Shown: piece after piece, positions 1 to 64,000 of the stretch
Numbering within the stretch: the first letter of the stretch is position 1
Layout of the letters: each line of letters starts with the position of its first letter
Assembly (NCBI RefSeq): GCF_025574485.1
Contig: NZ_JAOBPO010000003.1
Span: 473,867-537,866 of the forward strand
DNA length: 64,000 bases
Origin: Kordiimonas aquimaris
GTDB lineage: Bacteria; Pseudomonadota; Alphaproteobacteria; Sphingomonadales; Kordiimonadaceae
Direction: 5' to 3'
Translations under genes and position numbers: made by a program
Notes under the pieces: generated by a model
The model's input: only the letters and a program-made list of their open reading frames with translations
Databases searched by the model: none
What the model was told of the DNA's origin: nothing

Positions 1-594
1 GCCCATTTTGGCATAGGCCGTACCGAGCTCAAGGCCGATATACCCACCGCCAATTACCACAAGTTTTTCTGGCACTTTATCAAGGGACAGTGCTTCTGTA
101 CTTGAAATTATGTTCCCACCGTATGGTAAACTCGGGATTTCAACAGGTACACTACCCGTGGCAAGAATTACGTTTTCTGCTTGTATTGTAACCGGACCAT
201 CATCCGTTTCGACAATACAGGTTTTCCCGTCTTCCATACGGCCCCAGCCAACAACAAGTTTTACTTTGTTTTTTTTCAGTAAGCCCGTAACACCACTGTT
301 CAAACGTCCAACAATGCCATCTTTCCAGGCAATGGTTTTTGACAGATCAAGGCTTGGTGTGCTGGCTGAGATGCCCAGTACATTATCACCTGTGAAATGA
401 ACGGCTTTCTCAAACTCTTCCGCGGCATGAATAAGTGCCTTTGACGGGATACAGCCAACGTTCAAACATGTACCACCCGGCGCTTGACCATCAACAATGA
501 TCGTATCAATGCCCAGCTGACCCGCACGGATAGCAGCAACATAACCGCCCGGGCCTGCACCAAGTACCAGAAGCTTACATTTAAGTTTGCTCAT
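1..594 (-). CDS. lpdA: Dihydrolipoyl dehydrogenase (E3), partial
   Basis: This is the N-terminal 198 residues of a dihydrolipoamide dehydrogenase; the C-terminal part runs off the left edge. E3 reoxidises the dihydrolipoyl arm of a 2-oxoacid dehydrogenase using FAD and NAD+. Visible are the N-terminal FAD-binding glycine motif (GAGPGG near residue 13), the redox-active disulfide motif GGTCLNVGC, and the start of the NAD-binding fold (VVIGGGYIG) near the truncated end. The start codon directly follows the E2 stop with no gap, and the gene is last of four cotranscribed genes E1alpha-E1beta-E2-E3. This position makes it the E3 dedicated to the branched-chain complex rather than the pyruvate or 2-oxoglutarate one; that assignment is inferred from context. 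Confidence 0.95.
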
Positions 595-1887
595 CTAAGC
601 CTCCATAAACAGAGTTGCAGGGTTTTCCAGAAGGCCCCGAATACGTTGAATAAACTCAGCAGCATCCCAACCATCGACAATACGATGATCGAACGAGGAA
701 GACAGGTTCATGATCTTGCGCGGAACAAACCCACCATCACGCCAAACTGGGCGCATCTCAACTTTGTTTACGCCGACAATAGCAACCTCAGGGCTGTTCA
801 TAACAGGCGTAGAAACAATACCACCCATCTTGCCAAGGCTGGACAGGGTTATGGTAGAGCCGGTTAATTCATCACGCGTAATGGAACCATCGCGTGCAGC
901 ATTTGCAAGGCGCTTTGCTTCGTCGGCCATACCGTGAACACTCATAGTTTCAGCATGCCTGATCACTGGCACCATCAAACCGCCCGGCGTTTGCGCGGCC
1001 ATACCAATATGAACACCACCGTATTGATACAGTGTGTCGTTACCGTCATCATAGTGACTATTCAGTTTGGGATAATCTTTGATGGCAATAACCATAGCGC
1101 GCATAATGAATGGCAATATTGTAAGCTTTGGCTGGCCTTCCTTTGCAGTGGCATTCATGTGTGCGCGCAAATCTTCCACTGCAGTAACATCAACTTCGTC
1201 AACATATGTAATGTGAGGAATGCGTTGCTTGGCGTCCTGCATGCGCTCAGCAATCTTGCGGCGCAGGCCAATGACCTTAATTTCTTCGACAGACGTGTCT
1301 GCAACTTTGGACGCGCCGCCCACAGGCGCAGACGCACCAGAGATGTATGCGTCAAGGTCGTCATGACTAATACGCCCTGCCGGACCTGTACCGTGTACAT
1401 ACTGTAATTTAACACCTGCGTCTGCAGCTCGCTTACGCACAGCAGGTGATGCAAGTGGCTTCTCCCCTTCTGCACGCAGCGCACCGGACGCTGCACTCGT
1501 TTTTGTAACAGTTGGCCTCTTGACCTCTGCAACTTTCTTCGGTGCAGGCTCTGCCTTTGGTTCTGACGCAGGTTTAGAAGCAGGCTTTTCTTCCACAGCC
1601 TTCGGTGCAGAAGCCTCCGCAGATATGCTAGCGGCGTTACCCTCGCCTTCCACTTCCAGTGTTATGATAACTGCACCAACAGCCGTCATGTCACCTACTT
1701 CACCAGAAATATCAGCAACTGTACCATCAACAGGGCTTGGTATTTCGACAGTTGCTTTATCAGTCATAACGGCAGCAAGTACGTCATCTTCTTTGATGAC
1801 ATCACCAACTTTGACATTCCATTCTACGATCTCAGCTTCGGTTATACCTTCACCAACATCCGGCATCTGGATTTTATGCAGTCCCAT
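595..1887 (-). CDS. bkdB: Branched-chain 2-oxoacid dehydrogenase E2 (dihydrolipoyl acyltransferase)
   Basis: This is the core acyltransferase of the branched-chain 2-oxoacid dehydrogenase complex, 430 residues. It moves the acyl group from the lipoyl arm to CoA. Domain order: one lipoyl domain (lipoyl lysine about K44 in the MTDKATVEIPSP motif), an Ala/Pro/Lys-rich linker (about 85-140), a peripheral-subunit-binding domain (about 145-182, containing ASPAVRKRA and GPAGRI), and the catalytic domain ending in the SSSFDHRIVDG active-site motif near residue 400. A single lipoyl domain and total length suit a branched-chain E2. The start overlaps the E1beta stop by one base and the stop abuts the E3 start, so translation is probably coupled. 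A pyruvate-type E2 is unlikely given the E1alpha/E1beta partners. Confidence 0.95.
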   Translation of the reverse strand: MGLHKIQMPDVGEGITEAEIVEWNVKVGDVIKEDDVLAAVMTDKATVEIPSPVDGTVADISGEVGDMTAVGAVIITLEVEGEGNAASISAEASAPKAVEEKPASKPASEPKAEPAPKKVAEVKRPTVTKTSAASGALRAEGEKPLASPAVRKRAADAGVKLQYVHGTGPAGRISHDDLDAYISGASAPVGGASKVADTSVEEIKVIGLRRKIAERMQDAKQRIPHITYVDEVDVTAVEDLRAHMNATAKEGQPKLTILPFIMRAMVIAIKDYPKLNSHYDDGNDTLYQYGGVHIGMAAQTPGGLMVPVIRHAETMSVHGMADEAKRLANAARDGSITRDELTGSTITLSSLGKMGGIVSTPVMNSPEVAIVGVNKVEMRPVWRDGGFVPRKIMNLSSSFDHRIVDGWDAAEFIQRIRGLLENPATLFMEA

Positions 1888-2903
1888 TATACCGTCTCCA
1901 TCATAGCTTTAAGTTCTCGGCCTACCCTTGCTGGTCCCGGGAAATAGTCCCATTCCTGTGCATGTGGATACGGCGTATCGTATCCAGCGACCCTAACAAC
2001 CGGTGATTCCAGATGATAGAAGCAACGTTCTTGTACCTGCGCGGCAAGCTCAGCGCCAAACCCCGAAGTTTGTGTGGCCTCATGTAACACCATACAGCGG
2101 CCAGTTTTCTCAACTGATTTAACGATTGCATCTACATCCAGCGGCAAAAGCGAACGCAGATCAATAATTTCTGCATTAATACCTGTTTCATTTACGGCAG
2201 CTTCAGCGACATAAACCATCGTGCCGTAAGTCAGGATAGTAACATCTTCACCTTCACGGAAAGTCGTCGCTTTACCGATTTCAACTGTGTAATGCCCTTC
2301 AGGAACGTCACCAAGTGGGTGCTTGGACCAGTTGCTCGCTGGCCGGTCATGATGACCATCAAAAGGGCCATTATACAAGCGCTTTGGCTCAAAGACGATT
2401 ACAGGATCAGGATCTTCAATCGCAGCAATGAGCAAACCCTTTGCATCGTATGGATTAGAGGGAATAACCGACTTAACGCCTGCGATGTGTGTAAATAGCG
2501 ATTCCGGGCTCTGGCTATGCGTTTGCCCGCCAAAGATGCCGCCACCAACTGGCGTACGTATCGTTATCGGTGCAGTAAACTGTTCACCTGAACGGTAGCG
2601 CAAGCGCGCAGCCTCTGAAACGATCTGATCATAAGCAGGGTAAATATAATCCGCGAATTGTATTTCAACACAAGGGCGCAAGCCGTATGCCGCCATACCG
2701 ATCGCCGAACCAACTATTCCGCTTTCATTAATAGGGGTATCAAACACACGGTTTGTACCATATTTTTGCTGAAGGCCGTGCGTACACCGGAAAACACCGC
2801 CGAAATAACCAACATCTTCACCGAAAACAACAACGTTCTCGTCTGCGGCCATTTTAACATCCATTGCATCGCGGATGGCTTCAATCATAGACATTTGCGG
2901 CAT
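1887..2903 (-). CDS. bkdA2: Branched-chain 2-oxoacid dehydrogenase E1 beta subunit
   Basis: This 338-residue protein is the beta subunit of the thiamine-diphosphate-dependent E1 heterotetramer. With E1alpha it decarboxylates the 2-oxoacids from Leu, Ile and Val and acylates lipoyl-E2. Family signatures seen are the N-terminal MSMIEAIRDAM and VFGEDVG segments, the TPINESGIVG stretch and the RTPVGGG motif, all typical of transketolase-like E1beta chains. The ATG at 2903 is preceded by GGGAG at good spacing. It starts two bases after the E1alpha stop and ends overlapping the E2 start by one base, so the three subunits are tightly coupled. Confidence 0.96.
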   Translation of the reverse strand: MPQMSMIEAIRDAMDVKMAADENVVVFGEDVGYFGGVFRCTHGLQQKYGTNRVFDTPINESGIVGSAIGMAAYGLRPCVEIQFADYIYPAYDQIVSEAARLRYRSGEQFTAPITIRTPVGGGIFGGQTHSQSPESLFTHIAGVKSVIPSNPYDAKGLLIAAIEDPDPVIVFEPKRLYNGPFDGHHDRPASNWSKHPLGDVPEGHYTVEIGKATTFREGEDVTILTYGTMVYVAEAAVNETGINAEIIDLRSLLPLDVDAIVKSVEKTGRCMVLHEATQTSGFGAELAAQVQERCFYHLESPVVRVAGYDTPYPHAQEWDYFPGPARVGRELKAMMETV

Positions 2904-2905
2904 GG

Positions 2906-4138
<1,233 letters not shown>

Positions 4139-4163
4139 TCAGTCCCTCACTATATGGTACCCC

Positions 4164-4192
4164 AAAATACGTCAGCATTAATGACGTATTTT
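4164..4192. promoter_or_regulatory. Palindromic operator candidate upstream of the BCKDH operon
   Basis: An 11-bp arm AAAATACGTCA (4164-4174) is matched exactly by TGACGTATTTT (4182-4192) with a 7-bp spacer. It lies 31 bp upstream of the E1alpha start codon, where a repressor or a class II activator would sit. There is no T-rich tail suited to termination, and it lies 5' of the operon, so a protein-binding site is more likely than a terminator. No regulator gene lies next to it; Lrp/BkdR-like or TetR/LysR-like proteins are possible. The rest of 4133-4403 shows no convincing gene. Confidence 0.6.
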
Positions 4193-4403
4193 GCAGGTTA
4201 AAATCAACGTAATCTTACTTTTGCGCGCGAATTAGAAATTTAAGAACTCAAAGCGGCAAAAAACTTTCGTGATAGAATACACTGTCGCAATAAGGTTTCT
4301 GAAAATTACGGCAATATATTGCCACTCTATCACATGCGCGCACGAGTCTATTAGTTGGATCACTGGTCGGCTGCCAGATACAGCTAAAGGACTAAAGACT
4401 TAT

Positions 4404-5285
4404 TTACCGGACAGGGCGCGCATGATGAACGCCGGCTTTTGCATAGGCTTGCGTACCGTGATGAAACACTTTGTCTGACTTTAAAACAGCATCAACTCGG
4501 TATATTGTGGCGTCGTTTTCCAAGCGATCATATATGGGGCCAAAGTCTTCGTATGTTTGCTCCAGCAAGGACTCAAAACTATCAATAACCATGTATGTCT
4601 TCTGATAATCATCAATATGATATTCGGTCTTCATGGTTCGCTCTACACCAAAACCAATACGGTTTGGGCTGGTATCATGAATGGAAAAATAACTCTCTGA
4701 TTTTGAGCTCAGTACACCAGCACCGTATATGCGCATACCGTCTGGCGTATTAATCAAACCAAACTCAACTGTATACCAATATAACCGCGCAAGGTTTGGC
4801 AATACGCCGCGGCCCAGCGCGTGCAAACCACCTTTACCATACGCTTCCATATATTCAGCAAAAACAGGATTAGCCAGCAACGGTACATGTCCGTAAACAT
4901 CATGAAAAACATCCGGCTCCTGCAAATAATCTAACTGGGCTTCACTTCTAATAAAGTTACCCGCAGGGAAACGCTTATTGGCAAGATGTTCGAAGAAAAC
5001 ATCATCTGGCACCAAGTCAGGCACCGCAACCACACGCCAGCCTGTTCTTTTTTCAAGCAAATTTGACAAATGATCAAAGTTTGGAATACCGCCACCTGAA
5101 AGTTCCAAAACTTCAAGCCCTTCGAGAAACTCGTTACAAGCCAGTCCTTTTAGAAACTGACCCTGGCGTGCAAACAAACGATCCCACCGGTCATGCTCTT
5201 CAGCAGTAAACTTTCCCCAGTCCTGATCAATTGTGTAATCATCGTTGACATTCACTGTGCGACCAAGGCGCGTAACAATTTCCAT
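4404..5285 (-). CDS. phhA: Phenylalanine 4-monooxygenase
   Basis: This pterin-dependent iron enzyme hydroxylates phenylalanine to tyrosine. It is 293 residues, the usual length of the bacterial single-domain form, which lacks the regulatory ACT domain of the animal enzyme. The iron ligands are visible: H128 and H133 in DVFHDVYGHVPLL, and E174 in WYTVEFGL. It is the last gene of the tyrosine degradation operon, 35 bp after maiA, so phenylalanine would be fed into the same pathway. No pterin-4a-carbinolamine dehydratase (phhB), often its neighbour, is present in this window. Confidence 0.95.
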   Translation of the reverse strand: MEIVTRLGRTVNVNDDYTIDQDWGKFTAEEHDRWDRLFARQGQFLKGLACNEFLEGLEVLELSGGGIPNFDHLSNLLEKRTGWRVVAVPDLVPDDVFFEHLANKRFPAGNFIRSEAQLDYLQEPDVFHDVYGHVPLLANPVFAEYMEAYGKGGLHALGRGVLPNLARLYWYTVEFGLINTPDGMRIYGAGVLSSKSESYFSIHDTSPNRIGFGVERTMKTEYHIDDYQKTYMVIDSFESLLEQTYEDFGPIYDRLENDATIYRVDAVLKSDKVFHHGTQAYAKAGVHHARPVR

Positions 5286-5320
5286 TTTCAGCTTCCAGAA
5301 CGCTTGGATATGCGATCTGC

Positions 5321-5962
5321 TTAAACAGCCGCATCCGGTTGATTCTCTGGCAATGCTTTTTGGAACGCTGCCAACTTATTACAATTGGCATCAATTCGCA
5401 CGATAGAAGGAAAGGCGTCAAGTGGTACATTGAAGCGCCGGGCGTTATAGAGCTGTGGGACAAGGTAAATATCGGCATGGGTGGGCTTATCGCCGAAACA
5501 ATAACTCCCAGAAACACTTGAAGTTATAGATTCAAATGCTTGGAATCCTTTACAAATCCAATCTGCATACCAATCATTCACAGCTACTTCATCGGCACCA
5601 AATTCTTGTTTTAACTTCGATAACACAGATACGTTATTAAGTGGGTGAACGTCACATGCAATGATGTTGGCAAGCTGTCGAACAACTGCACGGTCGGCAA
5701 TATTTTGCGGCAACAACGGCACGTCTGGATACGCTTCCTCAAGATACTCAAGAATTGCAGGCGACTGACCAATTGCAACAGTATCATCAACAAAATACGG
5801 CAACCGCCCTTGCGGGTTTATCGCCAGAAACGCGTCACCCTTATGTTCATTGATCGTAGGCTTCAAGTTTACTGGAACTGACTTTGCTTCCAGCCCTTTT
5901 AGCGCAAGCGCAATGCGCACACGGTATGCAGCTGAAGATCGGAAATAATCATATAGTATCAC
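5321..5962 (-). CDS. maiA: Maleylacetoacetate isomerase
   Basis: This zeta-class glutathione-S-transferase-like protein of 213 residues isomerises maleylacetoacetate to fumarylacetoacetate using glutathione. The N-terminal thioredoxin-fold motif FRSSAAYRVRIAL (residues 7-19) contains the catalytic serine region of the zeta class, and NPQGRLPYF with QSPAILEYLEE follows as the glutathione-binding part. It starts with GTG at 5962, eight bases after the fahA stop, so the two are cotranscribed. Enzyme identity is supported by both motif and operon neighbours. Confidence 0.94.
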   Translation of the reverse strand: MILYDYFRSSAAYRVRIALALKGLEAKSVPVNLKPTINEHKGDAFLAINPQGRLPYFVDDTVAIGQSPAILEYLEEAYPDVPLLPQNIADRAVVRQLANIIACDVHPLNNVSVLSKLKQEFGADEVAVNDWYADWICKGFQAFESITSSVSGSYCFGDKPTHADIYLVPQLYNARRFNVPLDAFPSIVRIDANCNKLAAFQKALPENQPDAAV

Positions 5963-5970
5963 TGAAAAAC

Positions 5971-6978
5971 CTAGTTTTTGGTTAGTGTTTGATCAATAGC
6001 GCCAAAAATAGATTGACCGTTTTTGTCATTCATCTCAATACGAATTTTATCACCAAAATCCATAAAAGGAGTAGCCGGCGCACCAGATTCAATTGTTTCA
6101 ATCATGCGGATTTCGGCAATACAGCTATACCCAACACCGCCTTCTGCAACTGGCTTGCCCGGACCGTCATCCAGTTTGTTCGAAACTGTACCAGACCCGA
6201 TGATTACCCCTGCCCCAAGTGGTCTCGTTTTTGCTGCATGCGAAATCAAATCAGCAAAATCAAAGGTCATATCGATGCCAGCATCAGGCTTGCCAAACAA
6301 TGTGCCATTAAAATGCGATAACAAAGGCAGGTGAAGTTTATTATCGACCCAGGCGTCACCGAGTTCATCAGGCGTTACACAAACGGGACTAAATGCACTC
6401 GAAGGTTTCGCTTGAAAAAACCCAAACCCTTTACCCAGTTCACCCGGAATAAGACCACGCAATGAAACATCATTTACGAGCATGAGCAATTTGATGTGAT
6501 TTCCAGCATCTGTGCTTGATACGCCCATCGGCACATCATCTGTAATAACAGCGACTTCTGCCTCAAAATCAACACCCCACCCCTCTGTTTGCGGCATCAC
6601 AATGTTACCACGCGGATCAAGGAAAGTATCGGAACCACCCTGATACATTAATGGGTCTGTCCAAAAACTTGTCGGCATCTCTGCACCACGTGCTTTGCGC
6701 ACAAGCTCCACATGGTTCACATAGGCAGACCCGTCTGCCCACTGGTAAGCACGGGGCAAGGGCGAAGCACATAGCGCCTCGTTAAATACCTCACCTTCAA
6801 TCTGATCATTGTTTAATTGCTGGTACAAAGCGTCCAACTGTGGTGCAGTGCTTGCCCAATTGTCGATTGCTGCTTGCAAAGTACTTGCAATATTTGAAGC
6901 ATCAACCATGCGGCCAAGGTCTTTTGAGACAACAACAAGTTTTCCGTCACGTCCATGTTTAAGCGATGCAAGTTTCAT
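5971..6978 (-). CDS. fahA: Fumarylacetoacetase (FAH family)
   Basis: This 335-residue fumarylacetoacetate hydrolase would cleave fumarylacetoacetate to fumarate and acetoacetate, the last step of tyrosine breakdown. The N-terminal MKLASLKHGRDGKLVVVS is typical of the two-domain bacterial FAH form, and the metal-binding core is visible in DFEAEVAVITDDV and in the LVNDVSLRGLIPGELGKGFG segment. It lies between the VOC-family gene (77 bp upstream) and maiA (8 bp downstream). The family also has acylpyruvate hydrolases, but the context makes fumarylacetoacetase much the most likely. Confidence 0.92.
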   Translation of the reverse strand: MKLASLKHGRDGKLVVVSKDLGRMVDASNIASTLQAAIDNWASTAPQLDALYQQLNNDQIEGEVFNEALCASPLPRAYQWADGSAYVNHVELVRKARGAEMPTSFWTDPLMYQGGSDTFLDPRGNIVMPQTEGWGVDFEAEVAVITDDVPMGVSSTDAGNHIKLLMLVNDVSLRGLIPGELGKGFGFFQAKPSSAFSPVCVTPDELGDAWVDNKLHLPLLSHFNGTLFGKPDAGIDMTFDFADLISHAAKTRPLGAGVIIGSGTVSNKLDDGPGKPVAEGGVGYSCIAEIRMIETIESGAPATPFMDFGDKIRIEMNDKNGQSIFGAIDQTLTKN

Positions 6979-7055
6979 AAAGCCCTCTGTATTATTCTAT
7001 ATGTCTGGATCATTCTCTATATTTGGCCGCTTTAGCCACACTAGTCAGTTCCAAT

Positions 7056-7607
7056 TTAATCTTCGTTCGGCGCTACAAATTCGCCATTACCATGCAGCCA
7101 ATCTGCATGCTTCGGCGCTTTTTTCGTGCGCGACCATTCTTCCAGCATCGCGGGCGCAACACGCTTTAATTCCTGATGCATACCTGGTTTAGCTGTGTTG
7201 GCCGCAAGTTCAAGCCTATGTCCGTTAGGGTCAAAGAAATAAATCGATTTGAATATCGTGTGATCTGTTGGCCCGAGCACATCAATACCGGCATCTTCCA
7301 AACGAGCCTTGGCAGCCAATAATGCATCTTCGGACTCAACTTCAAACGCAATATGTTGCACCCATTCAGGTGTGTTCTGATCGCGGTCCATATCAGCCTG
7401 GTTTGGCAGTTCAAAAAATGCCAAAACATTACCAGCACCCGCATCCATAAATATGTGGATATACGGATCCGGCTCACCCGTAGACGGCACTTCATCTTCA
7501 GCAATTGCTAGTTGAAAATCCATGTCTAGGTGCTGTTGATAGAAAGACACAGTTTCCTTAGCGTCACGGCAGCGATACGCCACATGATGAATACGTTTGA
7601 TATCCAT
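7056..7607 (-). CDS. VOC-superfamily (glyoxalase/dioxygenase-fold) protein in the tyrosine operon
   Basis: This 183-residue single-module vicinal-oxygen-chelate protein has the four metal-ligand positions expected of a glyoxalase-type fold: His8 in IHHVAY, Glu66 in AFFELP, His85 in VQHIAF and Glu133 in HRLELA. It therefore looks catalytically competent as a metal-dependent isomerase, lyase or dioxygenase, but the substrate cannot be read from sequence. It has an excellent RBS (GGAG) and begins 19 bp after hppD, so it is cotranscribed with tyrosine catabolic genes. It is far too short and of the wrong fold to be homogentisate dioxygenase. Confidence 0.85.
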   Translation of the reverse strand: MDIKRIHHVAYRCRDAKETVSFYQQHLDMDFQLAIAEDEVPSTGEPDPYIHIFMDAGAGNVLAFFELPNQADMDRDQNTPEWVQHIAFEVESEDALLAAKARLEDAGIDVLGPTDHTIFKSIYFFDPNGHRLELAANTAKPGMHQELKRVAPAMLEEWSRTKKAPKHADWLHGNGEFVAPNED

Positions 7608-7626
7608 GGAATTACTCCTCTTCAGC

Positions 7627-8718
7627 TTATTCCGCCGCTGTGCCTTTGCCGCCTACAATACCACGGGCGACTTGGTCGCGCTCTATGGATTCGAAAAGCG
7701 CCTTGAAATTACCCTCGCCAAACCCTTCATCCTTCTTGCGCTGAATGAACTCAAAAAAGATTGGTCCAATCTGTGTGTCAGAGAATATCTGCAACAATAA
7801 TCGCGGATCGCCCTCTTCGGTTGAACCATCAAGTAAAATACCGCGCTCTTTCAACTCTGACACTGGTTCTCCGTGCCCCGGCAAACGCTCGTCCAGCATC
7901 GCATAGTATGTGTCTGGTGGTGCCGTCATGAAAGGCACACCCCGTGCCTTCAATTTGTCCCAACAACCAAGCAGATCATCACATGAAAAGGCAATGTGTT
8001 GAATACCCTCTCCGTTATACTGCATGAGATATTCTTCAATTTGACCATTTCCACCACCAGATTCTTCGTTAAGCGGAATCCGGATAAGCCCGTCAGGGGC
8101 GGTCATCGCGCGAGATACAAGACCGGTGTACTCACCTTTAATGTCGAAATAGCGAATTTCGCGAAAGTTAAAGAATTTTTCATAGAAATTAGCCCAGTAA
8201 TCCATGCGGCCACGATAAACATTGTGCGTCAGATGATCGATTACATTAAAACCACAACCCTCAGGGTGTCGGTCAACACCGTCGAGCCACTCAAAATCTA
8301 TATCATAAATGCTGCCGCCGTCTTCGTATCGGTCAATCAGATAGAGTGCAGCGCCGCCAATGCCCTTAATAGCAGGCAACCGTAATTCCATCGGCCCCGT
8401 TGGCACTTCAATAGGTTGCGCACCCTTTGATACAACATGATCATATGCTTTTGCTGCGTCTTTAACACGAAAAGCCATACCGCACGCACATGGCCCGTGT
8501 TCTTCAGCAAAATAGGCCGCAGGTGTTTTCTTTTCATAGTTTGTGATGAAGTTAATATCACCCTGCCGCCACAACTCAACATTCTTGGATCGATGCTTGG
8601 CAACAAGTGTAAAGCCCATCATCTCAAACACAGGCTCCAACAAGCCCTTTTCAGGGGCCGAAAACTCCACGAACTCAAATCCGTCTAAGCCAACCGGGTT
8701 TTCAAATAGGTCTGCCAT
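7627..8718 (-). CDS. hppD: 4-hydroxyphenylpyruvate dioxygenase
   Basis: This 363-residue enzyme converts 4-hydroxyphenylpyruvate to homogentisate with a non-haem iron. The protein starts [16 protein letters not shown], the standard start of bacterial HPPD, so I used the ATG at 8718 and not the upstream TTG; GGGAG lies before it. The two-His-one-Glu iron site is visible in [18 protein letters not shown] and IFFEFIQRK. It is first in the operon hppD-VOC-fahA-maiA-phhA and diverges from a MarR regulator gene, with a strong palindrome between them. Confidence 0.96.
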
Positions 8719-8757
8719 GGCACAACGCTCCCATAATCCTGTATACAAATGAACGTA

Positions 8758-8773
8758 TTGATTCGATGATCAA
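8758..8773. promoter_or_regulatory. Short inverted repeat in the hppD/marR divergent region
   Basis: Five-base arms TTGAT and ATCAA lie around a six-base spacer, 40 bp upstream of the hppD start. Its position near the likely hppD promoter suggests a secondary binding site, but arms this short could be chance. Confidence 0.3.
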
Positions 8774-8785
8774 TTGAAGCCTAAC

Positions 8786-8807
8786 ATTAGTTTCATAAGA
8801 AACTAAT
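8786..8807. promoter_or_regulatory. Probable MarR operator between hppD and marR
   Basis: Nine-base arms ATTAGTTTC and GAAACTAAT around a four-base ATAA spacer form a perfect inverted repeat. Size and AT-richness fit MarR-family operators. It lies 31 bp from the marR GTG and 68 bp from the hppD ATG, so one bound dimer could control both directions. Confidence 0.7.
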
Positions 8808-8837
8808 TGCAAGAGTTACTATTAAAGGTTTATCACC

Positions 8838-9281
8838 GTGACTAACAAGACTTTGCTATTAAAAGACTTTCTGCCTTACCGCCTGTCGCTTTTATCGAAC
8901 AAGATCAGCCGTACAATTGCAGATGGCTACGAAGAACGCTTTAGTCTGACCTTGCCTGAATGGCGTGTGATGGCAGCACTGGGTGAAGAACCAAACATAT
9001 CAGCAAATCAAGTTGTCGAAAAAACTGCAATGGACAAAGTGGCTGTTTCGCGCGCGGTTAAGAAGCTACTGGAAGATGGTCGTATTGAACGTCAATTCTC
9101 GCAAGATGATCGCAGACGCTCCGTTTTGACACTATCCGAATCTGGTGCAGCCATATACCAAGACATTATTCCGATTGCGCTTACTCATGAACAACGCTTA
9201 CTTGCCAATTTTTCAGACGAAGAAAAAGCACAATTTGATGCTCTGTTCGATAAGCTTATGCAGAATCAAAGTGCACTATAG
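8838..9281 (+). CDS. MarR-family transcriptional regulator
   Basis: This 147-residue winged-helix regulator belongs to the MarR family: the PEWRVMAALGE helix, the recognition helix region MDKVAVSRAVKKLLEDG and the wing DDRRRSVLTLSESG are all present. The start is GTG, with AAAGG nine bases upstream. It is divergent from hppD, and the shared intergenic region contains a 22-bp palindrome, so it most likely represses the tyrosine operon and itself. The effector is probably a pathway intermediate, but this is inferred from position only. Confidence 0.9.
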   Translation: MTNKTLLLKDFLPYRLSLLSNKISRTIADGYEERFSLTLPEWRVMAALGEEPNISANQVVEKTAMDKVAVSRAVKKLLEDGRIERQFSQDDRRRSVLTLSESGAAIYQDIIPIALTHEQRLLANFSDEEKAQFDALFDKLMQNQSAL

Positions 9282-9293
9282 GTCAATTTAAAA

Positions 9294-9349
9294 GACTATT
9301 TTTCGGCAACTAAATCAAACACTTATATCTTAAATCTCAAAAAATAGTC
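9294..9349. terminator. Long-loop inverted repeat between convergent marR and ansA
   Basis: GACTATTTTT (9294-9303) is complementary to AAAAATAGTC (9340-9349), with 36 bases between. It sits exactly between two convergent genes and could act as a weak bidirectional terminator, though the loop is long and the stem AT-rich. Confidence 0.35.
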
Positions 9350-10316
9350 ACACATGTTTCACAACGTTGCTGAACTCTTGTTGCCAGCCTTCGCCGTATA
9401 AACTAACGAGCAGCGAAAGCAGGATGCGCGCTTTTCGACCACTTAATCGCCCTGCAGGTACAAGACCCCGGCTTAACAGGTCCATCTCAGCTCCGCGGTA
9501 TCCATAGGTTTTTTCAAAAACAACGCCTGCACGTACTCTTGATGACAGGATAACAGGGATAGATTTAGCAATATCCGCAAGTTTATCCGCAATCTGCTCA
9601 GATACATGCCCTGCACCAAAGCCTTCAATAACCAACCCTTTATATCCGGCATCCAGTATATGATCGAACATACGTCCATCATCATCTAACAACGCAGTTA
9701 AAAGCGCAATTGGAGCAAAACCATCCGGCGTATCAAAGGTGGGGTGATTTTGGAAAGGATGCAAAAATACATTATTTTCAGCAATCTGCCCAATAGGGCC
9801 ACGCACAACACTCTGGAAAGCTGCAACATTCGAAGTATGCGCTTTGGTCACATAAAATGGATGATGAACTTCATCATTCATTACAACAGCAACTGAAGGC
9901 GTTTTATCGGCAACCGCTGTTAGTGCGGCGGCAACGAGGTTTGCCTTTCCGTCAGCACCAGGCTGTGTCGGTGAACGCATGGCGCCAGTAAACACAATTG
10001 GCTGCTTGCCTTGGTGAAGTAAACTGGCCAGAAACGACGTTTCTTCCATCGTATCAGTGCCTTGCGTTACAACGAAACCATCGCAATCAGATTGCGCCAC
10101 TTTACGACAAACCATAGCAACTTCGTCAAAACTAATATTTGCACTACCCTTGTTTAGCAGGGTTTCTGCAGATACTTGTGCAAAAGCAGAGAGTTCTGGT
10201 GCAGCAGCAAGAAGGTCATCTGCTGTCAATGTTGGATGTACACCGGGCGTGGCGGCTGGCACCATCGCAATGGTGCCGCCAAGAGCATATATTTGAAGGT
10301 TAGGTCGATTTTCCAT
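9348..10316 (-). CDS. ansA: L-asparaginase, type I/II family
   Basis: This 322-residue asparaginase hydrolyses asparagine to aspartate and ammonia. The first catalytic threonine lies in YALGGTIAM near residue 15, and the second active-site motif is VTQGTDTMEET near residue 85, with the conserved lysine of the second triad probably in the YVTKAHTSN segment. There is no signal peptide, so it is cytoplasmic. An AGGGAG ribosome site precedes the ATG. It follows ald by 20 bp, giving a small operon for amino-acid nitrogen release. Side activity on glutamine cannot be judged. Confidence 0.92.
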   Translation of the reverse strand: MENRPNLQIYALGGTIAMVPAATPGVHPTLTADDLLAAAPELSAFAQVSAETLLNKGSANISFDEVAMVCRKVAQSDCDGFVVTQGTDTMEETSFLASLLHQGKQPIVFTGAMRSPTQPGADGKANLVAAALTAVADKTPSVAVVMNDEVHHPFYVTKAHTSNVAAFQSVVRGPIGQIAENNVFLHPFQNHPTFDTPDGFAPIALLTALLDDDGRMFDHILDAGYKGLVIEGFGAGHVSEQIADKLADIAKSIPVILSSRVRAGVVFEKTYGYRGAEMDLLSRGLVPAGRLSGRKARILLSLLVSLYGEGWQQEFSNVVKHV

Positions 10317-10336
10317 ACATCTCCCTAACCTAAAAA

Positions 10337-11458
10337 TCAGGCTGTGCCAATCACCTCTTCAGCCGGCGTATAATCAAGCCCTTGATCATGCGCAACAGCT
10401 TCATATGTGATCTTGCCTTCAGACACATTCAAGCCTGCAAGTAAATGACGATCGTCGCGCAATGCCTGCTTCCAGCCTTTGTTTGCAATCGCGACAGCAT
10501 GGCCAAGCGTCGCATTGTTAAGCGCAAGCGTTGATGTGCGAGCAACACCGCCTGGCATGTTGGCAACACAGTAATGCACAACTTCGTCAATGATGTATGT
10601 TGGTTCTTCATGTGTTGTTGCTTTGGATGTTTCAAAACAACCACCTTGGTCGATAGCAACATCAACCAAAACAGAACCACGTTGCATCCGTGTTACCATC
10701 TCACGGTCGATTAGCTTGGGCGCAGCAGCACCTGGAATGAGCACTGCACCAACAACCAGATCAGCAACAAGTGCATGTTCTTCAACCGCATCGCGTGTTG
10801 AGAAAATCGTTTTCACACGGCCCTGGAAAATATCATCCAGTTGTTGCATACGGCGAATAGAGCGATCAAGAATGGTGACATCCGCGCCCATACCAACAGC
10901 CATACGTGCTGCATTGGTACCAACAACGCCGCCGCCCAAGATTGTTACCTTAGCTGGAGAAACGCCTGGCACACCGCCCAGCAACATACCGCGACCACCC
11001 TGGCTCATTTCCAGAGCATGCGCGCCTGCTTGAATTGACATACGCCCCGCCACTTCTGACATCGGTGCAAGCAATGGCAGACCGCCAAAGTTGTCCGTCA
11101 CTGTTTCATATGCAATTGCAATAGCGCCTGAATTAATCAAACCTTTGGTCTGCTCTGGGTCTGGTGCCAGATGCAAGTAGGTGTATAGGATTTGGCCTTC
11201 ACGAAGCATGGCACACTCAACAGGCTGAGGTTCTTTAACCTTCACAATCATGTCGGCGCGCGCAAATATTTCCGCAGCACTATGCAATACTACAGCACCA
11301 ACAGTTTCATATGCCTCATTAGGGAAACCGATCGCTGCACCAGCGTTATTTTCCACTATTACTTCATGACCATTAGCAATCAACTCGCGCACGGACGCAG
11401 GTGTTAAGCCAACACGGTATTCACGGTTTTTAATCTCTTTAGGGATGCCCACCAGCAT
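10337..11458 (-). CDS. ald: Alanine dehydrogenase
   Basis: This NAD-dependent alanine dehydrogenase of 373 residues reversibly deaminates alanine to pyruvate. The protein begins [20 protein letters not shown], the usual family start; the ATG at 11458 has GGAGCAG upstream, whereas the ATG four codons earlier has none. The nucleotide-binding glycine motif [15 protein letters not shown] and the [10 protein letters not shown] segment are conserved. It lies upstream of ansA and diverges from an Lrp-family gene; that arrangement is common for ald, whose regulator often responds to alanine. Confidence 0.95.
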
Positions 11459-11556
11459 GTTCTGCTCCATTTAAAATTCTAACGAAACTTAACTTGGCAG
11501 TGCCCAAGCAGCATTGCCTTATCGAATCTGGCTAGAATTTACTGCAAAGCATATGT

Positions 11557-11576
11557 CATGTCCTTGCAAAGACATG
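11557..11576. promoter_or_regulatory. Imperfect 20-bp palindrome in the ald/lrp divergent region
   Basis: Arms CATGTC and GACATG surround a TTGCAA core, so only one base pair of the 20-bp palindrome is mismatched. It lies 98 bp upstream of ald and 63 bp upstream of the Lrp gene, as expected for an Lrp-type operator. Confidence 0.5.
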
Positions 11577-11595
11577 TGCATAATGTAAGTTATAT

Positions 11596-11607
11596 GCATT
11601 ATAATGC
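11596..11607. promoter_or_regulatory. Second palindrome next to the lrp-family gene
   Basis: GCATTATAATGC is a perfect 12-bp palindrome, 20 bp downstream of the first palindrome and 32 bp before the Lrp-type start codon. Two sites about two helical turns apart fit the multimeric binding of Lrp/AsnC proteins. Confidence 0.45.
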
Positions 11608-11639
11608 GAAATTTATGGTAAAATAAGAAATTAAATGCG

Positions 11640-12104
11640 ATGCAATTTTTTGACAAAATAGATACTGCAATCTTGAATGCATTGCAGGAAAATGGCCGAC
11701 TGACAAATGTTGAACTTGCAGAGCATGTTGGCTTGTCAGAGTCTGCCTGCTTGCGCCGTGTCAAGAATCTGGATGAAATGGGTATTATCACGCACTTTGC
11801 TGCACACCTTGATGCAGCAGCCATCGGCTTGCCAGGTACTGTTTTTGTACGTGCCTCGTTAGAGAGCCAACGCGAAGAGCAATTAACACAGTTTGAAGAA
11901 GCTGTTACCCACGTACCGGAAGTGATGGAGTGTTATCTAATGAGCGGTGATGTAGATTACATCATTCGTGTTGTGGTGCGAGACGCGCCTGATTATGAGC
12001 GCATTCACCACATATTAACACGTTTACCCGGCGTTGCCCGTGTGCATTCAAGCTTTGCACTCAGAACAATTCTCAAACGTTCAAAGCTGCCCCTTAGCAG
12101 TTAG
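11640..12104 (+). CDS. Lrp/AsnC-family transcriptional regulator
   Basis: This 154-residue protein has the N-terminal helix-turn-helix of the Lrp/AsnC family (DTAILNALQENGRLTNVELAEHVGLS, recognition helix SESACLRRVKNLDEMG) and the C-terminal RAM effector domain (EVMECYLMSGDVDYI near residue 100). It diverges from ald and ansA across an intergenic region with two palindromes. By analogy with AldR-type proteins it probably activates ald in response to alanine or a related amino acid. This is positional inference. Confidence 0.92.
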   Translation: MQFFDKIDTAILNALQENGRLTNVELAEHVGLSESACLRRVKNLDEMGIITHFAAHLDAAAIGLPGTVFVRASLESQREEQLTQFEEAVTHVPEVMECYLMSGDVDYIIRVVVRDAPDYERIHHILTRLPGVARVHSSFALRTILKRSKLPLSS

Positions 12105-12125
12105 TCTGCCACTAAAAAACAAGGT

Positions 12126-14315
12126 TTAAAACTGTATCTCAACCGCCAATACGCTTGTTATGTTATGAATGAAAATCTGGTCGCCTTCACCCAAATCTAT
12201 TAACAAGCCAACTTGGCCATCAATAGTTGTTGCGCGAGCATTGTTTCTTATTTCACCAATGCTTGAAAAACGTTCACTATACTCAGACAGCGACAATGCA
12301 TCGTCCAAAACGTCAAAGTCGATAATTTCATCTGCGCCACTGTTCGGAATGAAGAAGAAAACGTCGCCACCCCCGCCACCAGACAGAAAGTCATCGCCAG
12401 CACCACCGTAGATATCATCCTGACCGCCATCACCGTTTATAGTATCAGAACCGCTACCGCCAAAAATAGTATCATTGTCAGCACCACCGCTAATGAGGTC
12501 GTTCCCATCAGCAGCAAATATCTGATCGTTTCCAGCTTGACCTGAAAGAAGGTCATTGCCGCTGGTTACCCCGCCCATACCGCCAAAAATGGTGTCATGG
12601 CCGGCACCGCCAATAATTGTATCTGCACCTGCACCGCCGCCTATAACATCATCACCGAATGACCCGCGAACACTGTCATTACCAAGCCCGCTATATATTA
12701 CATCCGCCGCGACTGAGCCAAAATCAGCGATAAAGGCCTGATTGGTATCATTGCCTTCAAACCGCGGGCTGCCGCCATAAATGGTGTCGTCGCCAGCGCC
12801 GCCAAATAAAGTATCAGAACCATCAAGGCGCACTTCAAGATCACGAAACAGCAGAGTTTGGACATCAACAGTAATAAAACGGCCACCAATAATAAGGTCA
12901 TCGCCTGCACCGGCACCTATAATATCATCTCCGCTACCGCCTATAACAGTATCCGAGCCCAAGTCAGACTGACCGGCGAAAGAAACATCATTGCCGTCAC
13001 CCAGCGACAAATTATCCGACCCAGCACCACCAATAACTGTGTCATTACCTGATCGCGCAACAATCACACTATTTGTATCGCTTGCGCGCAAGTTGTTGTC
13101 ACCAATATCGCCGCCTTCAGCGTTGACTACCTGAAGGTTTGTATTTTCAAGGATGATATCCTGACGGTTAAAAGCGCCATCATTCACGCTAATACGTTGA
13201 ATAACGTAGTCACCGGCAGGAAAGTCTCGCGGGAACGAAAAAGTCGCAGTAGCATCCGAGCCTTCTCCGAAAATCACATCTGCCTCAAGCTGGTAGCGGC
13301 TTCCCATATCACTGATCAAAACAAGTGTAACTGTTTGAACACCGGTGGCGTCAAAGCCTTCATCCGTTGCATTTAATGTTACACCAAGCTCGCCTGCGTT
13401 CTGATTGATAATGACCGTGTTTGTTGCCAGCGCAAATGCTGAAACAGTTGGGCTGCTTGCGTCCTGAATGTCTGCTTGTGTGACAATGTTTACTGAATTT
13501 TGAAAACCAAGGCCTGCCAAATCATCTGCGGTCAGTATTAATGTATTGTTCTGATCATCTGAAACGCGCAGCAATTCAAAAATATAATTCCCGGCCGGCG
13601 CTTCGGTGTTGAATGTCGAAAGTTGCCTAACTCCGTTTGATAAATCACCAAACAAACCAACAGCGGCGCCAATAACTGCTGGCGACCCGGGCCCAATATC
13701 AAATTCAAATTCAATCAAATTCAAGCCGGACGCTTCATCCGAAAACTCTGCCTGAAATGTAATTTCAGCAGAATTGCCACCACCAATAGCACCCGGTAAA
13801 TCGTTATCTACCAATATTGATCGTGTGGGCAAAAGTAAGTTGCTGAGAACAGGAGGGGTTATATCTTGATCAATATTAACAAGATCAACGAAACGCGTCT
13901 CTGCCAAGCTTGAAATTTCGTCTTCCGTCAAAGTGAGACCTTCTTCAGGGAATCCCGTAGTCATCGGATCGCCAAGAAACCTTACCAGCACTTCGGAGAC
14001 TTCGTATCGCCCGCTAACCGCAAACCGTGGTAGGTCCAGCGTAAAATTTTCCAGATCGTCACCGTCATCCGAGTTAGCCGTCTGAATAATCAAATCACCA
14101 TCAGGACCACGAAAAACAACCCTCACACTTGCAATGCTTGGGAGTAATGCGTCAGTGATATCTACACTGAGCGAAACACTCGGCGCATTACCAATGCCTG
14201 CACCTTCTATAATGTCATTAATTCTAACGGCAGTAACGACCTGTACACCGCTACCTTCTATTGCGCCTGCGTCAACCGCAGTCATAGCAATAGTATCTTG
14301 CTGATTTTCAGCCAT
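12126..14315 (-). CDS. Secreted RTX (calcium-binding nonapeptide repeat) protein
   Basis: This 729-residue acidic protein has a repeat-rich second half (about residues 415-665) made of RTX nonapeptides of the GGxGxDxux type, such as GGAGDDTIYGG, which fold into calcium-loaded beta rolls. The end (DEIIDFDVLDDALSLSEY ... GEGDQIFIHNI) resembles the C-terminal module of many type I secreted proteins. The first 400 residues contain about three beta-rich Ig-like modules, two of them beginning around (D/S)xPPVLS or SSPTVSAF, and no recognisable enzyme. There is no N-terminal signal peptide, consistent with type I export. No ABC exporter or membrane-fusion gene is nearby. It may be a surface, adhesin or matrix protein; toxin activity is not supported. 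Confidence 0.85.
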   Translation of the reverse strand: MAENQQDTIAMTAVDAGAIEGSGVQVVTAVRINDIIEGAGIGNAPSVSLSVDITDALLPSIASVRVVFRGPDGDLIIQTANSDDGDDLENFTLDLPRFAVSGRYEVSEVLVRFLGDPMTTGFPEEGLTLTEDEISSLAETRFVDLVNIDQDITPPVLSNLLLPTRSILVDNDLPGAIGGGNSAEITFQAEFSDEASGLNLIEFEFDIGPGSPAVIGAAVGLFGDLSNGVRQLSTFNTEAPAGNYIFELLRVSDDQNNTLILTADDLAGLGFQNSVNIVTQADIQDASSPTVSAFALATNTVIINQNAGELGVTLNATDEGFDATGVQTVTLVLISDMGSRYQLEADVIFGEGSDATATFSFPRDFPAGDYVIQRISVNDGAFNRQDIILENTNLQVVNAEGGDIGDNNLRASDTNSVIVARSGNDTVIGGAGSDNLSLGDGNDVSFAGQSDLGSDTVIGGSGDDIIGAGAGDDLIIGGRFITVDVQTLLFRDLEVRLDGSDTLFGGAGDDTIYGGSPRFEGNDTNQAFIADFGSVAADVIYSGLGNDSVRGSFGDDVIGGGAGADTIIGGAGHDTIFGGMGGVTSGNDLLSGQAGNDQIFAADGNDLISGGADNDTIFGGSGSDTINGDGGQDDIYGGAGDDFLSGGGGGDVFFFIPNSGADEIIDFDVLDDALSLSEYSERFSSIGEIRNNARATTIDGQVGLLIDLGEGDQIFIHNITSVLAVEIQF

Positions 14316-14454
14316 AATCTCGACCCCACTCGAAAAACAAAACTACCTAAACCTTGATAGCAAAATGTTTATTATCACTTAGTGTGACGAAAACGAGGCA
14401 AAATTAATCACATTCATATTACCGGAGAAGTAATTCGAACCGTACTGCAAATAA

Positions 14455-15456
14455 CTAAGACAACCAAGCCGGAACAGGCAAATCCTTACTACGCAAGAAT
14501 TCAGGGTTAAACAACTTGGACTGATACCGCAGCCCACTGTCACAAAGCAGCGTTACTATAGTGTGCCCTGGTCCCATTTGCTTGGCCAACCGGATAGCGC
14601 CAGCAAGGTTAATTCCTGAAGACGAGCCAACACACAAACCTTCTTTGGCGAGCAGATCAAACGCAAGTGGAACACCTTCCTGATCTGATATCTGGAACGC
14701 TTCATCAATCGGTGCGCCGTCAATATTGGCTGTTATCCGTGATTGACCAATACCTTCCGATATAGAGCCGCCCTCAGACTTGAGCTCGCCGGTTTTGAAA
14801 TAGCTATACATCGCTGCGCCCATAGGGTCAGCAAGGCCAATAACAATATCCTTGTTATGTTCTTTAAGGCCAATGGCTGTACCAGCCAGCGAACCACCTG
14901 AGCCCACGGCAGTGATAAAGGCATCAACCTTGCCCTCAGTTTGCTGCCATATCTCTTGCGCTGTTGTCTTCACGTGGGCTTCGCGGTTTGCAACATTGTC
15001 AAATTGATTTGCCCATATAACACCGTGCTGTTCACTGCTCGCAAGTTCTTCAGAAAGGCGTCTTGCAACATGCTGAAAGTTATTTGGGTTTGAATAAGGT
15101 GCGGCTGGCACAAGCTTGAGGCCTGCCCCCATAACACGCAGTGTATCTATCTTTTCTTTCGCCTGCGTTTCCGGCATTACAATAAGCGTGCGGTAGCCTT
15201 TTGCATTAGCAACTACTGTCAGGCCAATACCAGTATTTCCCGCCGTGCCTTCAACGATTAAACCACCAGGTTCCAGCAGGCCTTTTTTCTCGGCATCCTC
15301 AATAATGTTAAGAGCTGGGCGATCTTTCAGCGACCCGCCAGGGTTTGCATACTCGGCCTTTCCTAAAATGGTACATCCGGTTAGTTCAGATGCATATTTT
15401 AATTTAATGAGCGGTGTATTACCAATTGCCGCGATGGCACCTGTTGGTCCAGCCAT
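14455..15456 (-). CDS. cysK: Cysteine synthase A-like PLP enzyme
   Basis: This fold-type II pyridoxal-phosphate enzyme of 333 residues should make cysteine from O-acetylserine and sulfide. The PLP lysine is in NPGGSLKDRPAL (about residue 40), the substrate and phosphate loops are EGTAGNTGIGLT and GSGGSLAG, and the SSGINL motif lies near residue 280. I start at the ATG at 15456, which has GGAGAG upstream; the earlier in-frame codons look non-coding. The EGTAGNTG loop departs from the more common EPTSGNTG of classical CysK, a variant form common in alphaproteobacteria as I recall. A cystathionine beta-synthase role is less likely, as no C-terminal regulatory domain exists. Confidence 0.85.
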   Translation of the reverse strand: MAGPTGAIAAIGNTPLIKLKYASELTGCTILGKAEYANPGGSLKDRPALNIIEDAEKKGLLEPGGLIVEGTAGNTGIGLTVVANAKGYRTLIVMPETQAKEKIDTLRVMGAGLKLVPAAPYSNPNNFQHVARRLSEELASSEQHGVIWANQFDNVANREAHVKTTAQEIWQQTEGKVDAFITAVGSGGSLAGTAIGLKEHNKDIVIGLADPMGAAMYSYFKTGELKSEGGSISEGIGQSRITANIDGAPIDEAFQISDQEGVPLAFDLLAKEGLCVGSSSGINLAGAIRLAKQMGPGHTIVTLLCDSGLRYQSKLFNPEFLRSKDLPVPAWLS

Positions 15457-15628
15457 GTCTACTCTCCGACAGTAAAGCGAATTATATATTGGACGCACAT
15501 GTGAGTGTTTTCACTAAAGCATTCAACTGATATTTTCGTGAAATTAAAAAAATATGCTAAAAATTAGCTAATTTATCCACGTTTAAGTTTCCATATCCGC
15601 ACAAACAAAAATAAATTAGCAATGAACT

Positions 15629-17392
15629 CTAATGCAGATCATCCAGTAATGCGTCCAAGGGGTCAACGCTGTGCGCACCTGAATCTGCATCTACTTTATT
15701 CTTTTTTTCATTAAAACCGGATACCAGCACCTTAGTATTAGCTTCATTTTCAACAAGCGCAGTCACATGGATTTCTTCATCAAGGACAGTGTTTATAGAT
15801 GTCAGCAACCGTTGGCGATTTATCGGCTTGGTTACAACGTCCTGCATACCTGCCTGTTTAAACCTCTCTAACTGTTCAGGGAAGGCATCAGCGGTACAGC
15901 CAATAATAGGAATGCCTGATTTATCGGCGTCCATTGCCCGGATCCATTTTGTCGCGTCAATACCGCCCAGCACAGGCATTTGTATATCCATCAAAACCAA
16001 ATCAAAGTCATGCTCTTCAACCATTGAGCATGCAAGCGCACCGTTCTCAACAGCTTCAAGGTCATGTCCTAATTTTCCAAGCATATTGGATAATATGCGC
16101 TGATTAATCATATTGTCATCAGCGATTAGAATACGTAATTTTTTGATTGCCTGCGCGTCGCGCATATTCGTTACAACAACACGCTTATCATCAGCCACAA
16201 GGTCGGCTTTTTCGCCTATTTCACATTGGAACGTAAACCAAAAACAAGAGCCTTCGCCCTCTTCACTGTCAACACCGATATCACCACCAAGCAAGCTACA
16301 TAATTGACGACAAATTGCGAGACCCAAACCTGTACCACCAAACCGACGCGTTGTTGACGCATCAGCCTGAGTAAATTTCTGGAATAATTTTTTCTGTGCA
16401 TCAGCATTGATGCCGATACCTGTATCCTGGACAGATACCTTCAATGTTAACTTATTATCACGCGCACTTATTTGCTGCACAGAAATGCTTACACCGCCGC
16501 GCTCCGTAAATTTAATTGCGTTGCCGACAAGGTTAAAGAGAATCTGGCGCAACCGCGTAGGGTCAGACACAATAATGTCTGGCACTTCCTCATCAGGTTT
16601 CCAGCTTATATTCAGGCCTTTTTCGGACGCTTTTGGTTCAAGGAAGTGAACAGTATCTTCAACAACACGGCTAAATCGCATTGATTTAAATTCAAGATCA
16701 ACCTTACCTGCTTCAAGTTTGGAAATATCCAGAATATCATTGATAACAGTAAGTAAGGTCTGGCCAGACTGATGGAGAGTTTGAGCAAAATAAAGCTGAC
16801 TTTCATCAAGCTCAGAATCAAGCAGTAGCTCAATCATACCAATAACACCATTAAGTGGTGTTCTGATCTCATGACTCATGGTTGCAAGAAATTCGGACTT
16901 CGCAACATTCGCTGACTCAGCCGCATCGCGCGCCTTGGAAAGTTCATTCGCGAGTTTAGCAAACGCACTTCGCTGTTCTTTCAGAATTTCTTCGTTGTCA
17001 TGCTTATCTTTTACAACCGCTTCCAGCTGTGCCTGTATCATGCTTGCTGTTTCAAGTTGCTTGTGAATTGATTTAAATTGATCGGCCATACTATCAAAAG
17101 CGTTCAACATGTCACTGCGGCCAGCAAATCTTTTCCGCAACGCGACTTTATCAATCTCGTCACCTTCCACCAGTCTATCCACGGCATTAACGAAAGCTGT
17201 ACTGGGCCGAATAACCCGGTTTATCATGAACATGTACATAATAACGGCAACGGCAAGTGCCGCGATAACGGCTAAACCGACAGCCCACCAATCAATTTCT
17301 GTCATACCATTTATAATAATGGAAAACATGAGACCTATAAAAATAGGCAACACTGTCAGGACAGGAATAAATATTAGTACCCGTTTTATCAT
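15629..17392 (-). CDS. Membrane hybrid histidine kinase with receiver domain
   Basis: This 587-residue sensor has two N-terminal membrane helices (about 5-28 and 36-58) with almost no periplasmic loop, a HAMP-like segment, a coiled coil (about 105-165), and a HisKA domain with phospho-acceptor H174 in [15 protein letters not shown] HATPase domain follows (N box about 285-295, G boxes DTGIGI and GGTGLGLAI) and then a receiver domain (about 420-535) with phospho-acceptor D469 and conserved K522. A 50-residue polar tail ends the protein. With no sizeable sensor domain it probably senses a membrane or cytoplasmic signal. No cognate regulator or phosphotransfer protein is next to it. Confidence 0.93.
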
Positions 17393-17501
17393 TAACTAGC
17401 GGCCCCCGTGTTCGTGTTAATTTACGCTAACACCTTGGAAGAGTTTCCGCAATCTAGACTATATGTCAGTTATTAAGGACAGCTTAAATAAGTTAAATCA
17501 C

Positions 17502-18260
17502 TTAAAATTGTACGCGCTTGGTAAATCCGCCATCAATAATCATGTTTGTTCCAGTGACCCATGATGCCGCCGAACTGGCAAGGAAAACTGTTGCATTTGC
17601 AACTTCATCAACACTGCCCATTCTACCTGTATGATGGCGTGCAGCAACTGCAGCATATGTCTCTGGCTGAGATGCTTTGACACTTCCCCAGAAACCATCA
17701 TCTACATGGATAGGGCCAGGCGAAACCGCATTAACGCGGATACCATGTGGCCCGGCATCTTCTGCAAGCTGGCCTGCATATGCGATCAGCCCAGCTTTCA
17801 TAGTACCATACGCCCCAGCACCGCCGAGTGACTCTAATGCAGAAATACTTGAGATAATGACGATTGAACCGCCACCATTTTTAGCCATTTCCGGTATAGT
17901 GAGCTCACATCCGCGCACCGTTGCCATAACATCCACATTAAATGCCGATTGCCAGCCTGCTTCACCTGGCTGATTACCGCCACTGACATTTGCGATAAAT
18001 ATATCAATACCGCCCAAGGCGCTGATGCCATTATTAACCCAATTGGCATAGGATGACTTGTCCCCTACATCACAAACCGAAACATGAACATCGCTACCGC
18101 TCTCGTCATGCATTTTCTGACACCTAGCAACTTGATCTTCAGATCGAGCACACGTGGCAACACTTGCGCCTTCTGCAACCAACAGTTTCACTATAGCAGC
18201 GCCAATACCGCGCGTTCCGCCTGTTATCAGCGCTTTTTTGCCCTTAAGTTTTAAGTCCAT
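17502..18260 (-). CDS. SDR-family oxidoreductase
   Basis: This classical short-chain dehydrogenase/reductase of 252 residues has the nucleotide-binding TGGTRGIG motif near residue 14, the IANVSGG segment in place of the usual NNAG, catalytic Ser in IISSISA and Tyr/Lys in YGTMK. The C-terminal WVTGTNMIIDGGF is standard. It is third in the minus-strand unit patatin-fadD-SDR, so it probably acts on a fatty acyl or hydroxyacyl substrate, but the exact substrate is not determinable. A hairpin separates it from fadD. Confidence 0.9.
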   Translation of the reverse strand: MDLKLKGKKALITGGTRGIGAAIVKLLVAEGASVATCARSEDQVARCQKMHDESGSDVHVSVCDVGDKSSYANWVNNGISALGGIDIFIANVSGGNQPGEAGWQSAFNVDVMATVRGCELTIPEMAKNGGGSIVIISSISALESLGGAGAYGTMKAGLIAYAGQLAEDAGPHGIRVNAVSPGPIHVDDGFWGSVKASQPETYAAVAARHHTGRMGSVDEVANATVFLASSAASWVTGTNMIIDGGFTKRVQF

Positions 18261-18275
18261 GATGGTTCCTCAATG

Positions 18276-18309
18276 TTAACCCTGATCTCTTTAAGGTATT
18301 CAGGGTTAA
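18276..18309 (-). terminator. Intercistronic hairpin between fadD and the SDR gene
   Basis: TTAACCCTGA (18276-18285) pairs perfectly with TCAGGGTTAA (18300-18309) around a 14-base loop. It overlaps the fadD stop codon and ends 16 bp before the SDR start. There is no run of Ts, so it may protect or process the mRNA, or attenuate expression, rather than fully terminate. Confidence 0.5.
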
Positions 18310-20000
18310 TCAGTATTTGCCATAACTCTAAGCTCGCGCCTTAGTACTTTACCAACAGGCGACTTTGGCAATTCCTCAACAAAATGAATAGTTTTAGGCA
18401 CTTTATAACCGGTTAGATGTTCCCTACAATGCGCAGTCACCATGTCAGTTGTTAGCGTATCGTTAGCAGGCACAATGTACGCAACAACCTTCTCTCCGGT
18501 TGTTTCATGCTTTGCACCCACCACGGCAGCTTCACGAACAGCATCATATTTGGTTAACACATCTTCAATATCGACAGGGAAAACATTAAATCCAGATACA
18601 ATTATCATGTCCTTAATGCGATCAACGATACTGAGATAACCTTCTTCATCCAGCTTGCCAACATCACCTGTGCGCAGCCACCCGTCAGTAAGTGCTTCAT
18701 CCGTAGCATCTGGATTATTGAGGTAACCACTCATAACTTGAGGGCCCCGCACCAACAGTTCACCTGCTTCGCCAACAGGTAAATCATTGCCTTCAGAATC
18801 AACAATTCTAAGGTCTGTTCCCGGTACAGGCACACCGCACGTACCGCGTTTAGGTGGGCGATTAAGAGGCATGGAACTCACGACACAGGTGCATTCAGTC
18901 ATGCCGTAGCCCTCATATATCTCAAGCCCCGTTAGATCATGCCAAGCGTTTGCTGTTGCCGGTTGCAGCGGTGCGGCACCGGAATAACAAGCGCGCAAAC
19001 TTTTAGGTGGGCTATCTGTGAACCACTTTTCCTGCATCAATCCAGTATAAAGCGTGTTGATGCCCGGCAAGATTGTAATGTCAAATTTATCAAATGCTGC
19101 TTTAAGGTTCGAAAGAGGCCGTGGCACAGGAACTAAAACAACATGAACGCCGTTATTCATGCAGGCAAGAGCGCCAACAGCAAGCGCATATACGTGATAG
19201 AGAGGCAAGATCAGTAACAACGCATCTTCAAGCCTGATATCCAGCTTATCAGGGCGCATGTCAGCCTGTGACATATTACCAACCACATTATAGTGTGTCA
19301 GCACTGCCCCCTTACTGCGCCCTGTAGTGCCGCCCGTATACTGATAGATAGCAGGATCAAACACAGACTGGCCTTCGCGGTATTTCGACGTATCGCCAAC
19401 ACGCTTAAGGTGCTTCATCCCAGTGTCAATAACAGTGCGCATGCTTCCTGCGGCTTCACCTTCAAATGCAGGAATGGCTTTTTTTATGTACTTCATGGCA
19501 AAGCCAAGCATGTGTCGCTGCAATGATGGAAAAAAGTCTAGCAATGAAAGGCAATATACCTGTTCAACATTTGTATTTTCAGTAGATTGTTTAACACGGT
19601 CACCGAACACATCAATTACGAACCAGATTTTGGCACCACTGTCTTTCAATTGATGATTGGTCTCGTCAGCAGTGTAGAGCGGGTTCACATTTGTAATCGT
19701 CAGGCCAGCTTTGAGAATACCACATATCAGCACAGGGTATGCGAGTGTGTTAGGCGATTGCACGGCAACCACATCACCGGTTTGCAAGTTCAACTCTTCC
19801 CTGAGGTAAGCGGCAACAGCGTCAGAATGCGTACCCAACTCATGAAATGTCATAGTCTGGCTATGTCCGGTCGGTAAAATACAACTAAATGCTTTTTTAC
19901 CGCCGTGATTTTTAACAGACTCATCAACTAAACTACCAAGGTGGTTCGACAAGAGGTTGTCAGCATTAAAAGAAATCTCATGTTGGTACGCTATTGGCAT
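18306..20000 (-). CDS. fadD: Long-chain fatty acid-CoA ligase
   Basis: This 564-residue adenylate-forming enzyme activates fatty acids with ATP and CoA. The AMP-binding P-loop YTGGTTGRSKGAVLTH is near residue 225, the YEGYGMTECTCV motif near 370, and the FACS-type WLRTGDVGKLDEEGYLSIVDR motif near 440. The C-terminal catalytic lysine lies in SPVGKVLRRELR. I use the ATG at 20000, which has AAGGAG directly upstream; an earlier GTG overlaps that ribosome site. It lies downstream of a patatin-like lipase and upstream of an SDR, consistent with uptake of fatty acids released from lipid. Confidence 0.94.
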   Translation of the reverse strand: MPIAYQHEISFNADNLLSNHLGSLVDESVKNHGGKKAFSCILPTGHSQTMTFHELGTHSDAVAAYLREELNLQTGDVVAVQSPNTLAYPVLICGILKAGLTITNVNPLYTADETNHQLKDSGAKIWFVIDVFGDRVKQSTENTNVEQVYCLSLLDFFPSLQRHMLGFAMKYIKKAIPAFEGEAAGSMRTVIDTGMKHLKRVGDTSKYREGQSVFDPAIYQYTGGTTGRSKGAVLTHYNVVGNMSQADMRPDKLDIRLEDALLLILPLYHVYALAVGALACMNNGVHVVLVPVPRPLSNLKAAFDKFDITILPGINTLYTGLMQEKWFTDSPPKSLRACYSGAAPLQPATANAWHDLTGLEIYEGYGMTECTCVVSSMPLNRPPKRGTCGVPVPGTDLRIVDSEGNDLPVGEAGELLVRGPQVMSGYLNNPDATDEALTDGWLRTGDVGKLDEEGYLSIVDRIKDMIIVSGFNVFPVDIEDVLTKYDAVREAAVVGAKHETTGEKVVAYIVPANDTLTTDMVTAHCREHLTGYKVPKTIHFVEELPKSPVGKVLRRELRVMANTD

Positions 20001-20051
20001 TACCACTCCTTAAAAACAATCATCAGCACTCAAGACCAAGCTTCATAAAAT

Positions 20052-21125
20052 TTATATTTCGACCCGAGCGCTCTGCAAACTGTCCACTAATTTACCATGG
20101 TCGTCCAGTAATTCAGCAAACTCTTCAGCCATTCGCTCACTTTCATCAACAACGCACTGCCAGTAGGCTAACCGCGCATCATCATTCATTGATGTGAAGT
20201 CTGTCCTGTCAGTAATTTTTCCGCCTGGAAGAGAGGCAACCAATTCTGGTGACGGAGACAGCATTAACATTTGATCCCACACCTTCCCTGTTGCACGTCG
20301 ACCTGGCCGACTTTTGTCAAACCAGCCAGGAACAATATAGTCATAGAAGTGCGGATACAGCACAATGCCGTCGCTATAGGACCAAGGCACATCAAAATGA
20401 TAGTCAATAACGCCGCCGTCTCGGTAAACACCCGGCCCTGCGCCAGCAATATCCATTAAAGGCTCCGATACAAAAGGGATAGACCCACTTGCCATCAAGG
20501 TATCAGCCAGAATTTCGGGCGTTAACTTTACGTCTTTTCTGCTGAAATCCTGCCAAACGTCTGGGCATGCCGCGCCCTCTCCGCTATGGAAAACAACACG
20601 TTCAAAGAACTTGTCCAATCTATCGCGAGACAATCTGTTGGCACCGGCAGCAGCTACAATGCCTGCAGCTTCAAGCATTTGCTTTTTACTGCCAGCAACA
20701 CCTTTCCCGCGTACAGCAACAATATTCAGGTTACGCTGAGGATTATCAATCAAGCGCCGCGCTTCACCCGCAGGATAAAGTTCATTTAAAATGTCATAAG
20801 AAGCACGTGTTAAATCGGCAGTGGTTTTTAAAGTTTCTGTCCTGAAACTAAAATAACTTTCCAGAAACTTGTCAAATGTAACACCCGTATCCGGGTGTGC
20901 ATAAACTGTCATGCGCCACGCACCAATAGATGAACCAACAAGGTCTATCTTCTGTTTTGCTTGAGGTAAAAAGTCGTGACACAAAAAACGATCAAGGCCT
21001 TTTAATATAAGCCATTTAGGCCCACCTGAGGCACCAACAATAAGTCGGATCAAGTCGGGTGTAAGTCCATGCTCGACAATACGATCACGCGCCGTTTTAC
21101 CCACGATTAACTGAAGCGCCTTCAT
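20052..21125 (-). CDS. Patatin-like phospholipase family protein
   Basis: This 357-residue protein carries all parts of the patatin Ser-Asp dyad: an oxyanion glycine loop GASGGPK at residues 31-37, nucleophile Ser66 in GSSIG (64-68), and Asp236 in RDGGVIDYHFD. It has no signal peptide and is probably a cytoplasmic or membrane-associated acyl hydrolase. It is first in a unit with fadD (51 bp downstream) and an SDR, so the likely job is release of fatty acids from phospholipid or stored lipid, followed by CoA activation. The substrate class is inferred. Confidence 0.85.
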   Translation of the reverse strand: MKALQLIVGKTARDRIVEHGLTPDLIRLIVGASGGPKWLILKGLDRFLCHDFLPQAKQKIDLVGSSIGAWRMTVYAHPDTGVTFDKFLESYFSFRTETLKTTADLTRASYDILNELYPAGEARRLIDNPQRNLNIVAVRGKGVAGSKKQMLEAAGIVAAAGANRLSRDRLDKFFERVVFHSGEGAACPDVWQDFSRKDVKLTPEILADTLMASGSIPFVSEPLMDIAGAGPGVYRDGGVIDYHFDVPWSYSDGIVLYPHFYDYIVPGWFDKSRPGRRATGKVWDQMLMLSPSPELVASLPGGKITDRTDFTSMNDDARLAYWQCVVDESERMAEEFAELLDDHGKLVDSLQSARVEI

Positions 21126-21202
21126 CGTTACTACTTCTCCTTGTATTATGAGGATATGGCGATGATAGATTTATTCAAGGGCCGTAGGGTATCAATAGAA
21201 AC

Positions 21203-21230
21203 AAAAAGAGGCGCACCATAAGCGCGCCTC
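21203..21230 (-). terminator. Rho-independent terminator of the MaoC-SDR-thiolase-QOR operon
   Basis: On the minus strand GAGGCGC pairs with GCGCCTC across a nine-base loop and is followed at once by TTTTT. It lies 34 bp downstream of the quinone-oxidoreductase-like gene, at the end of the operon. Confidence 0.85.
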
Positions 21231-21263
21231 AATAAAATGCAGAACAATACTATAGGTAAAATA

Positions 21264-22238
21264 TTACGGCGTCAGGATAACTTTGCCCTTTGCCCGCCGC
21301 TCTGTCAGGCAGGCATATGCTTTTTCAACATCCGCGAGAGGGAAAACATCATTCACGCTGGCTCGCACCTGACCAGATGCAACCATACCCATAATTTCCT
21401 GCATATTTTGCATTTGCTCACCCGGGTTTTTAGCAACCCAAGCCCCCCAAAACACACCAACCAATGATGCCTGTTTCAGCAAACACAAATTAATTGGTAC
21501 TTTTGGAATATCACCAGCCGCAAAACCAATAACCAGTAATCGTCCATTTGGCGCCATATTACGAAAAGCCGTTTCCGTATAATCACCACCAACAGGATCA
21601 TAAATAACGTCAACGCCTTTACCGCCTGTGATCTCTTTAATCCGTGCTTTCAAATCTTCAGTTGAATAATTAATTAATTCATCTGCACCAGACTTTTTGC
21701 AGAATTCAAGCTTTTCATCTGTACTGGCAGCAGCAATAACCTTGGCTCCCATTGCTTTTGCGAGCTCAACGGTCGCTATACCAACACCGCCTGCGGCTCC
21801 CAAAACCAAAACAGTTTCGCCCTCTTGTAACTGAGCACGCTGCTTCAACGCGTGATAGCTTGTGCCGTATGTCAGTGTAATACCAGCTGCCATCTCAAAC
21901 GAGAGTGTATCGGGCATTGGGATGGCTGTAATCGCAGGGACCACAACTTGCTCCGCAAATGCACCCGTCTGGCACATGAAGATAATTTTATCACCAACAT
22001 TTAAATGCTTAACGCCTTCACCAACTGCGGCAACCACACCAGCACCTTCACCGCCGGGTGTAAAAGGCAAATCAGGTTTAACCTGATATTTCCCTTGAAT
22101 AATCAATGTATCCGGGAAGTTAAGACCTGCAGCTTTAACGTCTACAAGCACATGGCCCGGCGCTACTTCTGGTGTAGCTACATCTTCCACAACCAACTTG
22201 TCAGCAAGCCCCAGTTCTTTACACAATACAGCCTTCAT
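21264..22238 (-). CDS. Zinc-independent NADPH:quinone oxidoreductase-like MDR protein
   Basis: This 324-residue medium-chain dehydrogenase/reductase belongs to the quinone oxidoreductase group: GLNFPDTLIIQGKYQ, PGGEGAGVV, and the NADPH-binding VLGAAGGVGIATVELAKAMGA near residue 145. The structural and catalytic zinc cysteines of alcohol dehydrogenases are missing. The ATG at 22238 has GGGAGA upstream. It is last in the operon after MaoC, SDR and thiolase, and a strong terminator follows. A role in reducing an enone or enoyl-CoA intermediate is plausible; 2,4-dienoyl or crotonyl-CoA reductase-like activity cannot be excluded. Confidence 0.9.
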   Translation of the reverse strand: MKAVLCKELGLADKLVVEDVATPEVAPGHVLVDVKAAGLNFPDTLIIQGKYQVKPDLPFTPGGEGAGVVAAVGEGVKHLNVGDKIIFMCQTGAFAEQVVVPAITAIPMPDTLSFEMAAGITLTYGTSYHALKQRAQLQEGETVLVLGAAGGVGIATVELAKAMGAKVIAAASTDEKLEFCKKSGADELINYSTEDLKARIKEITGGKGVDVIYDPVGGDYTETAFRNMAPNGRLLVIGFAAGDIPKVPINLCLLKQASLVGVFWGAWVAKNPGEQMQNMQEIMGMVASGQVRASVNDVFPLADVEKAYACLTERRAKGKVILTP

Positions 22239-22293
22239 GTGCCGTCTCCCTATCGTGAAAACCAATTGGGGGCGACAAGCGCCCCGTTTTTGA

Positions 22294-23475
22294 TTATGCT
22301 ACTTCAAACAAGCCTGCAGCACCCATGCCGCCACCAACACACATCGTGCTGACAACATATTTGGCACCGCGACGTTTACCTTCAATGAGCGCATGAGCAA
22401 CCATTCGTGCACCTGACATGCCGTACGGATGGCCAATAGAAATAGCGCCGCCGTTCACATTTAGGAGTTCGTTCGGAATACCAAGCTTGTCGCGGCAATA
22501 AACCACTTGCACAGCAAACGCTTCATTAAGTTCCCACAGACCAATATCGTCCATCGTTAGACCATTCGCTTTCAAAAGCTTAGGAATTGCATAGACAGGA
22601 CCAATACCCATTTCGTCAGGCTCAAGGCCAGCAACCGCAATACCGCGGTATATACCAAGTGGGTTTAGGCCCTTTTTCTCTGCAACTTTCGCTTCCATCA
22701 AAACTGATGCCGAAGAGCCATCAGAAAGCTGACTGGCATTACCTGCCGTAATAGTGCCGCCTTCAATCACAGTTTTAAGGCCGGAAAGACCCTCAATTGT
22801 TGTTTCAGGGCGATTGCCTTCGTCTTTTTCCAAAGTCACTTCATGAAATGACATTTCTTTCGTTTCCTTGTTCACAACAGCCATGTTTGTTGTGATAGGC
22901 ACGATCTCATCGTCAAGCTTACCAGCTTGCTGTGCTGCAGCTGTACGCTGTTGAGACTGCAGGCCGTATTCATCCATCGTTTCTCGGGTAATACCGTAAC
23001 GATCAGCAACAACTTCTGCTGTTTGCAGCATCGGCATATATGTATGCTCATGCATAGCTACCAAGCTTTTATCAACTGCCTGAAAACGGTTCATATGTTC
23101 ATTCTGAACGACAGAAATACTGTCAATACCAGCCCCAACAGTAACGTCCATACCGTCCGAGATGATCTGTTTGGCTGCTGTAGCAATGGCCATCATGCCC
23201 GAAGAACATTGACGATCCATAGTCATACCGGAAACTGTGGGTGGCAAACCTGCACGAAGTGCCGCCAAACGACCAATATTTTGCCCTGTAGAGCCTTGAG
23301 TTAAGGCACACCCCATAATCACGTCGTCCACTTCAGCACCTTCAATGCCGGCACGCTCTATAGCGTGGGAGATAGAATGAGCACCAAGTGTTGGGCCGAG
23401 AGTAGCGTTAAGAGAGCCGCGATATGCACGACCAATGGGAGTTCTAGCTGTTGATACAATGACTGCTTCACGCAT
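22294..23475 (-). CDS. Acetyl-CoA acyltransferase (thiolase)
   Basis: This 393-residue thiolase cleaves 3-oxoacyl-CoA with CoA. The acyl-accepting cysteine lies in [12 protein letters not shown] near residue 90, the NEAFAVQ motif near 320, [16 protein letters not shown] near 350, and the second catalytic cysteine in [10 protein letters not shown] near 380. The position inside a beta-oxidation operon, 9 bp after the MFE-2-like SDR, makes degradative thiolysis the likely direction, not acetoacetyl-CoA synthesis for PHB. Substrate chain length is unknown. Confidence 0.93.
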
Positions 23476-23484
23476 GGGGAATTC

Positions 23485-24405
23485 CTATCCTACTTTTACG
23501 CCAAGTACGGCGGCTGCTTTGGTTACAAATTTCATAGTCTGCTGACCGCCTTGAACAAACTCTTGTTGTCCCTCAGGGTCGGCAACATCAGCAATGGCTG
23601 CACGAACATTTTCCGGCGTCTGCTCATCAGGTGTCAGATAAATGCCGTCAGTTTCATAAACGATAGCTCTGGCGAAACCGCCACCGCCAGCACATAAAAT
23701 AGTGCGATTTGGCGCATCATCGTCGCAGAGAGTAAGAACACCCGCAGTTACTGACTCAGGCGTTAACACATCCAAAGCTTCCTGTGGCATAAGACCTTCT
23801 GTCATACGCGTTGCTGCAGTTGGCGCAAGGCAATTGACGTTAATATTGTATTTGGCGCCTTCAAGGCACAGTGTGTTCATGAAACCAACAAGTGCCATTT
23901 TGGCAGCGCCGTAATTGGCTTGCCCAAAGTTACCGTACAAACCAGAAGAAGACGTCGTCATCACAATACGGCCGTATGCTTGTTCACGCATAATGTCCCA
24001 GACCGCTTTCGTACATGTAACCGCACCCATCACATGAACATTCATGACAAATTCAAAGTCTGACAGGTCCATTTTTACAAATGTTTTGTCGCGCAACACA
24101 CCAGCATTATTGATCAGGATATCAATGCGGCCCCATTTATCCATGGCTTGTTGCACCATGTCGGCCACCTGCTTCGCATCACAGACATTAGCACCGTGCG
24201 CAATAGCTTCACCGCCAGCATCGATTATTTCCTGCACAACCGCCTGTGCAGCGGCAGAAGAACCACCCTGCCCGTGCACATCGCCGCCCAAGTCATTCAC
24301 AACAACTTTTGCGCCGCGCGCCGCCAAGGCAATGGCGTGGCTGCGGCCCAAACCACCGCCAGCGCCTGTTACAATCGCAACCTTACCTTCGTAAGAAATG
24401 CTCAT
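23485..24405 (-). CDS. MFE-2-like 3-hydroxyacyl-CoA dehydrogenase (SDR)
   Basis: This 306-residue SDR is about 50 residues longer than a classical SDR. Its start MSISYEGKVAIVTGAGGGLGRSHA and the VVVNDLGGDVHGQGG segment match the (3R)-hydroxyacyl-CoA dehydrogenase domain of peroxisomal multifunctional enzyme type 2. Catalytic residues sit in TTSSSGLYGNFGQANYGAAK. I start at ATG 24405, spaced six bases from GGAG; an ATG six bases earlier abuts that site. With the adjacent MaoC hydratase it would form a split MFE-2, oxidising (3R)-hydroxyacyl-CoA. The stereochemistry is inferred from family resemblance. Confidence 0.9.
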   Translation of the reverse strand: MSISYEGKVAIVTGAGGGLGRSHAIALAARGAKVVVNDLGGDVHGQGGSSAAAQAVVQEIIDAGGEAIAHGANVCDAKQVADMVQQAMDKWGRIDILINNAGVLRDKTFVKMDLSDFEFVMNVHVMGAVTCTKAVWDIMREQAYGRIVMTTSSSGLYGNFGQANYGAAKMALVGFMNTLCLEGAKYNINVNCLAPTAATRMTEGLMPQEALDVLTPESVTAGVLTLCDDDAPNRTILCAGGGGFARAIVYETDGIYLTPDEQTPENVRAAIADVADPEGQQEFVQGGQQTMKFVTKAAAVLGVKVG

Positions 24406-24439
24406 ACTCATCTCCGAACTTAAATACTAATGGACGGCT

Positions 24440-24904
24440 CTAACCGCCAACAACAACCATAGTAAGCCACTCTGCAATCAATGCAGGGTGCTTTTCATCT
24501 TTGATTTCAATCGTGATTTCGTTTTTGACCAACAAACGATTACCAGGTTTTTCAGTTACTTCGGTCAACTTAACCCGCGCCCGAATTTCACTGTCGACTT
24601 TCACCGGCGCTAAAAAGCGTACCTTGTCACAACCATAGTTAATGCCCATCACAGCACCTTCTACCTGCAGCATACCTTCACCCGCCAAGTGAGACAGTAG
24701 CGACAGCGTCAGAAAACCATGAGCGATCGTCGTACCAAAAGGTGTTTTTGCAGCCGCTTCTTTATCAACATGAATGAATTGATAGTCCTCGGTTACTTCT
24801 GCAAATTTGTTGATACGCTCTTGATCAATCAAGAACCAATCAGACAAACCAGTTTCTTTACCAATGTAATCAGAAAGCTGTTCTTTTGTTACAGTATCTG
24901 TCAT
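24440..24904 (-). CDS. MaoC-family (R)-specific enoyl-CoA hydratase
   Basis: This 154-residue single hot-dog protein carries the hydratase-2 active-site pattern, with Asp and His in EDYQFIHVDKEAA near residue 42 and the following PFGTTIAHGFLTLSL helix. It should hydrate trans-2-enoyl-CoA to the (3R)-hydroxy form. The ATG at 24904 has a full GGAGG site; a GTG two codons earlier overlaps that site. It is first gene of the downstream operon MaoC-SDR-thiolase-QOR, directly behind a set of four operator half-sites. Confidence 0.92.
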   Translation of the reverse strand: MTDTVTKEQLSDYIGKETGLSDWFLIDQERINKFAEVTEDYQFIHVDKEAAAKTPFGTTIAHGFLTLSLLSHLAGEGMLQVEGAVMGINYGCDKVRFLAPVKVDSEIRARVKLTEVTEKPGNRLLVKNEITIEIKDEKHPALIAEWLTMVVVGG

Positions 24905-24986
24905 ATTCACCTCCTGTTACAGCGTAAGATACGCCGTTTTTTCCATGATCAAGTTTTGATTCAGCAATTAGCGATAATCTATTGAA

Positions 24987-25032
24987 ACGAATCACGAATT
25001 AATAAACGAATCATTGATTCGAGGTGATTCGT
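24987..25032. promoter_or_regulatory. Cluster of ACGAATCA operator half-sites upstream of the MaoC operon
   Basis: ACGAATCA occurs at 24987-24994 and 25006-25013; its complement occurs as TGATTCG at 25015-25021 and TGATTCGT at 25025-25032. The inner pair forms a perfect 15-bp palindrome (25007-25021) and the outer pair a second inverted repeat centred at nearly the same point. The cluster lies 82-128 bp upstream of the MaoC start. Such nested dyads suit a TetR-type repressor binding as two dimers. No TetR gene lies in the window. Confidence 0.65.
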
Positions 25033-25042
25033 GTTACTAAAA

Positions 25043-25858
25043 TTATGGCATTGCAGATAAACCACCATCAAGCGGAATAATACCGCCTGTAATATAGCTT
25101 CCAGCCCGCGAACAAAGCATCAACAACACACCTGCTATATCTTCCGGCTCACCGCATCTGTGCAAGGGCACATTTGCTTCCATCGCACGCCTACGTGCGT
25201 CGTCCTGAATAACATGAGCCATCATGCGACTTGGGAACGGACCGGGTGCAATTGCATTAACGGTTATGTGCATAGAGGCAAATTCATTAGCTAACATTCG
25301 TGTTAAATGATGAATTGCAGCCTTACTGGCACCATAACTATACGCCTGATTAGAAACCGGACGCGTGCCTACAACAGAACCGAGATTTACAACACGCGCA
25401 GGATCATCAGATTTACCAGCTTGCTTCAATAACGGTAAAAGGTGCTTGGTCAGGTCCGCAACAGCCGTAACGTTCAAGGCCATTACAGAATCCCACTTTG
25501 CACGCGGAAACTCTTCAAAAGGTGCACCCCATGTTGTGCCAGAATTGTTAACCAGGATATCCAGTTTGCCTTCACGGTCAGCTAGCTCTTGCGCTAGTGC
25601 TGATGTCCCTTGCTCCGTACTCAGGTCAGCTTGCAGAGCGATTACAGTCCCAGGGCCAGCAGCGTTCAACTCGTCAGCTACAGCCTGACAGCTATCAAGA
25701 CGACGCGACGCAATATAAACCTTACACCCTGCTCGCACGAGCGCTTCGGTGGCCATTGAGCCAATGCCGGATCCACCGCCTGTTACCAGTGCGACCTTGC
25801 CATTAACAGTGAACAAATTGTCCACTGTTAATGTTGTATTTTCACTTACCTCAGACAC
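25043..25858 (-). CDS. SDR-family oxidoreductase of the acyl-CoA cluster
   Basis: This 271-residue classical SDR has TGGGSGIG near residue 26 after a 20-residue N-terminal lead, VNNSGTTWG in place of NNAG, catalytic Ser in LGSVVGT and YSYGASK as the Tyr/Lys motif. It overlaps the end of the ACAD10/11-like gene by 8 bp, so the two are translationally coupled. In the P. putida levulinate route an SDR (LvaD) accompanies the LvaC dehydrogenase, so a 3-hydroxyacyl-CoA dehydrogenase role is a reasonable guess. Many other substrates are possible. Confidence 0.88.
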   Translation of the reverse strand: MSEVSENTTLTVDNLFTVNGKVALVTGGGSGIGSMATEALVRAGCKVYIASRRLDSCQAVADELNAAGPGTVIALQADLSTEQGTSALAQELADREGKLDILVNNSGTTWGAPFEEFPRAKWDSVMALNVTAVADLTKHLLPLLKQAGKSDDPARVVNLGSVVGTRPVSNQAYSYGASKAAIHHLTRMLANEFASMHITVNAIAPGPFPSRMMAHVIQDDARRRAMEANVPLHRCGEPEDIAGVLLMLCSRAGSYITGGIIPLDGGLSAMP

Positions 25859-27083
25859 TATTCGAGCGGTATTTCTTCAGTTCAGTTCGCGCAATCACCA
25901 TGCGGTGCACTGCATCTGGGCCGTCAGCAAACCGCAGCGTGCGCTGACCTGTCCACATCGCTGCGAGCGGGAAATCTTGACTGATACCGCGCCCACCATG
26001 CATCTGCATAGCTTCATCGATAACCTCAAGTGCCATCCGCGGCGCTTGTACCTTAATTTGCGATATATACGGCTGTGCGGCTTGCGTTCCGATCGTGTCC
26101 ATCATGTATGCCGCTTTCAGACACAACAGGCGAGACATCTCAATACTTATACGAGCTTCAGCAATAATATCGTAGTTAGCACCAAGTTTGGCAAGTGGAC
26201 GACCAAATGCTTCGCGTGTTGTTGCACGCTGGCAAAGTAGCTCAAGTGCACGCTCTGCAGCACCGATAGAGCGCATACAGTGATGGATACGGCCTGGGCC
26301 CAAGCGGCCTTGTGAAACTTCAAAGCCAGCACCTTCACCGAGGATCAAATTCCCTTTTGGAACGCGTACATTGGTGAAACGGATATGCATGTGGCCATGC
26401 GGTGCATCGTCATGCCCAAACACCATCATAGGACGCAGTATTTCAATACCGTCCGTTTTAGGGTCAACAAAGATCATGCTGTGCTGGTTCTTGCGCGGCG
26501 TATCTTCACCACCAGTTTTCACCATAACAACATACAGGGCGCAGCGCGGGTCTCCTGCACCTGATGCCCAGTATTTCTCACCATTGAGTACATACTCGTC
26601 ACCGTCCAGAACAGCGCTCATTTCCAGATTTGTTGCGTCTGAAGATGCCACATCAGGTTCTGTCATCAGATAAGCAGAACGGATTTTTCCATCGAGAAGT
26701 GGCTTCAACCATTTATCTTTATGTTCCTGCGTACCATAGCGCTCTATCACTTCCATATTGCCCGTGTCTGGCGCACTGCAGTTAAAGCTCTCTGCTGCCA
26801 AATGAGAGCGACCCATTTCTTCGGCAAGATAAGCATATTCAACAGTCGTAAGGCCAAAACCTGCATCAGAATCCGTTAACCAAAAATTCCAAAGGCCATC
26901 TTTTTTGGCTTCAGATTTAAGGTTCTCAAGGATTTCCGTCATGCGCGCAGTGTAAGCAAAGCGCTCACCATCCTTGCCAACCTCGCTCAGATATTCTTCT
27001 TCAACCGGCATAACCTTTTCGTCAATAAAGCTGCGGATGCGGTCGCGCAGTGCGGTCGCCTTTTTACTTAAACCTAAATCCAT
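25851..27083 (-). CDS. ACAD10/11-like (LvaC-like) acyl-CoA dehydrogenase
   Basis: This 410-residue flavoprotein shows the particular signatures of the ACAD10/ACAD11 dehydrogenase domain: MTEPDVASSDATNLE near residue 140, RLGPGRIHHCMRSIGAAERALE near 265, and MQMHGGRGISQDFPLA near 365. In animals this domain is fused to an APH-like kinase and acts on 4-hydroxyacyl-CoA after phosphorylation; in P. putida LvaC is the separate counterpart. Here the kinase-like partner lies at 37019-38092. The gene overlaps the upstream ligase by one base and the downstream SDR by 8 bp. Substrate assignment is inferred from family and context. Confidence 0.88.
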   Translation of the reverse strand: MDLGLSKKATALRDRIRSFIDEKVMPVEEEYLSEVGKDGERFAYTARMTEILENLKSEAKKDGLWNFWLTDSDAGFGLTTVEYAYLAEEMGRSHLAAESFNCSAPDTGNMEVIERYGTQEHKDKWLKPLLDGKIRSAYLMTEPDVASSDATNLEMSAVLDGDEYVLNGEKYWASGAGDPRCALYVVMVKTGGEDTPRKNQHSMIFVDPKTDGIEILRPMMVFGHDDAPHGHMHIRFTNVRVPKGNLILGEGAGFEVSQGRLGPGRIHHCMRSIGAAERALELLCQRATTREAFGRPLAKLGANYDIIAEARISIEMSRLLCLKAAYMMDTIGTQAAQPYISQIKVQAPRMALEVIDEAMQMHGGRGISQDFPLAAMWTGQRTLRFADGPDAVHRMVIARTELKKYRSNSV

Positions 27084-28819
27084 TACTCATTCCTCTCAGT
27101 TTCAGACCGCCAAAGGTCTTGGTAATATGCTTTGATATTTTTACGATCAATCTTGCCAGACGCGATAAGTGGTAACGGCTCATCGACCAGCCAAATTTGT
27201 GCAGGTAATTTGTAAGCAGCTAGATGCGTCGCTGTTTCTTCAATAATTTTTTCTGGTGTTAATGCAGGATCACTTGTCACCACAACCGTACCGACTATTT
27301 CGCCGAGCATTTTATCCGGCAAAGAGAAAACCATAACATCATCAATGCCTTTGATACCGTGCAGAACACCTTCAACCTCAAGCGAGCTAATGTTCTCGCC
27401 GCCACGGATGATGATATCTTTCAAGCGGTCTACTATGAAAATGTAACCTTCATCGTCAATGTAACCAACATCACCCGTATGGAACCAACCATCATTAAAC
27501 GCCGCTTTCGTTGCAGCAGGATTGTTCCAATACTTCGCAACATTCATGACTGATTTCAGGCAAATCTCACCGCGGTCGCCTGTCACACATTCTTTTCCGT
27601 CATCACCCACTATCTTCACAGACATAAGCGGTGGTGTTGCTCTGCCCACACTGTTTGGGCGTTCAACATATTCTTCACCAGCCAGAAGTGCGCCCATAGC
27701 GTTTGTTTCGGTCAGACCGTACCCAATGCCAGGGTTGGAATTAGGATATTCTTTCTTTATAAGCGCCACATGTTCAGGCGGGCGGGCGGCACCACCGCCG
27801 CCTAATTCACTGAGCGTAGACAGATCATATTTCTTGCGTAATGGATTGGTAGCAAACTCGTAAGACATTGTAGGGACACCGGTAAAGCTGGTCACGCCCT
27901 CTTTTTCAATAAGCTGAAAAGCGTTTTCAACGTCCCACTTGTGCATAATGATCAACTTACGGCCAACAGCCGCAGAAACCATGGCAACCGGCAACAACCC
28001 GGTGACATGGAAAAATGGTACAGCAACCAGCATCACTGGCTGAAAATCAGGATCACTGCTCACTTTGCCCTGCATCTTGAGACAGAGCGCAATCACAATC
28101 CAGTTAAACAAAACGCTGATAACACCGCGGTGTGTTGACGGCGCGCCTTTAGGAAAACCTGTAGACCCAGAGGTATAAAGCATCATGACCACATCATCAG
28201 TGTCCATATCAACCTCAGGCCATGCCATCGGTTTTTTACCTTCAAGAGCTGCATCGAAATCACTCAGACGAGGATGAGACGTGAACTCGTCACGAGCAAC
28301 AATGATCTTGAAATCAAGCTCTTCCGCAGTAGCCATCATATATTCAGCACGGCGGCAATCAGTAACAGCAAGCGCAGCACCACAATCTTTCAGTGCCCAG
28401 TCAAGCTCTTCGCTTTTCCACCAAGCGTTCATCAAAACCGCAATGCCGCCTGACGCAACAATACCCATGTATGCAATAACCCATTCAGGATAATTACGCA
28501 TAGCCAGCGCAACACGATCACCTTTTTTGACACCATAATCATCGACCAAAGCCTGAGCAAATTGGCTGGCTTTCTCAATGGTTTGAGCGAAAGTCAGACG
28601 CGTGTCTCCGTACACAAGATACTCTCTGTCACCGTGACCATAAAACATCATCAACGCATCACGCATTGTTGCCGGTTGGTGAGCGAAAACCGTCTGCATA
28701 CGACCATTCACCTCTGCTTCGGTTGTGGCAAAAGGCATTGTCGGCGTTGTCAGCATCGCGATCAAATCATCGATCGGTGTCGCCGGATCTACTTCCGGTA
28801 GTTGCAAGTTCTCAAGCAT
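27083..28819 (-). CDS. Acyl-CoA synthetase (AMP-binding enzyme)
   Basis: This 578-residue class I adenylate-forming enzyme activates a carboxylic acid to its CoA thioester. The P-loop MMLYTSGSTGFPKGAPSTH lies near residue 210, IGYGLTETNAMG near 365, and WFHTGDVGYIDDEGYIFIVDRLKD near 465. The C-terminal catalytic lysine is in IASGKIDRKNIK. It sits between the small ACAD subunit and the ACAD10/11-like gene, as a pathway-entry ligase would. Its substrate could be a hydroxy, branched or cyclic acid; the sequence does not decide. Confidence 0.92.
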   Translation of the reverse strand: MLENLQLPEVDPATPIDDLIAMLTTPTMPFATTEAEVNGRMQTVFAHQPATMRDALMMFYGHGDREYLVYGDTRLTFAQTIEKASQFAQALVDDYGVKKGDRVALAMRNYPEWVIAYMGIVASGGIAVLMNAWWKSEELDWALKDCGAALAVTDCRRAEYMMATAEELDFKIIVARDEFTSHPRLSDFDAALEGKKPMAWPEVDMDTDDVVMMLYTSGSTGFPKGAPSTHRGVISVLFNWIVIALCLKMQGKVSSDPDFQPVMLVAVPFFHVTGLLPVAMVSAAVGRKLIIMHKWDVENAFQLIEKEGVTSFTGVPTMSYEFATNPLRKKYDLSTLSELGGGGAARPPEHVALIKKEYPNSNPGIGYGLTETNAMGALLAGEEYVERPNSVGRATPPLMSVKIVGDDGKECVTGDRGEICLKSVMNVAKYWNNPAATKAAFNDGWFHTGDVGYIDDEGYIFIVDRLKDIIIRGGENISSLEVEGVLHGIKGIDDVMVFSLPDKMLGEIVGTVVVTSDPALTPEKIIEETATHLAAYKLPAQIWLVDEPLPLIASGKIDRKNIKAYYQDLWRSETERNE

Positions 28820-28857
28820 TGTCTCTCCCCGAACAATTCATCGAACAGTTAAAAATC

Positions 28858-29994
28858 CTAGTAACTAGAGCATGTGGCAAAACGATCAGTGTGGAAATTA
28901 CTATCGCCCAAGAACTGTTGTAAAATTCTGGCTCGTTTGATGTAAAAACCAATATCGAACTCATCAGTCATGCCGATGCCGCCATGCATCTGTATCGCTT
29001 CATTAGTCGCGAGTTCCGCCGTTTTAGATGCTTTAGCCTTAGCAAGGCTTGCGAACCAGCGAATATCACCACCAGTATCAGCCATCTGCATCGCTTTAAG
29101 CACTGCAGATCGTGTTAACTCTATTTCACTGAATAGATGCGCTGCACGATGTTGCAGACCCTGAAATGTACCGATCAAAACACCAAATTGCTTGCGTTCT
29201 TGCAAGTATTTTACTGTTTGATCCAAACACTCTTGCGCTACACCTAAAAGCTCAGCTGCAACAATGATACGAGCACGGTCTAATGCAGGCTCAATCAAAC
29301 TCAATCCCTCATCTGCGGCACCGAGCATAGCGTCAGACGAAACTGTCACACTCTCAAAGGTTACTTTAGCCCAATTGCGGCTATCCGTCATCACGGTCCT
29401 GTCGACGATCAATCCCGAAGCGCCCTTTTCAACGAGGAACAAGCTAACACCGCCGCTTTCGCCTGCTTCACCGGATGTACGGGCAGCTACAATAATCGTA
29501 TCAGCGACATGACCATCGCAAACGAAGGTTTTCAGACCGCTTAGTGTGTAGCCACTGTCTGTTTTAATTGCTTTAAGTGCTATTTTATCGGGGTTGTGGT
29601 GAGCACCCTCATCAATCGCCAAAGTCACAATCTTCTCGCCAGATGCTATCTGTGGCAACAAATCTGATTTCTGCTCATCACTGCCTGCGGCTTCAATCAC
29701 TGACGCTGCGATAACAGCGCTGGACAGATACGGTGAAGCAGATAGCGTTTTACCCATCGCTTCAGCAACAATACCTGCGCCAACAACACCGAAATTAACG
29801 CCGCCATTATCTTCATCAACGAGCAGTCCGGCAAAACCCATTTCGCTCATCTCTACCCATAACTCTTTCGAATAGCCCACTTCATCACGGTTATCACGCA
29901 GCGCACGCAACTGGCTTACAGGTGCTTTTTCAGCTAAAAAGCCTTCTGCAGAATCTTTGAGTAGTTGCTGCTCTTCACTTAAAACTAATGCCAC
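28858..29994 (-). CDS. Acyl-CoA dehydrogenase, small-subunit type
   Basis: This 378-residue acyl-CoA dehydrogenase resembles the small partner of heteromeric enzymes such as the pimeloyl-CoA or steroid side-chain dehydrogenases. The substrate-loop motif is degenerate (LAIDEGAH rather than xTEPxAGSD), while the FAD-contacting ERKQFGVLIGTFQGLQHR and IQMHGGIGMTDEF are kept. The usual catalytic EGT motif is absent, replaced by a short tail with LGDSNFHTDR. It starts 12 bp after the large-subunit gene, and I infer that both form one alpha2beta2 flavoenzyme. Confidence 0.87.
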   Translation of the reverse strand: MALVLSEEQQLLKDSAEGFLAEKAPVSQLRALRDNRDEVGYSKELWVEMSEMGFAGLLVDEDNGGVNFGVVGAGIVAEAMGKTLSASPYLSSAVIAASVIEAAGSDEQKSDLLPQIASGEKIVTLAIDEGAHHNPDKIALKAIKTDSGYTLSGLKTFVCDGHVADTIIVAARTSGEAGESGGVSLFLVEKGASGLIVDRTVMTDSRNWAKVTFESVTVSSDAMLGAADEGLSLIEPALDRARIIVAAELLGVAQECLDQTVKYLQERKQFGVLIGTFQGLQHRAAHLFSEIELTRSAVLKAMQMADTGGDIRWFASLAKAKASKTAELATNEAIQMHGGIGMTDEFDIGFYIKRARILQQFLGDSNFHTDRFATCSSY

Positions 29995-30006
29995 AATCTG
30001 TACTCC

Positions 30007-31194
30007 TTACGCCGGTAAATCTAGAATGCGTTTTGATATGATATTGAGTTGCACTTCAGACGTGCCGCCCTCAATAGAATTGGCTTTCGTCCGCAACCAG
30101 TTGCGCGCAATATCGCCTTCGTTGGAATATTGCCCTTCCCACTCCAGTGCATCAGAACCATTCACTTTCAGGATCATCTCATGTCGCTGTTTATTAAGTT
30201 CAGTGCCGTAATATTTAAGCATTGACGAAAAGGCGCCGATATCGCCGCCAGCCTTGGCCTCGTCTTTGGCACGCTCTAGCGTGAACATAAAAGCAGCGGC
30301 ATCAATCTCGTGCTCTGCAATCTGGTGGCGCAGCATTGTCTCTGAAATTTGCCCGTCATCGCTAAGACCAAGTTTATCTTTGGCGAGCATATTGAGCGGC
30401 GTTGGAACCCCCATGTCGCTAATACCGGTACGCTCATGCGTCAAAAGATATTTCGCAATAGTCCAGCCCTTATTTTCTTCACCAACAAGGTTGGATTTCA
30501 GTGCGATCGCATTGTCGAAAAACGTCTCACAGAAGGGAGAATTACCTGAAATAAGCTTGATAGGCTTTGTTGAGACACCTTCCTGATCCATATCAAACAG
30601 AACAAAACTGATACCATGATGTTTTGATCCGGTATTGTCTGTACGCACCAGACAGAATATCCAGTCAGCCTTGTCAGCATAGGAAGTCCAAACCTTTTGC
30701 CCGTTAAGAACATAATGGTCTCCTTTGTCTTCCGCCTTAGTCGCCAAAGAAGCCAAATCTGAGCCAGCGTTGGGCTCTGAATACCCTTGGCACCAACGAA
30801 TTTCACCGCGTGCGATTTTCGGAAGGTGCTCAAGCTTTTGTTCGTGTGTCCCAAATTTCAAAAGAGCGGGACCAAGCATCCATATGCCAAATGATACTAG
30901 CGGGCTTTTGGCTTTCACCCTGCGAAGTTCAGATGCAAGAACCTTCGCTTCAGCATTAGACAGTCCAGCGCCGCCGTATTCAGTAGGCCATGTGGGCACA
31001 GTCCACCCTTTTGAGGCCATGCGGTCCAGCCATAATTTTTGATCTTCAGACTTGAATTCAAAATTACGGCCACCCCAGCATACATCGTCTTCACCAGAGG
31101 CAAGTCCACCAGTTGCGCTAGCACGCATAGACATTGGACAATTTTCCTCTAGCCAGCTACGAACCTCATTGCGAAAACCATCTAAATCAGCCAT
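30007..31194 (-). CDS. Acyl-CoA dehydrogenase, large-subunit type
   Basis: This 395-residue acyl-CoA dehydrogenase keeps the canonical substrate motif GYSEPNAGSDLASL near residue 130 and WTSYADKADW, but the position of the usual catalytic glutamate reads IEGGTSEVQLNIIS, with Gly replacing Glu immediately before GT and a Glu one residue earlier. This arrangement is typical of the large chain of heteromeric ACADs. I start at ATG 31194, with GAGGGAG upstream; the longer frame begins in non-coding sequence. It is first in the upstream operon of the acyl-CoA block and diverges from a MATE transporter. Confidence 0.88.
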   Translation of the reverse strand: MADLDGFRNEVRSWLEENCPMSMRASATGGLASGEDDVCWGGRNFEFKSEDQKLWLDRMASKGWTVPTWPTEYGGAGLSNAEAKVLASELRRVKAKSPLVSFGIWMLGPALLKFGTHEQKLEHLPKIARGEIRWCQGYSEPNAGSDLASLATKAEDKGDHYVLNGQKVWTSYADKADWIFCLVRTDNTGSKHHGISFVLFDMDQEGVSTKPIKLISGNSPFCETFFDNAIALKSNLVGEENKGWTIAKYLLTHERTGISDMGVPTPLNMLAKDKLGLSDDGQISETMLRHQIAEHEIDAAAFMFTLERAKDEAKAGGDIGAFSSMLKYYGTELNKQRHEMILKVNGSDALEWEGQYSNEGDIARNWLRTKANSIEGGTSEVQLNIISKRILDLPA

Positions 31195-31217
31195 TGAATA
31201 CTCCCTCACTCGACAGC

Positions 31218-31237
31218 GATCAATTAAGTGATTGATC
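31218..31237. promoter_or_regulatory. Inverted repeat upstream of the ACAD operon
   Basis: GATCAAT (31218-31224) and ATTGATC (31231-31237) form a perfect 7-bp inverted repeat with a six-base spacer, starting 23 bp upstream of the ACAD large-subunit start codon. It does not match the ACGAATCA sites before the MaoC operon, so a different regulator is implied if it is functional. Confidence 0.4.
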
Positions 31238-31411
31238 ACCCACACGCTGTTGAAATTGACAAAACCTAATCACAAGATTTTTTTGTTTCACAAGTGACAT
31301 CGTTCACAGACGGACTAAGTCAAGCAAACGAAGATAATTATATTGTAATTATCGCAATTTTAACGCTACGGCTCTCTGGAGTTCGTGCAACGACTGACTT
31401 TAAAGGGCAAT

Positions 31412-32851
31412 ATGGCAAGGCTTACACAAGAAAACGCCTTATCTCAAAATAAGGTATGGCGACTGGCAGGCCCTAATATCATCAGTAATATTCTGATGGT
31501 TTCTATTTCGTTCGCGCATCTTTGGATTGTTGCACCCTTTGGCTCGGAAATGAGCGCTGCAGTTGTCACTGGCGGTCGCATACACTTTCTCCTTATGTCA
31601 GCGGCTATGGCGTTATCTGTGGCTACAACAGCAATTGTTGCACGTGCATGGGGCGCCGAAGATACCAAACATGCATCGGCTGCTACAACCAGCTCGTTAA
31701 TTTTAGCAATGCTTATTTCGCTCCTTCTCGGTGCGATCACATTCTTTTTTGCTGAACAGATCATTGGTTTCTTCAAACTTGACCCGGTTTCCAATACGCT
31801 CGCCATAGCCTATGTGAAGCCCGCCGCCATATTGAATGTTCTATTTGCACTTGTTCTCACCACAGCAACTGCTTTTCGGGCCATTGGCGATGTGGTGCGG
31901 CCACTACAATATAGCGCCTTTGCAACCGCTATAGGCATTGCCGGTTCATATATATTTATGCATGGTAGTTTAGGTTTGCCAAAACTTGGCATTGCAGGCA
32001 TTCCATGGGGTACAGCTGCCGGGCAAGCATGTGTATTGCTTTGGTTCAGCGTATGGTGGCTTCTGAAGAAGTACCGGTTAGTTCCAGTTGGAAGCGCATT
32101 ATTTGACATGCGCATATTGAAAAACCTGATCGTGATCGGTGCGCCTGCAGCACTTGAGCAGGTGATTATACAAACCAGTTTTGTGTTATTTATGGTGCTT
32201 GTCGCTGATTATGGAACCAATGCGTTCGCTGCATATGGCATTGGTATTACGATTTTAAGCATATGTATCGTTGTTGGCATGGGGTTTGGCGCAGCAAGCG
32301 CCGCACTATCAGGACAGAACCTTGGTGCAAGAAACCCTGAAGCAGCCCGCGCCAATGGGTGGCTGTCAATGAAAATGGCCACGATCAGCATGTCTATTAT
32401 CGCAGTAGTAACGCTGATATTCAGAGAACCTTTAGCTGCCTTACTTTCGATTGACCCAGACGTTCAGCAATATACAGCAAACTTCATTATTATATTGGCG
32501 ATCATTCAACCACTGATGGCGATCGAGTTTGCCATTGGTAGTGCCTTGCGGGGCTGCGGAGAAACTCGCTTCCCGCTTTTCGTCACATTCACCGGCGTTA
32601 TTGTTGGCCGTTTCAGTTTCGGCTATATGGTCATATTACTGGACGGCCCTGTAGAAGCAATGTACGCGGTAATCATCGCTGACTATGCTATTAAGGCACT
32701 TATGCTCGTGCTCAGGTTTCGATCAGATCGGTGGCTTAAATCATCAGATCACGCCCCTCTACCTGTTCAATCCGTGGCAGGCTTTGTTCGCACGTCAGTT
32801 CGCTCATACTTTGGCAAACGCACGGACAAAAACGACAATTTAAGTAACTGA
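31412..32851 (+). CDS. MATE-family efflux transporter
   Basis: This 479-residue membrane protein has about twelve hydrophobic helices and MATE family features, including the internal-repeat regions around GGRIHFLLMSAAMALSVAT and YGIGITILSICIVVGMGFGAA. MATE proteins expel drugs, cations or metabolites using sodium or proton gradients. I prefer the ATG at 31412, with AAGGG upstream, over a GTG nine codons earlier. The polar C-terminal tail of about 45 residues is unremarkable. Cargo is unknown; the position beside catabolic genes may hint at export of toxic acids or alcohols, but that is speculative. Confidence 0.9.
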   Translation: MARLTQENALSQNKVWRLAGPNIISNILMVSISFAHLWIVAPFGSEMSAAVVTGGRIHFLLMSAAMALSVATTAIVARAWGAEDTKHASAATTSSLILAMLISLLLGAITFFFAEQIIGFFKLDPVSNTLAIAYVKPAAILNVLFALVLTTATAFRAIGDVVRPLQYSAFATAIGIAGSYIFMHGSLGLPKLGIAGIPWGTAAGQACVLLWFSVWWLLKKYRLVPVGSALFDMRILKNLIVIGAPAALEQVIIQTSFVLFMVLVADYGTNAFAAYGIGITILSICIVVGMGFGAASAALSGQNLGARNPEAARANGWLSMKMATISMSIIAVVTLIFREPLAALLSIDPDVQQYTANFIIILAIIQPLMAIEFAIGSALRGCGETRFPLFVTFTGVIVGRFSFGYMVILLDGPVEAMYAVIIADYAIKALMLVLRFRSDRWLKSSDHAPLPVQSVAGFVRTSVRSYFGKRTDKNDNLSN

Positions 32852-32883
32852 TTTACTACTTCGTTTGGACCTGATCAGTTTTT
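32846..32883 (+). terminator. Possible terminator after the MATE gene
   Basis: AACTGAT (32846-32852, overlapping the stop codon) pairs with ATCAGTT (32874-32880), and TTT continues the T run. The loop is 21 bases, so folding is only moderately convincing. Confidence 0.45.
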
Positions 32884-32943
32884 GCTCTAAATCGAAGAAC
32901 AGATACATGTATGAATATGTGCAGCAATGCAAAGGAGACCAGT

Positions 32944-33723
32944 ATGAGTACGCCGGGTGTTATGGATATACCATCTGTTAAAGATCAAGTTAGCGAAGAA
33001 GAATGGCAGGCACGAGTTGATCTGGCTGCTGCTTATCGCATGTGTGCACATTACGGTTGGGATGACCTGATCTACACCCATTTGTCAGCCCGTGTACCTG
33101 GCGGCGATCATCACTTCCTTATCAATCCGCTTGGTCTGATGTTCGAAGAAATGACCGCATCCAGTCTGATCAAAGTGGACCTGTCAGGCAAAGCGTTGAT
33201 GGAAACACCTTTTATCCCAAATGCCGCAGGCTTCGTTATACACAGTGCAATCCATGCTGCCCGCGAAGATGCAGGCTGCGTGATACATCTACATACTGAC
33301 TATGGCATTGCAGTATCTAATCTCGCATCTGGTCTGGAACCACTTTGCCAATCATCAATACCGCCGCATTCTACCATTGCATATCATGACTATGAGGGTT
33401 TTGCCGTTAACGACGGTGAACAGGAGCGACTTGTTACAGATATTGGTGACGCTCGTGCATTAATCCTGCGCAATCACGGAACGCTAACCGTTGGTGAAAC
33501 AATTCCACAAGCATTTGAATTGATGTTCTTCCTTGAAAAAGCCTGCAAAACGCAAATCCTTACCAGGGCAACAGGCATGCCGCTTTATGCACCCAGCGAG
33601 GAATCCATGAGCAATGCTATTCGTGATGTTCAGGTAGTTGCTGGCGCACGCGGAGCGGACAACTTCGTTTGGCCTGCTATTCTACGCAAGCTGGATCGTG
33701 CTGATACCAGTTACCGAACGTAA
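32944..33723 (+). CDS. Class II aldolase/adducin family protein
   Basis: This 259-residue protein has the class II aldolase/adducin fold. Metal-binding histidines are visible in VIHLHTDYGIAV near residue 115, and another in LRNHGTLTVGE near residue 180; HLSARVPGGDHHFLINPLG occupies the substrate-loop region. The ATG at 32944 has a strong AAAGGAGA site; the upstream in-frame ATG has none. Members of this adducin-like group lack a firm function, and some are aldolases of sugar phosphates or hydroxy acids. It is followed 10 bp later by tesB. Confidence 0.88.
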   Translation: MSTPGVMDIPSVKDQVSEEEWQARVDLAAAYRMCAHYGWDDLIYTHLSARVPGGDHHFLINPLGLMFEEMTASSLIKVDLSGKALMETPFIPNAAGFVIHSAIHAAREDAGCVIHLHTDYGIAVSNLASGLEPLCQSSIPPHSTIAYHDYEGFAVNDGEQERLVTDIGDARALILRNHGTLTVGETIPQAFELMFFLEKACKTQILTRATGMPLYAPSEESMSNAIRDVQVVAGARGADNFVWPAILRKLDRADTSYRT

Positions 33724-33733
33724 AAGAGTATTT

Positions 33734-34603
33734 ATGACCTCAGTTTCACAAGTGATTAGCTCACTTTCTCTGACAAAGCTGGATAAGCTACTGTTTAGTG
33801 GTAATCCAAACGACTGGCCGAACCGACATGTTTTTGGCGGCCACGTTGCCGCACAAGCAATGGAAGCGGCAGAACGCACTATTGAACCTGAATACAGTCT
33901 GCATTCTTTTCACAGCCATTTTCTCCGCCCCGGCATTGCAGGCCAACCGATCATTTATGACGTTGACCCTATCAGGGACGGGCGCAGCTTTGCGACACGC
34001 TTGGTCGTTGCCAAGCAAAACGGCGAAGCCATATTTACGCTCGCTGCTTCCTTTCATGTTGGCGAAGACGGTATTGAGCATCAAATCGATATGCCTGATG
34101 TACCGCAGCCAGAAGACCTGGATGATGATGAAGCATACTATTCCCGTGTATTGAAAGCTTTTGCCAGCAAAGGAAAAGAACGCCCGTTTTTTCCTTTTGA
34201 AACCCGCGCTATCAAACGCATGAACATTGATGACCCCAAGCCCGAGAACCCGGTAACTGGTTATTGGTTAAAGTTAAAAGAAACAACAAACGATGACCAA
34301 AAACTTCATCGCCGGCTACTTGCGTACATATCTGACTTCGCTTTTCTGTCATCAAACCTGCGCCCTCATGCCATGATCCCTCGGGATCCAAAGCTCAAAA
34401 CTGTTGCCAGCCTTGACCATGCTATGTGGTTTCATGCCGATAATTTTCGCGTTGATGACTGGATTTATTATAAGACCGAAGGATACTGGACAGGTAAAGG
34501 GCGCGGTCTTGCCCGCGGCGCACTTTATGCACGCGACGGTCGCCTTTTAGCGTCAACCGCACAGGAAAGCTTACTAAGATTAAAACCGCAGGAATCAAAA
34601 TAG
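33734..34603 (+). CDS. tesB: Acyl-CoA thioesterase II
   Basis: This 289-residue double hot-dog thioesterase hydrolyses acyl-CoA to free acid and CoA. The catalytic triad positions known from E. coli TesB are represented: Asp in YISDFAFL, Ser where Thr is usual in VASLDHAMW, and Gln in STAQESLLR. I start at ATG 33734 because the longer frame overlaps the upstream gene. It probably forms a two-gene unit with the aldolase-like gene. The Thr-to-Ser change keeps a hydroxyl, so activity is expected. Confidence 0.92.
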   Translation: MTSVSQVISSLSLTKLDKLLFSGNPNDWPNRHVFGGHVAAQAMEAAERTIEPEYSLHSFHSHFLRPGIAGQPIIYDVDPIRDGRSFATRLVVAKQNGEAIFTLAASFHVGEDGIEHQIDMPDVPQPEDLDDDEAYYSRVLKAFASKGKERPFFPFETRAIKRMNIDDPKPENPVTGYWLKLKETTNDDQKLHRRLLAYISDFAFLSSNLRPHAMIPRDPKLKTVASLDHAMWFHADNFRVDDWIYYKTEGYWTGKGRGLARGALYARDGRLLASTAQESLLRLKPQESK

Positions 34604-34703
34604 CAATCTTAGGTTTAGTTTTTACAACATTGCATAGACGAAGAACTTTAACTAAGCAGTAGCTTGTATTGAGTACAGTTTCAGTCTCTGTTTAGGTACA
34701 TAC

Positions 34704-36074
34704 GTGCTAAGTAATATAGATCTCATTTATCGTGAGCAATTGAAACAAGTTAAAGCAACCTGCATTGCCCAATCGGCAATGGTGCCGGCTTGGGCTTTGG
34801 TATTTGTTTTACTGATTAGTGGCATTTTTCCGGCCATCGGTGATGTGGCGATCAATCGTCTCTCGTTGTTTATGTTTCTTATCGTTGGCTGGGGAATAAC
34901 TTCATATACTGTCGGGACAAGTGTCGACAAATGGCTTGCCGCAGACAAAATAGACACTGCCTCTAAAGTAATTATCACATTATTTTTGATAAACGGGCTA
35001 ATTGGTGGCTTTGGCTTCTGGTTATTCTGGGTGGAAGGTCATCTAACATCAAACCTGTTCTTATGTATGGTTATGCTGGTTATTGTTAGTGTTTACTCAA
35101 TTGAACTGAATATCTATATGCCCGGATTTACTGCCGGGCTCTCAAGTCTTGCAATCCTTATATTTGCGCGCCTTGTGACCAGCGAGAATGAAGTTGCAAA
35201 TGTTTTTGCCTTCATTGTCCCACCAATGATCGCATGGTATTTCTATATGGGGATCCGAGGGAACCGTATTATTATATCTCACATAAGCACACGAATTGAA
35301 AAAGAAGCCTTAAACGACGAACTATGTGCCACAACCAAATACCTGAAGAAAACTCTTACTGAGGCCGAGGTTGCCAGCAAAACCAAAGATACATTTTTTG
35401 CAAGTATGAGTCATGATTTGCAAACACCACTCAATGCGATTTCGGGCTTTAATCAAGTTTTACATCGCCAGATATTCGGCCCTCTCAACGAGAAACAGCG
35501 CGAATATACAGACCACATTCAAGAAGCAACACATCATCTACAAACATTGATCAAAGATGTTCTAACAATATCATCACTTCGCTCAGGTGAATATGCGGTT
35601 ACATGCAAAAAAACTGACCTTAGAATTCCGATACAAAAAGCGATAGGTATCCTTTTGGGTGCCCATCCGAACGCGGAACACCAATTGACAACTGATATAC
35701 CAGATACGCCTGTTTGGGCTGATATTGATGCAGATCGGTTTATAGAATGCGTGCTGAATTTGCTAACCAATGCAGTGAAATACACGCCTGAGAAAGCACC
35801 TATCTCTATTTTGGTTGAGGTAGGCAATCCGTATCATCAAGTCCATATTATCGATTCCGGTGAAGGTATGTCTGAAGAAGACATCGAAGCCGCGTACAAA
35901 CCTTTCTCACGGATCAAAACATCTTCGAGTTCAGGTAAGCAGGGAACGGGCCTCGGGCTGTCTATCGTCAAACAACTGATCGAGAAGCAAAATGGTAAAT
36001 TCAATTTGATCACACAAAAAAGTGGCGGCATACGCGCCACACTTCATGCCCTTGCCGCTAAAGAAGTTCCGTAG
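34704..36074 (+). CDS. Membrane sensor histidine kinase
   Basis: This 456-residue kinase has five or six membrane helices in residues 25-185, a short coiled coil (about 195-225), a HisKA domain with phospho-acceptor H237 in SMSHDLQTPLNA and a HATPase domain (N box LNLLTNAVKYTP, G1 DSGEGM, G2 GTGLGLSIVKQL). There is no receiver domain. The start is GTG with only a weak upstream site. The integral membrane sensor could detect membrane state or a lipophilic ligand. No response regulator is adjacent, so it is an orphan. Confidence 0.9.
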   Translation: MLSNIDLIYREQLKQVKATCIAQSAMVPAWALVFVLLISGIFPAIGDVAINRLSLFMFLIVGWGITSYTVGTSVDKWLAADKIDTASKVIITLFLINGLIGGFGFWLFWVEGHLTSNLFLCMVMLVIVSVYSIELNIYMPGFTAGLSSLAILIFARLVTSENEVANVFAFIVPPMIAWYFYMGIRGNRIIISHISTRIEKEALNDELCATTKYLKKTLTEAEVASKTKDTFFASMSHDLQTPLNAISGFNQVLHRQIFGPLNEKQREYTDHIQEATHHLQTLIKDVLTISSLRSGEYAVTCKKTDLRIPIQKAIGILLGAHPNAEHQLTTDIPDTPVWADIDADRFIECVLNLLTNAVKYTPEKAPISILVEVGNPYHQVHIIDSGEGMSEEDIEAAYKPFSRIKTSSSSGKQGTGLGLSIVKQLIEKQNGKFNLITQKSGGIRATLHALAAKEVP

Positions 36075-36103
36075 TCATAAACACAGGCTACTCTATCGTA
36101 TCC

Positions 36104-36811
36104 TTAATGTGCTTTGGATGCTTTTTTACGTCGCCAAACAACATAGCGCACCTCGGCACCGCTCAATATATTACGCCGCAAGCCTGAGCCAGACTTAACA
36201 ATGCCCAGGGTCTTTAGTGCCATTTTCTTTTGATTGTACTCGGGTTCCCATTTTTCAAGCTCAAGATAGCTTTTACGGATTTGCTGTGCCGTTTCCTGAC
36301 TAACGTCATAGTTGCCGGCAAGAGAAAAATATTTACTCAGAGTATTCTGGCGCGTTGGAAGTTTATTCGAAACCTGCGAATACACCAGATACCCCCCAGG
36401 GCGCACCATGGCTTGAACATTTTCTGTCCATTCCTGATTTTCTCTAAACGCGCGCAGATCGTCCATGCAAAACAGCGCATGAAAACGCTTTTTGCCGCGC
36501 ATAATAGGATCATTAAGATGTTTGTTCGGGTAAATCTTTACCGCAGCATTATCTCTGAACGTGTGCTCCAGGTGATCAAGACATTCCGTACGACCCTCGT
36601 AAGCATCAACAACAAATCCGCGCGAGGATAATGTTTTTACCAAACGTCCGCCACCAGGACCAATAACACCAATATGAGCCCGGTCAGGTAAATCACTGAA
36701 CATTGCCATAGTGTCAATAATGTCCAAGCTTAATGGACGTTCACAATAATCCATATTTTGGCCATTGAACATTAAGTCCAACGCCATTGAAAAAGCTAAT
36801 CTCTCACTCAT
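36104..36811 (-). CDS. SAM-dependent methyltransferase-like protein of unknown function
   Basis: This 235-residue protein resembles a class I methyltransferase fold. A glycine-rich motif I, IGVIGPGGGRLVKTL (about residues 47-61), is followed by an acidic end of strand 2 (VDAYEGR), the FHALFCMDDLRAF motif near 115 and a post-motif VRPGGYLVYSQVSN near 140. The C-terminus is lysine and arginine rich. I do not recognise a characterised family, and neither SAM use nor substrate is proven. It stands alone, converging on the histidine kinase gene 29 bp away. Confidence 0.6.
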   Translation of the reverse strand: MSERLAFSMALDLMFNGQNMDYCERPLSLDIIDTMAMFSDLPDRAHIGVIGPGGGRLVKTLSSRGFVVDAYEGRTECLDHLEHTFRDNAAVKIYPNKHLNDPIMRGKKRFHALFCMDDLRAFRENQEWTENVQAMVRPGGYLVYSQVSNKLPTRQNTLSKYFSLAGNYDVSQETAQQIRKSYLELEKWEPEYNQKKMALKTLGIVKSGSGLRRNILSGAEVRYVVWRRKKASKAH

Positions 36812-36969
36812 AAATCGACACGCTCCTGCACTGGTTATGGGTCACCCCAACAGTGTGGATATAGCGCCCCTTTCCCCGAGCGAAAACCACGACAAAACTA
36901 TGCTGCCAAACACAATGACTTCATACGGCATAATGTTGAAAGTACAAATATTTACAGATAAATAGATTA

Positions 36970-36985
36970 AAACTTTATGAAGTTT
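36970..36985 (-). terminator. Weak hairpin after the APH-kinase gene
   Basis: AAACTT and AAGTTT form a six-base stem with a four-base loop, 33 bp downstream of the last gene of the 42833-37019 operon. On the minus strand the stem runs into TTTTAATC. It is AT-rich and weak. Confidence 0.35.
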
Positions 36986-37018
36986 ACATCACAACTTAGT
37001 CAGCATAGATTATCGCCG

Positions 37019-38092
37019 TCAGATATTGGACTTCTCAATCAACTGTCGTGCGTAATTCCCAAGCACATTGGTGCGCTCACCAAATACAGCAAACGTCGGG
37101 TTCTTGCTTTGACCATGATAGTACCGATAATAAATCTGCTGAATGATTACCGCTAAGCGGAACACACCGTATACCATATAATAGTCAAAATTGGAGAGAT
37201 CGTAGCCGGTTCTTTCCGCGTACATGTCACAGATTTCACGCCGTGTCAGCATGCCCGGGGCATAGCTTGGTTGCGAGCGGAACATCTTCATATCATCAGG
37301 GTCATCAGCTTGTGTCCAATAGGCAAGCGTGTTGCCTAAATCCATTAAAGGATCACCAAGAGCGCTGATCTCCCAATCAAGAACTGCGATGATATCGAAC
37401 GGATTTTCTTCAGACAGAATCACATTATCAAGACGGTAATCACCATGCAGAATTGAATGGCCTACCTCACCTTTAGGCATGTTTGTTTCCAACCAGGAAC
37501 GCACATCCTCAAAGCTTTCCACGTCATCAGTGATAGCTTTTTCGTACCGACCGTTCCAACCAAGCACTTGGCGTGAAACATACCCTTCAGGGCGGCCAAA
37601 ATCACCGAGACCGATCGCTTTATAATCAACACGATGCAAATCAATCAATTTATCAAAAAATGAAATGCATAACTTGCGCCCCTCGTCTTCACCAAAGTTC
37701 CAGGCTTTAGGGATATCCCGGTCCAGCTTGCGGCCGTCCACTTGTTCCATCACGTAAAACTCAGCTCCAAGCGGGCTGTCTTCGTCACCCACATGGAAAA
37801 AAGTCTCGGGAACAGAGGAAAACACAGGCTTCAGTGCATTCATTACACTGAATTCCCTGATCATGCTGTGGCCAGATTTTGGCCGCGTTCCATGCGGCGG
37901 GCGGCGCAGCACCAAATTACGATTTTCATACTGAAGCGAATACGTCAGGTTGGAATGACCGCTGGCAAATTGTCGAATGGTTGGCACGCCTATAAGGCCT
38001 GTAATACGCTCTTTAACAAACGCATCAACAACAGCAATATCCAACTCTTCGCCTTCACGTATCTTAACTGTCTTATTCAGTTCTTCGGTCAT
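37019..38092 (-). CDS. APH-fold phosphotransferase (LvaA / ACAD10-11 kinase-like)
   Basis: This 357-residue protein has the aminoglycoside-phosphotransferase kinase fold. The catalytic loop is HGDYRLDN (H216, D218, N223) and the metal-binding motif is LDWE with D239. The same family gives the kinase domain of ACAD10/ACAD11 and P. putida LvaA, which phosphorylate the 4-hydroxyl of 4-hydroxyacyl-CoA. The GDPLMDLGNTLAYW sequence after the DWE motif fits that subgroup. It is last in an operon with alcohol and aldehyde dehydrogenases, thioesterase and SDRs, so it is a catabolic kinase and not a drug-resistance gene. Confidence 0.87.
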   Translation of the reverse strand: MTEELNKTVKIREGEELDIAVVDAFVKERITGLIGVPTIRQFASGHSNLTYSLQYENRNLVLRRPPHGTRPKSGHSMIREFSVMNALKPVFSSVPETFFHVGDEDSPLGAEFYVMEQVDGRKLDRDIPKAWNFGEDEGRKLCISFFDKLIDLHRVDYKAIGLGDFGRPEGYVSRQVLGWNGRYEKAITDDVESFEDVRSWLETNMPKGEVGHSILHGDYRLDNVILSEENPFDIIAVLDWEISALGDPLMDLGNTLAYWTQADDPDDMKMFRSQPSYAPGMLTRREICDMYAERTGYDLSNFDYYMVYGVFRLAVIIQQIYYRYYHGQSKNPTFAVFGERTNVLGNYARQLIEKSNI

Positions 38093-38145
38093 ATTTCGCC
38101 TCTGGTCCGTATATTTATTCTGCTTACTCTGGATGAACCTTATGG

Positions 38146-38913
38146 TTAAGCCGTATGGCCACCGTCCATCACAAGTGTTGTGCCTGTTGTAAATGCAGCA
38201 GCGTCTGATGCCAGATACAATACACCACCAACCATATCATCAGGCTGACCAGCACGCGGAATTGGAAATGTATCAGTATATTTTTTCAACTGATCTTCAT
38301 TTGACGTAAATACCTGTGTCATTTTCGTTTCTACAAGACCTGGGCAAATCGCATTTACGCGGATACCCATTGGACCGTATTCACATGCAAACGCCTTGGT
38401 CATGTTAATCATGGCAGATTTGGTCATGGAATATACACCCTGCAGTGCACCTGGTGTAATGCCATTAATGGATGCAACATTCACAATCGCGCCAGCGCCT
38501 TGTTCTTTCATCATTTTAACCGCATGAGATGACAGGTAGAACGGCCCTTTCAGATTTACGTCAATCGTTTTATCAAACGCAGCTTCAGGTGTGTCGCCGA
38601 TCAAACCATAAAACGGGTTTGTGCCACTACAATTAACCAACACATCAAGGCGTCCATACTCTGCCTGTATCCAATCGAAAATGGCAGTTACATCTTCCAT
38701 TTTACCAGCATGGGCTGCTTTAGCGGTTGCTTTGCCGCCATCTGCGCGAATGCTCTCCGCAACTTTTTCACAAGCAGTCTGATCACGAGAAGATACAATA
38801 ACTTCTGCACCATTGGCAGCAAACGCACGCACAACAGCTTCACCGATACCACGTGAAGAACCACTGACAAAAACAACCTTGTCAGAGAAATCCATGAGTT
38901 TTGTATAATCCAT
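38146..38913 (-). CDS. SDR-family oxidoreductase
   Basis: This 255-residue classical SDR has VSGSSRGIG near residue 17, VNCSGTNPF in place of NNAG, catalytic Ser in VASINGI and YSMTK for Tyr/Lys. The C-terminal TGTTLVMDGGH is standard. It starts with a GGAG site and lies 11 bp after a second SDR and 53 bp before the APH kinase. In the levulinate pathway an SDR follows the kinase/dehydrogenase steps, so oxidation of a 3-hydroxyacyl-CoA is possible. Confidence 0.9.
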   Translation of the reverse strand: MDYTKLMDFSDKVVFVSGSSRGIGEAVVRAFAANGAEVIVSSRDQTACEKVAESIRADGGKATAKAAHAGKMEDVTAIFDWIQAEYGRLDVLVNCSGTNPFYGLIGDTPEAAFDKTIDVNLKGPFYLSSHAVKMMKEQGAGAIVNVASINGITPGALQGVYSMTKSAMINMTKAFACEYGPMGIRVNAICPGLVETKMTQVFTSNEDQLKKYTDTFPIPRAGQPDDMVGGVLYLASDAAAFTTGTTLVMDGGHTA

Positions 38914-38924
38914 TCTTTATCTCC

Positions 38925-39728
38925 CTAAACTGGTCTGCCGGTTAACTCGAGTTGACGACGGCGCATCTTGCGCATGCCGCCAACCCAGCGATCATAATCA
39001 TTTGCTTTATGCTTGAAGTAACCTTCAACTTCCTCGTGCGGACGGATCATAAAGCGCCCTTCCCGCATTTGACCAAGTACGCGACGGGCAAACTCATCTG
39101 CTTCCATTAAACCATCACCAGCCGCTGAGCTATTCTCGCCGCCTGCTGTCATTTTTGATTTTACCGCCTGCGGACATAGTGCCGCAACATACAAACCATC
39201 ATCACCGTGTGTTATCGCAAGGCTTTCTGCAAAACCTACTGCAGCGTGTTTAGTGGTAGAATATGAGATATCACCTGTTTGACTAAGCAAACCAGCTGCA
39301 GACGCCGTTATAACAAAACCGGCATTGCCTCGCTCAAGCATACCAGGGAGAACAGCACGTAGCGCGTGGACATGTGCATGGACATTCACCTGCCATATCT
39401 TCTCCCACTGTGCATCTGTCTGCGAAATTGCGGTCCATTCTGGTCCGTCAGAGAAGAAAATGCCTGCGTTTGAGAAATAAAGATCAATCGGACCAAAGCT
39501 CGCTTCAACATCATCCACAGCGGCCTTCACTGCGTTAGCATCTGTCACATCAAGGCTGTAAGCTTTTGCTTTTGCACCAATACCATCAGCAACAGCCTGC
39601 GCACCGCCAGCATCCATATCTGCAACAGCGATTGCTTTTGCACCTTCTGCTGCGAACAATTCGGCAAGCGCTTTGCCAATGCCACTCGCACCACCGGTAA
39701 TAAAAATTACCTTGTCTTTAACATCCAT
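38925..39728 (-). CDS. SDR-family oxidoreductase
   Basis: This 267-residue SDR has ITGGASGIG near residue 10, FSNAGIF near residue 90, TASAAGL and YSTTKHAA for the catalytic Ser, Tyr and Lys. The C-terminal part (FMIRPHEEVEGYFKHKANDYDRWVGGM) differs from the usual DGG ending of classical SDRs and resembles the extended group that often sits in fatty alcohol or terpenoid clusters. It lies between the thioesterase gene and the second SDR. Substrate unknown. Confidence 0.9.
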   Translation of the reverse strand: MDVKDKVIFITGGASGIGKALAELFAAEGAKAIAVADMDAGGAQAVADGIGAKAKAYSLDVTDANAVKAAVDDVEASFGPIDLYFSNAGIFFSDGPEWTAISQTDAQWEKIWQVNVHAHVHALRAVLPGMLERGNAGFVITASAAGLLSQTGDISYSTTKHAAVGFAESLAITHGDDGLYVAALCPQAVKSKMTAGGENSSAAGDGLMEADEFARRVLGQMREGRFMIRPHEEVEGYFKHKANDYDRWVGGMRKMRRRQLELTGRPV

Positions 39729-39764
39729 GAAACTTCCCCAGTCTTCTCAAATCTTCGCACTGAT

Positions 39765-40205
39765 TTATACGCTTAAGGCAATCGCCTCCAGCTGCGCTCT
39801 CATCGTCTCAGGTATTGATGTGGGGCGGCGCGTCTCTCTGTCCACATAAACATGTACAAAAAAACCTTCTGCGGCAGCTTCCTGCTGTTCGTCAATAAAC
39901 AAACCAATTTCATAGCGTACGCTGGATTTACCAATATGACTAACTGCAACGCATGCCAACACTGATTGAGGGAAAGTTATAGAGGCATGATAACGGCACC
40001 CTGTTTCGACCACTAAACCAATAGTCTCCCCAGCATGAATATCCAGAATGCCCTTATTAATCAGGAATTGATTAACAGCAGTATCAAAGAAGCTATAATA
40101 ATTGACGTTATTGACATGCCCATAAACATCATTATCCATCCACCGTGTCGGGATGGTTTGTTTGTATCCGTACACTTTTCGAGATCTGGTTTCTTGCTTC
40201 ACCAC
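39765..40205 (-). CDS. Acyl-CoA thioesterase, 4HBT type
   Basis: This 146-residue single hot-dog protein has the 4-hydroxybenzoyl-CoA thioesterase/YbgC pattern, with DNDVYGHVNNVNYYSFFDTAV near residue 25 carrying the active-site Asp. It starts with GTG and overlaps the end of the iron alcohol dehydrogenase gene by 7 bp, so it is translationally coupled. A housekeeping role in removing dead-end acyl-CoA or releasing a pathway acid is likely. Exact substrate is unknown. Confidence 0.9.
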   Translation of the reverse strand: MVKQETRSRKVYGYKQTIPTRWMDNDVYGHVNNVNYYSFFDTAVNQFLINKGILDIHAGETIGLVVETGCRYHASITFPQSVLACVAVSHIGKSSVRYEIGLFIDEQQEAAAEGFFVHVYVDRETRRPTSIPETMRAQLEAIALSV

Positions 40206-41353
40206 GCGGCCTCATAAATCTTCAAAGCCTGGTCCTCTGAAACATCGACAGGGTTATTCATAAGTAATCGCGTTTGTTGCATAGCATCCTTTGCAAGCAT
40301 TGGCAGGTCAGACTGCTTGATTTTCATATCGCGCAACCTTGTTTCAATACCCGTTTTGGCAGACAAGTTTTCAAGCCATGAAATAAACATACGCGTTTTC
40401 TCTTGAACGTTGCTGCCTGCCAATCCAACAACATCAGCAAGCTCAGCATACAAGGGGGCTGCTGCATCAGCATTAAACTTAAGAACATACGGCAAAACAA
40501 GTGCATTGGCATGCCCGTGAGGAATATGAAAATACCCGCCCAGCGGATAGGCAAGCGCGTGTACTGCCCCAACGGGTGCATTTGCAAACGCCTGCCCCGC
40601 GATCATTGCACCGGTTAACATTGCTGAACGTGCTTCTATATCACTGCCATCTTCACAAGCAGGCAAAAGGTTTTCGCCCAGCATTACCAACGCCGTTTTA
40701 GCAAGCGCATCAGAAACAGGGTTTTTCTTGATACGTGACGTACAAGCTTCGATGGCATGGACCATCGCATCAATGCCCGTTGCTGCTGTTGCATGCCTTG
40801 GCAAACCAACCGTGAGCTTTGCGTCAAGCACCGCCATATCAGCATATAATGCGCGATCAGAAACACCCATCTTGGTCGTGGCGCCTGTTGTGATAACAGA
40901 TATTGGCGTCACCTCAGAACCTGTCCCTGCCGTTGTCGGCACCATCACAAGCGGCAATCTTGAAGACCTGACATTGCCAACGCCGTACATACCTGAGAGC
41001 TCTTGCTCACCACATGCAAGGATCGCAACCAGCTTCGCAACATCCATCGAGCTACCGCCACCAAACCCGATGATCAGCTCAACTTGTTCTGCCATCGCTA
41101 TAGCCGCAGCCTTTTTCAGCGTTGCCTCTGATGGGTCAGCTTCCACATCAGTGAAAACTATCACGGTCTTACCTGCCTTCTTCAGGCTAGCAATTGCAGG
41201 CTCCATAAGCCCCAGCTTCGCAATACCAGGGTCGCTAACTATCATTATTTTAGATACAGAAAACCTGGCGGATAAAGTTTCTGCCAAGCGCTCTGTCGCA
41301 CCGTTTTCAACAATGATGGATGGTACACCGTCAAACGTAAAATTTTGTGTCAT
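40199..41353 (-). CDS. Iron-containing alcohol dehydrogenase
   Basis: This 384-residue group III alcohol dehydrogenase has GFGGGSSMDVAK near residue 95 for NAD binding, and the metal-binding positions in GIDAMVHAIEA (Asp and His) and VGAVHALAYPLGGYFHIPHGHAN (two His). I start at ATG 41353 with AAGAGG upstream. It lies 25 bp after the coniferyl-aldehyde-type dehydrogenase gene and overlaps the thioesterase, so it probably supplies the aldehyde that the neighbour oxidises. Chain-length preference cannot be read. Confidence 0.93.
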   Translation of the reverse strand: MTQNFTFDGVPSIIVENGATERLAETLSARFSVSKIMIVSDPGIAKLGLMEPAIASLKKAGKTVIVFTDVEADPSEATLKKAAAIAMAEQVELIIGFGGGSSMDVAKLVAILACGEQELSGMYGVGNVRSSRLPLVMVPTTAGTGSEVTPISVITTGATTKMGVSDRALYADMAVLDAKLTVGLPRHATAATGIDAMVHAIEACTSRIKKNPVSDALAKTALVMLGENLLPACEDGSDIEARSAMLTGAMIAGQAFANAPVGAVHALAYPLGGYFHIPHGHANALVLPYVLKFNADAAAPLYAELADVVGLAGSNVQEKTRMFISWLENLSAKTGIETRLRDMKIKQSDLPMLAKDAMQQTRLLMNNPVDVSEDQALKIYEAAW

Positions 41354-41378
41354 AATCGCCTCTTTTGAGTCGACCATT

Positions 41379-42833
41379 TCATTTTTTCAACAATCGTTCA
41401 ACATTTTTGGTAAGTACATCTGTATATGGCGGAATTACGCCTAGCAATTTAGCGATACTCAAACGTGTTGGGTGCTTAAGAACAGCTTTCATGTGGCTAA
41501 ACTCCCGGAAACCATCATATCCGTGATATGTTCCCATGCCGCTATTACCAGAGCCACCAAATGGCAAGTTGTCATGACCACCATGCCACAACACATCATT
41601 AACAGTTACACCCCCTGAAGTGGTTTTTGAGAGAACCTGTTTCTCTTCAGATGCGTCATTGCCAAAGTAATAAAGTGCAAGAGGTCGCGGCTTGTCGTTC
41701 ACATAAGAGATAATATCTTCCGTGCTTTCATATGTGCGCACCGGTAAAATAGGGCCAAATATCTCTTCTTGCATAACCTTCATATCGTCGGTTGCGTCTA
41801 GAATGAGTGCTGCAGGTAGCTTATTAGCTTGGTTTTGACCGACAAAGTCCTCATCAGCAGGATTGATAAACCTTACATCAGCGCCTTTCTCGCGTGCATC
41901 GTCCAAATAGCCTTCTAAACGCTCGCGGTGTCTTCGTGATATGATAGATGTATACTGATCGTTCGCCAACATCGTTGGATACATGCGCGTGACTCTTTTT
42001 TCGTAAGTGTCTACAAATGCATCACGTTGATGTTTCTTCAGGTTGATATAATCAGGCGCAAGGCAAATTTGCCCAGCATTCAGAAGCTTCATGGTTGCAA
42101 CACGCTCGGCAACCAAATCAAGATCAGCACTTTCCCCAACAACAACCGGGCTTTTCCCGCCAAGTTCAAGGGTAACAGGTGTTAAATTCTCGGCAGCAGC
42201 TCTCATGATCAATTTGCCAACAACAGGCGCACCAGTGAACATCAAGTGATCCCATGGCTGTTTTGAAAATGCCTGACTTGTCTCTACCGCACCGTTAACA
42301 ACCGTAAGCTCTGTCTCATCAAATTTTTCGGCGAAAATCTTTGCAAAAAATGCTGACGTACGAGGCGTATGTTCAGATGGCTTAATAACAACACGGTTAC
42401 CAGCTGCCAATATCTGAGACAGCGGCACAAACACCATTGTTAAAGGGAAGTTCCAAGGCGTTATAAGTCCAACAACGCCTTTTGGTTGCGGCATAACAGA
42501 CGCCTTGGCGCCCAACAGTCCCAGCGGAAACTGCAATGAGCGCTTTTCAGGTCGCATCCACTTATCAACATGCTTGATGGCATCCTTCAACGCGCCAGCA
42601 CTGGCAGCAACATCAGCAAACAATGTTGTTTCTGCAGAACGATTACCAAAATCCTCGGAAATCAGGCGAATAAACGTGTCTTTATTTTCCATCAGGCATG
42701 CGAGCGCGCGCTGCAATCGATCACGCCGCGTAGACAGGGAAACAGCACCTTCAGCAAGGTATGCAGCACGCTGTTTTGCTAACTTACCTGCGATAATATC
42801 TTCAGAAGTTTCAACGATATGCGCGCCGTCCAT
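41379..42833 (-). CDS. Coniferyl-aldehyde-dehydrogenase-type aldehyde dehydrogenase
   Basis: This 484-residue aldehyde dehydrogenase has the catalytic Glu in TLELGGKSP (about residue 225) and catalytic Cys in NAGQICLAPDY (about 258). The motif ICLAPDYI is typical of the CalB/coniferyl aldehyde dehydrogenase group and of the related fatty aldehyde enzymes. The LPFGGSGNSGMG stretch near residue 430 is also conserved. It is first in the operon ALDH-ADH-thioesterase-SDR-SDR-kinase. Given these neighbours, medium or long-chain aliphatic aldehyde is more plausible than a lignin monomer, but this is inference. Confidence 0.93.
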   Translation of the reverse strand: MDGAHIVETSEDIIAGKLAKQRAAYLAEGAVSLSTRRDRLQRALACLMENKDTFIRLISEDFGNRSAETTLFADVAASAGALKDAIKHVDKWMRPEKRSLQFPLGLLGAKASVMPQPKGVVGLITPWNFPLTMVFVPLSQILAAGNRVVIKPSEHTPRTSAFFAKIFAEKFDETELTVVNGAVETSQAFSKQPWDHLMFTGAPVVGKLIMRAAAENLTPVTLELGGKSPVVVGESADLDLVAERVATMKLLNAGQICLAPDYINLKKHQRDAFVDTYEKRVTRMYPTMLANDQYTSIISRRHRERLEGYLDDAREKGADVRFINPADEDFVGQNQANKLPAALILDATDDMKVMQEEIFGPILPVRTYESTEDIISYVNDKPRPLALYYFGNDASEEKQVLSKTTSGGVTVNDVLWHGGHDNLPFGGSGNSGMGTYHGYDGFREFSHMKAVLKHPTRLSIAKLLGVIPPYTDVLTKNVERLLKK

Positions 42834-42950
42834 AATGTGCTCCTACGATGAAGTATGCAATGAGTGCACATATAATCTAACGCTAAAAGCCATCAGGTCA
42901 AAACGTGAGGAAATTTTACTTATTCCTCGGCCCGCATAATGGGTCATGTA

Positions 42951-43547
42951 TCAAGGATATATTTCTTCGCAGGTCCAGTTTTTATTATCGTCATCAAGCT
43001 TGAAAGTTTTACGTTCATGCAATCTGAACTTTCGATCACGCCAAAACTCAAAATAGTTCGGCTTTAATCTGAATCCTGACCAAAAATCAGGTCTTGGTAT
43101 CTCGCCTGTACCAAATTTCTTAGTGTAGTGAGCAATAGCCGCCTCGAATTCAAATCGACCTTCCATAGGCCTCGATTGCTTGGACGCCCACGCTCCGATT
43201 CTACTGGTGCGCGGCCGCGATGCAAAATATTCATCCGCTTCAGCATTAGAAACAACTTCAACAGTGCCTTCAACACGAATTTGCCGGCGCAAGGTCTTCC
43301 AGTGAAATAGCACTGCTGCATTGGAATTCGCTAATAAATTGCGCCCTTTACGACTTTCAAAATTAGTATAGAAAACCACACCGTTTTCATCGAAACCTTT
43401 TAAAAGCACCATTCGAATACTTGGTGCACCTCGCTCATTAACCGTCGAAAGTGCCATCGCATTGGGGTCGTTGATTTCTGATTTTTCAGCGTCTGACAAC
43501 CATATTCGCATCTGGTCAAATGGTTCCAGATAAGGAGCACTCGTCAT
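42951..43547 (-). CDS. pdxH: Pyridoxamine 5'-phosphate oxidase
   Basis: This 198-residue FMN enzyme makes pyridoxal phosphate from pyridoxine or pyridoxamine phosphate. Typical motifs are [23 protein letters not shown], the [13 protein letters not shown] stretch and [13 protein letters not shown], and the C-terminal sequence with [11 protein letters not shown]. The ATG at 43547 gives the usual length; an upstream in-frame start adds only non-conserved residues. It is divergent from the cbpA-like gene. Confidence 0.95.
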
Positions 43548-43768
43548 TTTTAAACACCCTTCCAAACAGCGGCATATCATCACTGGGTTTAGTTTAACCT
43601 CACCCTAACCGCTAAACATAAACGGCAAAATAGAAAAATGAGGCATGAGTATACATATTTTATAATTGCACCTACGTGCAGTTTCACTACATATGGATGT
43701 AGTAATTTTACTGAAACGGCGAGCAACAAAAGCTTGTACGATTGGAAAACCAGTTTGGTGCTAAAAGC

Positions 43769-44728
43769 ATGCGCGATTTATACGATATTTTAAGAGTAAA
43801 AAAAGGCGCATCACAGGATGATGTGAAAAAAGCGTACCGCACGCTCGCTAAAAAACTGCACCCGGATCACAACAAAGACGATGAAAAGATAGCCGAGCGT
43901 TTCAAGGAAGTATCAGCAGCATACTCCATATTAGGCGATGCTGAACAACGTGGACGTTATGATCGCGGTGAAATCGACGAAAACGGCAACGATAAGGCTC
44001 CCGGCTTCGGCGGCGCAGGTGGCTTTCGGTCTGGCGGCTACGGCGGTGGACATAACCGCCATCAAGATTTTGACATGGAGGAAGCTGAAGGCATTTTCTC
44101 CGAGTTTTTCCGCTTCACTGGTGGCCGCGGCGGTGGGGCGCGTGGTCGTGCTGGAGGGCAGCGCCAAAACCCTTATCAATCATCCAACCGCAAAAAAGGG
44201 CTGGATATCAGCTACGAGATAACGGTTGGTTTCGAGGAAGCAATCACAGGCGGTAAACGACGCCTGTCTTTGAATACAGGCAAGAGTGTCGACATCAAAG
44301 TTCCTGCTGGCATCAAAGATGGACAGGTGATACGCCTTTCTGGTCAGGGAGGGCCCGGCCTTGGTGCTGCACCAAAAGGCGACGCTCTTGTTGAAATACG
44401 CATAGCACCGCACCCGTATTACAAAAGAGAAGGCAATGACATTCACCTGGAATTGCCAATATCAATTGATGAGGCAATCCTGGGCGGCGACATTCAAGTG
44501 CCAACACCGCGCGGCAAACTAACAGTTCGTATACCGCGCAATTCTTCGAGTGGGCGACGATTGCGCCTTAAAGAAAAAGGCGTAAAAACAACCAAAGATA
44601 CCGGGCACATGTATGTCACACTAAAGATTATGGCGCCGGAGAAACGAGACCTTGAATTGGAACGCGCAATACAAAACTGGGCCGGAGGAACAGGGCCCGA
44701 TATGCGTAAAAAAGCAGGCCTAAATTGA
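43769..44728 (+). CDS. cbpA: J-domain chaperone, CbpA/DnaJ-like without zinc finger
   Basis: This 319-residue protein has an N-terminal J domain (residues 1-70) with the HPD motif in KKLHPDHNKD, then a glycine-rich region (about 80-145) and two DnaJ C-terminal substrate-binding domains. The four CxxCxGxG zinc repeats of DnaJ are absent, which puts it in the CbpA class of DnaK co-chaperones. The ATG at 43769 gives the standard MRDLYDIL start; an upstream TTG is less likely. It overlaps the next gene by four bases. Confidence 0.92.
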   Translation: MRDLYDILRVKKGASQDDVKKAYRTLAKKLHPDHNKDDEKIAERFKEVSAAYSILGDAEQRGRYDRGEIDENGNDKAPGFGGAGGFRSGGYGGGHNRHQDFDMEEAEGIFSEFFRFTGGRGGGARGRAGGQRQNPYQSSNRKKGLDISYEITVGFEEAITGGKRRLSLNTGKSVDIKVPAGIKDGQVIRLSGQGGPGLGAAPKGDALVEIRIAPHPYYKREGNDIHLELPISIDEAILGGDIQVPTPRGKLTVRIPRNSSSGRRLRLKEKGVKTTKDTGHMYVTLKIMAPEKRDLELERAIQNWAGGTGPDMRKKAGLN

Positions 44729-45648
44729 TAGCAAACGCCGACATAACAAACCTGGTAAGACACAAACTGATTTGGCAGCGCGCCTTGAGAAATTTTGGCC
44801 GCAACAATGCCATGGCAGCGGCTGGAAATATGGCATTCCTGACAATGCTGTCCCTGTTTCCTTCAATAATCTTTCTTGTTGCTCTCTCTGGTTTTGTAGG
44901 CCAGACGGAACGCGGAATTGAGGCAATAAACTTTATGTTCGAAGTTCTGCCGCCTGAAGTTTCAGGCGTCATCAAAGCCCCAATACAAGGCATTATTCGT
45001 AACACTGGTGCCAGTATACTCACCAGTTCAATCCTGTTTGCTTTATGGACAGCAGCGGTTGGTGTCGAGGCGTCAAGAGATGTCTTGATCAAAGCTTTTG
45101 GCCGCCGTCATGCACGTGCAATGTGGATCAGGCGCCTTGAAAGTCTTGCCGTAGTAGTGATTGGCGCCGCCTCTGTCATTGCGGCCATGTCTATATTGGT
45201 AATTGGTCCTGCAATTCTTGAGGCTATTTCAACACATGCGCCAGAGATGGTATCTTCCGGGTTCGATCAAATATGGAACTATTTGCGGCTTTTGGTTAGC
45301 CCGTTAATTTTGCTGCTTGGGTTATATGCAGTATATTTTTCGCTAACGCCTCGGCGCGTTAAAAAGCCATATCGTTTGCCTGGTACCGTGTTTTGCCTGT
45401 TGGTGTTGATTTCAACCGCGAAAGGCCTTTCTGTTTACCTGAAGTACGTAGATAACTATGATTTAACCTATGGCTCGCTGGCAGGTGTTGTCATTCTGCA
45501 GCTGTTTTGCTTCTTGGTGAGCATTGGGTTTGTTATGGGCGCTGAGCTAAACGCTGCTTATACTGCAACCGACAAACAAATTGCCCGTATTGAGCGGGCT
45601 CTCAAAGAGGACGATCAGCAAAACGACGACAAAACACCTACTAGTTAA
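44725..45648 (+). CDS. yihY: YihY/BrkB-family inner membrane protein
   Basis: This 307-residue protein has six membrane helices and the YihY/UPF0761 family sequence, including AAAGNMAFLTMLSLFPSIIFLVAL and the VSIGFVMGAELNAAY end. The start is TTG, overlapping the stop of the J-domain gene by three bases, so the two are coupled. The name BrkB reflects an old serum-resistance annotation in Bordetella; the true role in most bacteria is unclear and no virulence function is implied. Confidence 0.88.
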   Translation: MIANADITNLVRHKLIWQRALRNFGRNNAMAAAGNMAFLTMLSLFPSIIFLVALSGFVGQTERGIEAINFMFEVLPPEVSGVIKAPIQGIIRNTGASILTSSILFALWTAAVGVEASRDVLIKAFGRRHARAMWIRRLESLAVVVIGAASVIAAMSILVIGPAILEAISTHAPEMVSSGFDQIWNYLRLLVSPLILLLGLYAVYFSLTPRRVKKPYRLPGTVFCLLVLISTAKGLSVYLKYVDNYDLTYGSLAGVVILQLFCFLVSIGFVMGAELNAAYTATDKQIARIERALKEDDQQNDDKTPTS

Positions 45649-45653
45649 GATAA

Positions 45654-45681
45654 TTGACGCAGCGTAAACAAACTGTAGGAT
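45654..45681 (+). promoter_or_regulatory. Candidate promoter for fabI
   Basis: TTGACG (45654-45659) and TAGGAT (45676-45681) lie 16 bp apart, in the only sizeable gap before fabI-aroC, giving a leader of about 50 bases. The -35 hexamer matches the sigma70 consensus well, the -10 only partly. Confidence 0.4.
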
Positions 45682-45737
45682 GCGCCGCTTGTGCGCCAAG
45701 ATGATACACATAATAAAATGAGATTAAGGGGTTAGGC

Positions 45738-46553
45738 ATGACAAAACTTATGGAAGGTAAGCGCGGCCTTATAATGGGCGTTGCTAATGACCGCTCTATG
45801 GCTTGGGGTATTGCTCAAGCATGTGCTGAGCACGGAGCCGAGCTTGCATTCACATACCAAGGTGATGCTTTAAAAAAGCGTGTTGAGCCATTAGCGAGCT
45901 CACTAGGGTCAGACTTTGTAGAACCTTGCGATGTTTCAAGCGAAGAGTCGATGGACGCTATGTTTGAAAAACTGCAAGCCAAATGGGATACACTCGATTT
46001 CTTCGTTCACGCCATTGGATACTCTGACAAAAGCGAACTTAAAGGTCGGTACATTGATACCACCATGAGTAATTTCCTGATGACAATGAATATTTCAGCA
46101 TACAGTTTCGTCGCAGTCGGCCAGCGCGCAGAGAAGATGATGACCAATGGCGGCAGCATGCTGACATTAAGCTATTATGGCTCCGAAAAGGTTGTGCCCC
46201 GCTACAATGTGATGGGCGTTGCCAAAGCTGCGCTGGAGGCCAGCACACGCTATATGGCGCGCGACTTGGGCGAGAAAAACATCCGGGTCAACACTATTTC
46301 CGCAGGCCCTATGAAGACACTGGCAGCATCTGGAGTTGGCGATTTCCGTACACTACTGAAGTATAATGAAAAGAACGCCCCCCTTAAACGGAACATCACA
46401 CTTGATGATGTTGCTGGCGCAGGTCTTTACTTACTTTCAGATCTGTCTTCAGGCGTAACCGCCGAAACGCATTATGTTGACGCTGGGTTCAACTCAACTT
46501 GTATGCCAACAGATGACGAGTCGATGCGGCTGTTTGTATCTGGCCAAGATTAG
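45738..46553 (+). CDS. fabI: Enoyl-ACP reductase (FabI type)
   Basis: This 271-residue NADH-dependent enoyl-ACP reductase performs the last step of each fatty acid elongation cycle. It has the FabI nucleotide motif GVANDRSMAWGIAQA near residue 15, the AIGYSDKSELKG loop near 95, and the catalytic Tyr and Lys in SYYGSEKVVPRYNVMGVAKAAL. RNTIDL-type loop residues around TLAASGVGDF are conserved. It is followed by aroC after 15 bp, a pairing common in alphaproteobacteria. Confidence 0.96.
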   Translation: MTKLMEGKRGLIMGVANDRSMAWGIAQACAEHGAELAFTYQGDALKKRVEPLASSLGSDFVEPCDVSSEESMDAMFEKLQAKWDTLDFFVHAIGYSDKSELKGRYIDTTMSNFLMTMNISAYSFVAVGQRAEKMMTNGGSMLTLSYYGSEKVVPRYNVMGVAKAALEASTRYMARDLGEKNIRVNTISAGPMKTLAASGVGDFRTLLKYNEKNAPLKRNITLDDVAGAGLYLLSDLSSGVTAETHYVDAGFNSTCMPTDDESMRLFVSGQD

Positions 46554-46568
46554 GCATAGGATTAACGC

Positions 46569-47639
46569 ATGTCATACAATACGTTTGGACGCTTATTTCG
46601 GTTCACCACATGGGGTGAAAGCCACGGCCCTGCCATTGGCTGCACACTAGACGGCGTGCCGCCCCGTATTGAGTTGACAGAAAGTGATATTCAAACGTTT
46701 CTTGATGAACGCAGACCCGGACAATCCAAATATACAACGCAGCGCCGCGAACCTGACACAGTGAAGATTTTGTCAGGCGTTTTCGAAGGGCAAACAACGG
46801 GTACGCCGATACAGTTAATGATTGAAAATGTCGATCAACGATCAAAAGACTATGGCAACATCGCCCAGTCCTACCGTCCCGGGCATGCAGACTACACATA
46901 TGACGCTAAATACGGCATTCGCGATTATCGCGGCGGCGGGCGCTCAAGCGCTCGTGAAACAGCATCACGTGTTGCCGCCGGTGCAATTGCCCGCAAAGTT
47001 CTAGGCGAAGGAATTAAAATTCGCGCCAGCATGGTCCAAATGGGTGAACATATGATAGACTGGACCCGTTTCAGCTGGGATGAAGTCAAGCAAAACCCTT
47101 TCTTTTGCCCTGACCCTATTGCAGCGGATGAATGGGCATCAGAGCTCGATAAAATCCGTAAGGCTGGCAGTTCGATAGGCGCCGTAATCGAAGTTGTTGC
47201 GGAAGGCGTTCCTGCCGGATGGGGCGCGCCTGTATACGGCAAACTGGATGCTGACCTGGCAACAGCACTCATGAGCATCAATGCCGCCAAAGGTGTTGAA
47301 ATTGGCGCCGGCATGGCAAGCGCCGCACTTACCGGTGAAGAAAACGCAGACCAGATGCGCCCCGGCGATGATGGCCCTGTATTTCTATCAAATAACGCGG
47401 GCGGTATTCTCGGCGGCATTTCGACAGGTCAGCCTGTTGTTGCTCGTTTTGCAGTAAAGCCAACCAGCTCCATTCTGACACCGCGCCAAAGTGTGACCAG
47501 TGACGGCGAAGCGACAAATGTTTCAACAAAAGGCCGCCATGACCCGTGTGTTGGTATTCGTGCAGTTCCAATCGCTGAAGCAATGATGGCTGTTGTACTG
47601 GCTGACCATATGATGATGCACCGCGCTCAATGTGGTTGA
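46569..47639 (+). CDS. aroC: Chorismate synthase
   Basis: This 356-residue enzyme makes chorismate from EPSP with reduced FMN. The N-terminal [16 protein letters not shown], the middle [17 protein letters not shown] and the C-terminal [18 protein letters not shown] signatures are all present. It follows fabI by 15 bp and is probably cotranscribed, linking aromatic biosynthesis with a lipid gene by position only. Confidence 0.97.
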
Positions 47640-47701
47640 ACAAATCATAGAGAGACGCCTGTTGCAGTGGTCTAGATAGAAAAGCTAAGTAGGAGTGTTA
47701 C

Positions 47702-48661
47702 ATGCTCAAGTGGCTTAAATATGTTGGCGGCATTGCCTTGCTTTTACTGGCTTTGCTTATATACAAAAACTGGGCTTCGGATATTCCCCATCATGTACTC
47801 GCTCAGAAGTATGCAACCGGTGCATCCGATTTCATAACCCTGCCATCCGGTGCCACCGCTCACTACCGCATACAGGGGAACCCTGAGGGCGAACCACTTG
47901 TATTACTGCATGGATCCAATTCATCACTGCACACGTGGGAGCCTTGGGTCAACAATCTGAAAGACACATTCTTCATTGTTACTGTAGACCTGCCCGGCCA
48001 CGGCCTCACAGGCCCAATAGAAAGCGAAGACTACACGTATAATAGCATGATTTTGTTTATTAAAGAATTCATGCAATCAATTGAAATAAATAAGTTTTCT
48101 CTTGGCGGAAATAGCATGGGCGGTGGTATTGCGCTAGCTTATGCATTGCAATACCCTGGTGACGTAACATCGCTTGTTCTTGTAGATGCAGCAGGCGTAA
48201 AAGTGCCTCTTGAAGCTGCTAAAAAAGTTGACCGCCCCATTGCATTTGAACTAGCCGGACGATGGTACAGTGACTGGATTATTGAGAACATCACTCCAAG
48301 GTCACTGGCTTCCGAAGGTTTGAAGAAAAGTGTCAGTGTTAAGGAAATCATCACAGAAGATATGGTTGACCGTTATTGGGAACTCGTACGTCACCCTGGA
48401 AACAGGCACGCCACAGGTCTAAGGTTTGCGTGGTATCGCAATAATGCCAGTCATAGCCTCGCAGTTGAAAACATAACGCAACCAACGCTTATTTTATGGG
48501 GTGAAGACGATAGCCTTATTCCGGTAGAGTCTGGTATCAAAATGGACAGATTAATACCGAATAGTAAGCTTCTAACATTTAAGAATGTTGGTCACCTGCC
48601 GATGGAGGAAGCCCCGGAAGAAACAGCTAATGCCGTCAGGGCATTTTTAAATGCTCAATAG
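47702..48661 (+). CDS. Membrane-anchored alpha/beta hydrolase
   Basis: This 319-residue alpha/beta hydrolase begins with one membrane helix (about residues 7-23), so its catalytic domain is probably anchored facing the periplasm. The triad positions are clear: Ser in LGGNSMGGG (about residue 142), Asp in WGEDDSLIP (about 270) and His in VGHLPMEEAP (about 300). The HGSNSS oxyanion region is near residue 78. It has a TAGGAG ribosome site and stands alone, converging on the RNA methyltransferase gene. Esterase or lipase activity is likely; substrate unknown. Confidence 0.88.
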   Translation: MLKWLKYVGGIALLLLALLIYKNWASDIPHHVLAQKYATGASDFITLPSGATAHYRIQGNPEGEPLVLLHGSNSSLHTWEPWVNNLKDTFFIVTVDLPGHGLTGPIESEDYTYNSMILFIKEFMQSIEINKFSLGGNSMGGGIALAYALQYPGDVTSLVLVDAAGVKVPLEAAKKVDRPIAFELAGRWYSDWIIENITPRSLASEGLKKSVSVKEIITEDMVDRYWELVRHPGNRHATGLRFAWYRNNASHSLAVENITQPTLILWGEDDSLIPVESGIKMDRLIPNSKLLTFKNVGHLPMEEAPEETANAVRAFLNAQ

Positions 48662-48670
48662 CCCGCTTTC

Positions 48671-49951
48671 CTAACCACATTTGGTGAATACCGCGACCAG
48701 TTCAAGGTGTGATGACCAAAGGAATTGATCAACTGGCAGCACGCTATCTAACCTGTAACCGCCATCAACCAAGATACGAGCATCACGTGCAAAGGTATTT
48801 GGGTTACATGACACAGCAACAATCCGTTTAACGCTAGATGTTGCTAATGTACGCATCTGTTCAATGGCACCTGCCCTTGGTGGATCAATCACAACGGCAT
48901 CAAACCCTGTAAGCTCTGTGGTCGTCATGGGACGACGAAACAAATCACGGTGCTTTGTCACAATTTGCTTCAGCTTGGGCCCTATGCGCTGCGCATTGTT
49001 ACGCGCAAGTTCAAGACTGCTTAAAGCAGCTTTTGCACCCTCGATTGCTAAAACTTGATGGTTGTGCGCCAGCGGGAAAGTAAAAGTCCCAAGACCACAA
49101 AAAAGATCGGCTACCCGCCTGTATCCATCACAAGCAGAAACAACAGCATCAACAAGTGCTTTTTCACCCTCCAGCGTTGCTTGTACAAAAGCAGCTGGCG
49201 GTATTGTTACTTTCACTCTGTCAAAGTTCATGATCGGTTCGCGCCGGATAGCAACGGGGTCTAGAAAGCTCTCATTCTGCCAGTGAAGCGCCGCAAGATC
49301 ATGCGTTTCAGCAAACCTTACCAAGCTTTCGCGCGCATCAAGATCAAGTTCCGCAACGCCTTCGATCAACATATCAAGACCAGATGCTGTCTCCGTTATA
49401 TGTAATGTAGCCAAACCACGCTGAGGCAAAAGCTTGTGCAAGAGCACGCGCAAATCAGGTAATAACTGCATAATACCGGATCGCGTAATAGGGCATTCTA
49501 CGACATGAACAATTCGGTGGCTTTGCTTTTGTGTAAAACCAATTACTACGCCTGATGCAGTGTTCAGTGCCTTAAAGGCAACGCGCCGCCTAGACCGAGA
49601 ACCTGTTACAACAGGCTCAAGAATATTTATGCCCTCAAATCCATGCTGACCAAGAGAGCGCACAAGGCGTTCTTTGCTCCAGTTTATGTAAAAACCATCA
49701 CCGAGATGCTGTAATTGGCAACCACCACACGCGCCGAAGTGCTGACATTCAGGTTTGCGGCGATCTGCAGACGGAGAATCAATACTCGCCAGCACAGCGT
49801 TAACAGCACCGCGTTTGCGCTCAGCGACCTCCACAGTTACCTTATCGCCCGTTACCGTCATGGGGACATACACAGGCATGCCTTCATGCGTACCAACACC
49901 GTCACCTTGGGCACCAACACTCTCAATAGTCAGTTTGAGTGTTTCAGTCAT
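48671..49951 (-). CDS. RlmD/RumA-family RNA uracil-5 methyltransferase
   Basis: This 426-residue protein has an N-terminal TRAM domain, an iron-sulfur cysteine set (CQHFGACGGCQ near residue 70 and the Cys of VECPIT near 155), and the SAM domain with VADLFCGLGTFTF near residue 285. The catalytic Cys is in AVSCNPNTFARDA and the DPPRAGA motif is close by. It should make m5U in 23S rRNA (or tRNA). The exact nucleotide cannot be set because RlmC, RlmD and TrmA-like proteins share these motifs. It overlaps the TlyA gene by 8 bp and ends the isoprenoid operon. Confidence 0.9.
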   Translation of the reverse strand: MTETLKLTIESVGAQGDGVGTHEGMPVYVPMTVTGDKVTVEVAERKRGAVNAVLASIDSPSADRRKPECQHFGACGGCQLQHLGDGFYINWSKERLVRSLGQHGFEGINILEPVVTGSRSRRRVAFKALNTASGVVIGFTQKQSHRIVHVVECPITRSGIMQLLPDLRVLLHKLLPQRGLATLHITETASGLDMLIEGVAELDLDARESLVRFAETHDLAALHWQNESFLDPVAIRREPIMNFDRVKVTIPPAAFVQATLEGEKALVDAVVSACDGYRRVADLFCGLGTFTFPLAHNHQVLAIEGAKAALSSLELARNNAQRIGPKLKQIVTKHRDLFRRPMTTTELTGFDAVVIDPPRAGAIEQMRTLATSSVKRIVAVSCNPNTFARDARILVDGGYRLDSVLPVDQFLWSSHLELVAVFTKCG

Positions 49952-50687
49952 TTGCTTTGATTCCGCATATCAAGAATTCAACATTCCCTTCCGGGCCTTT
50001 GATCGGACTTTCGGTTATGCCAATAGCCTGCCATTCAGGTAGCGCATCAAGCCATGCACGCGTGTCTTCACAGACACCTTTGTGCAACATTGGATCGCGG
50101 ACAACACCGCCTTTGCCAACATTCTCCTTGCCAACCTCGAATTGCGGCTTGATCAACGCAGCAAGCACGCCGCCCGGCCTCACAAAACCCAATGCTGCAG
50201 GCAACACTGTTTTAAGTGAGATAAAACTCGCATCACACACAACAATATCAACGGGTTCTGGAATATGTGCAGCGTCCAGATACCGGGCATTTGTCTTTTC
50301 CAGCACAACTACACGGTCGTCATTACGTAGTTTCCAGTCAAGCTGCCCACGTCCCACATCTACTGCATATACTTTTGCTGCACCATGATGCAGTGCAACA
50401 TCAGTAAACCCGCCGGTTGATGCACCAACGTCAATTACCTTTTTTTCAGAAAAGTTAATTTCAAAGTGCTCTATAGCCTTAACAAGCTTCAGACCACCTC
50501 TACTCACCCAAGGGTGATCACGTCCACGCACTTCAAGCGGCATATCATCTTTGATCTGATGCCCAGCTTTTGTAATTTTGGTTTCACCCGAAAAAACCTT
50601 ACCAGCCATAATCAAGGCCTGCGCTTTAGAGCGCGTAGCGACAAGGCCGCGATCAACAAGTGCCACATCTGTGCGAATTTTGGCCAA
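49944..50687 (-). CDS. tlyA: TlyA-family rRNA 2'-O-methyltransferase
   Basis: This 247-residue protein has an N-terminal S4 RNA-binding domain (KIRTDVALVDRGLVATRSKAQALIMAG) and a FtsJ-like methyltransferase domain with KVIDVGASTGGFTDVALHHGA near residue 75. TlyA methylates 16S and 23S rRNA; it was first called a hemolysin but is an RNA enzyme. I choose the TTG at 50687, with GGAG upstream, since the S4 domain starts right there. It lies 38 bp after dxs and overlaps the next gene. Confidence 0.9.
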   Translation of the reverse strand: MAKIRTDVALVDRGLVATRSKAQALIMAGKVFSGETKITKAGHQIKDDMPLEVRGRDHPWVSRGGLKLVKAIEHFEINFSEKKVIDVGASTGGFTDVALHHGAAKVYAVDVGRGQLDWKLRNDDRVVVLEKTNARYLDAAHIPEPVDIVVCDASFISLKTVLPAALGFVRPGGVLAALIKPQFEVGKENVGKGGVVRDPMLHKGVCEDTRAWLDALPEWQAIGITESPIKGPEGNVEFLICGIKAND

Positions 50688-50725
50688 GCTGATCTCCAAA
50701 ACGATATTACGGATCAAAGTAAGGG

Positions 50726-52654
50726 TTAGTTATTGGCAGCCGACTTTTTATAACTGTTATGCCCAAGCGCCTTCAATGCTGCCTCTACGATACCAGAAGC
50801 ATTCAAACCGGCGTCCTCATACATTTTTTCAGGTGCGTCATGGTCAATGAATACATCTGGTAATTTTAGTGCCCGTATTCTCAAATTTCCGTCCAGAATG
50901 CCCTCTTCTGCGCAGTAATCCATCACGTGCGCACCAAACCCGCCAATAGAACCCTCTTCGATCGTAAGGATTAAATCATGGCTTGCAGCAAGATCACGGA
51001 TTAATTTGTGATCAACGGGTTTTGCGAAACGCGCGTCTGCAACAGTAGTAGAAAGACCTTTGGCTTCCAGTTCTTCTGCGGCCTTCAGCGCTTCGCTCAA
51101 ACGTGCACCAAGCGACAGAATAGCAACTTTGGTCCCTTTACGCACAATACGACCTTTACCAATCTCCAGCACTTCACCGTGCTTTGGCATCTCGGCGCCC
51201 GTTCCTTCACCGCGCGGGTACCTTACTGCTGATGGGCGGTCATTGATAGAAACCGCAGTCGCAACCATATGTTTCAATTCGGCTTCATCAGCAGCAGCCA
51301 TAACGACCATGTTAGGCAAGCTGGCCAAATAGGTAATATCAAAACTCCCGGCATGAGTTGGGCCGTCTGCACCAACAAGTCCGGCGCGGTCAATGGCGAA
51401 ACGTACAGGCAGATTTTGCACCGCTACGTCGTGCACAATCTGGTCATATGCACGCTGCAGGAAGGTCGAATAAATCGTTGCGAATGGCTTGTAGCCTTCT
51501 GTTGCAAGACCTGCGGCGAATGTAACAGCATGCTGTTCCGCAATGCCAACGTCAAAACATCTATCAGGAAAGGCTTTCTCGAATTTATTAAGCCCGGTTC
51601 CAGATGGCATCGCAGCCGTTATAGCCACAACTTTGTCGTCACGTTCAGCTTCGTCGATCAGAGCTTCCGCAAATACGTTGGTATAAGTTGGCGCTTTGGG
51701 TGCTGATTTCGAACGCTCACCTGTTACCAGGTTAAATTTAGGAACAGCGTGGTATTTTTCTTCATTTGGTTCTGCAAACGGATGGCCTTTACCTTTTTCC
51801 GTCACGACATGAACCAACATGGGTCCATCAACCGCATCGCGCACATTTTCCAGTACCGGCAGCAGATGGTCCATATTATGCCCGTCAATGGGCCCAACAT
51901 AGTAAAAACCAAGCTCATCAAACAATGTACCGCCACCAGCAGCCATACCGCGCGCCGTTTCTTCAGCCAGACGTGCACGGTCAGCCAAAGGTTTTGGCAG
52001 CATCTCCAGGATTTTCTTACCAAATCCACGCAAACTCAAAAATGTCTCAGAGCTAATAATTTTAGCAAGATATGCACTAAGTGCACCAACAGCTGGTGCA
52101 ATCGACATATCATTATCATTCAGAATAACGATTAAACGGTTTCCAGCCTGCTCAGCATTATTCATTGCCTCGTAAGCCATGCCTGCACTCATGGCACCGT
52201 CACCGATAACCGCGATGGCGCGTCCAGGCTTGTTATCGAGCTTATTGGCAACCGCCATACCAAGCGCTGCACTTATTGACGTGGACGAATGACCAGCACC
52301 AAATGGGTCATACTCACTTTCACCGCGTTTCGTAAATGGTGAAAGCCCGCCACCTTGGCGAATACTGCGGATACCATCACGCCGACCCGTCAGGATTTTG
52401 TGTGGATACGCTTGGTGGCCTACATCCCATATCAAGCGATCATCTGGCGTGTTAAACACGTAGTGGAGTGCCACTGTCAGCTCGACAACACCTAACCCAG
52501 CCCCAAAATGCCCACCAGATGTTGATGCTGCATCAATGACTTCTGCACGCAATTGATCCGCAACAGCGCGCAAGTCTTCCTTGGGAAGTTGACGCAGGTC
52601 TTTTGGCGTATGGATTTTATCCAGCAAATCAGTGTTTGGACGTTTTGTCACCAC
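50726..52654 (-). CDS. dxs: 1-deoxy-D-xylulose-5-phosphate synthase
   Basis: This 642-residue thiamine diphosphate enzyme joins pyruvate and glyceraldehyde 3-phosphate in the first step of the MEP isoprenoid pathway. Conserved stretches are [21 protein letters not shown] near residue 45, the thiamine [18 protein letters not shown] near 150, and the C-terminal [28 protein letters not shown] region. It follows ispA by 58 bp, so precursor and prenyl chain synthesis are coordinated. Confidence 0.97.
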
Positions 52655-52712
52655 ATGTCCTTTTCAAGACCCCTATAAGCCTTTGTCTTCGCACATTATT
52701 CACCATATGTCA

Positions 52713-53615
52713 TTATGTGCGACGAAAAATAGCAAAATGCGCTACTGCACGCAAAAGCGACGCTTTATCGTCGAATTCTGACAAATGTTCAATAGCTTGA
52801 TCAGCTAATATAGATGCCTGTTTACGTGCGCGCTCAATCCCCATGATGCCAACAAGTGTTGCTTTGCCAGCATCTGCATCTTTTTGCGTTGCCTTGCCAA
52901 CAACATCAGGGTCACCCTCCACGTCAAGAAGATCGTCTGCAATTTGAAAGGCTAGGCCAAGGTCACGAGCATACCCCTGCAATGACGACAATACGTTTGG
53001 TGCAGCATGGCCAAGCACAGCGCCAGCCTCAACAGAAAAGCTGATTAACGCGCCAGTTTTCATTTGTTGTAATCGGTATATTTCGGCTTCCTCTAGCGTT
53101 CGGTCCGCAGCACTCAAATCAATCATTTGACCACCAACCATGCCGTGATGCCCTGAAGCACGTGCAAGCTTACGCACTAATGACAAACGCACATTCGGAT
53201 CAGCGTGTGTTGCTTCATCGCTTAAAATATCGAATGCAAGAGTGAGCAACGCATCGCCAGCAAGAATAGCCGTGGCTTCATCAAACGCTTTGTGTGCAGT
53301 AGGCTTGCCGCGACGAAAATCATCATCATCCATCGCTGGCAGGTCATCATGAATAAGCGAATAGCAATGCACACATTCAATTGCTGCAGCCACACGCAAG
53401 GCTTGCTCGCGGTTCACATCAAACAACGCAGCACTTGCAAGCACAAGAAATGGGCGAAGACGCTTGCCACCAGCAAAAAAGGAGTATCGCATAGCCTCAA
53501 CCACGCGCGCCTCAGGGCCAGTCGGCATCGCCAATATAGGCTCAATCACCCGCTCAACAGCTTTAGAGGTCGCAGCAAGTGCGCTTTTTAGTGCATCATT
53601 GTTAAAATCAGACAC
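52713..53615 (-). CDS. ispA: Farnesyl diphosphate synthase
   Basis: This 300-residue short-chain polyprenyl synthase has the first aspartate-rich motif LIHDDLPAMDDDDFRRGKPT near residue 90 and the second DDLLDVEGD near 220. The two residues between the first Asp pair and the following Asps (DDxxxxDDD) match bacterial farnesyl or geranyl synthases. I use the GTG at 53615, six bases after the xseB stop; a TTG twelve codons earlier would overlap xseB. It lies between xseB and dxs in one unit. Confidence 0.94.
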   Translation of the reverse strand: MSDFNNDALKSALAATSKAVERVIEPILAMPTGPEARVVEAMRYSFFAGGKRLRPFLVLASAALFDVNREQALRVAAAIECVHCYSLIHDDLPAMDDDDFRRGKPTAHKAFDEATAILAGDALLTLAFDILSDEATHADPNVRLSLVRKLARASGHHGMVGGQMIDLSAADRTLEEAEIYRLQQMKTGALISFSVEAGAVLGHAAPNVLSSLQGYARDLGLAFQIADDLLDVEGDPDVVGKATQKDADAGKATLVGIMGIERARKQASILADQAIEHLSEFDDKASLLRAVAHFAIFRRT

Positions 53616-53619
53616 AGGT

Positions 53620-53877
53620 TTAGTCGTCTGTCTCGAACGCGGTTGTTCCAACCGGTTGTTTTTGCTCGTCCAGTGTAATTTTCTCGATTTTCGCCTGCGC
53701 TCCCGCGAGCAATTTCTCGCAGTGTGCTTTTAGCTGCGTACCACGCGTGTAAAGATCGATGGATTGCTCAAGCGGGGCATTACCTGATTCTAGCTTGGCA
53801 ACCACCTGATCCAATTCAGTCATTGCCTGCTCAAAACTCATGCTTTCCATATCTGATTGGTTACTTGCTTCACTCAT
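53620..53877 (-). CDS. xseB: Exodeoxyribonuclease VII small subunit
   Basis: This 85-residue protein matches the small subunit of exonuclease VII, which acts with XseA on single-stranded DNA. The family sequence MSFEQAMTELDQVVAKLESGNAPLEQSIDLYTRG is clear, with a Glu/Asp-rich tail. I start at ATG 53877 because the nine earlier codons look like non-coding sequence. It is the first gene of the xseB-ispA-dxs-tlyA unit, an arrangement common in proteobacteria. xseA is not in the window. Confidence 0.92.
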   Translation of the reverse strand: MSEASNQSDMESMSFEQAMTELDQVVAKLESGNAPLEQSIDLYTRGTQLKAHCEKLLAGAQAKIEKITLDEQKQPVGTTAFETDD

Positions 53878-53965
53878 GGCATTTTGCCCATACCTAATAA
53901 TCAATGTTTGACACGTGCGTTATATAATCAGCCACAACAGTCATGGCAAAGACTATTGTCATATT

Positions 53966-55171
53966 TTAGGTATCAAATGTATTCAACCCTCGCATTTTAA
54001 TACCGGAAAGCTTATTAATATCGCTCAATAATTCATTACCTTTGTATGTACCGCAAGCTGTGAACACATACACATCATTCTTCAGTTCACGCTCCATCAA
54101 ACCAAGCGACTCCAACAAATGAATGTGAGCAATAGCTTCGCCCAGTGCCAGATAGAATTCCATACCTTCAATTTTTCGGCGATATAGTGCACGAAAAGTC
54201 TTCACAGTTGTACGCGGTTCCATGCACCATTCATGTAGGCGCCCCAACTTTATAATGTGACTTTTAATAATACCGTCAACCCGCTCGTTTAAACCAAAGA
54301 ATACGCGGCCATGCGATGGAAGCACCAACGGATTACCACCCACTTCCTTCATACGGTCCAGAGTGGATATCCAATGTGCCAGCGGATTTGCCATTGGCTC
54401 ACGCGAGTAAACTGAAACATTGGATGTAATGTGTGGCAGAACCTGATCTCCGGAAATGAAGAGCGGCTCATCAAGACATTGCAGGCAGGCATGCTCAGGA
54501 GAGTGCCCTCGTCCAATAACAACACGCCACTGGCGACCACCAAGCGTAAATTCGCGACCATCTTCCATACGGTGATATTGTTCTGGCAGCTTATGTACGC
54601 CTTTTTTATAATTTCCGTAGCCAGCAGCACGGATTTTATCTTCAAATGATCGATCTACACCGGCTTTAAACAAATGCTGAATTTCACTTTCGGGGTACTC
54701 ACCGAGACCACTCAGCCATAGCGTGTTAGCAAGCAGGTATTCCGCCTGAGTTGTCCAAAAACTTGCATCCCATTTTTCGACCAACCATCCAGCCAAGCCT
54801 AAATGATCAGGATGCATGTGTGTTGCAATAACGCGGCCTATCGGCTTCCCGTCCAGCACACTGTCTTCGATCAACTGCCATGCATCGAAACCATCCTTGC
54901 AGCGCGCACCTGTATCAACAACGCTCCAGCTATCACCTTCGTCAAATAGATAGATATTAATGTGATCAAGTGACCAAGGAAGAGGCACCCGCGCCCATAG
55001 AATTCCGGGCGCAATTGTTATTGTTTGCGCACCATCCGGCACATCATCAGCAAACGGATAAGCAAGACCGTCTTCTTCAACGAGACTAGCGCTTGCACGG
55101 TGGTCAATCGTTTGCCCGTCGGTTACTTCCGTCACGGCATTTTCAGATACTGTCAACTTATGCCCTTTCAA
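53966..55171 (-). CDS. Metallo-beta-lactamase-fold hydrolase
   Basis: This 401-residue MBL-fold protein has the zinc motif ATHMHPDHLGLAGWL near residue 118, later histidines in GRGHSPEHACL (near 220) and LPSHGRVFFG (near 285), so both metals are probably bound. The C-terminal 100 residues resemble the DNA-binding-like extension of LACTB2-type and related hydrolases. It overlaps the downstream end of the large ACAD gene by four bases (ATGA), so these two are coupled. Thioester or ester hydrolysis is possible; no beta-lactamase role is implied. Confidence 0.88.
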   Translation of the reverse strand: MKGHKLTVSENAVTEVTDGQTIDHRASASLVEEDGLAYPFADDVPDGAQTITIAPGILWARVPLPWSLDHINIYLFDEGDSWSVVDTGARCKDGFDAWQLIEDSVLDGKPIGRVIATHMHPDHLGLAGWLVEKWDASFWTTQAEYLLANTLWLSGLGEYPESEIQHLFKAGVDRSFEDKIRAAGYGNYKKGVHKLPEQYHRMEDGREFTLGGRQWRVVIGRGHSPEHACLQCLDEPLFISGDQVLPHITSNVSVYSREPMANPLAHWISTLDRMKEVGGNPLVLPSHGRVFFGLNERVDGIIKSHIIKLGRLHEWCMEPRTTVKTFRALYRRKIEGMEFYLALGEAIAHIHLLESLGLMERELKNDVYVFTACGTYKGNELLSDINKLSGIKMRGLNTFDT

Positions 55172-56964
55172 AGCTCGCGACTAAAATCTTCTGCGCTCAT
55201 AGCGGCGATAGATGCCGCACCAGCTTTAACTGGAGATAGTAATGCAGTTGCTGGTGGTAGCAACTGTTCAATGAAGAATTTTGCTGTTGTGATCTTCCCG
55301 TTAAGAAAACGTGGATTGCCTATATCGCTGCTCAATCTATGCTCAGCCTCAACGGCCTGTTGTGCAAGAAGGTATCCACCAACAACCGTACCGAATAATC
55401 GAAGGTAGGGCGTTGCGGCAGCAGCTGTATCAACAACACGGTCAAAGCCATTTTCTTGTAACGTATTTGCCGCTTTCTCCAATGCATCGACACCTTCATT
55501 GAGCGCTTGCTGGAATACCGCCATTTTCCCACTAAGATTTGTAGTAAAATCACGCATCTCAGCAATTAAAGCACGCCAGTGTTTACCACCATCCATGTTC
55601 AGCTTGCGTCCAACCAGATCTAACGCCTGAATACCGTTAGTTCCCTCGTAAATTGGCGCGATGCGGATATCCCGGTAATACTGCGCTACACCTGTTTCTT
55701 CGACAAAACCCATTCCACCATGCACTTGAATGGCAAGCGATGCAGCCTCAACACCGATATCAGTTGAGTATGCTTTTGAAATAGGCGTAAGCAAATCCGC
55801 TTCTCCCAACGCATTTGCACGTTCCTCACTATCTATCGCTGCATGAGCACGATCACTCGCCCAGACATTTCTATATATAATAGCGCGTGCAGCTTCTGCT
55901 GTTGCGCGCATTGTCAGCAACATCCGGCGTACATCGGGGTGTTCAATAATCGCTACTGGCTCATTAGTTTTGGAACTAATCGCTGCTGATTGAACCCGGT
56001 CTTGCGCGAACAACACAGCATGCTGATACGCTCGTTCAGCAATAGAAACGCCCTGCAATCCAACACCAATGCGCGCGTGGTTCATCATTGTGAACATGTT
56101 GCGCATACCAGCGTTTTCTTCGCCCACAAGGTATCCAATGCAATTACCTTCTTCTCCGAACGCCATGACACACGTGGGGCTAGCGTGAATGCCAAGCTTA
56201 TGTTCGATACTCGTACATTTTACGTCGTTTCGACCACCAAGGCTGCCGTCCTCATTAACCAGAAATTTCGGCACGATAAACATTGATATGCCTTTTGTTC
56301 CGGCTGGCGCACCAGGCAATCGGGCAAGCACAAGATGAATGATGTTTTCACATAAATCATGCTCACCCCATGTAATATATATCTTTTGACCTGTTATCTT
56401 ATACGTACCATCAGCCCGTTTTTCAGCTTTGGCGCGCAATGCACCAACATCAGATCCAGCCGACGGTTCTGTCAGGTTCATTGCTCCTGACCATTCGCCA
56501 GAAATCATTTTCGGTAAATATCGCATACGCAAATCATCATCAGCATGAGCGTTGATGGCAGCTATAGCGCCGCTTGTGAGCAATGGTTGTAAGCTGTAGG
56601 CCATGTTCGCTGATGTCACCATCTCGGTAACCGCAATTTCAAGCGAAGCAGGCAAGCCCTGCCCGCCAAGATCAGGATGTGCGCTAAGTGTAGGCCAGCC
56701 ACCCTCTACAAATGCAGCATGCATAGGCTTGAAAGCATCTGGTGTCTTGACTTCACCTGCTGTTAGAACAGCGCCTTCCGCATCGCCAATTTGGTTTGTT
56801 GGCGCAATCACATCATTAGCCAGCTTTCCGGCCTCTTCCAAAACAGCCTGAACCAGATCTTCTCCGGCCTCGTCAAAGCCGGGCATAGAAGCCCACTGGC
56901 TCTTTCCAGCCATAGTTTCGAGTGCGAAATTGATCTCTTCCAAAGGAGCGCGGTAATAACTCAT
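55168..56964 (-). CDS. Acyl-CoA dehydrogenase, DmdC-like (long form)
   Basis: This 598-residue enzyme belongs to the long acyl-CoA dehydrogenases that include DmdC (3-methylmercaptopropionyl-CoA dehydrogenase). It has the NLTEPSAGSDVGALRAKAE substrate loop, MNHARIGVGLQGVSIAERAYQ near residue 300, VHGGMGFVEETGVAQYYRD near 420, and the canonical catalytic APIYEGTNGIQALDLVGRKL. A C-terminal 150-residue extension distinguishes the group from short ACADs. The true substrate is unknown: many members act on ordinary acyl-CoAs. It is transcribed with the MBL-fold hydrolase. Confidence 0.9.
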   Translation of the reverse strand: MSYYRAPLEEINFALETMAGKSQWASMPGFDEAGEDLVQAVLEEAGKLANDVIAPTNQIGDAEGAVLTAGEVKTPDAFKPMHAAFVEGGWPTLSAHPDLGGQGLPASLEIAVTEMVTSANMAYSLQPLLTSGAIAAINAHADDDLRMRYLPKMISGEWSGAMNLTEPSAGSDVGALRAKAEKRADGTYKITGQKIYITWGEHDLCENIIHLVLARLPGAPAGTKGISMFIVPKFLVNEDGSLGGRNDVKCTSIEHKLGIHASPTCVMAFGEEGNCIGYLVGEENAGMRNMFTMMNHARIGVGLQGVSIAERAYQHAVLFAQDRVQSAAISSKTNEPVAIIEHPDVRRMLLTMRATAEAARAIIYRNVWASDRAHAAIDSEERANALGEADLLTPISKAYSTDIGVEAASLAIQVHGGMGFVEETGVAQYYRDIRIAPIYEGTNGIQALDLVGRKLNMDGGKHWRALIAEMRDFTTNLSGKMAVFQQALNEGVDALEKAANTLQENGFDRVVDTAAAATPYLRLFGTVVGGYLLAQQAVEAEHRLSSDIGNPRFLNGKITTAKFFIEQLLPPATALLSPVKAGAASIAAMSAEDFSREL

Positions 56965-57123
56965 CGTTTACTCAATTCATTGTTCATCAAGCATCTATAG
57001 GTTGCCTGCTTGGTTTTCTATCTTACTTTAACGCGAGACTTTCACTTTACGGTCCGCTGTGTATATAAGCGAAGGCTGTAGTATAATTATTAGTCTCAAG
57101 CGGTTTAAATAGGGTTCAAACAC

Positions 57124-58095
57124 GTGACGAACGGCGCAGGTATTATAACGACGCTCATTCACGAGACAGAAAATGGAGCGATTGATCGCGCTGTCGAGAA
57201 AATATTCGATAGCGAACTTGTCGCGCTGCCAACTGAGACTGTATATGGCCTTGCCGCTGATGCATTGAATGATGTCGCAGTAAAGAAAATATACCATGCG
57301 AAAGGTCGCCCCAGCCATAACCCTTTGATTTGTCATGTCTCGAATAACGCAATGGCACAGCGTTATGTGCGCGTTACGCCACTGGCAAAACTACTTATGG
57401 ATAGTTTCTGGCCTGGTCCCTTAACTATTGTATTACCTCAAATTCCTGAGAACGGAATTGCGCCAACAGTGTCTGCCGGGCTTGAAACATTAGCTGTAAG
57501 ATGCCCTGCTGCGAACACCACACGTGAAATTATAAGCAAACTGGATCGTCCGATTGCGGCACCGAGCGCAAATATATCAGGTAAACTGTCACCCACCACC
57601 GCGCAGGATGTATTGAATGATTTTGATGGCAAGATACCGCTGATTATTGACGGCGGCGCCACAAAGGTGGGTATAGAATCAACTATTGTGGCCGTACATG
57701 ATAATCAGATTAAGTTATTACGCCCTGGTATGGTAACCGCTGACGACATTGTTCATGCCACAAGCGTTCCTGTCAGAGACTATGAAGGCACTCAGATTGT
57801 CGCTCCTGGTCAACTACAAAGCCATTATGCACCCAACGCAGCTGTGTTATTGAATCAGGAAAATACCGGCGAACACTTTTTTATTGGTTTTGGCGATACC
57901 ACTGGAGATCTCAATCTAAGCCCAAACGGTGATCTTGCTGAGGCAGCACATAATCTTTTTCAACACCTGCGCTCAGCAGACAAACACACCGAAGGATCAA
58001 TTGCACTGGCTTCAATTCCCAATTCAGGCATTGGTATTGCCATCAATGATCGTTTGAAACGTGCATCCGCACCTAGAGATGAGTCCAGCACATGA
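57124..58095 (+). CDS. tsaC: Threonylcarbamoyl-AMP synthase (Sua5/TsaC type)
   Basis: This 323-residue protein makes threonylcarbamoyl-AMP from threonine, bicarbonate and ATP for the t6A modification of tRNA. The YrdC fold is clear: LPTETVYGLAADALND near residue 38, KGRPSHNPLICHV near 62, and FWPGPLTIVLPQ near 100. The C-terminal part (about 210-323) matches the Sua5 extension. Start is GTG with AGGG upstream. It overlaps the next gene by four bases. Confidence 0.92.
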   Translation: MTNGAGIITTLIHETENGAIDRAVEKIFDSELVALPTETVYGLAADALNDVAVKKIYHAKGRPSHNPLICHVSNNAMAQRYVRVTPLAKLLMDSFWPGPLTIVLPQIPENGIAPTVSAGLETLAVRCPAANTTREIISKLDRPIAAPSANISGKLSPTTAQDVLNDFDGKIPLIIDGGATKVGIESTIVAVHDNQIKLLRPGMVTADDIVHATSVPVRDYEGTQIVAPGQLQSHYAPNAAVLLNQENTGEHFFIGFGDTTGDLNLSPNGDLAEAAHNLFQHLRSADKHTEGSIALASIPNSGIGIAINDRLKRASAPRDESST

Positions 58096-59513
58096 TTGCG
58101 GATCACCATATCATAGCCTTAAAAGCCCTTGTCGACGCGAATGGCTCAACAACAGAAAAACATGACCTTGAACCATTTGTAACTGAATGGCGCGACAAGT
58201 TTATTGGCAAAACTCAACTCATGTTATCCCCAAAAACGACGGATGAAGTTGCCGCAATCATCAAGTATTGCAGCACACATCAAATCACAGTTGTTCCTCA
58301 GGGGGGAAATACTGGTCTTGTAGGCGGCAGCACACCCGGCATAAACGGCGCAGATGAAATACTTATCAACTTAAGGCGCATGACATCCGTACATAATGTG
58401 AATGCCGAAGATTACTCCGTCACAGTTGATGCTGGCTGTACGGTCAGCATGATACATGAGGCCGCCATCGCCTCGGACAGGCTGTTTCCATTGTCTTTAG
58501 CGTCAGAAGGAAGCTGCACTGCCGGCGGTGTTGCCTCAACAAACGCAGGCGGTGTTCATGTCATTCGGTACGGCACAACGCGGGCATTGGTTTTAGGCGT
58601 TGAAGCTGTATTACCAGATGGTAGCATTATTGATGCATTGACGCCTCTTCGTAAAGACAACACAGGTTATGCGTTGGCGCAGCTGATGATTGGCGCTGAA
58701 GGTACGCTTGGTATCATTACCAAGGTTTGTTTCAAGCTTTATCCATCTGAAAAGAAACGTTCAACAGCTTGGCTCGCGTTACCCGACGCCAATTCAGCAC
58801 TAAAGTTACTCTCAATGGCGCGTGACATCACAGGAGACCAGGTATCCGTATTTGAGCTGATGTGTCGCCCTGCCCTTGATTTTGCGTTCAATCACATACC
58901 CGACCTTCGTGATCCCATCAGCGACATTTACCCTTGGTATGTTTTACTTGAATGTGCATCCAGTGATGCAGCTAGTGATATCAATATCAAGGTACAAACT
59001 CTGCTTGAAGCAGCATTGGAGCAAAATCTTATCGTTGACGGTGCCATTGCTCTATCCGAGCAACAGCGCGAGCTATTTTGGCATACACGCGAGAGCCTGT
59101 CTGAAGCTCAAAAACATGAAGGCGGTAGTATAAAACACGATATTTCAGTGCCGGTTTCAACAATCCCGAAATTCATTGAAGCGGCAACCAACGCCATTCA
59201 CGCAAAATATCCAGATGCACGCGTAACGCCATTCGGTCACATGGGAGATGGCAATTTACACTTCAACGTTATGCAACCAGCAAATCAGGCAAAAGCTGAT
59301 TTCCTCAGTCATTGGGAAGACATGAATAGATTAGTACATGATGTAGTGATCGAATTTGGCGGCTCTATTTCAGCAGAACACGGTATCGGTATTCTGAAAA
59401 AAGATGAATTATCAAGAACAAAGCCATCTGCGAACCTGGCAGCAATGCGTGCAATTAAACATGCACTGGACCCTAAAAATATTATGAACCCGCGTGTACT
59501 GTTTTCCGATTGA
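58092..59513 (+). CDS. FAD-linked oxidase (D-2-hydroxyacid dehydrogenase type)
   Basis: This 473-residue flavoprotein has the PCMH-type FAD domain (PQGGNTGLVGGSTP near residue 75 and AGGVASTNAGGVHVIRYGTTRALVLGVEAVLPDG near 160) and the FAD-linked C-terminal domain (GHMGDGNLHFNV, SAEHGIGILKKDEL). It is of the group containing D-2-hydroxyglutarate dehydrogenase and D-lactate dehydrogenase of the Dld type. Exact substrate cannot be decided. It overlaps TsaC by four bases and abuts the convergent acyltransferase gene with no gap. Confidence 0.9.
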   Translation: MIADHHIIALKALVDANGSTTEKHDLEPFVTEWRDKFIGKTQLMLSPKTTDEVAAIIKYCSTHQITVVPQGGNTGLVGGSTPGINGADEILINLRRMTSVHNVNAEDYSVTVDAGCTVSMIHEAAIASDRLFPLSLASEGSCTAGGVASTNAGGVHVIRYGTTRALVLGVEAVLPDGSIIDALTPLRKDNTGYALAQLMIGAEGTLGIITKVCFKLYPSEKKRSTAWLALPDANSALKLLSMARDITGDQVSVFELMCRPALDFAFNHIPDLRDPISDIYPWYVLLECASSDAASDINIKVQTLLEAALEQNLIVDGAIALSEQQRELFWHTRESLSEAQKHEGGSIKHDISVPVSTIPKFIEAATNAIHAKYPDARVTPFGHMGDGNLHFNVMQPANQAKADFLSHWEDMNRLVHDVVIEFGGSISAEHGIGILKKDELSRTKPSANLAAMRAIKHALDPKNIMNPRVLFSD

Positions 59514-60089
59514 TTACTGGTTTCTTGCAGGCCGAATGCCTATTTTATCACTATAGAACTGACGAATAGCAGCAAGGTCTTTTTCCAGATCACCGGTCGG
59601 TATAAACATGGGACCAAACCCGATTTCCTTTCTCCGAGTGTCAATATAAGCCTGTGCAATCGGCACATCCGCAGCAACAGCAATTCGGTAGAAACCTGAT
59701 TTCCATTTGGATACATTAGAGCGCGTTCCTTCAGGGGCGATCCCTAAAATGAGTTCATCCGCTTCTTTAAAAACATGAATTGCCTGCTCAATGACGTCAC
59801 CTGCAAGCGGGCTGGAACGATTCACTGGTATGCCGCCTAACCAGTAAAACAACCGACCAAAGAAACCCTTAAAAAGAGTATGCTTACCAAGAAACCTGAT
59901 CCGCATCTTTTTGTATCCCACAAGCGCCATAAATAACGGGAAGTCCCAATTACTGGTGTGGGGGGCAGCAATCGCAACATACTTTTTATTTTGCGGCAGC
60001 TCGCCAACCACACGCCAGCCGCCAATTCGCAGGATCAGCAAACTCAGAAAATACATTAAAGCGCGGAAAAAAGATGAATCGTAAATCAA
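59514..60089 (-). CDS. Lysophospholipid acyltransferase-family protein
   Basis: This 191-residue protein has the PlsC-like motifs HTSNWD (HX4D) near residue 50 and GIAPEGTRSN near 125, with a hydrophobic N-terminus probably embedded in the membrane. It would acylate a lysophospholipid or glycerol-3-phosphate derivative. The start could be TTG at 60089 or ATG at 60056; neither has a good ribosome site, so I gave the longer form. It is convergent with the FAD-linked oxidase, the stops touching. Confidence 0.85.
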   Translation of the reverse strand: MIYDSSFFRALMYFLSLLILRIGGWRVVGELPQNKKYVAIAAPHTSNWDFPLFMALVGYKKMRIRFLGKHTLFKGFFGRLFYWLGGIPVNRSSPLAGDVIEQAIHVFKEADELILGIAPEGTRSNVSKWKSGFYRIAVAADVPIAQAYIDTRRKEIGFGPMFIPTGDLEKDLAAIRQFYSDKIGIRPARNQ

Positions 60090-60150
60090 AACACTAATCC
60101 AAGTAATAAAGCATCACGCTAATCTGCGTGATACTTATTAGCAAGGCATC

Positions 60151-60189
60151 AAAAGAAAACGGTGGATGGACAAAGCCCACCCACCGTTT
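60151..60189 (-). terminator. Terminator-like hairpin in the DUF2336 downstream region
   Basis: AAACGGTGG (60157-60165) pairs perfectly with CCACCGTTT (60181-60189), and an inner TGG/CCA pairing lengthens the stem. On the minus strand it is followed by a T-rich tract TTTTCTTTT. The distance from the DUF2336 stop is about 214 bp. Confidence 0.6.
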
Positions 60190-60368
60190 GTTTGAAAAAG
60201 CATTACTCAGGCAAAATAACAACTTATTCAATGCAATCAGCCTCAGGCAAGGCGTCATTACCTCTACGATATCGCAACACCTATGCCAGAAAAATAATCT
60301 ATATTAAACAGTACATTAGAAATCACGCTCTGATTCAGCGCTCGATTATGAAACAGTTCAATTGTTAT

Positions 60369-60390
60369 ATTTTGAGACATGCCTCAAAAT
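60369..60390. repeat. AT-rich hairpin just after the DUF2336 gene
   Basis: ATTTTGAG (60369-60376) and CTCAAAAT (60383-60390) form a perfect eight-base stem with a six-base loop, 12 bp from the DUF2336 stop. No T-run follows on the minus strand, so it may be an mRNA 3' structure or protein site. Confidence 0.4.
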
Positions 60391-60402
60391 GAGACAAAAC
60401 AT

Positions 60403-61344
60403 TCAAACCTTAAGGCGTTCATAGGATATCAATAGAACACCAATCACTGATTTTGAGAACCCAGCAGCGTCCAACAAGCGCGCGACAACAGTTTTGTCAC
60501 GTTTGCTGATCAACGCGTCTATGGTATCATATGGTTTGGCCAGCAGCACTGAAATAGCTGACGTAAACAGGCGTAAATTGTTATTTTGCAGGTATGCCAA
60601 TAACAAATCAGAATCGAGCCCTCGCGTTTTATTTAATTGTTTAAGGTAATTGTAAATCTCGGTTTGCGGTGCCAACTCAAGCATTTTTGAGAATACCTGT
60701 CGCTTGGCAAGAGAAGCCAAATATGTCGCATAATCCTGTGACAAACCGAAACGGGAGCACAGCATCTCTCCGTACTGATGCGAGACCTTGAAAATCAATT
60801 TCTCAACCATATCCGCTGGCAAATCAGCACGTGAGACCAATTTTTCCATAAGGCTCACATCTTCAGGGAAACGTTTAACAACCCGATTATAGCTGCGGGA
60901 AGATAAATCCGCAGTTTCATTATCAGCCAACACAGTAATAGCAGAATGGCTACCAACATCTGCTATTGCAAAAGCAACTGCCTCTGAAATACCTTGCCTT
61001 TGCGCAATAGACTCCTGTTGTTGTTCATTGCAAGTACGAACAATTTCTTCCAGAAAATCATCGGTTACAGCTTCTGACGCTATCAAAAAAGGCATAGATA
61101 CCTCTTCGATGTCTTTGGCGACCATAACAAGGATATCTTTAGGTAAAAACTGACAATGTTTTAGCTCCTGAGACAGGGCTTCACGCACCGATATCGCAAC
61201 ATCTTCAGCCAAAATTTTTGCAAGTTCAAGTGCTGCCTTTTTTTCTGTTTGATCATCAGACAACGTTAGTATCTTGCCAACTTTCTTGGCAATTTCAGCC
61301 CGAGCCTCTTGCTCAATGTTTTTAAGATTATCTACGTGCATCAT
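60403..61344 (-). CDS. DUF2336 domain-containing protein
   Basis: This 313-residue protein appears all-helical and has the pattern of the DUF2336 family common in alphaproteobacteria: repeated segments such as ALELAKILAEDVAISVREALSQEL and ISEAVAFAIADVGSHSAITVLADNE that look like HEAT-type helical repeats. No catalytic motif or signal peptide is visible. Function is unknown; a scaffold or regulatory role is suggested only by repeat architecture. It is divergent from mnmC. Confidence 0.8.
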   Translation of the reverse strand: MMHVDNLKNIEQEARAEIAKKVGKILTLSDDQTEKKAALELAKILAEDVAISVREALSQELKHCQFLPKDILVMVAKDIEEVSMPFLIASEAVTDDFLEEIVRTCNEQQQESIAQRQGISEAVAFAIADVGSHSAITVLADNETADLSSRSYNRVVKRFPEDVSLMEKLVSRADLPADMVEKLIFKVSHQYGEMLCSRFGLSQDYATYLASLAKRQVFSKMLELAPQTEIYNYLKQLNKTRGLDSDLLLAYLQNNNLRLFTSAISVLLAKPYDTIDALISKRDKTVVARLLDAAGFSKSVIGVLLISYERLKV

Positions 61345-61447
61345 TGTACATTAATACTCTAGACTATGCTTTATCGTGGTCTAATTACTTGAGTATGACC
61401 TATAAACCTTTCAGTTTTCTTTATTTTTAGACATAAGTGCCGCGTTT

Positions 61448-63397
61448 ATGATGGAAAAAAAATCCAATCAGTTGATATGGCGCGAAGGCGTTCCCGTATC
61501 ATCAAAATTCGATGATCCCTATTATTCGCTTGATGGTGGATTGGCCGAAAGTAGATACGTCTTTTATCAAGGCGCTCATATACAAGAGCTTTTTCGCAAC
61601 AGTGATCATGTAGTGATCGGGGAAACAGGCTTTGGCACTGGCCTTAATTTTCTTGCTACATGGCAAGCATGGCTCTCGGATAATGACAAACCTCGCATGA
61701 CATTCATTTCAGCTGAGGCATACCCTTTGTCTGTTTCCGACCTCAAGAAAGCACACTCTGCCTTTCCAGAACTTGCGGAATTTTCAGAAACGCTCTGTGC
61801 CAAATGGCCGCCGCCTAGCTCAGGAATACATTCGATTTCATTTGAAAATGGCACAATCACACTGCTTTTGTTGTTTGGTGATGCAACAGATGTATTTTCG
61901 AAGCTAAGCGCCAAGGTTGATGCATGGTATTTGGACGGCTTCGCACCCGCTAAAAATCCGAATATGTGGACTGACGAGCTTTTCAAGCAAATGGCGCGAC
62001 TTTCAAAACCGCATGCGACAGTTGCCACATTTACTGCAGCAGGGTTTGTTCGCAGAGGCTTAATAGCAAACGGCTTTTCTATTCAAAAAACGCCAGGATT
62101 TGGCCGCAAGCGTGAGCGGCTTGTTGGAAAGTATAAAAGCCCTGACAGCAAACAAACACAGATACCCCCGTCCGTGCCTCAGTGGGCAAGGTATGAGCCC
62201 TCCAACCATAAAACTGTTGCCATTATTGGGGCCGGCATTGGTGGTTTAATGGTTGCGCATGCATTGAAAAAACGTGGTGTAGATGTCTTGCTATTTAAAG
62301 ACCCTGCGTCAGGCAACACTTCAGAAAAACTACCTGCCGCCATTTTAGCCCCCAAATTTATTATGGGGGCATCGCCTGAACAACGCTTTTACTCAATGGC
62401 ATTTGCTTTTGCCGCACAGCACGCTGCATACATTGACGAGAAACATTCTGTTCAAGGCATAAGGTTTGTTGCAAAAACGCTTGAAGACAAAGCCCGTTTG
62501 AAAAAAATTGCCGCATTATATCAATGGCCTGACAACTGGATGGCATTAGACGGCGAGCATATTGTTTTACCCAAAGGGCACTCGCTAAACCCCAGAGCTA
62601 TTATACCGAAGCTGTCGGAAGACTTACGGATAGAAACCCATCCTATTCAAAAAATACAACACTCTAATGGCGGGTGGCAACTACTGGACCCAAGCAATAA
62701 CCTGATCATAGAAGCTGATACTGTAGTGTTGGCAGCGGGCCTCGATAGCCATAATATTTTAAAGCAGTCAAATCTGGAAGGCGTTTACGGTAAACGACAT
62801 CCAGAGTTGCGCGCTAACGCAGGTCAAATGGAAATTGTTGCAAATAACAGCGCATCGTTGGCATCTCAAATGGCAATATCCTTTGATGGTTACCTGACAG
62901 CACCACTGCCTTCTGATGATGAAAACAGCTTCCGCGGCATTGGCTCCACATACGAACGACTGGAAGCTATTCCAAATGCACCACCGCCATCAACGATGCA
63001 CAAACGCCAGGAAATTCTGCAAAATTTATATGACAACACCGGTATTCGCATCAAAAACACAGATGTAGCAAATTCATGGACCGGGCTGCGGGCAACAGTT
63101 TTTGATCATCTTCCATTTGCCGGCCCTATCCCGCAATGGGGTGATTTAATTGAAGTTTGTCAGCCGTTAACATTAGATGCAAAAAATAGATTACACCGCG
63201 ATGTAAAATTGCATGCAGGCCTTTATATGCTTGCGGGCCTAGGCTCTAAAGGTTTTCAATATGCGCCAATTCTCGGCGAATATATTGCCGCAATGATTAC
63301 TGATGACCCTCTACCATTGCCAACAGATTTAATGGCCCGCTTACACCCAGCGCGCGGTATCATACGAGAGCTGGTTCGCAGTAATAAGAATCTGTAA
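61448..63397 (+). CDS. mnmC: Bifunctional tRNA mnm5s2U biosynthesis protein MnmC
   Basis: This 649-residue protein has an N-terminal SAM methyltransferase domain (MnmC2/MnmD-type; ETGFGTGLNFLATW near residue 60 and the WYLDGFAPAKNPNMWT motif near 160) and a C-terminal FAD-dependent oxidase domain (AIIGAGIGGLMVAHALKKRG near 258). Together they convert the cmnm5 to mnm5 group at uridine 34 of certain tRNAs. The full-length fusion is intact. It lies alone on the plus strand, diverging from the DUF2336 gene. Confidence 0.94.
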   Translation: MMEKKSNQLIWREGVPVSSKFDDPYYSLDGGLAESRYVFYQGAHIQELFRNSDHVVIGETGFGTGLNFLATWQAWLSDNDKPRMTFISAEAYPLSVSDLKKAHSAFPELAEFSETLCAKWPPPSSGIHSISFENGTITLLLLFGDATDVFSKLSAKVDAWYLDGFAPAKNPNMWTDELFKQMARLSKPHATVATFTAAGFVRRGLIANGFSIQKTPGFGRKRERLVGKYKSPDSKQTQIPPSVPQWARYEPSNHKTVAIIGAGIGGLMVAHALKKRGVDVLLFKDPASGNTSEKLPAAILAPKFIMGASPEQRFYSMAFAFAAQHAAYIDEKHSVQGIRFVAKTLEDKARLKKIAALYQWPDNWMALDGEHIVLPKGHSLNPRAIIPKLSEDLRIETHPIQKIQHSNGGWQLLDPSNNLIIEADTVVLAAGLDSHNILKQSNLEGVYGKRHPELRANAGQMEIVANNSASLASQMAISFDGYLTAPLPSDDENSFRGIGSTYERLEAIPNAPPPSTMHKRQEILQNLYDNTGIRIKNTDVANSWTGLRATVFDHLPFAGPIPQWGDLIEVCQPLTLDAKNRLHRDVKLHAGLYMLAGLGSKGFQYAPILGEYIAAMITDDPLPLPTDLMARLHPARGIIRELVRSNKNL

Positions 63398-63462
63398 AAC
63401 AAACACCTGTCGTGTAATTACCAAATAGATTTAGTTTTACGTTCATTTTTTCATACAAGAAA

Positions 63463-63486
63463 ACCGCGCCCATATATGGGCGCGGT
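63463..63486 (-). terminator. Terminator of the TPR gene: perfect 24-bp palindrome
   Basis: Arms ACCGCGCCCATA and TATGGGCGCGGT form a perfect GC-rich palindrome 32 bp downstream of the TPR gene. On the minus strand it is followed by TTTCTTG. The strong GC stem and T-tract make a good rho-independent terminator. Confidence 0.75.
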
Positions 63487-63490
63487 CCAC

Positions 63491-63521
63491 GTAAAGCGTT
63501 AATGGGGAGAGCTCGCTTTAC
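63491..63521 (-). repeat. Hairpin overlapping the TPR stop codon
   Basis: GTAAAGCG (63491-63498) and CGCTTTAC (63514-63521) pair perfectly around a 15-base loop. It overlaps the stop codon of the TPR gene and sits just upstream of the terminator, so the mRNA 3' end would have two stacked hairpins. Confidence 0.45.
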
Positions 63522-63997
63522 GGTGCAGATGCAAGTAACGTTGCCTGTTTACTTTCAAATTGTGCCAATGCATTTTTGGCAATGCTGGCTCCGGGTTTAA
63601 ATTTAACCGCCTTTAGAAAGTCCTTATGCGCAGCCTCATCATTGCCAAGCGCCACACGCGCGTTACCGCGGTTGACATATGCTCGCCAATAATGACGGTT
63701 CTCACCAATCGCTTCAGAGCATGCTTTTTCTGCTTTGCTATAGTTACCAATTGCGTATTCAACAGCACATAAATTGTTAAGTGCAGGCACCAGTCTTGCA
63801 GCACCAAGATCCGTTCTAACAGCGCGCCTATAATAGGTTGCCGCGCTTTCAAATTCGCCTGCCTTCATTGCACTCATGGCGCGCGTCAAGTTGCTATCCT
63901 GCGCACCGTATATGACTTGCGCATGGCTCACTGATGATAAGGCTACCATTGTGCCAATCGCTATTGTTAAAGTTTTTACATAACGGAACATAATCAT
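63518..63997 (-). CDS. Exported TPR-repeat protein
   Basis: This 159-residue protein begins with a signal peptide (basic YVKT, hydrophobic LTIAIGTMVALSSVS, cleavage after SHA about residue 26) and contains two or three tetratricopeptide repeats (AMKAGEFESAATYYRRAVRTD, CAVEYAIGNYSKAEKACSEA, GNARVALGNDEAAHKDFLKAVKF). It is probably periplasmic. The first ATG is at 63997, three bases from the window edge, and a second is two codons later; the ribosome site cannot be seen, so the start is uncertain. TPRs suggest protein binding; no other function is visible. Confidence 0.85.
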   Translation of the reverse strand: MIMFRYVKTLTIAIGTMVALSSVSHAQVIYGAQDSNLTRAMSAMKAGEFESAATYYRRAVRTDLGAARLVPALNNLCAVEYAIGNYSKAEKACSEAIGENRHYWRAYVNRGNARVALGNDEAAHKDFLKAVKFKPGASIAKNALAQFESKQATLLASAP

Positions 63998-64000
63998 TTC

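Follow-up and report, generated by a model that had tools for sequence, protein, structure and literature searches.

Vertebrate ACAD10 and ACAD11 are fusions of a kinase domain and an acyl-CoA dehydrogenase (ACAD)-fold domain. In a Kordiimonas-type, marine-type bacterium, a kinase and a dehydrogenase-like enzyme of these kinds are encoded by two separate genes, and the question is whether the two proteins jointly carry out the ACAD10/11 reaction, which was assigned for ACAD11 in mammals in 2024–2025. The stretch of DNA analysed, 64,000 nucleotides in length, is called the window below. Judged from sequence comparison, the two proteins would share the steps of the ACAD10/11 reaction between two genes with a probability of about 0.72.

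Two gene runs in the window

Both genes are ATG-start frames on the minus strand, encoding 410 (dehydrogenase) and 357 (kinase) amino acids (Table 1). The gap between them is 9.9 kb, and the frames are unfused, unlike the vertebrate architecture. The genes lie in two minus-strand runs. The dehydrogenase gene is accompanied by those of an SDR, an AMP ligase and two more ACADs, while the kinase gene is in the other run, with an aldehyde dehydrogenase, an iron-containing alcohol dehydrogenase, a 4HBT thioesterase and two SDRs upstream. The coordinates and motifs in the first-pass annotation (MTEPDVASSDATN and RLGPGRIHHCMR in the dehydrogenase, HGDYRLDN and LDWE in the kinase) agree exactly with the frames and translations, and the ligase/SDR and alcohol-aldehyde contexts that it described are borne out by domain and family matches. 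A scan for promoters and terminators gave counts near those of shuffled sequences (33 versus 31.7 and 25 versus 19.1, respectively) and is therefore of weak help.

Table 1. Features of the two gene runs and the genes around them (window coordinates)
Feature	Position	Strand	Remarks
MDR-type oxidoreductase	21264..22265	-	Conserved close to the ACAD11-type gene in many relatives
Thiolase	22294..23475	-	Just above the NF005494 cut-off
SDR, candidate 3-hydroxyacyl-CoA dehydrogenase	23485..24411	-	Nearest model PRK07791, under its cut-off
MaoC-type hydratase	24440..24910	-	
SDRa (SDR)	25043..25858	-	8-base overlap with the ACAD11-type gene
ACAD10/11-type dehydrogenase-fold enzyme, putative FAD-dependent 4-phosphoacyl-CoA eliminase	25851..27083	-	Pfam, PDB matches, residues, tree
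Acyl-CoA ligase	27083..28819	-	1-base overlap with the ACAD11-type gene
AcadS, conventional ACAD	28858..29994	-	Without 4-phospho residues
AcadL, conventional ACAD	30007..31245	-	Without 4-phospho residues; nearest PDB chains Tcur3483 (6wy9, 6wy8)
MATE, class II aldolase, TesB and histidine kinase genes between the runs (n = 4)	31385..36074	+	Opposite strand
APH-fold kinase, putative 4-hydroxyacyl-CoA kinase	37019..38092	-	D218, N223, R174, R79-E80; Pfam, PDB matches, residues, trees
SDRb (SDR)	38146..38913	-	Adjoins the kinase; beside the kinase in 7/7 Pseudomonas loci (51–52% identity) and in Robiginitomaculaceae relatives
SDRc (SDR)	38925..39728	-	In G034, one of a small number of genes that remain next to the pair; candidate for 4-oxo/4-hydroxy interconversion
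4HBT-type thioesterase	39765..40205	-	
Iron-containing alcohol dehydrogenase	40199..41377	-	
Aldehyde dehydrogenase	41379..42833	-	First gene of the kinase run

Active-site residues and phylogenetic positions

The dehydrogenase has Acyl-CoA_dh domains (best E = 3e-35, Pfam). Its top PDB matches, 4hr3 (440 bits, 53% identity) and the ACAD11 entries 2wbi, 8v3u and 8v3v (411–416 bits; 50% identity to mouse ACAD11), are far beyond chance. The positions of five residues should be noted. R626, R631, H634, R637 and D753 of ACAD11, to which PMC12440821 assigns roles (a general one for R631) and which Rashan et al. tie to the handling of 4-phosphoacyl-CoA, correspond to R260, R265, H268, R271 and D387 of the window enzyme; all five are kept. 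The catalytic Asp in the DGP motif and the R-x4-R-x2-H-x2-R cluster are tied to phosphate elimination by ACAD11 in PMC12440821. In AcadS and AcadL, only the general R631 is kept among the five. In a quick ACAD tree with long outgroup branches, to which relatives were admitted only if they bore the motif, the dehydrogenase falls inside a 38-row branch with mouse ACAD11 (SH-aLRT 99), and LvaC-type proteins fall outside it. A search of the genome with the dehydrogenase indicates a single copy, the next match having 30% identity. The dehydrogenase is thus, by its sequence, a true ACAD10/11-type enzyme, and is predicted to eliminate phosphate from 4-phosphoacyl-CoA. It could instead be an ordinary redox acyl-CoA dehydrogenase whose resemblance to ACAD11 has no functional meaning, as its usual ACAD domains and the two conventional ACADs in the same run would allow, but the catalytic Asp and the Arg/His cluster are kept and as a set are absent from both neighbors, which makes this reading scarcely credible.

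The kinase has an APH domain (E = 1e-40, Pfam), and its top PDB matches, 9o56 (284 bits), 3dxp (165 bits) and ACAD11 (152–156 bits), are also far beyond chance. Its identity to the kinase domain of mouse ACAD11 is 31%; the kinases of several bacteria in PMC11342911 reach up to 38% to ACAD11 and 51% to ACAD10. D218 and N223 correspond to the catalytic D220 and N225 of ACAD11, and both are kept. PMC12440821 names R86 and R176 as the CoA-contacting Arg residues of the ACAD11 kinase. R176 aligns with R174 of the window kinase, and the Arg adjoining the αC Glu is also kept (R79-E80), though R86 of the paper and the mapped position, 84, disagree. The genome search with the kinase gave no other match. 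Four further APH genes in the genome, chosen as an outgroup, failed to match the kinase profile at E = 1e-15 and are not among the rows of the kinase trees.

The position of the kinase in the tree is less simple. The first-pass annotation had classed both proteins as ACAD10/11-like; this is supported, and the catalytic residues are intact. Its own refuting condition, that the two proteins fall in unrelated subfamilies, has a mixed outcome: the tree places the dehydrogenase in the ACAD11 branch, but the ACAD11/3dxp kinase branch (support 100/99, in a tree from which rows L078, L131, L148, L167 and L188 were left out) excludes the window kinase. The AU test does not reject a sister position of the window kinase set to that branch as a whole (p-AU 0.10), while joining the set, which was picked after a first tree, to a mere part of the branch is rejected (p-AU 1e-37). 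The kinase is perhaps a sister of the ACAD11-kinase/3dxp branch on this sequence evidence, and we infer that it phosphorylates 4-hydroxyacyl-CoA. We know of no assay of any member of its group, and with its place outside the ACAD11-kinase branch its substrate, and even its product, could differ.

Co-occurrence and linkage of the two genes

Co-occurrence, a check put forward with the original proposal, was found to be wide. Among 296 genomes of the host's order, both genes are present in 236, one alone in 20 and neither in 40; this order-wide pattern tracks shared ancestry, which the Fisher test on these counts leaves out of account. In the family, the pair is complete in 26 of the 29 genomes. 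The pair is on one contig in 23 of these 26, always (23/23) on the same strand with the kinase upstream, and in one family genome, G034, the gap is only 35 bp. In 17 of the 20 genomes compared, synteny of the block reaches as far as PNPO and DnaJ, so that the linkage within the family is partly inherited gene order.

Linkage is also found outside the family. Nine loci, in Robiginitomaculaceae and in unplaced Caulobacterales, have a kinase with 52–60% identity to the window kinase on the same strand as the ACAD11-type gene, either immediately ahead of it or two ACAD genes ahead; in the Robiginitomaculaceae relatives the two genes are in one tight operon. A kinase and a dehydrogenase are adjacent in Azospirillum and Sphingobium as well, and about 1 kb apart in Deinococcus. 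In Sphingobium and Rhodobacterales, however, the kinase next to the dehydrogenase is a member of the ACAD11-kinase branch, and that of Deinococcus groups with 9o56, so that these cases back a pairing at the level of the superfamilies and not one that involves the window kinase itself. A kinase of the superfamily was found elsewhere in 20 of 22 tested genomes whose ACAD locus had none, and likewise in seven of eight Pseudomonas genomes. The kinase–dehydrogenase link is well supported, and the separation of about 10 kb in the window is local.

In Pseudomonas the pair is nearly universal, with 58–61% identity for the dehydrogenase and 49–54% for the kinase at the places listed, and an SDR beside the kinase. 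The genes are separate, as in the window, and are not neighbors; the minimum distance is 22.6 kb among the 30 same-contig pairs of the 56 compared. A second Pseudomonas ACAD (48%, two genomes) was considered as an LvaC, but its surroundings in one of the two, L205, are no lva operon. Because relatives of both proteins occur in nearly all Pseudomonas sampled, genetically easy hosts are at hand for testing what the phosphorylation–elimination step acts on and does in the cell.

These data bear on whether the two enzymes act on different substrates, with the eliminase served by another kinase and the window kinase phosphorylating some other product of the alcohol/aldehyde operon. In favor of this, the tree keeps the kinase apart from the ACAD11-kinase branch, its gene lies in the other run with those of the aldehyde dehydrogenase, the alcohol dehydrogenase and the thioesterase, and the Pseudomonas kinase stays with SDRb and not with the ACAD. 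Against this, the genome search with the window kinase gives no other of its kind, and in the Robiginitomaculaceae relatives and G034 a kinase of the same group immediately precedes the ACAD11-type gene or shares a tight run with it. We regard separate substrates as improbable.

Proposed reaction and comparison with known systems

The computed basis for joint action of the pair is the family and branch of each protein, the catalytic residues that are kept, the genome searches with one copy of each, the co-occurrence across genomes and a linkage that is conserved. From it we infer the reaction, the order of its steps and what the neighbors do. A ligase would form a 4-hydroxyacyl-CoA, or β-oxidation of a longer hydroxy acid would leave one; the APH-fold kinase would phosphorylate the 4-hydroxy group; and the ACAD11-type enzyme, with FAD but no net oxidation, would remove the phosphate by elimination, leaving a 2-enoyl-CoA. 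From there, β-oxidation could be completed by the MaoC hydratase, the SDR dehydrogenase and the thiolase encoded in this block. The pair thus probably feeds 4-hydroxy fatty acids into ordinary fat breakdown, like mammalian ACAD11.

The same two-step reaction as in vertebrate ACAD11 is predicted for the window pair, and the catalytic residues are kept in both domains. The differences are that ACAD10/11 are fused whereas the window has two proteins from two gene runs, and that the window kinase is outside the ACAD11-kinase branch, although a sister position is not rejected. Of the two vertebrate proteins, the alignments contain ACAD11. The ACAD10-like kinase and dehydrogenase orthologues of Burkholderia pseudomallei are separate, as in the window; they were assayed in PMC11342911, and each can replace an ACAD10 domain.

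The Lva operon of Pseudomonas putida (LvaA–LvaE) shares the logic of a kinase, an ACAD-fold eliminase, an SDR and a ligase from separate genes, and its dehydrogenase has the same key residues as the window enzyme. The presence of a kinase, an ACAD, SDRs and ligases in the region would suit a levulinate (4-oxopentanoate) pathway in the form of an alphaproteobacterial lva operon. Lva-type proteins, from operons recognized by layout and not by name, are only 21–24% (kinase) and 33% (dehydrogenase) identical to those of the window and branch far off; the window kinase and dehydrogenase are not in one operon, and the layout differs. Frames of 118 residues from five lva-type operons, representing the LvaB partner (about 12 kDa), match nothing below E = 0.4 in the window and 20 related blocks. 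The levulinate reading was rejected on identity, tree and LvaB, and is very improbable. The earlier remark that no LvaB-like partner was seen stands for these sequences but means little, since the window pair is not an LvaA/LvaC pair; an lvaB-less operon is described for P. citronellolis in PMC6692424.

The claim that the split layout is unreported does not hold. Besides the B. pseudomallei orthologues, lvaA and lvaC of P. putida are already separate genes, and PMC6692424, citing Rand 2017, places lvaABCD homologues across alpha-, beta- and gammaproteobacteria. Separate kinase and dehydrogenase genes are normal for bacteria, and the finding is real but mostly expected. What is possibly new is a kinase branch without a known assay and a β-oxidation operon around the kinase–eliminase step. 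The pair suggests that the ACAD11 reaction has bacterial counterparts that work with another kinase and are conserved across a family. In the literature searched, the relevant items were two mammalian papers and the levulinate papers, and we found none that studies this kinase group or genes of this kind in Kordiimonas.

A wider proposal, which we put forward only tentatively and consider doubtful, is that Kordiimonadaceae and Robiginitomaculaceae, perhaps with Pseudomonas and Azospirillum, have a further group of 4-hydroxyacyl-CoA kinases, working with an ACAD11-type eliminase in a dedicated β-oxidation operon (AcadL/AcadS, perhaps a heteromeric dehydrogenase; MaoC, SDR, MDR and thiolase). 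Such an operon would degrade bulky or branched γ-hydroxylated acids, the kinase and eliminase clearing the 4-hydroxy block. The literature searched contains no description of such a pathway.

Oleate hydratase is a possible source of 10-hydroxystearate and hence of 4-hydroxy acids. The genome has no match to the MCRA family, so this route is unsupported. Steroid side-chain catabolism was also considered for the region. The best NCBIfam match of the ligase is a steroid-24-oyl-CoA synthetase, though its 386 bits fall well short of the cut-off of 750, and the best PDB match of AcadL is Tcur3483 (164 bits), a protein with a steroid role.

Gene layout in the window

The Kordiimonas-type genome carrying the window (3.81 Mb in 26 contigs) encodes the ACAD11-type dehydrogenase and the APH-fold kinase in separate gene runs, as listed in the table. 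MaoC, SDR, thiolase, and MDR enzyme genes come after run 1 on the minus strand. The 235-residue protein encoded after the kinase gives a weak UbiG methyltransferase match, and its gene is not found in part of the compared genomes of the family.

Positions of the features in the window
Feature	Position	Strand	Description
Run 1 (operon-like)	31245-25043	-	AcadL, AcadS, AMP ligase, ACAD11-type protein, SDR
AcadL	30007-31245	-	conventional ACAD
AcadS	28858-29994	-	conventional ACAD
Dehydrogenase	25851-27083	-	ACAD11-type, 410 aa
Run 2	42833-37019	-	ALDH, Fe-ADH, 4HBT thioesterase, two SDRs, APH-fold kinase
SDRc	38925-39728	-	SDR
SDRb	38146-38913	-	SDR
Kinase	37019-38092	-	APH-fold, 357 aa
Four genes between the runs		+	MATE, class II aldolase, TesB, histidine kinase
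Gene between the runs, after the kinase	36104-36811	-	235 aa, without Pfam match
Terminator-like stem with T run	36040-36022		near the 36104-36811 gene
RTX protein	12126-14315	-	729 aa, calcium-binding repeats toward the C-terminal end

Relationships of the dehydrogenase and the kinase

Among named records, those most similar to the dehydrogenase come from Kordiimonas and Kordiimonadaceae (88% identity), and the top PDB sequences are 4hr3 and ACAD11. In the alignment with mouse ACAD11, whose chain numbering is assumed to be one below that of Rashan et al., R626, R631, H634, R637, and D753 correspond to R260, R265, H268, R271, and D387 of the dehydrogenase. R626, H634, and R637 are described as 4-phosphate contacts and D753 as the catalytic base (PMC12440821). 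Only the general residue R631 is present in the controls AcadS and AcadL. In a tree made by a quick method, with long outgroup branches and relatives let in by motif, the dehydrogenase lies within a branch of 38 rows that also holds mouse ACAD11 and 4hr3 (SH-aLRT 99), and the LvaC-type proteins lie outside.

The kinase shares 41% identity with 9o56, 31% with both the mouse ACAD11 kinase domain and 3dxp, and 21-24% with LvaA-type proteins; the catalytic D218, N223, and R174 are retained in the alignment. In the careful kinase tree, a single branch (100/99) holds the ACAD11 kinase and 3dxp together with one protein from a Sphingobium plasmid, rhodobacteral kinases, and some Pseudomonas kinases. 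The window kinase clusters with those of Kordiimonadaceae and Robiginitomaculaceae (88/99), and Pseudomonas and Azospirillum kinases are placed near it with weak support (43/30). The AU test rejects a tree in which the window set joins part of the ACAD11 branch (p-AU 1e-37) but not one that holds it with the entire branch (p-AU 0.10). The dehydrogenase thus belongs clearly to ACAD10/11, and the kinase is a relative outside the ACAD11-kinase branch, possibly its sister.

The lva-type references were taken from Pseudomonas operons recognised by layout, not from named LvaA or LvaC sequences. Five such loci, in five genomes, have the order kinase, 118-aa frame, ACAD, SDR, and ligase, in agreement with the lva genes as given in PMC6692424, where LvaB is about 12 kDa and lvaA, lvaC, and lvaD are separate genes. 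The figures in Paquay et al. speak against this choice; either they are another kind of figure, or LvaC of KT2440 differs. Another Pseudomonas locus (L225, genome G370) has a P. citronellolis-type operon with genes for a kinase, a histidine-phosphatase-like frame, an ACAD, and an SDR. Directly after its kinase comes a frame of 124 aa (7721-8095, plus strand) whose ending, ISNPKA, is LvaB-like. The P. citronellolis LA18T cluster is given without lvaB in PMC6692424.

Co-occurrence and linkage

Searching the source genome with the dehydrogenase gave no second protein of its type (runner-up, 30% identity), and the kinase recovered only itself, not the other four of the five APH matches in the genome. 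Among 296 genomes of the order, at thresholds of E 1e-100 (dehydrogenase) and 1e-40 (kinase), 236 have both genes, 6 the dehydrogenase only, 14 the kinase only, and 40 neither; these counts ignore relatedness. Both genes are present in 26 of the 29 family genomes searched. They share a contig in 23, always on the same strand with the kinase upstream, at gaps of 35 to 19,867 bp; in the remaining three, assemblies of 170 to 410 contigs, they are on different contigs. PNPO and DnaJ are in place in 17 of 20 genomes compared for synteny (19 of the family and G001), showing that the entire block is old and that linkage within the family is thus weak evidence. One genome (G034) is an exception, since most intervening genes are lost and the kinase lies 35 bp before the dehydrogenase.

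Outside the family, five loci have the order kinase-AcadL-AcadS-ACAD11-type and four have the kinase immediately ahead of the ACAD11-type gene, in each case on one strand; seven of these nine were put in the kinase tree, and L130 and L132 were assigned by identity. Such a kinase is near the dehydrogenase in at least 28 of the 80 named loci listed, with flanks covered to at most 10 kb per side and many shorter (in the family member L108 the kinase is just outside). From the 52 listed loci without a nearby kinase, 30 genomes were tested, and a kinase is found elsewhere in 20 of 22 in one set and in 7 of 8 Pseudomonas genomes. In three genomes of the first set it is 44-51% identical to that of the window; the other best matches there are 31-37% identical. 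The two genes adjoin on Sphingobium and Azospirillum plasmids and are about 1 kb apart on a Deinococcus plasmid; no kinase is listed beside the dehydrogenase of C. necator pHG1. At eight Porticoccaceae/SAR92 loci, Fe-ADH and 4HBT genes, and in six of the eight also SDRc, lie upstream of an AcadL-AcadS-ACAD11-type-SDR-MDR block, so that these marine gammaproteobacteria combine genes from the two Kordiimonas runs at one locus; no kinase occurs within the flanking DNA examined.

Proposed pathway and known systems

Modelled on the mammalian mechanism (PMC12440821, PMC11342911), the substrate would most likely first be joined to CoA, the kinase would then add phosphate at the 4-O position, and the FAD-dependent ACAD11-type enzyme would eliminate it to give 2-enoyl-CoA, with MaoC, SDR, and thiolase acting afterwards. 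SDRb or SDRc may be candidates for 4-oxo/4-hydroxy interconversion, as performed by LvaD (PMC6692424).

Earlier papers (PMC11342911, PMC6692424) already describe kinase and dehydrogenase as separate genes, homologues across Alpha-, Beta-, and Gammaproteobacteria, and an operon that lacks lvaB, and the split layout proposed earlier as unreported is thus mostly known. In the open-licence literature, we found no account of the kinase group of the window or of its operon with AcadL and AcadS.

The two-locus pair also occurs in Pseudomonas. Among 59 genomes searched with both proteins, 57 contain the two genes, one contains the kinase alone, and one neither; the dehydrogenase relative (57 of 59) is 58-61% identical to that of the window. 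The kinase is found in 155 of 159 genomes (E 1e-5), at 49-54% identity among the matches listed, and an SDR 51-52% identical to SDRb adjoins it in all seven loci. The genes share a contig in 30 of 56 genomes compared, the closest pair being 22.6 kb apart, and the kinase is not beside the dehydrogenase. The two-locus arrangement is therefore present in a well-studied genus too, and that of the window is no oddity. We know of no function for this nearly universal Pseudomonas pair, seen as separate loci (L174-L186, L187-L193) with the kinase accompanied by an SDR. Nine more Pseudomonas kinase-ACAD neighbour pairs (L212-L220) are 28-36% identical to the window pair, and the key motif is kept in the seven dehydrogenases checked; these pairs are further branches of the same system.
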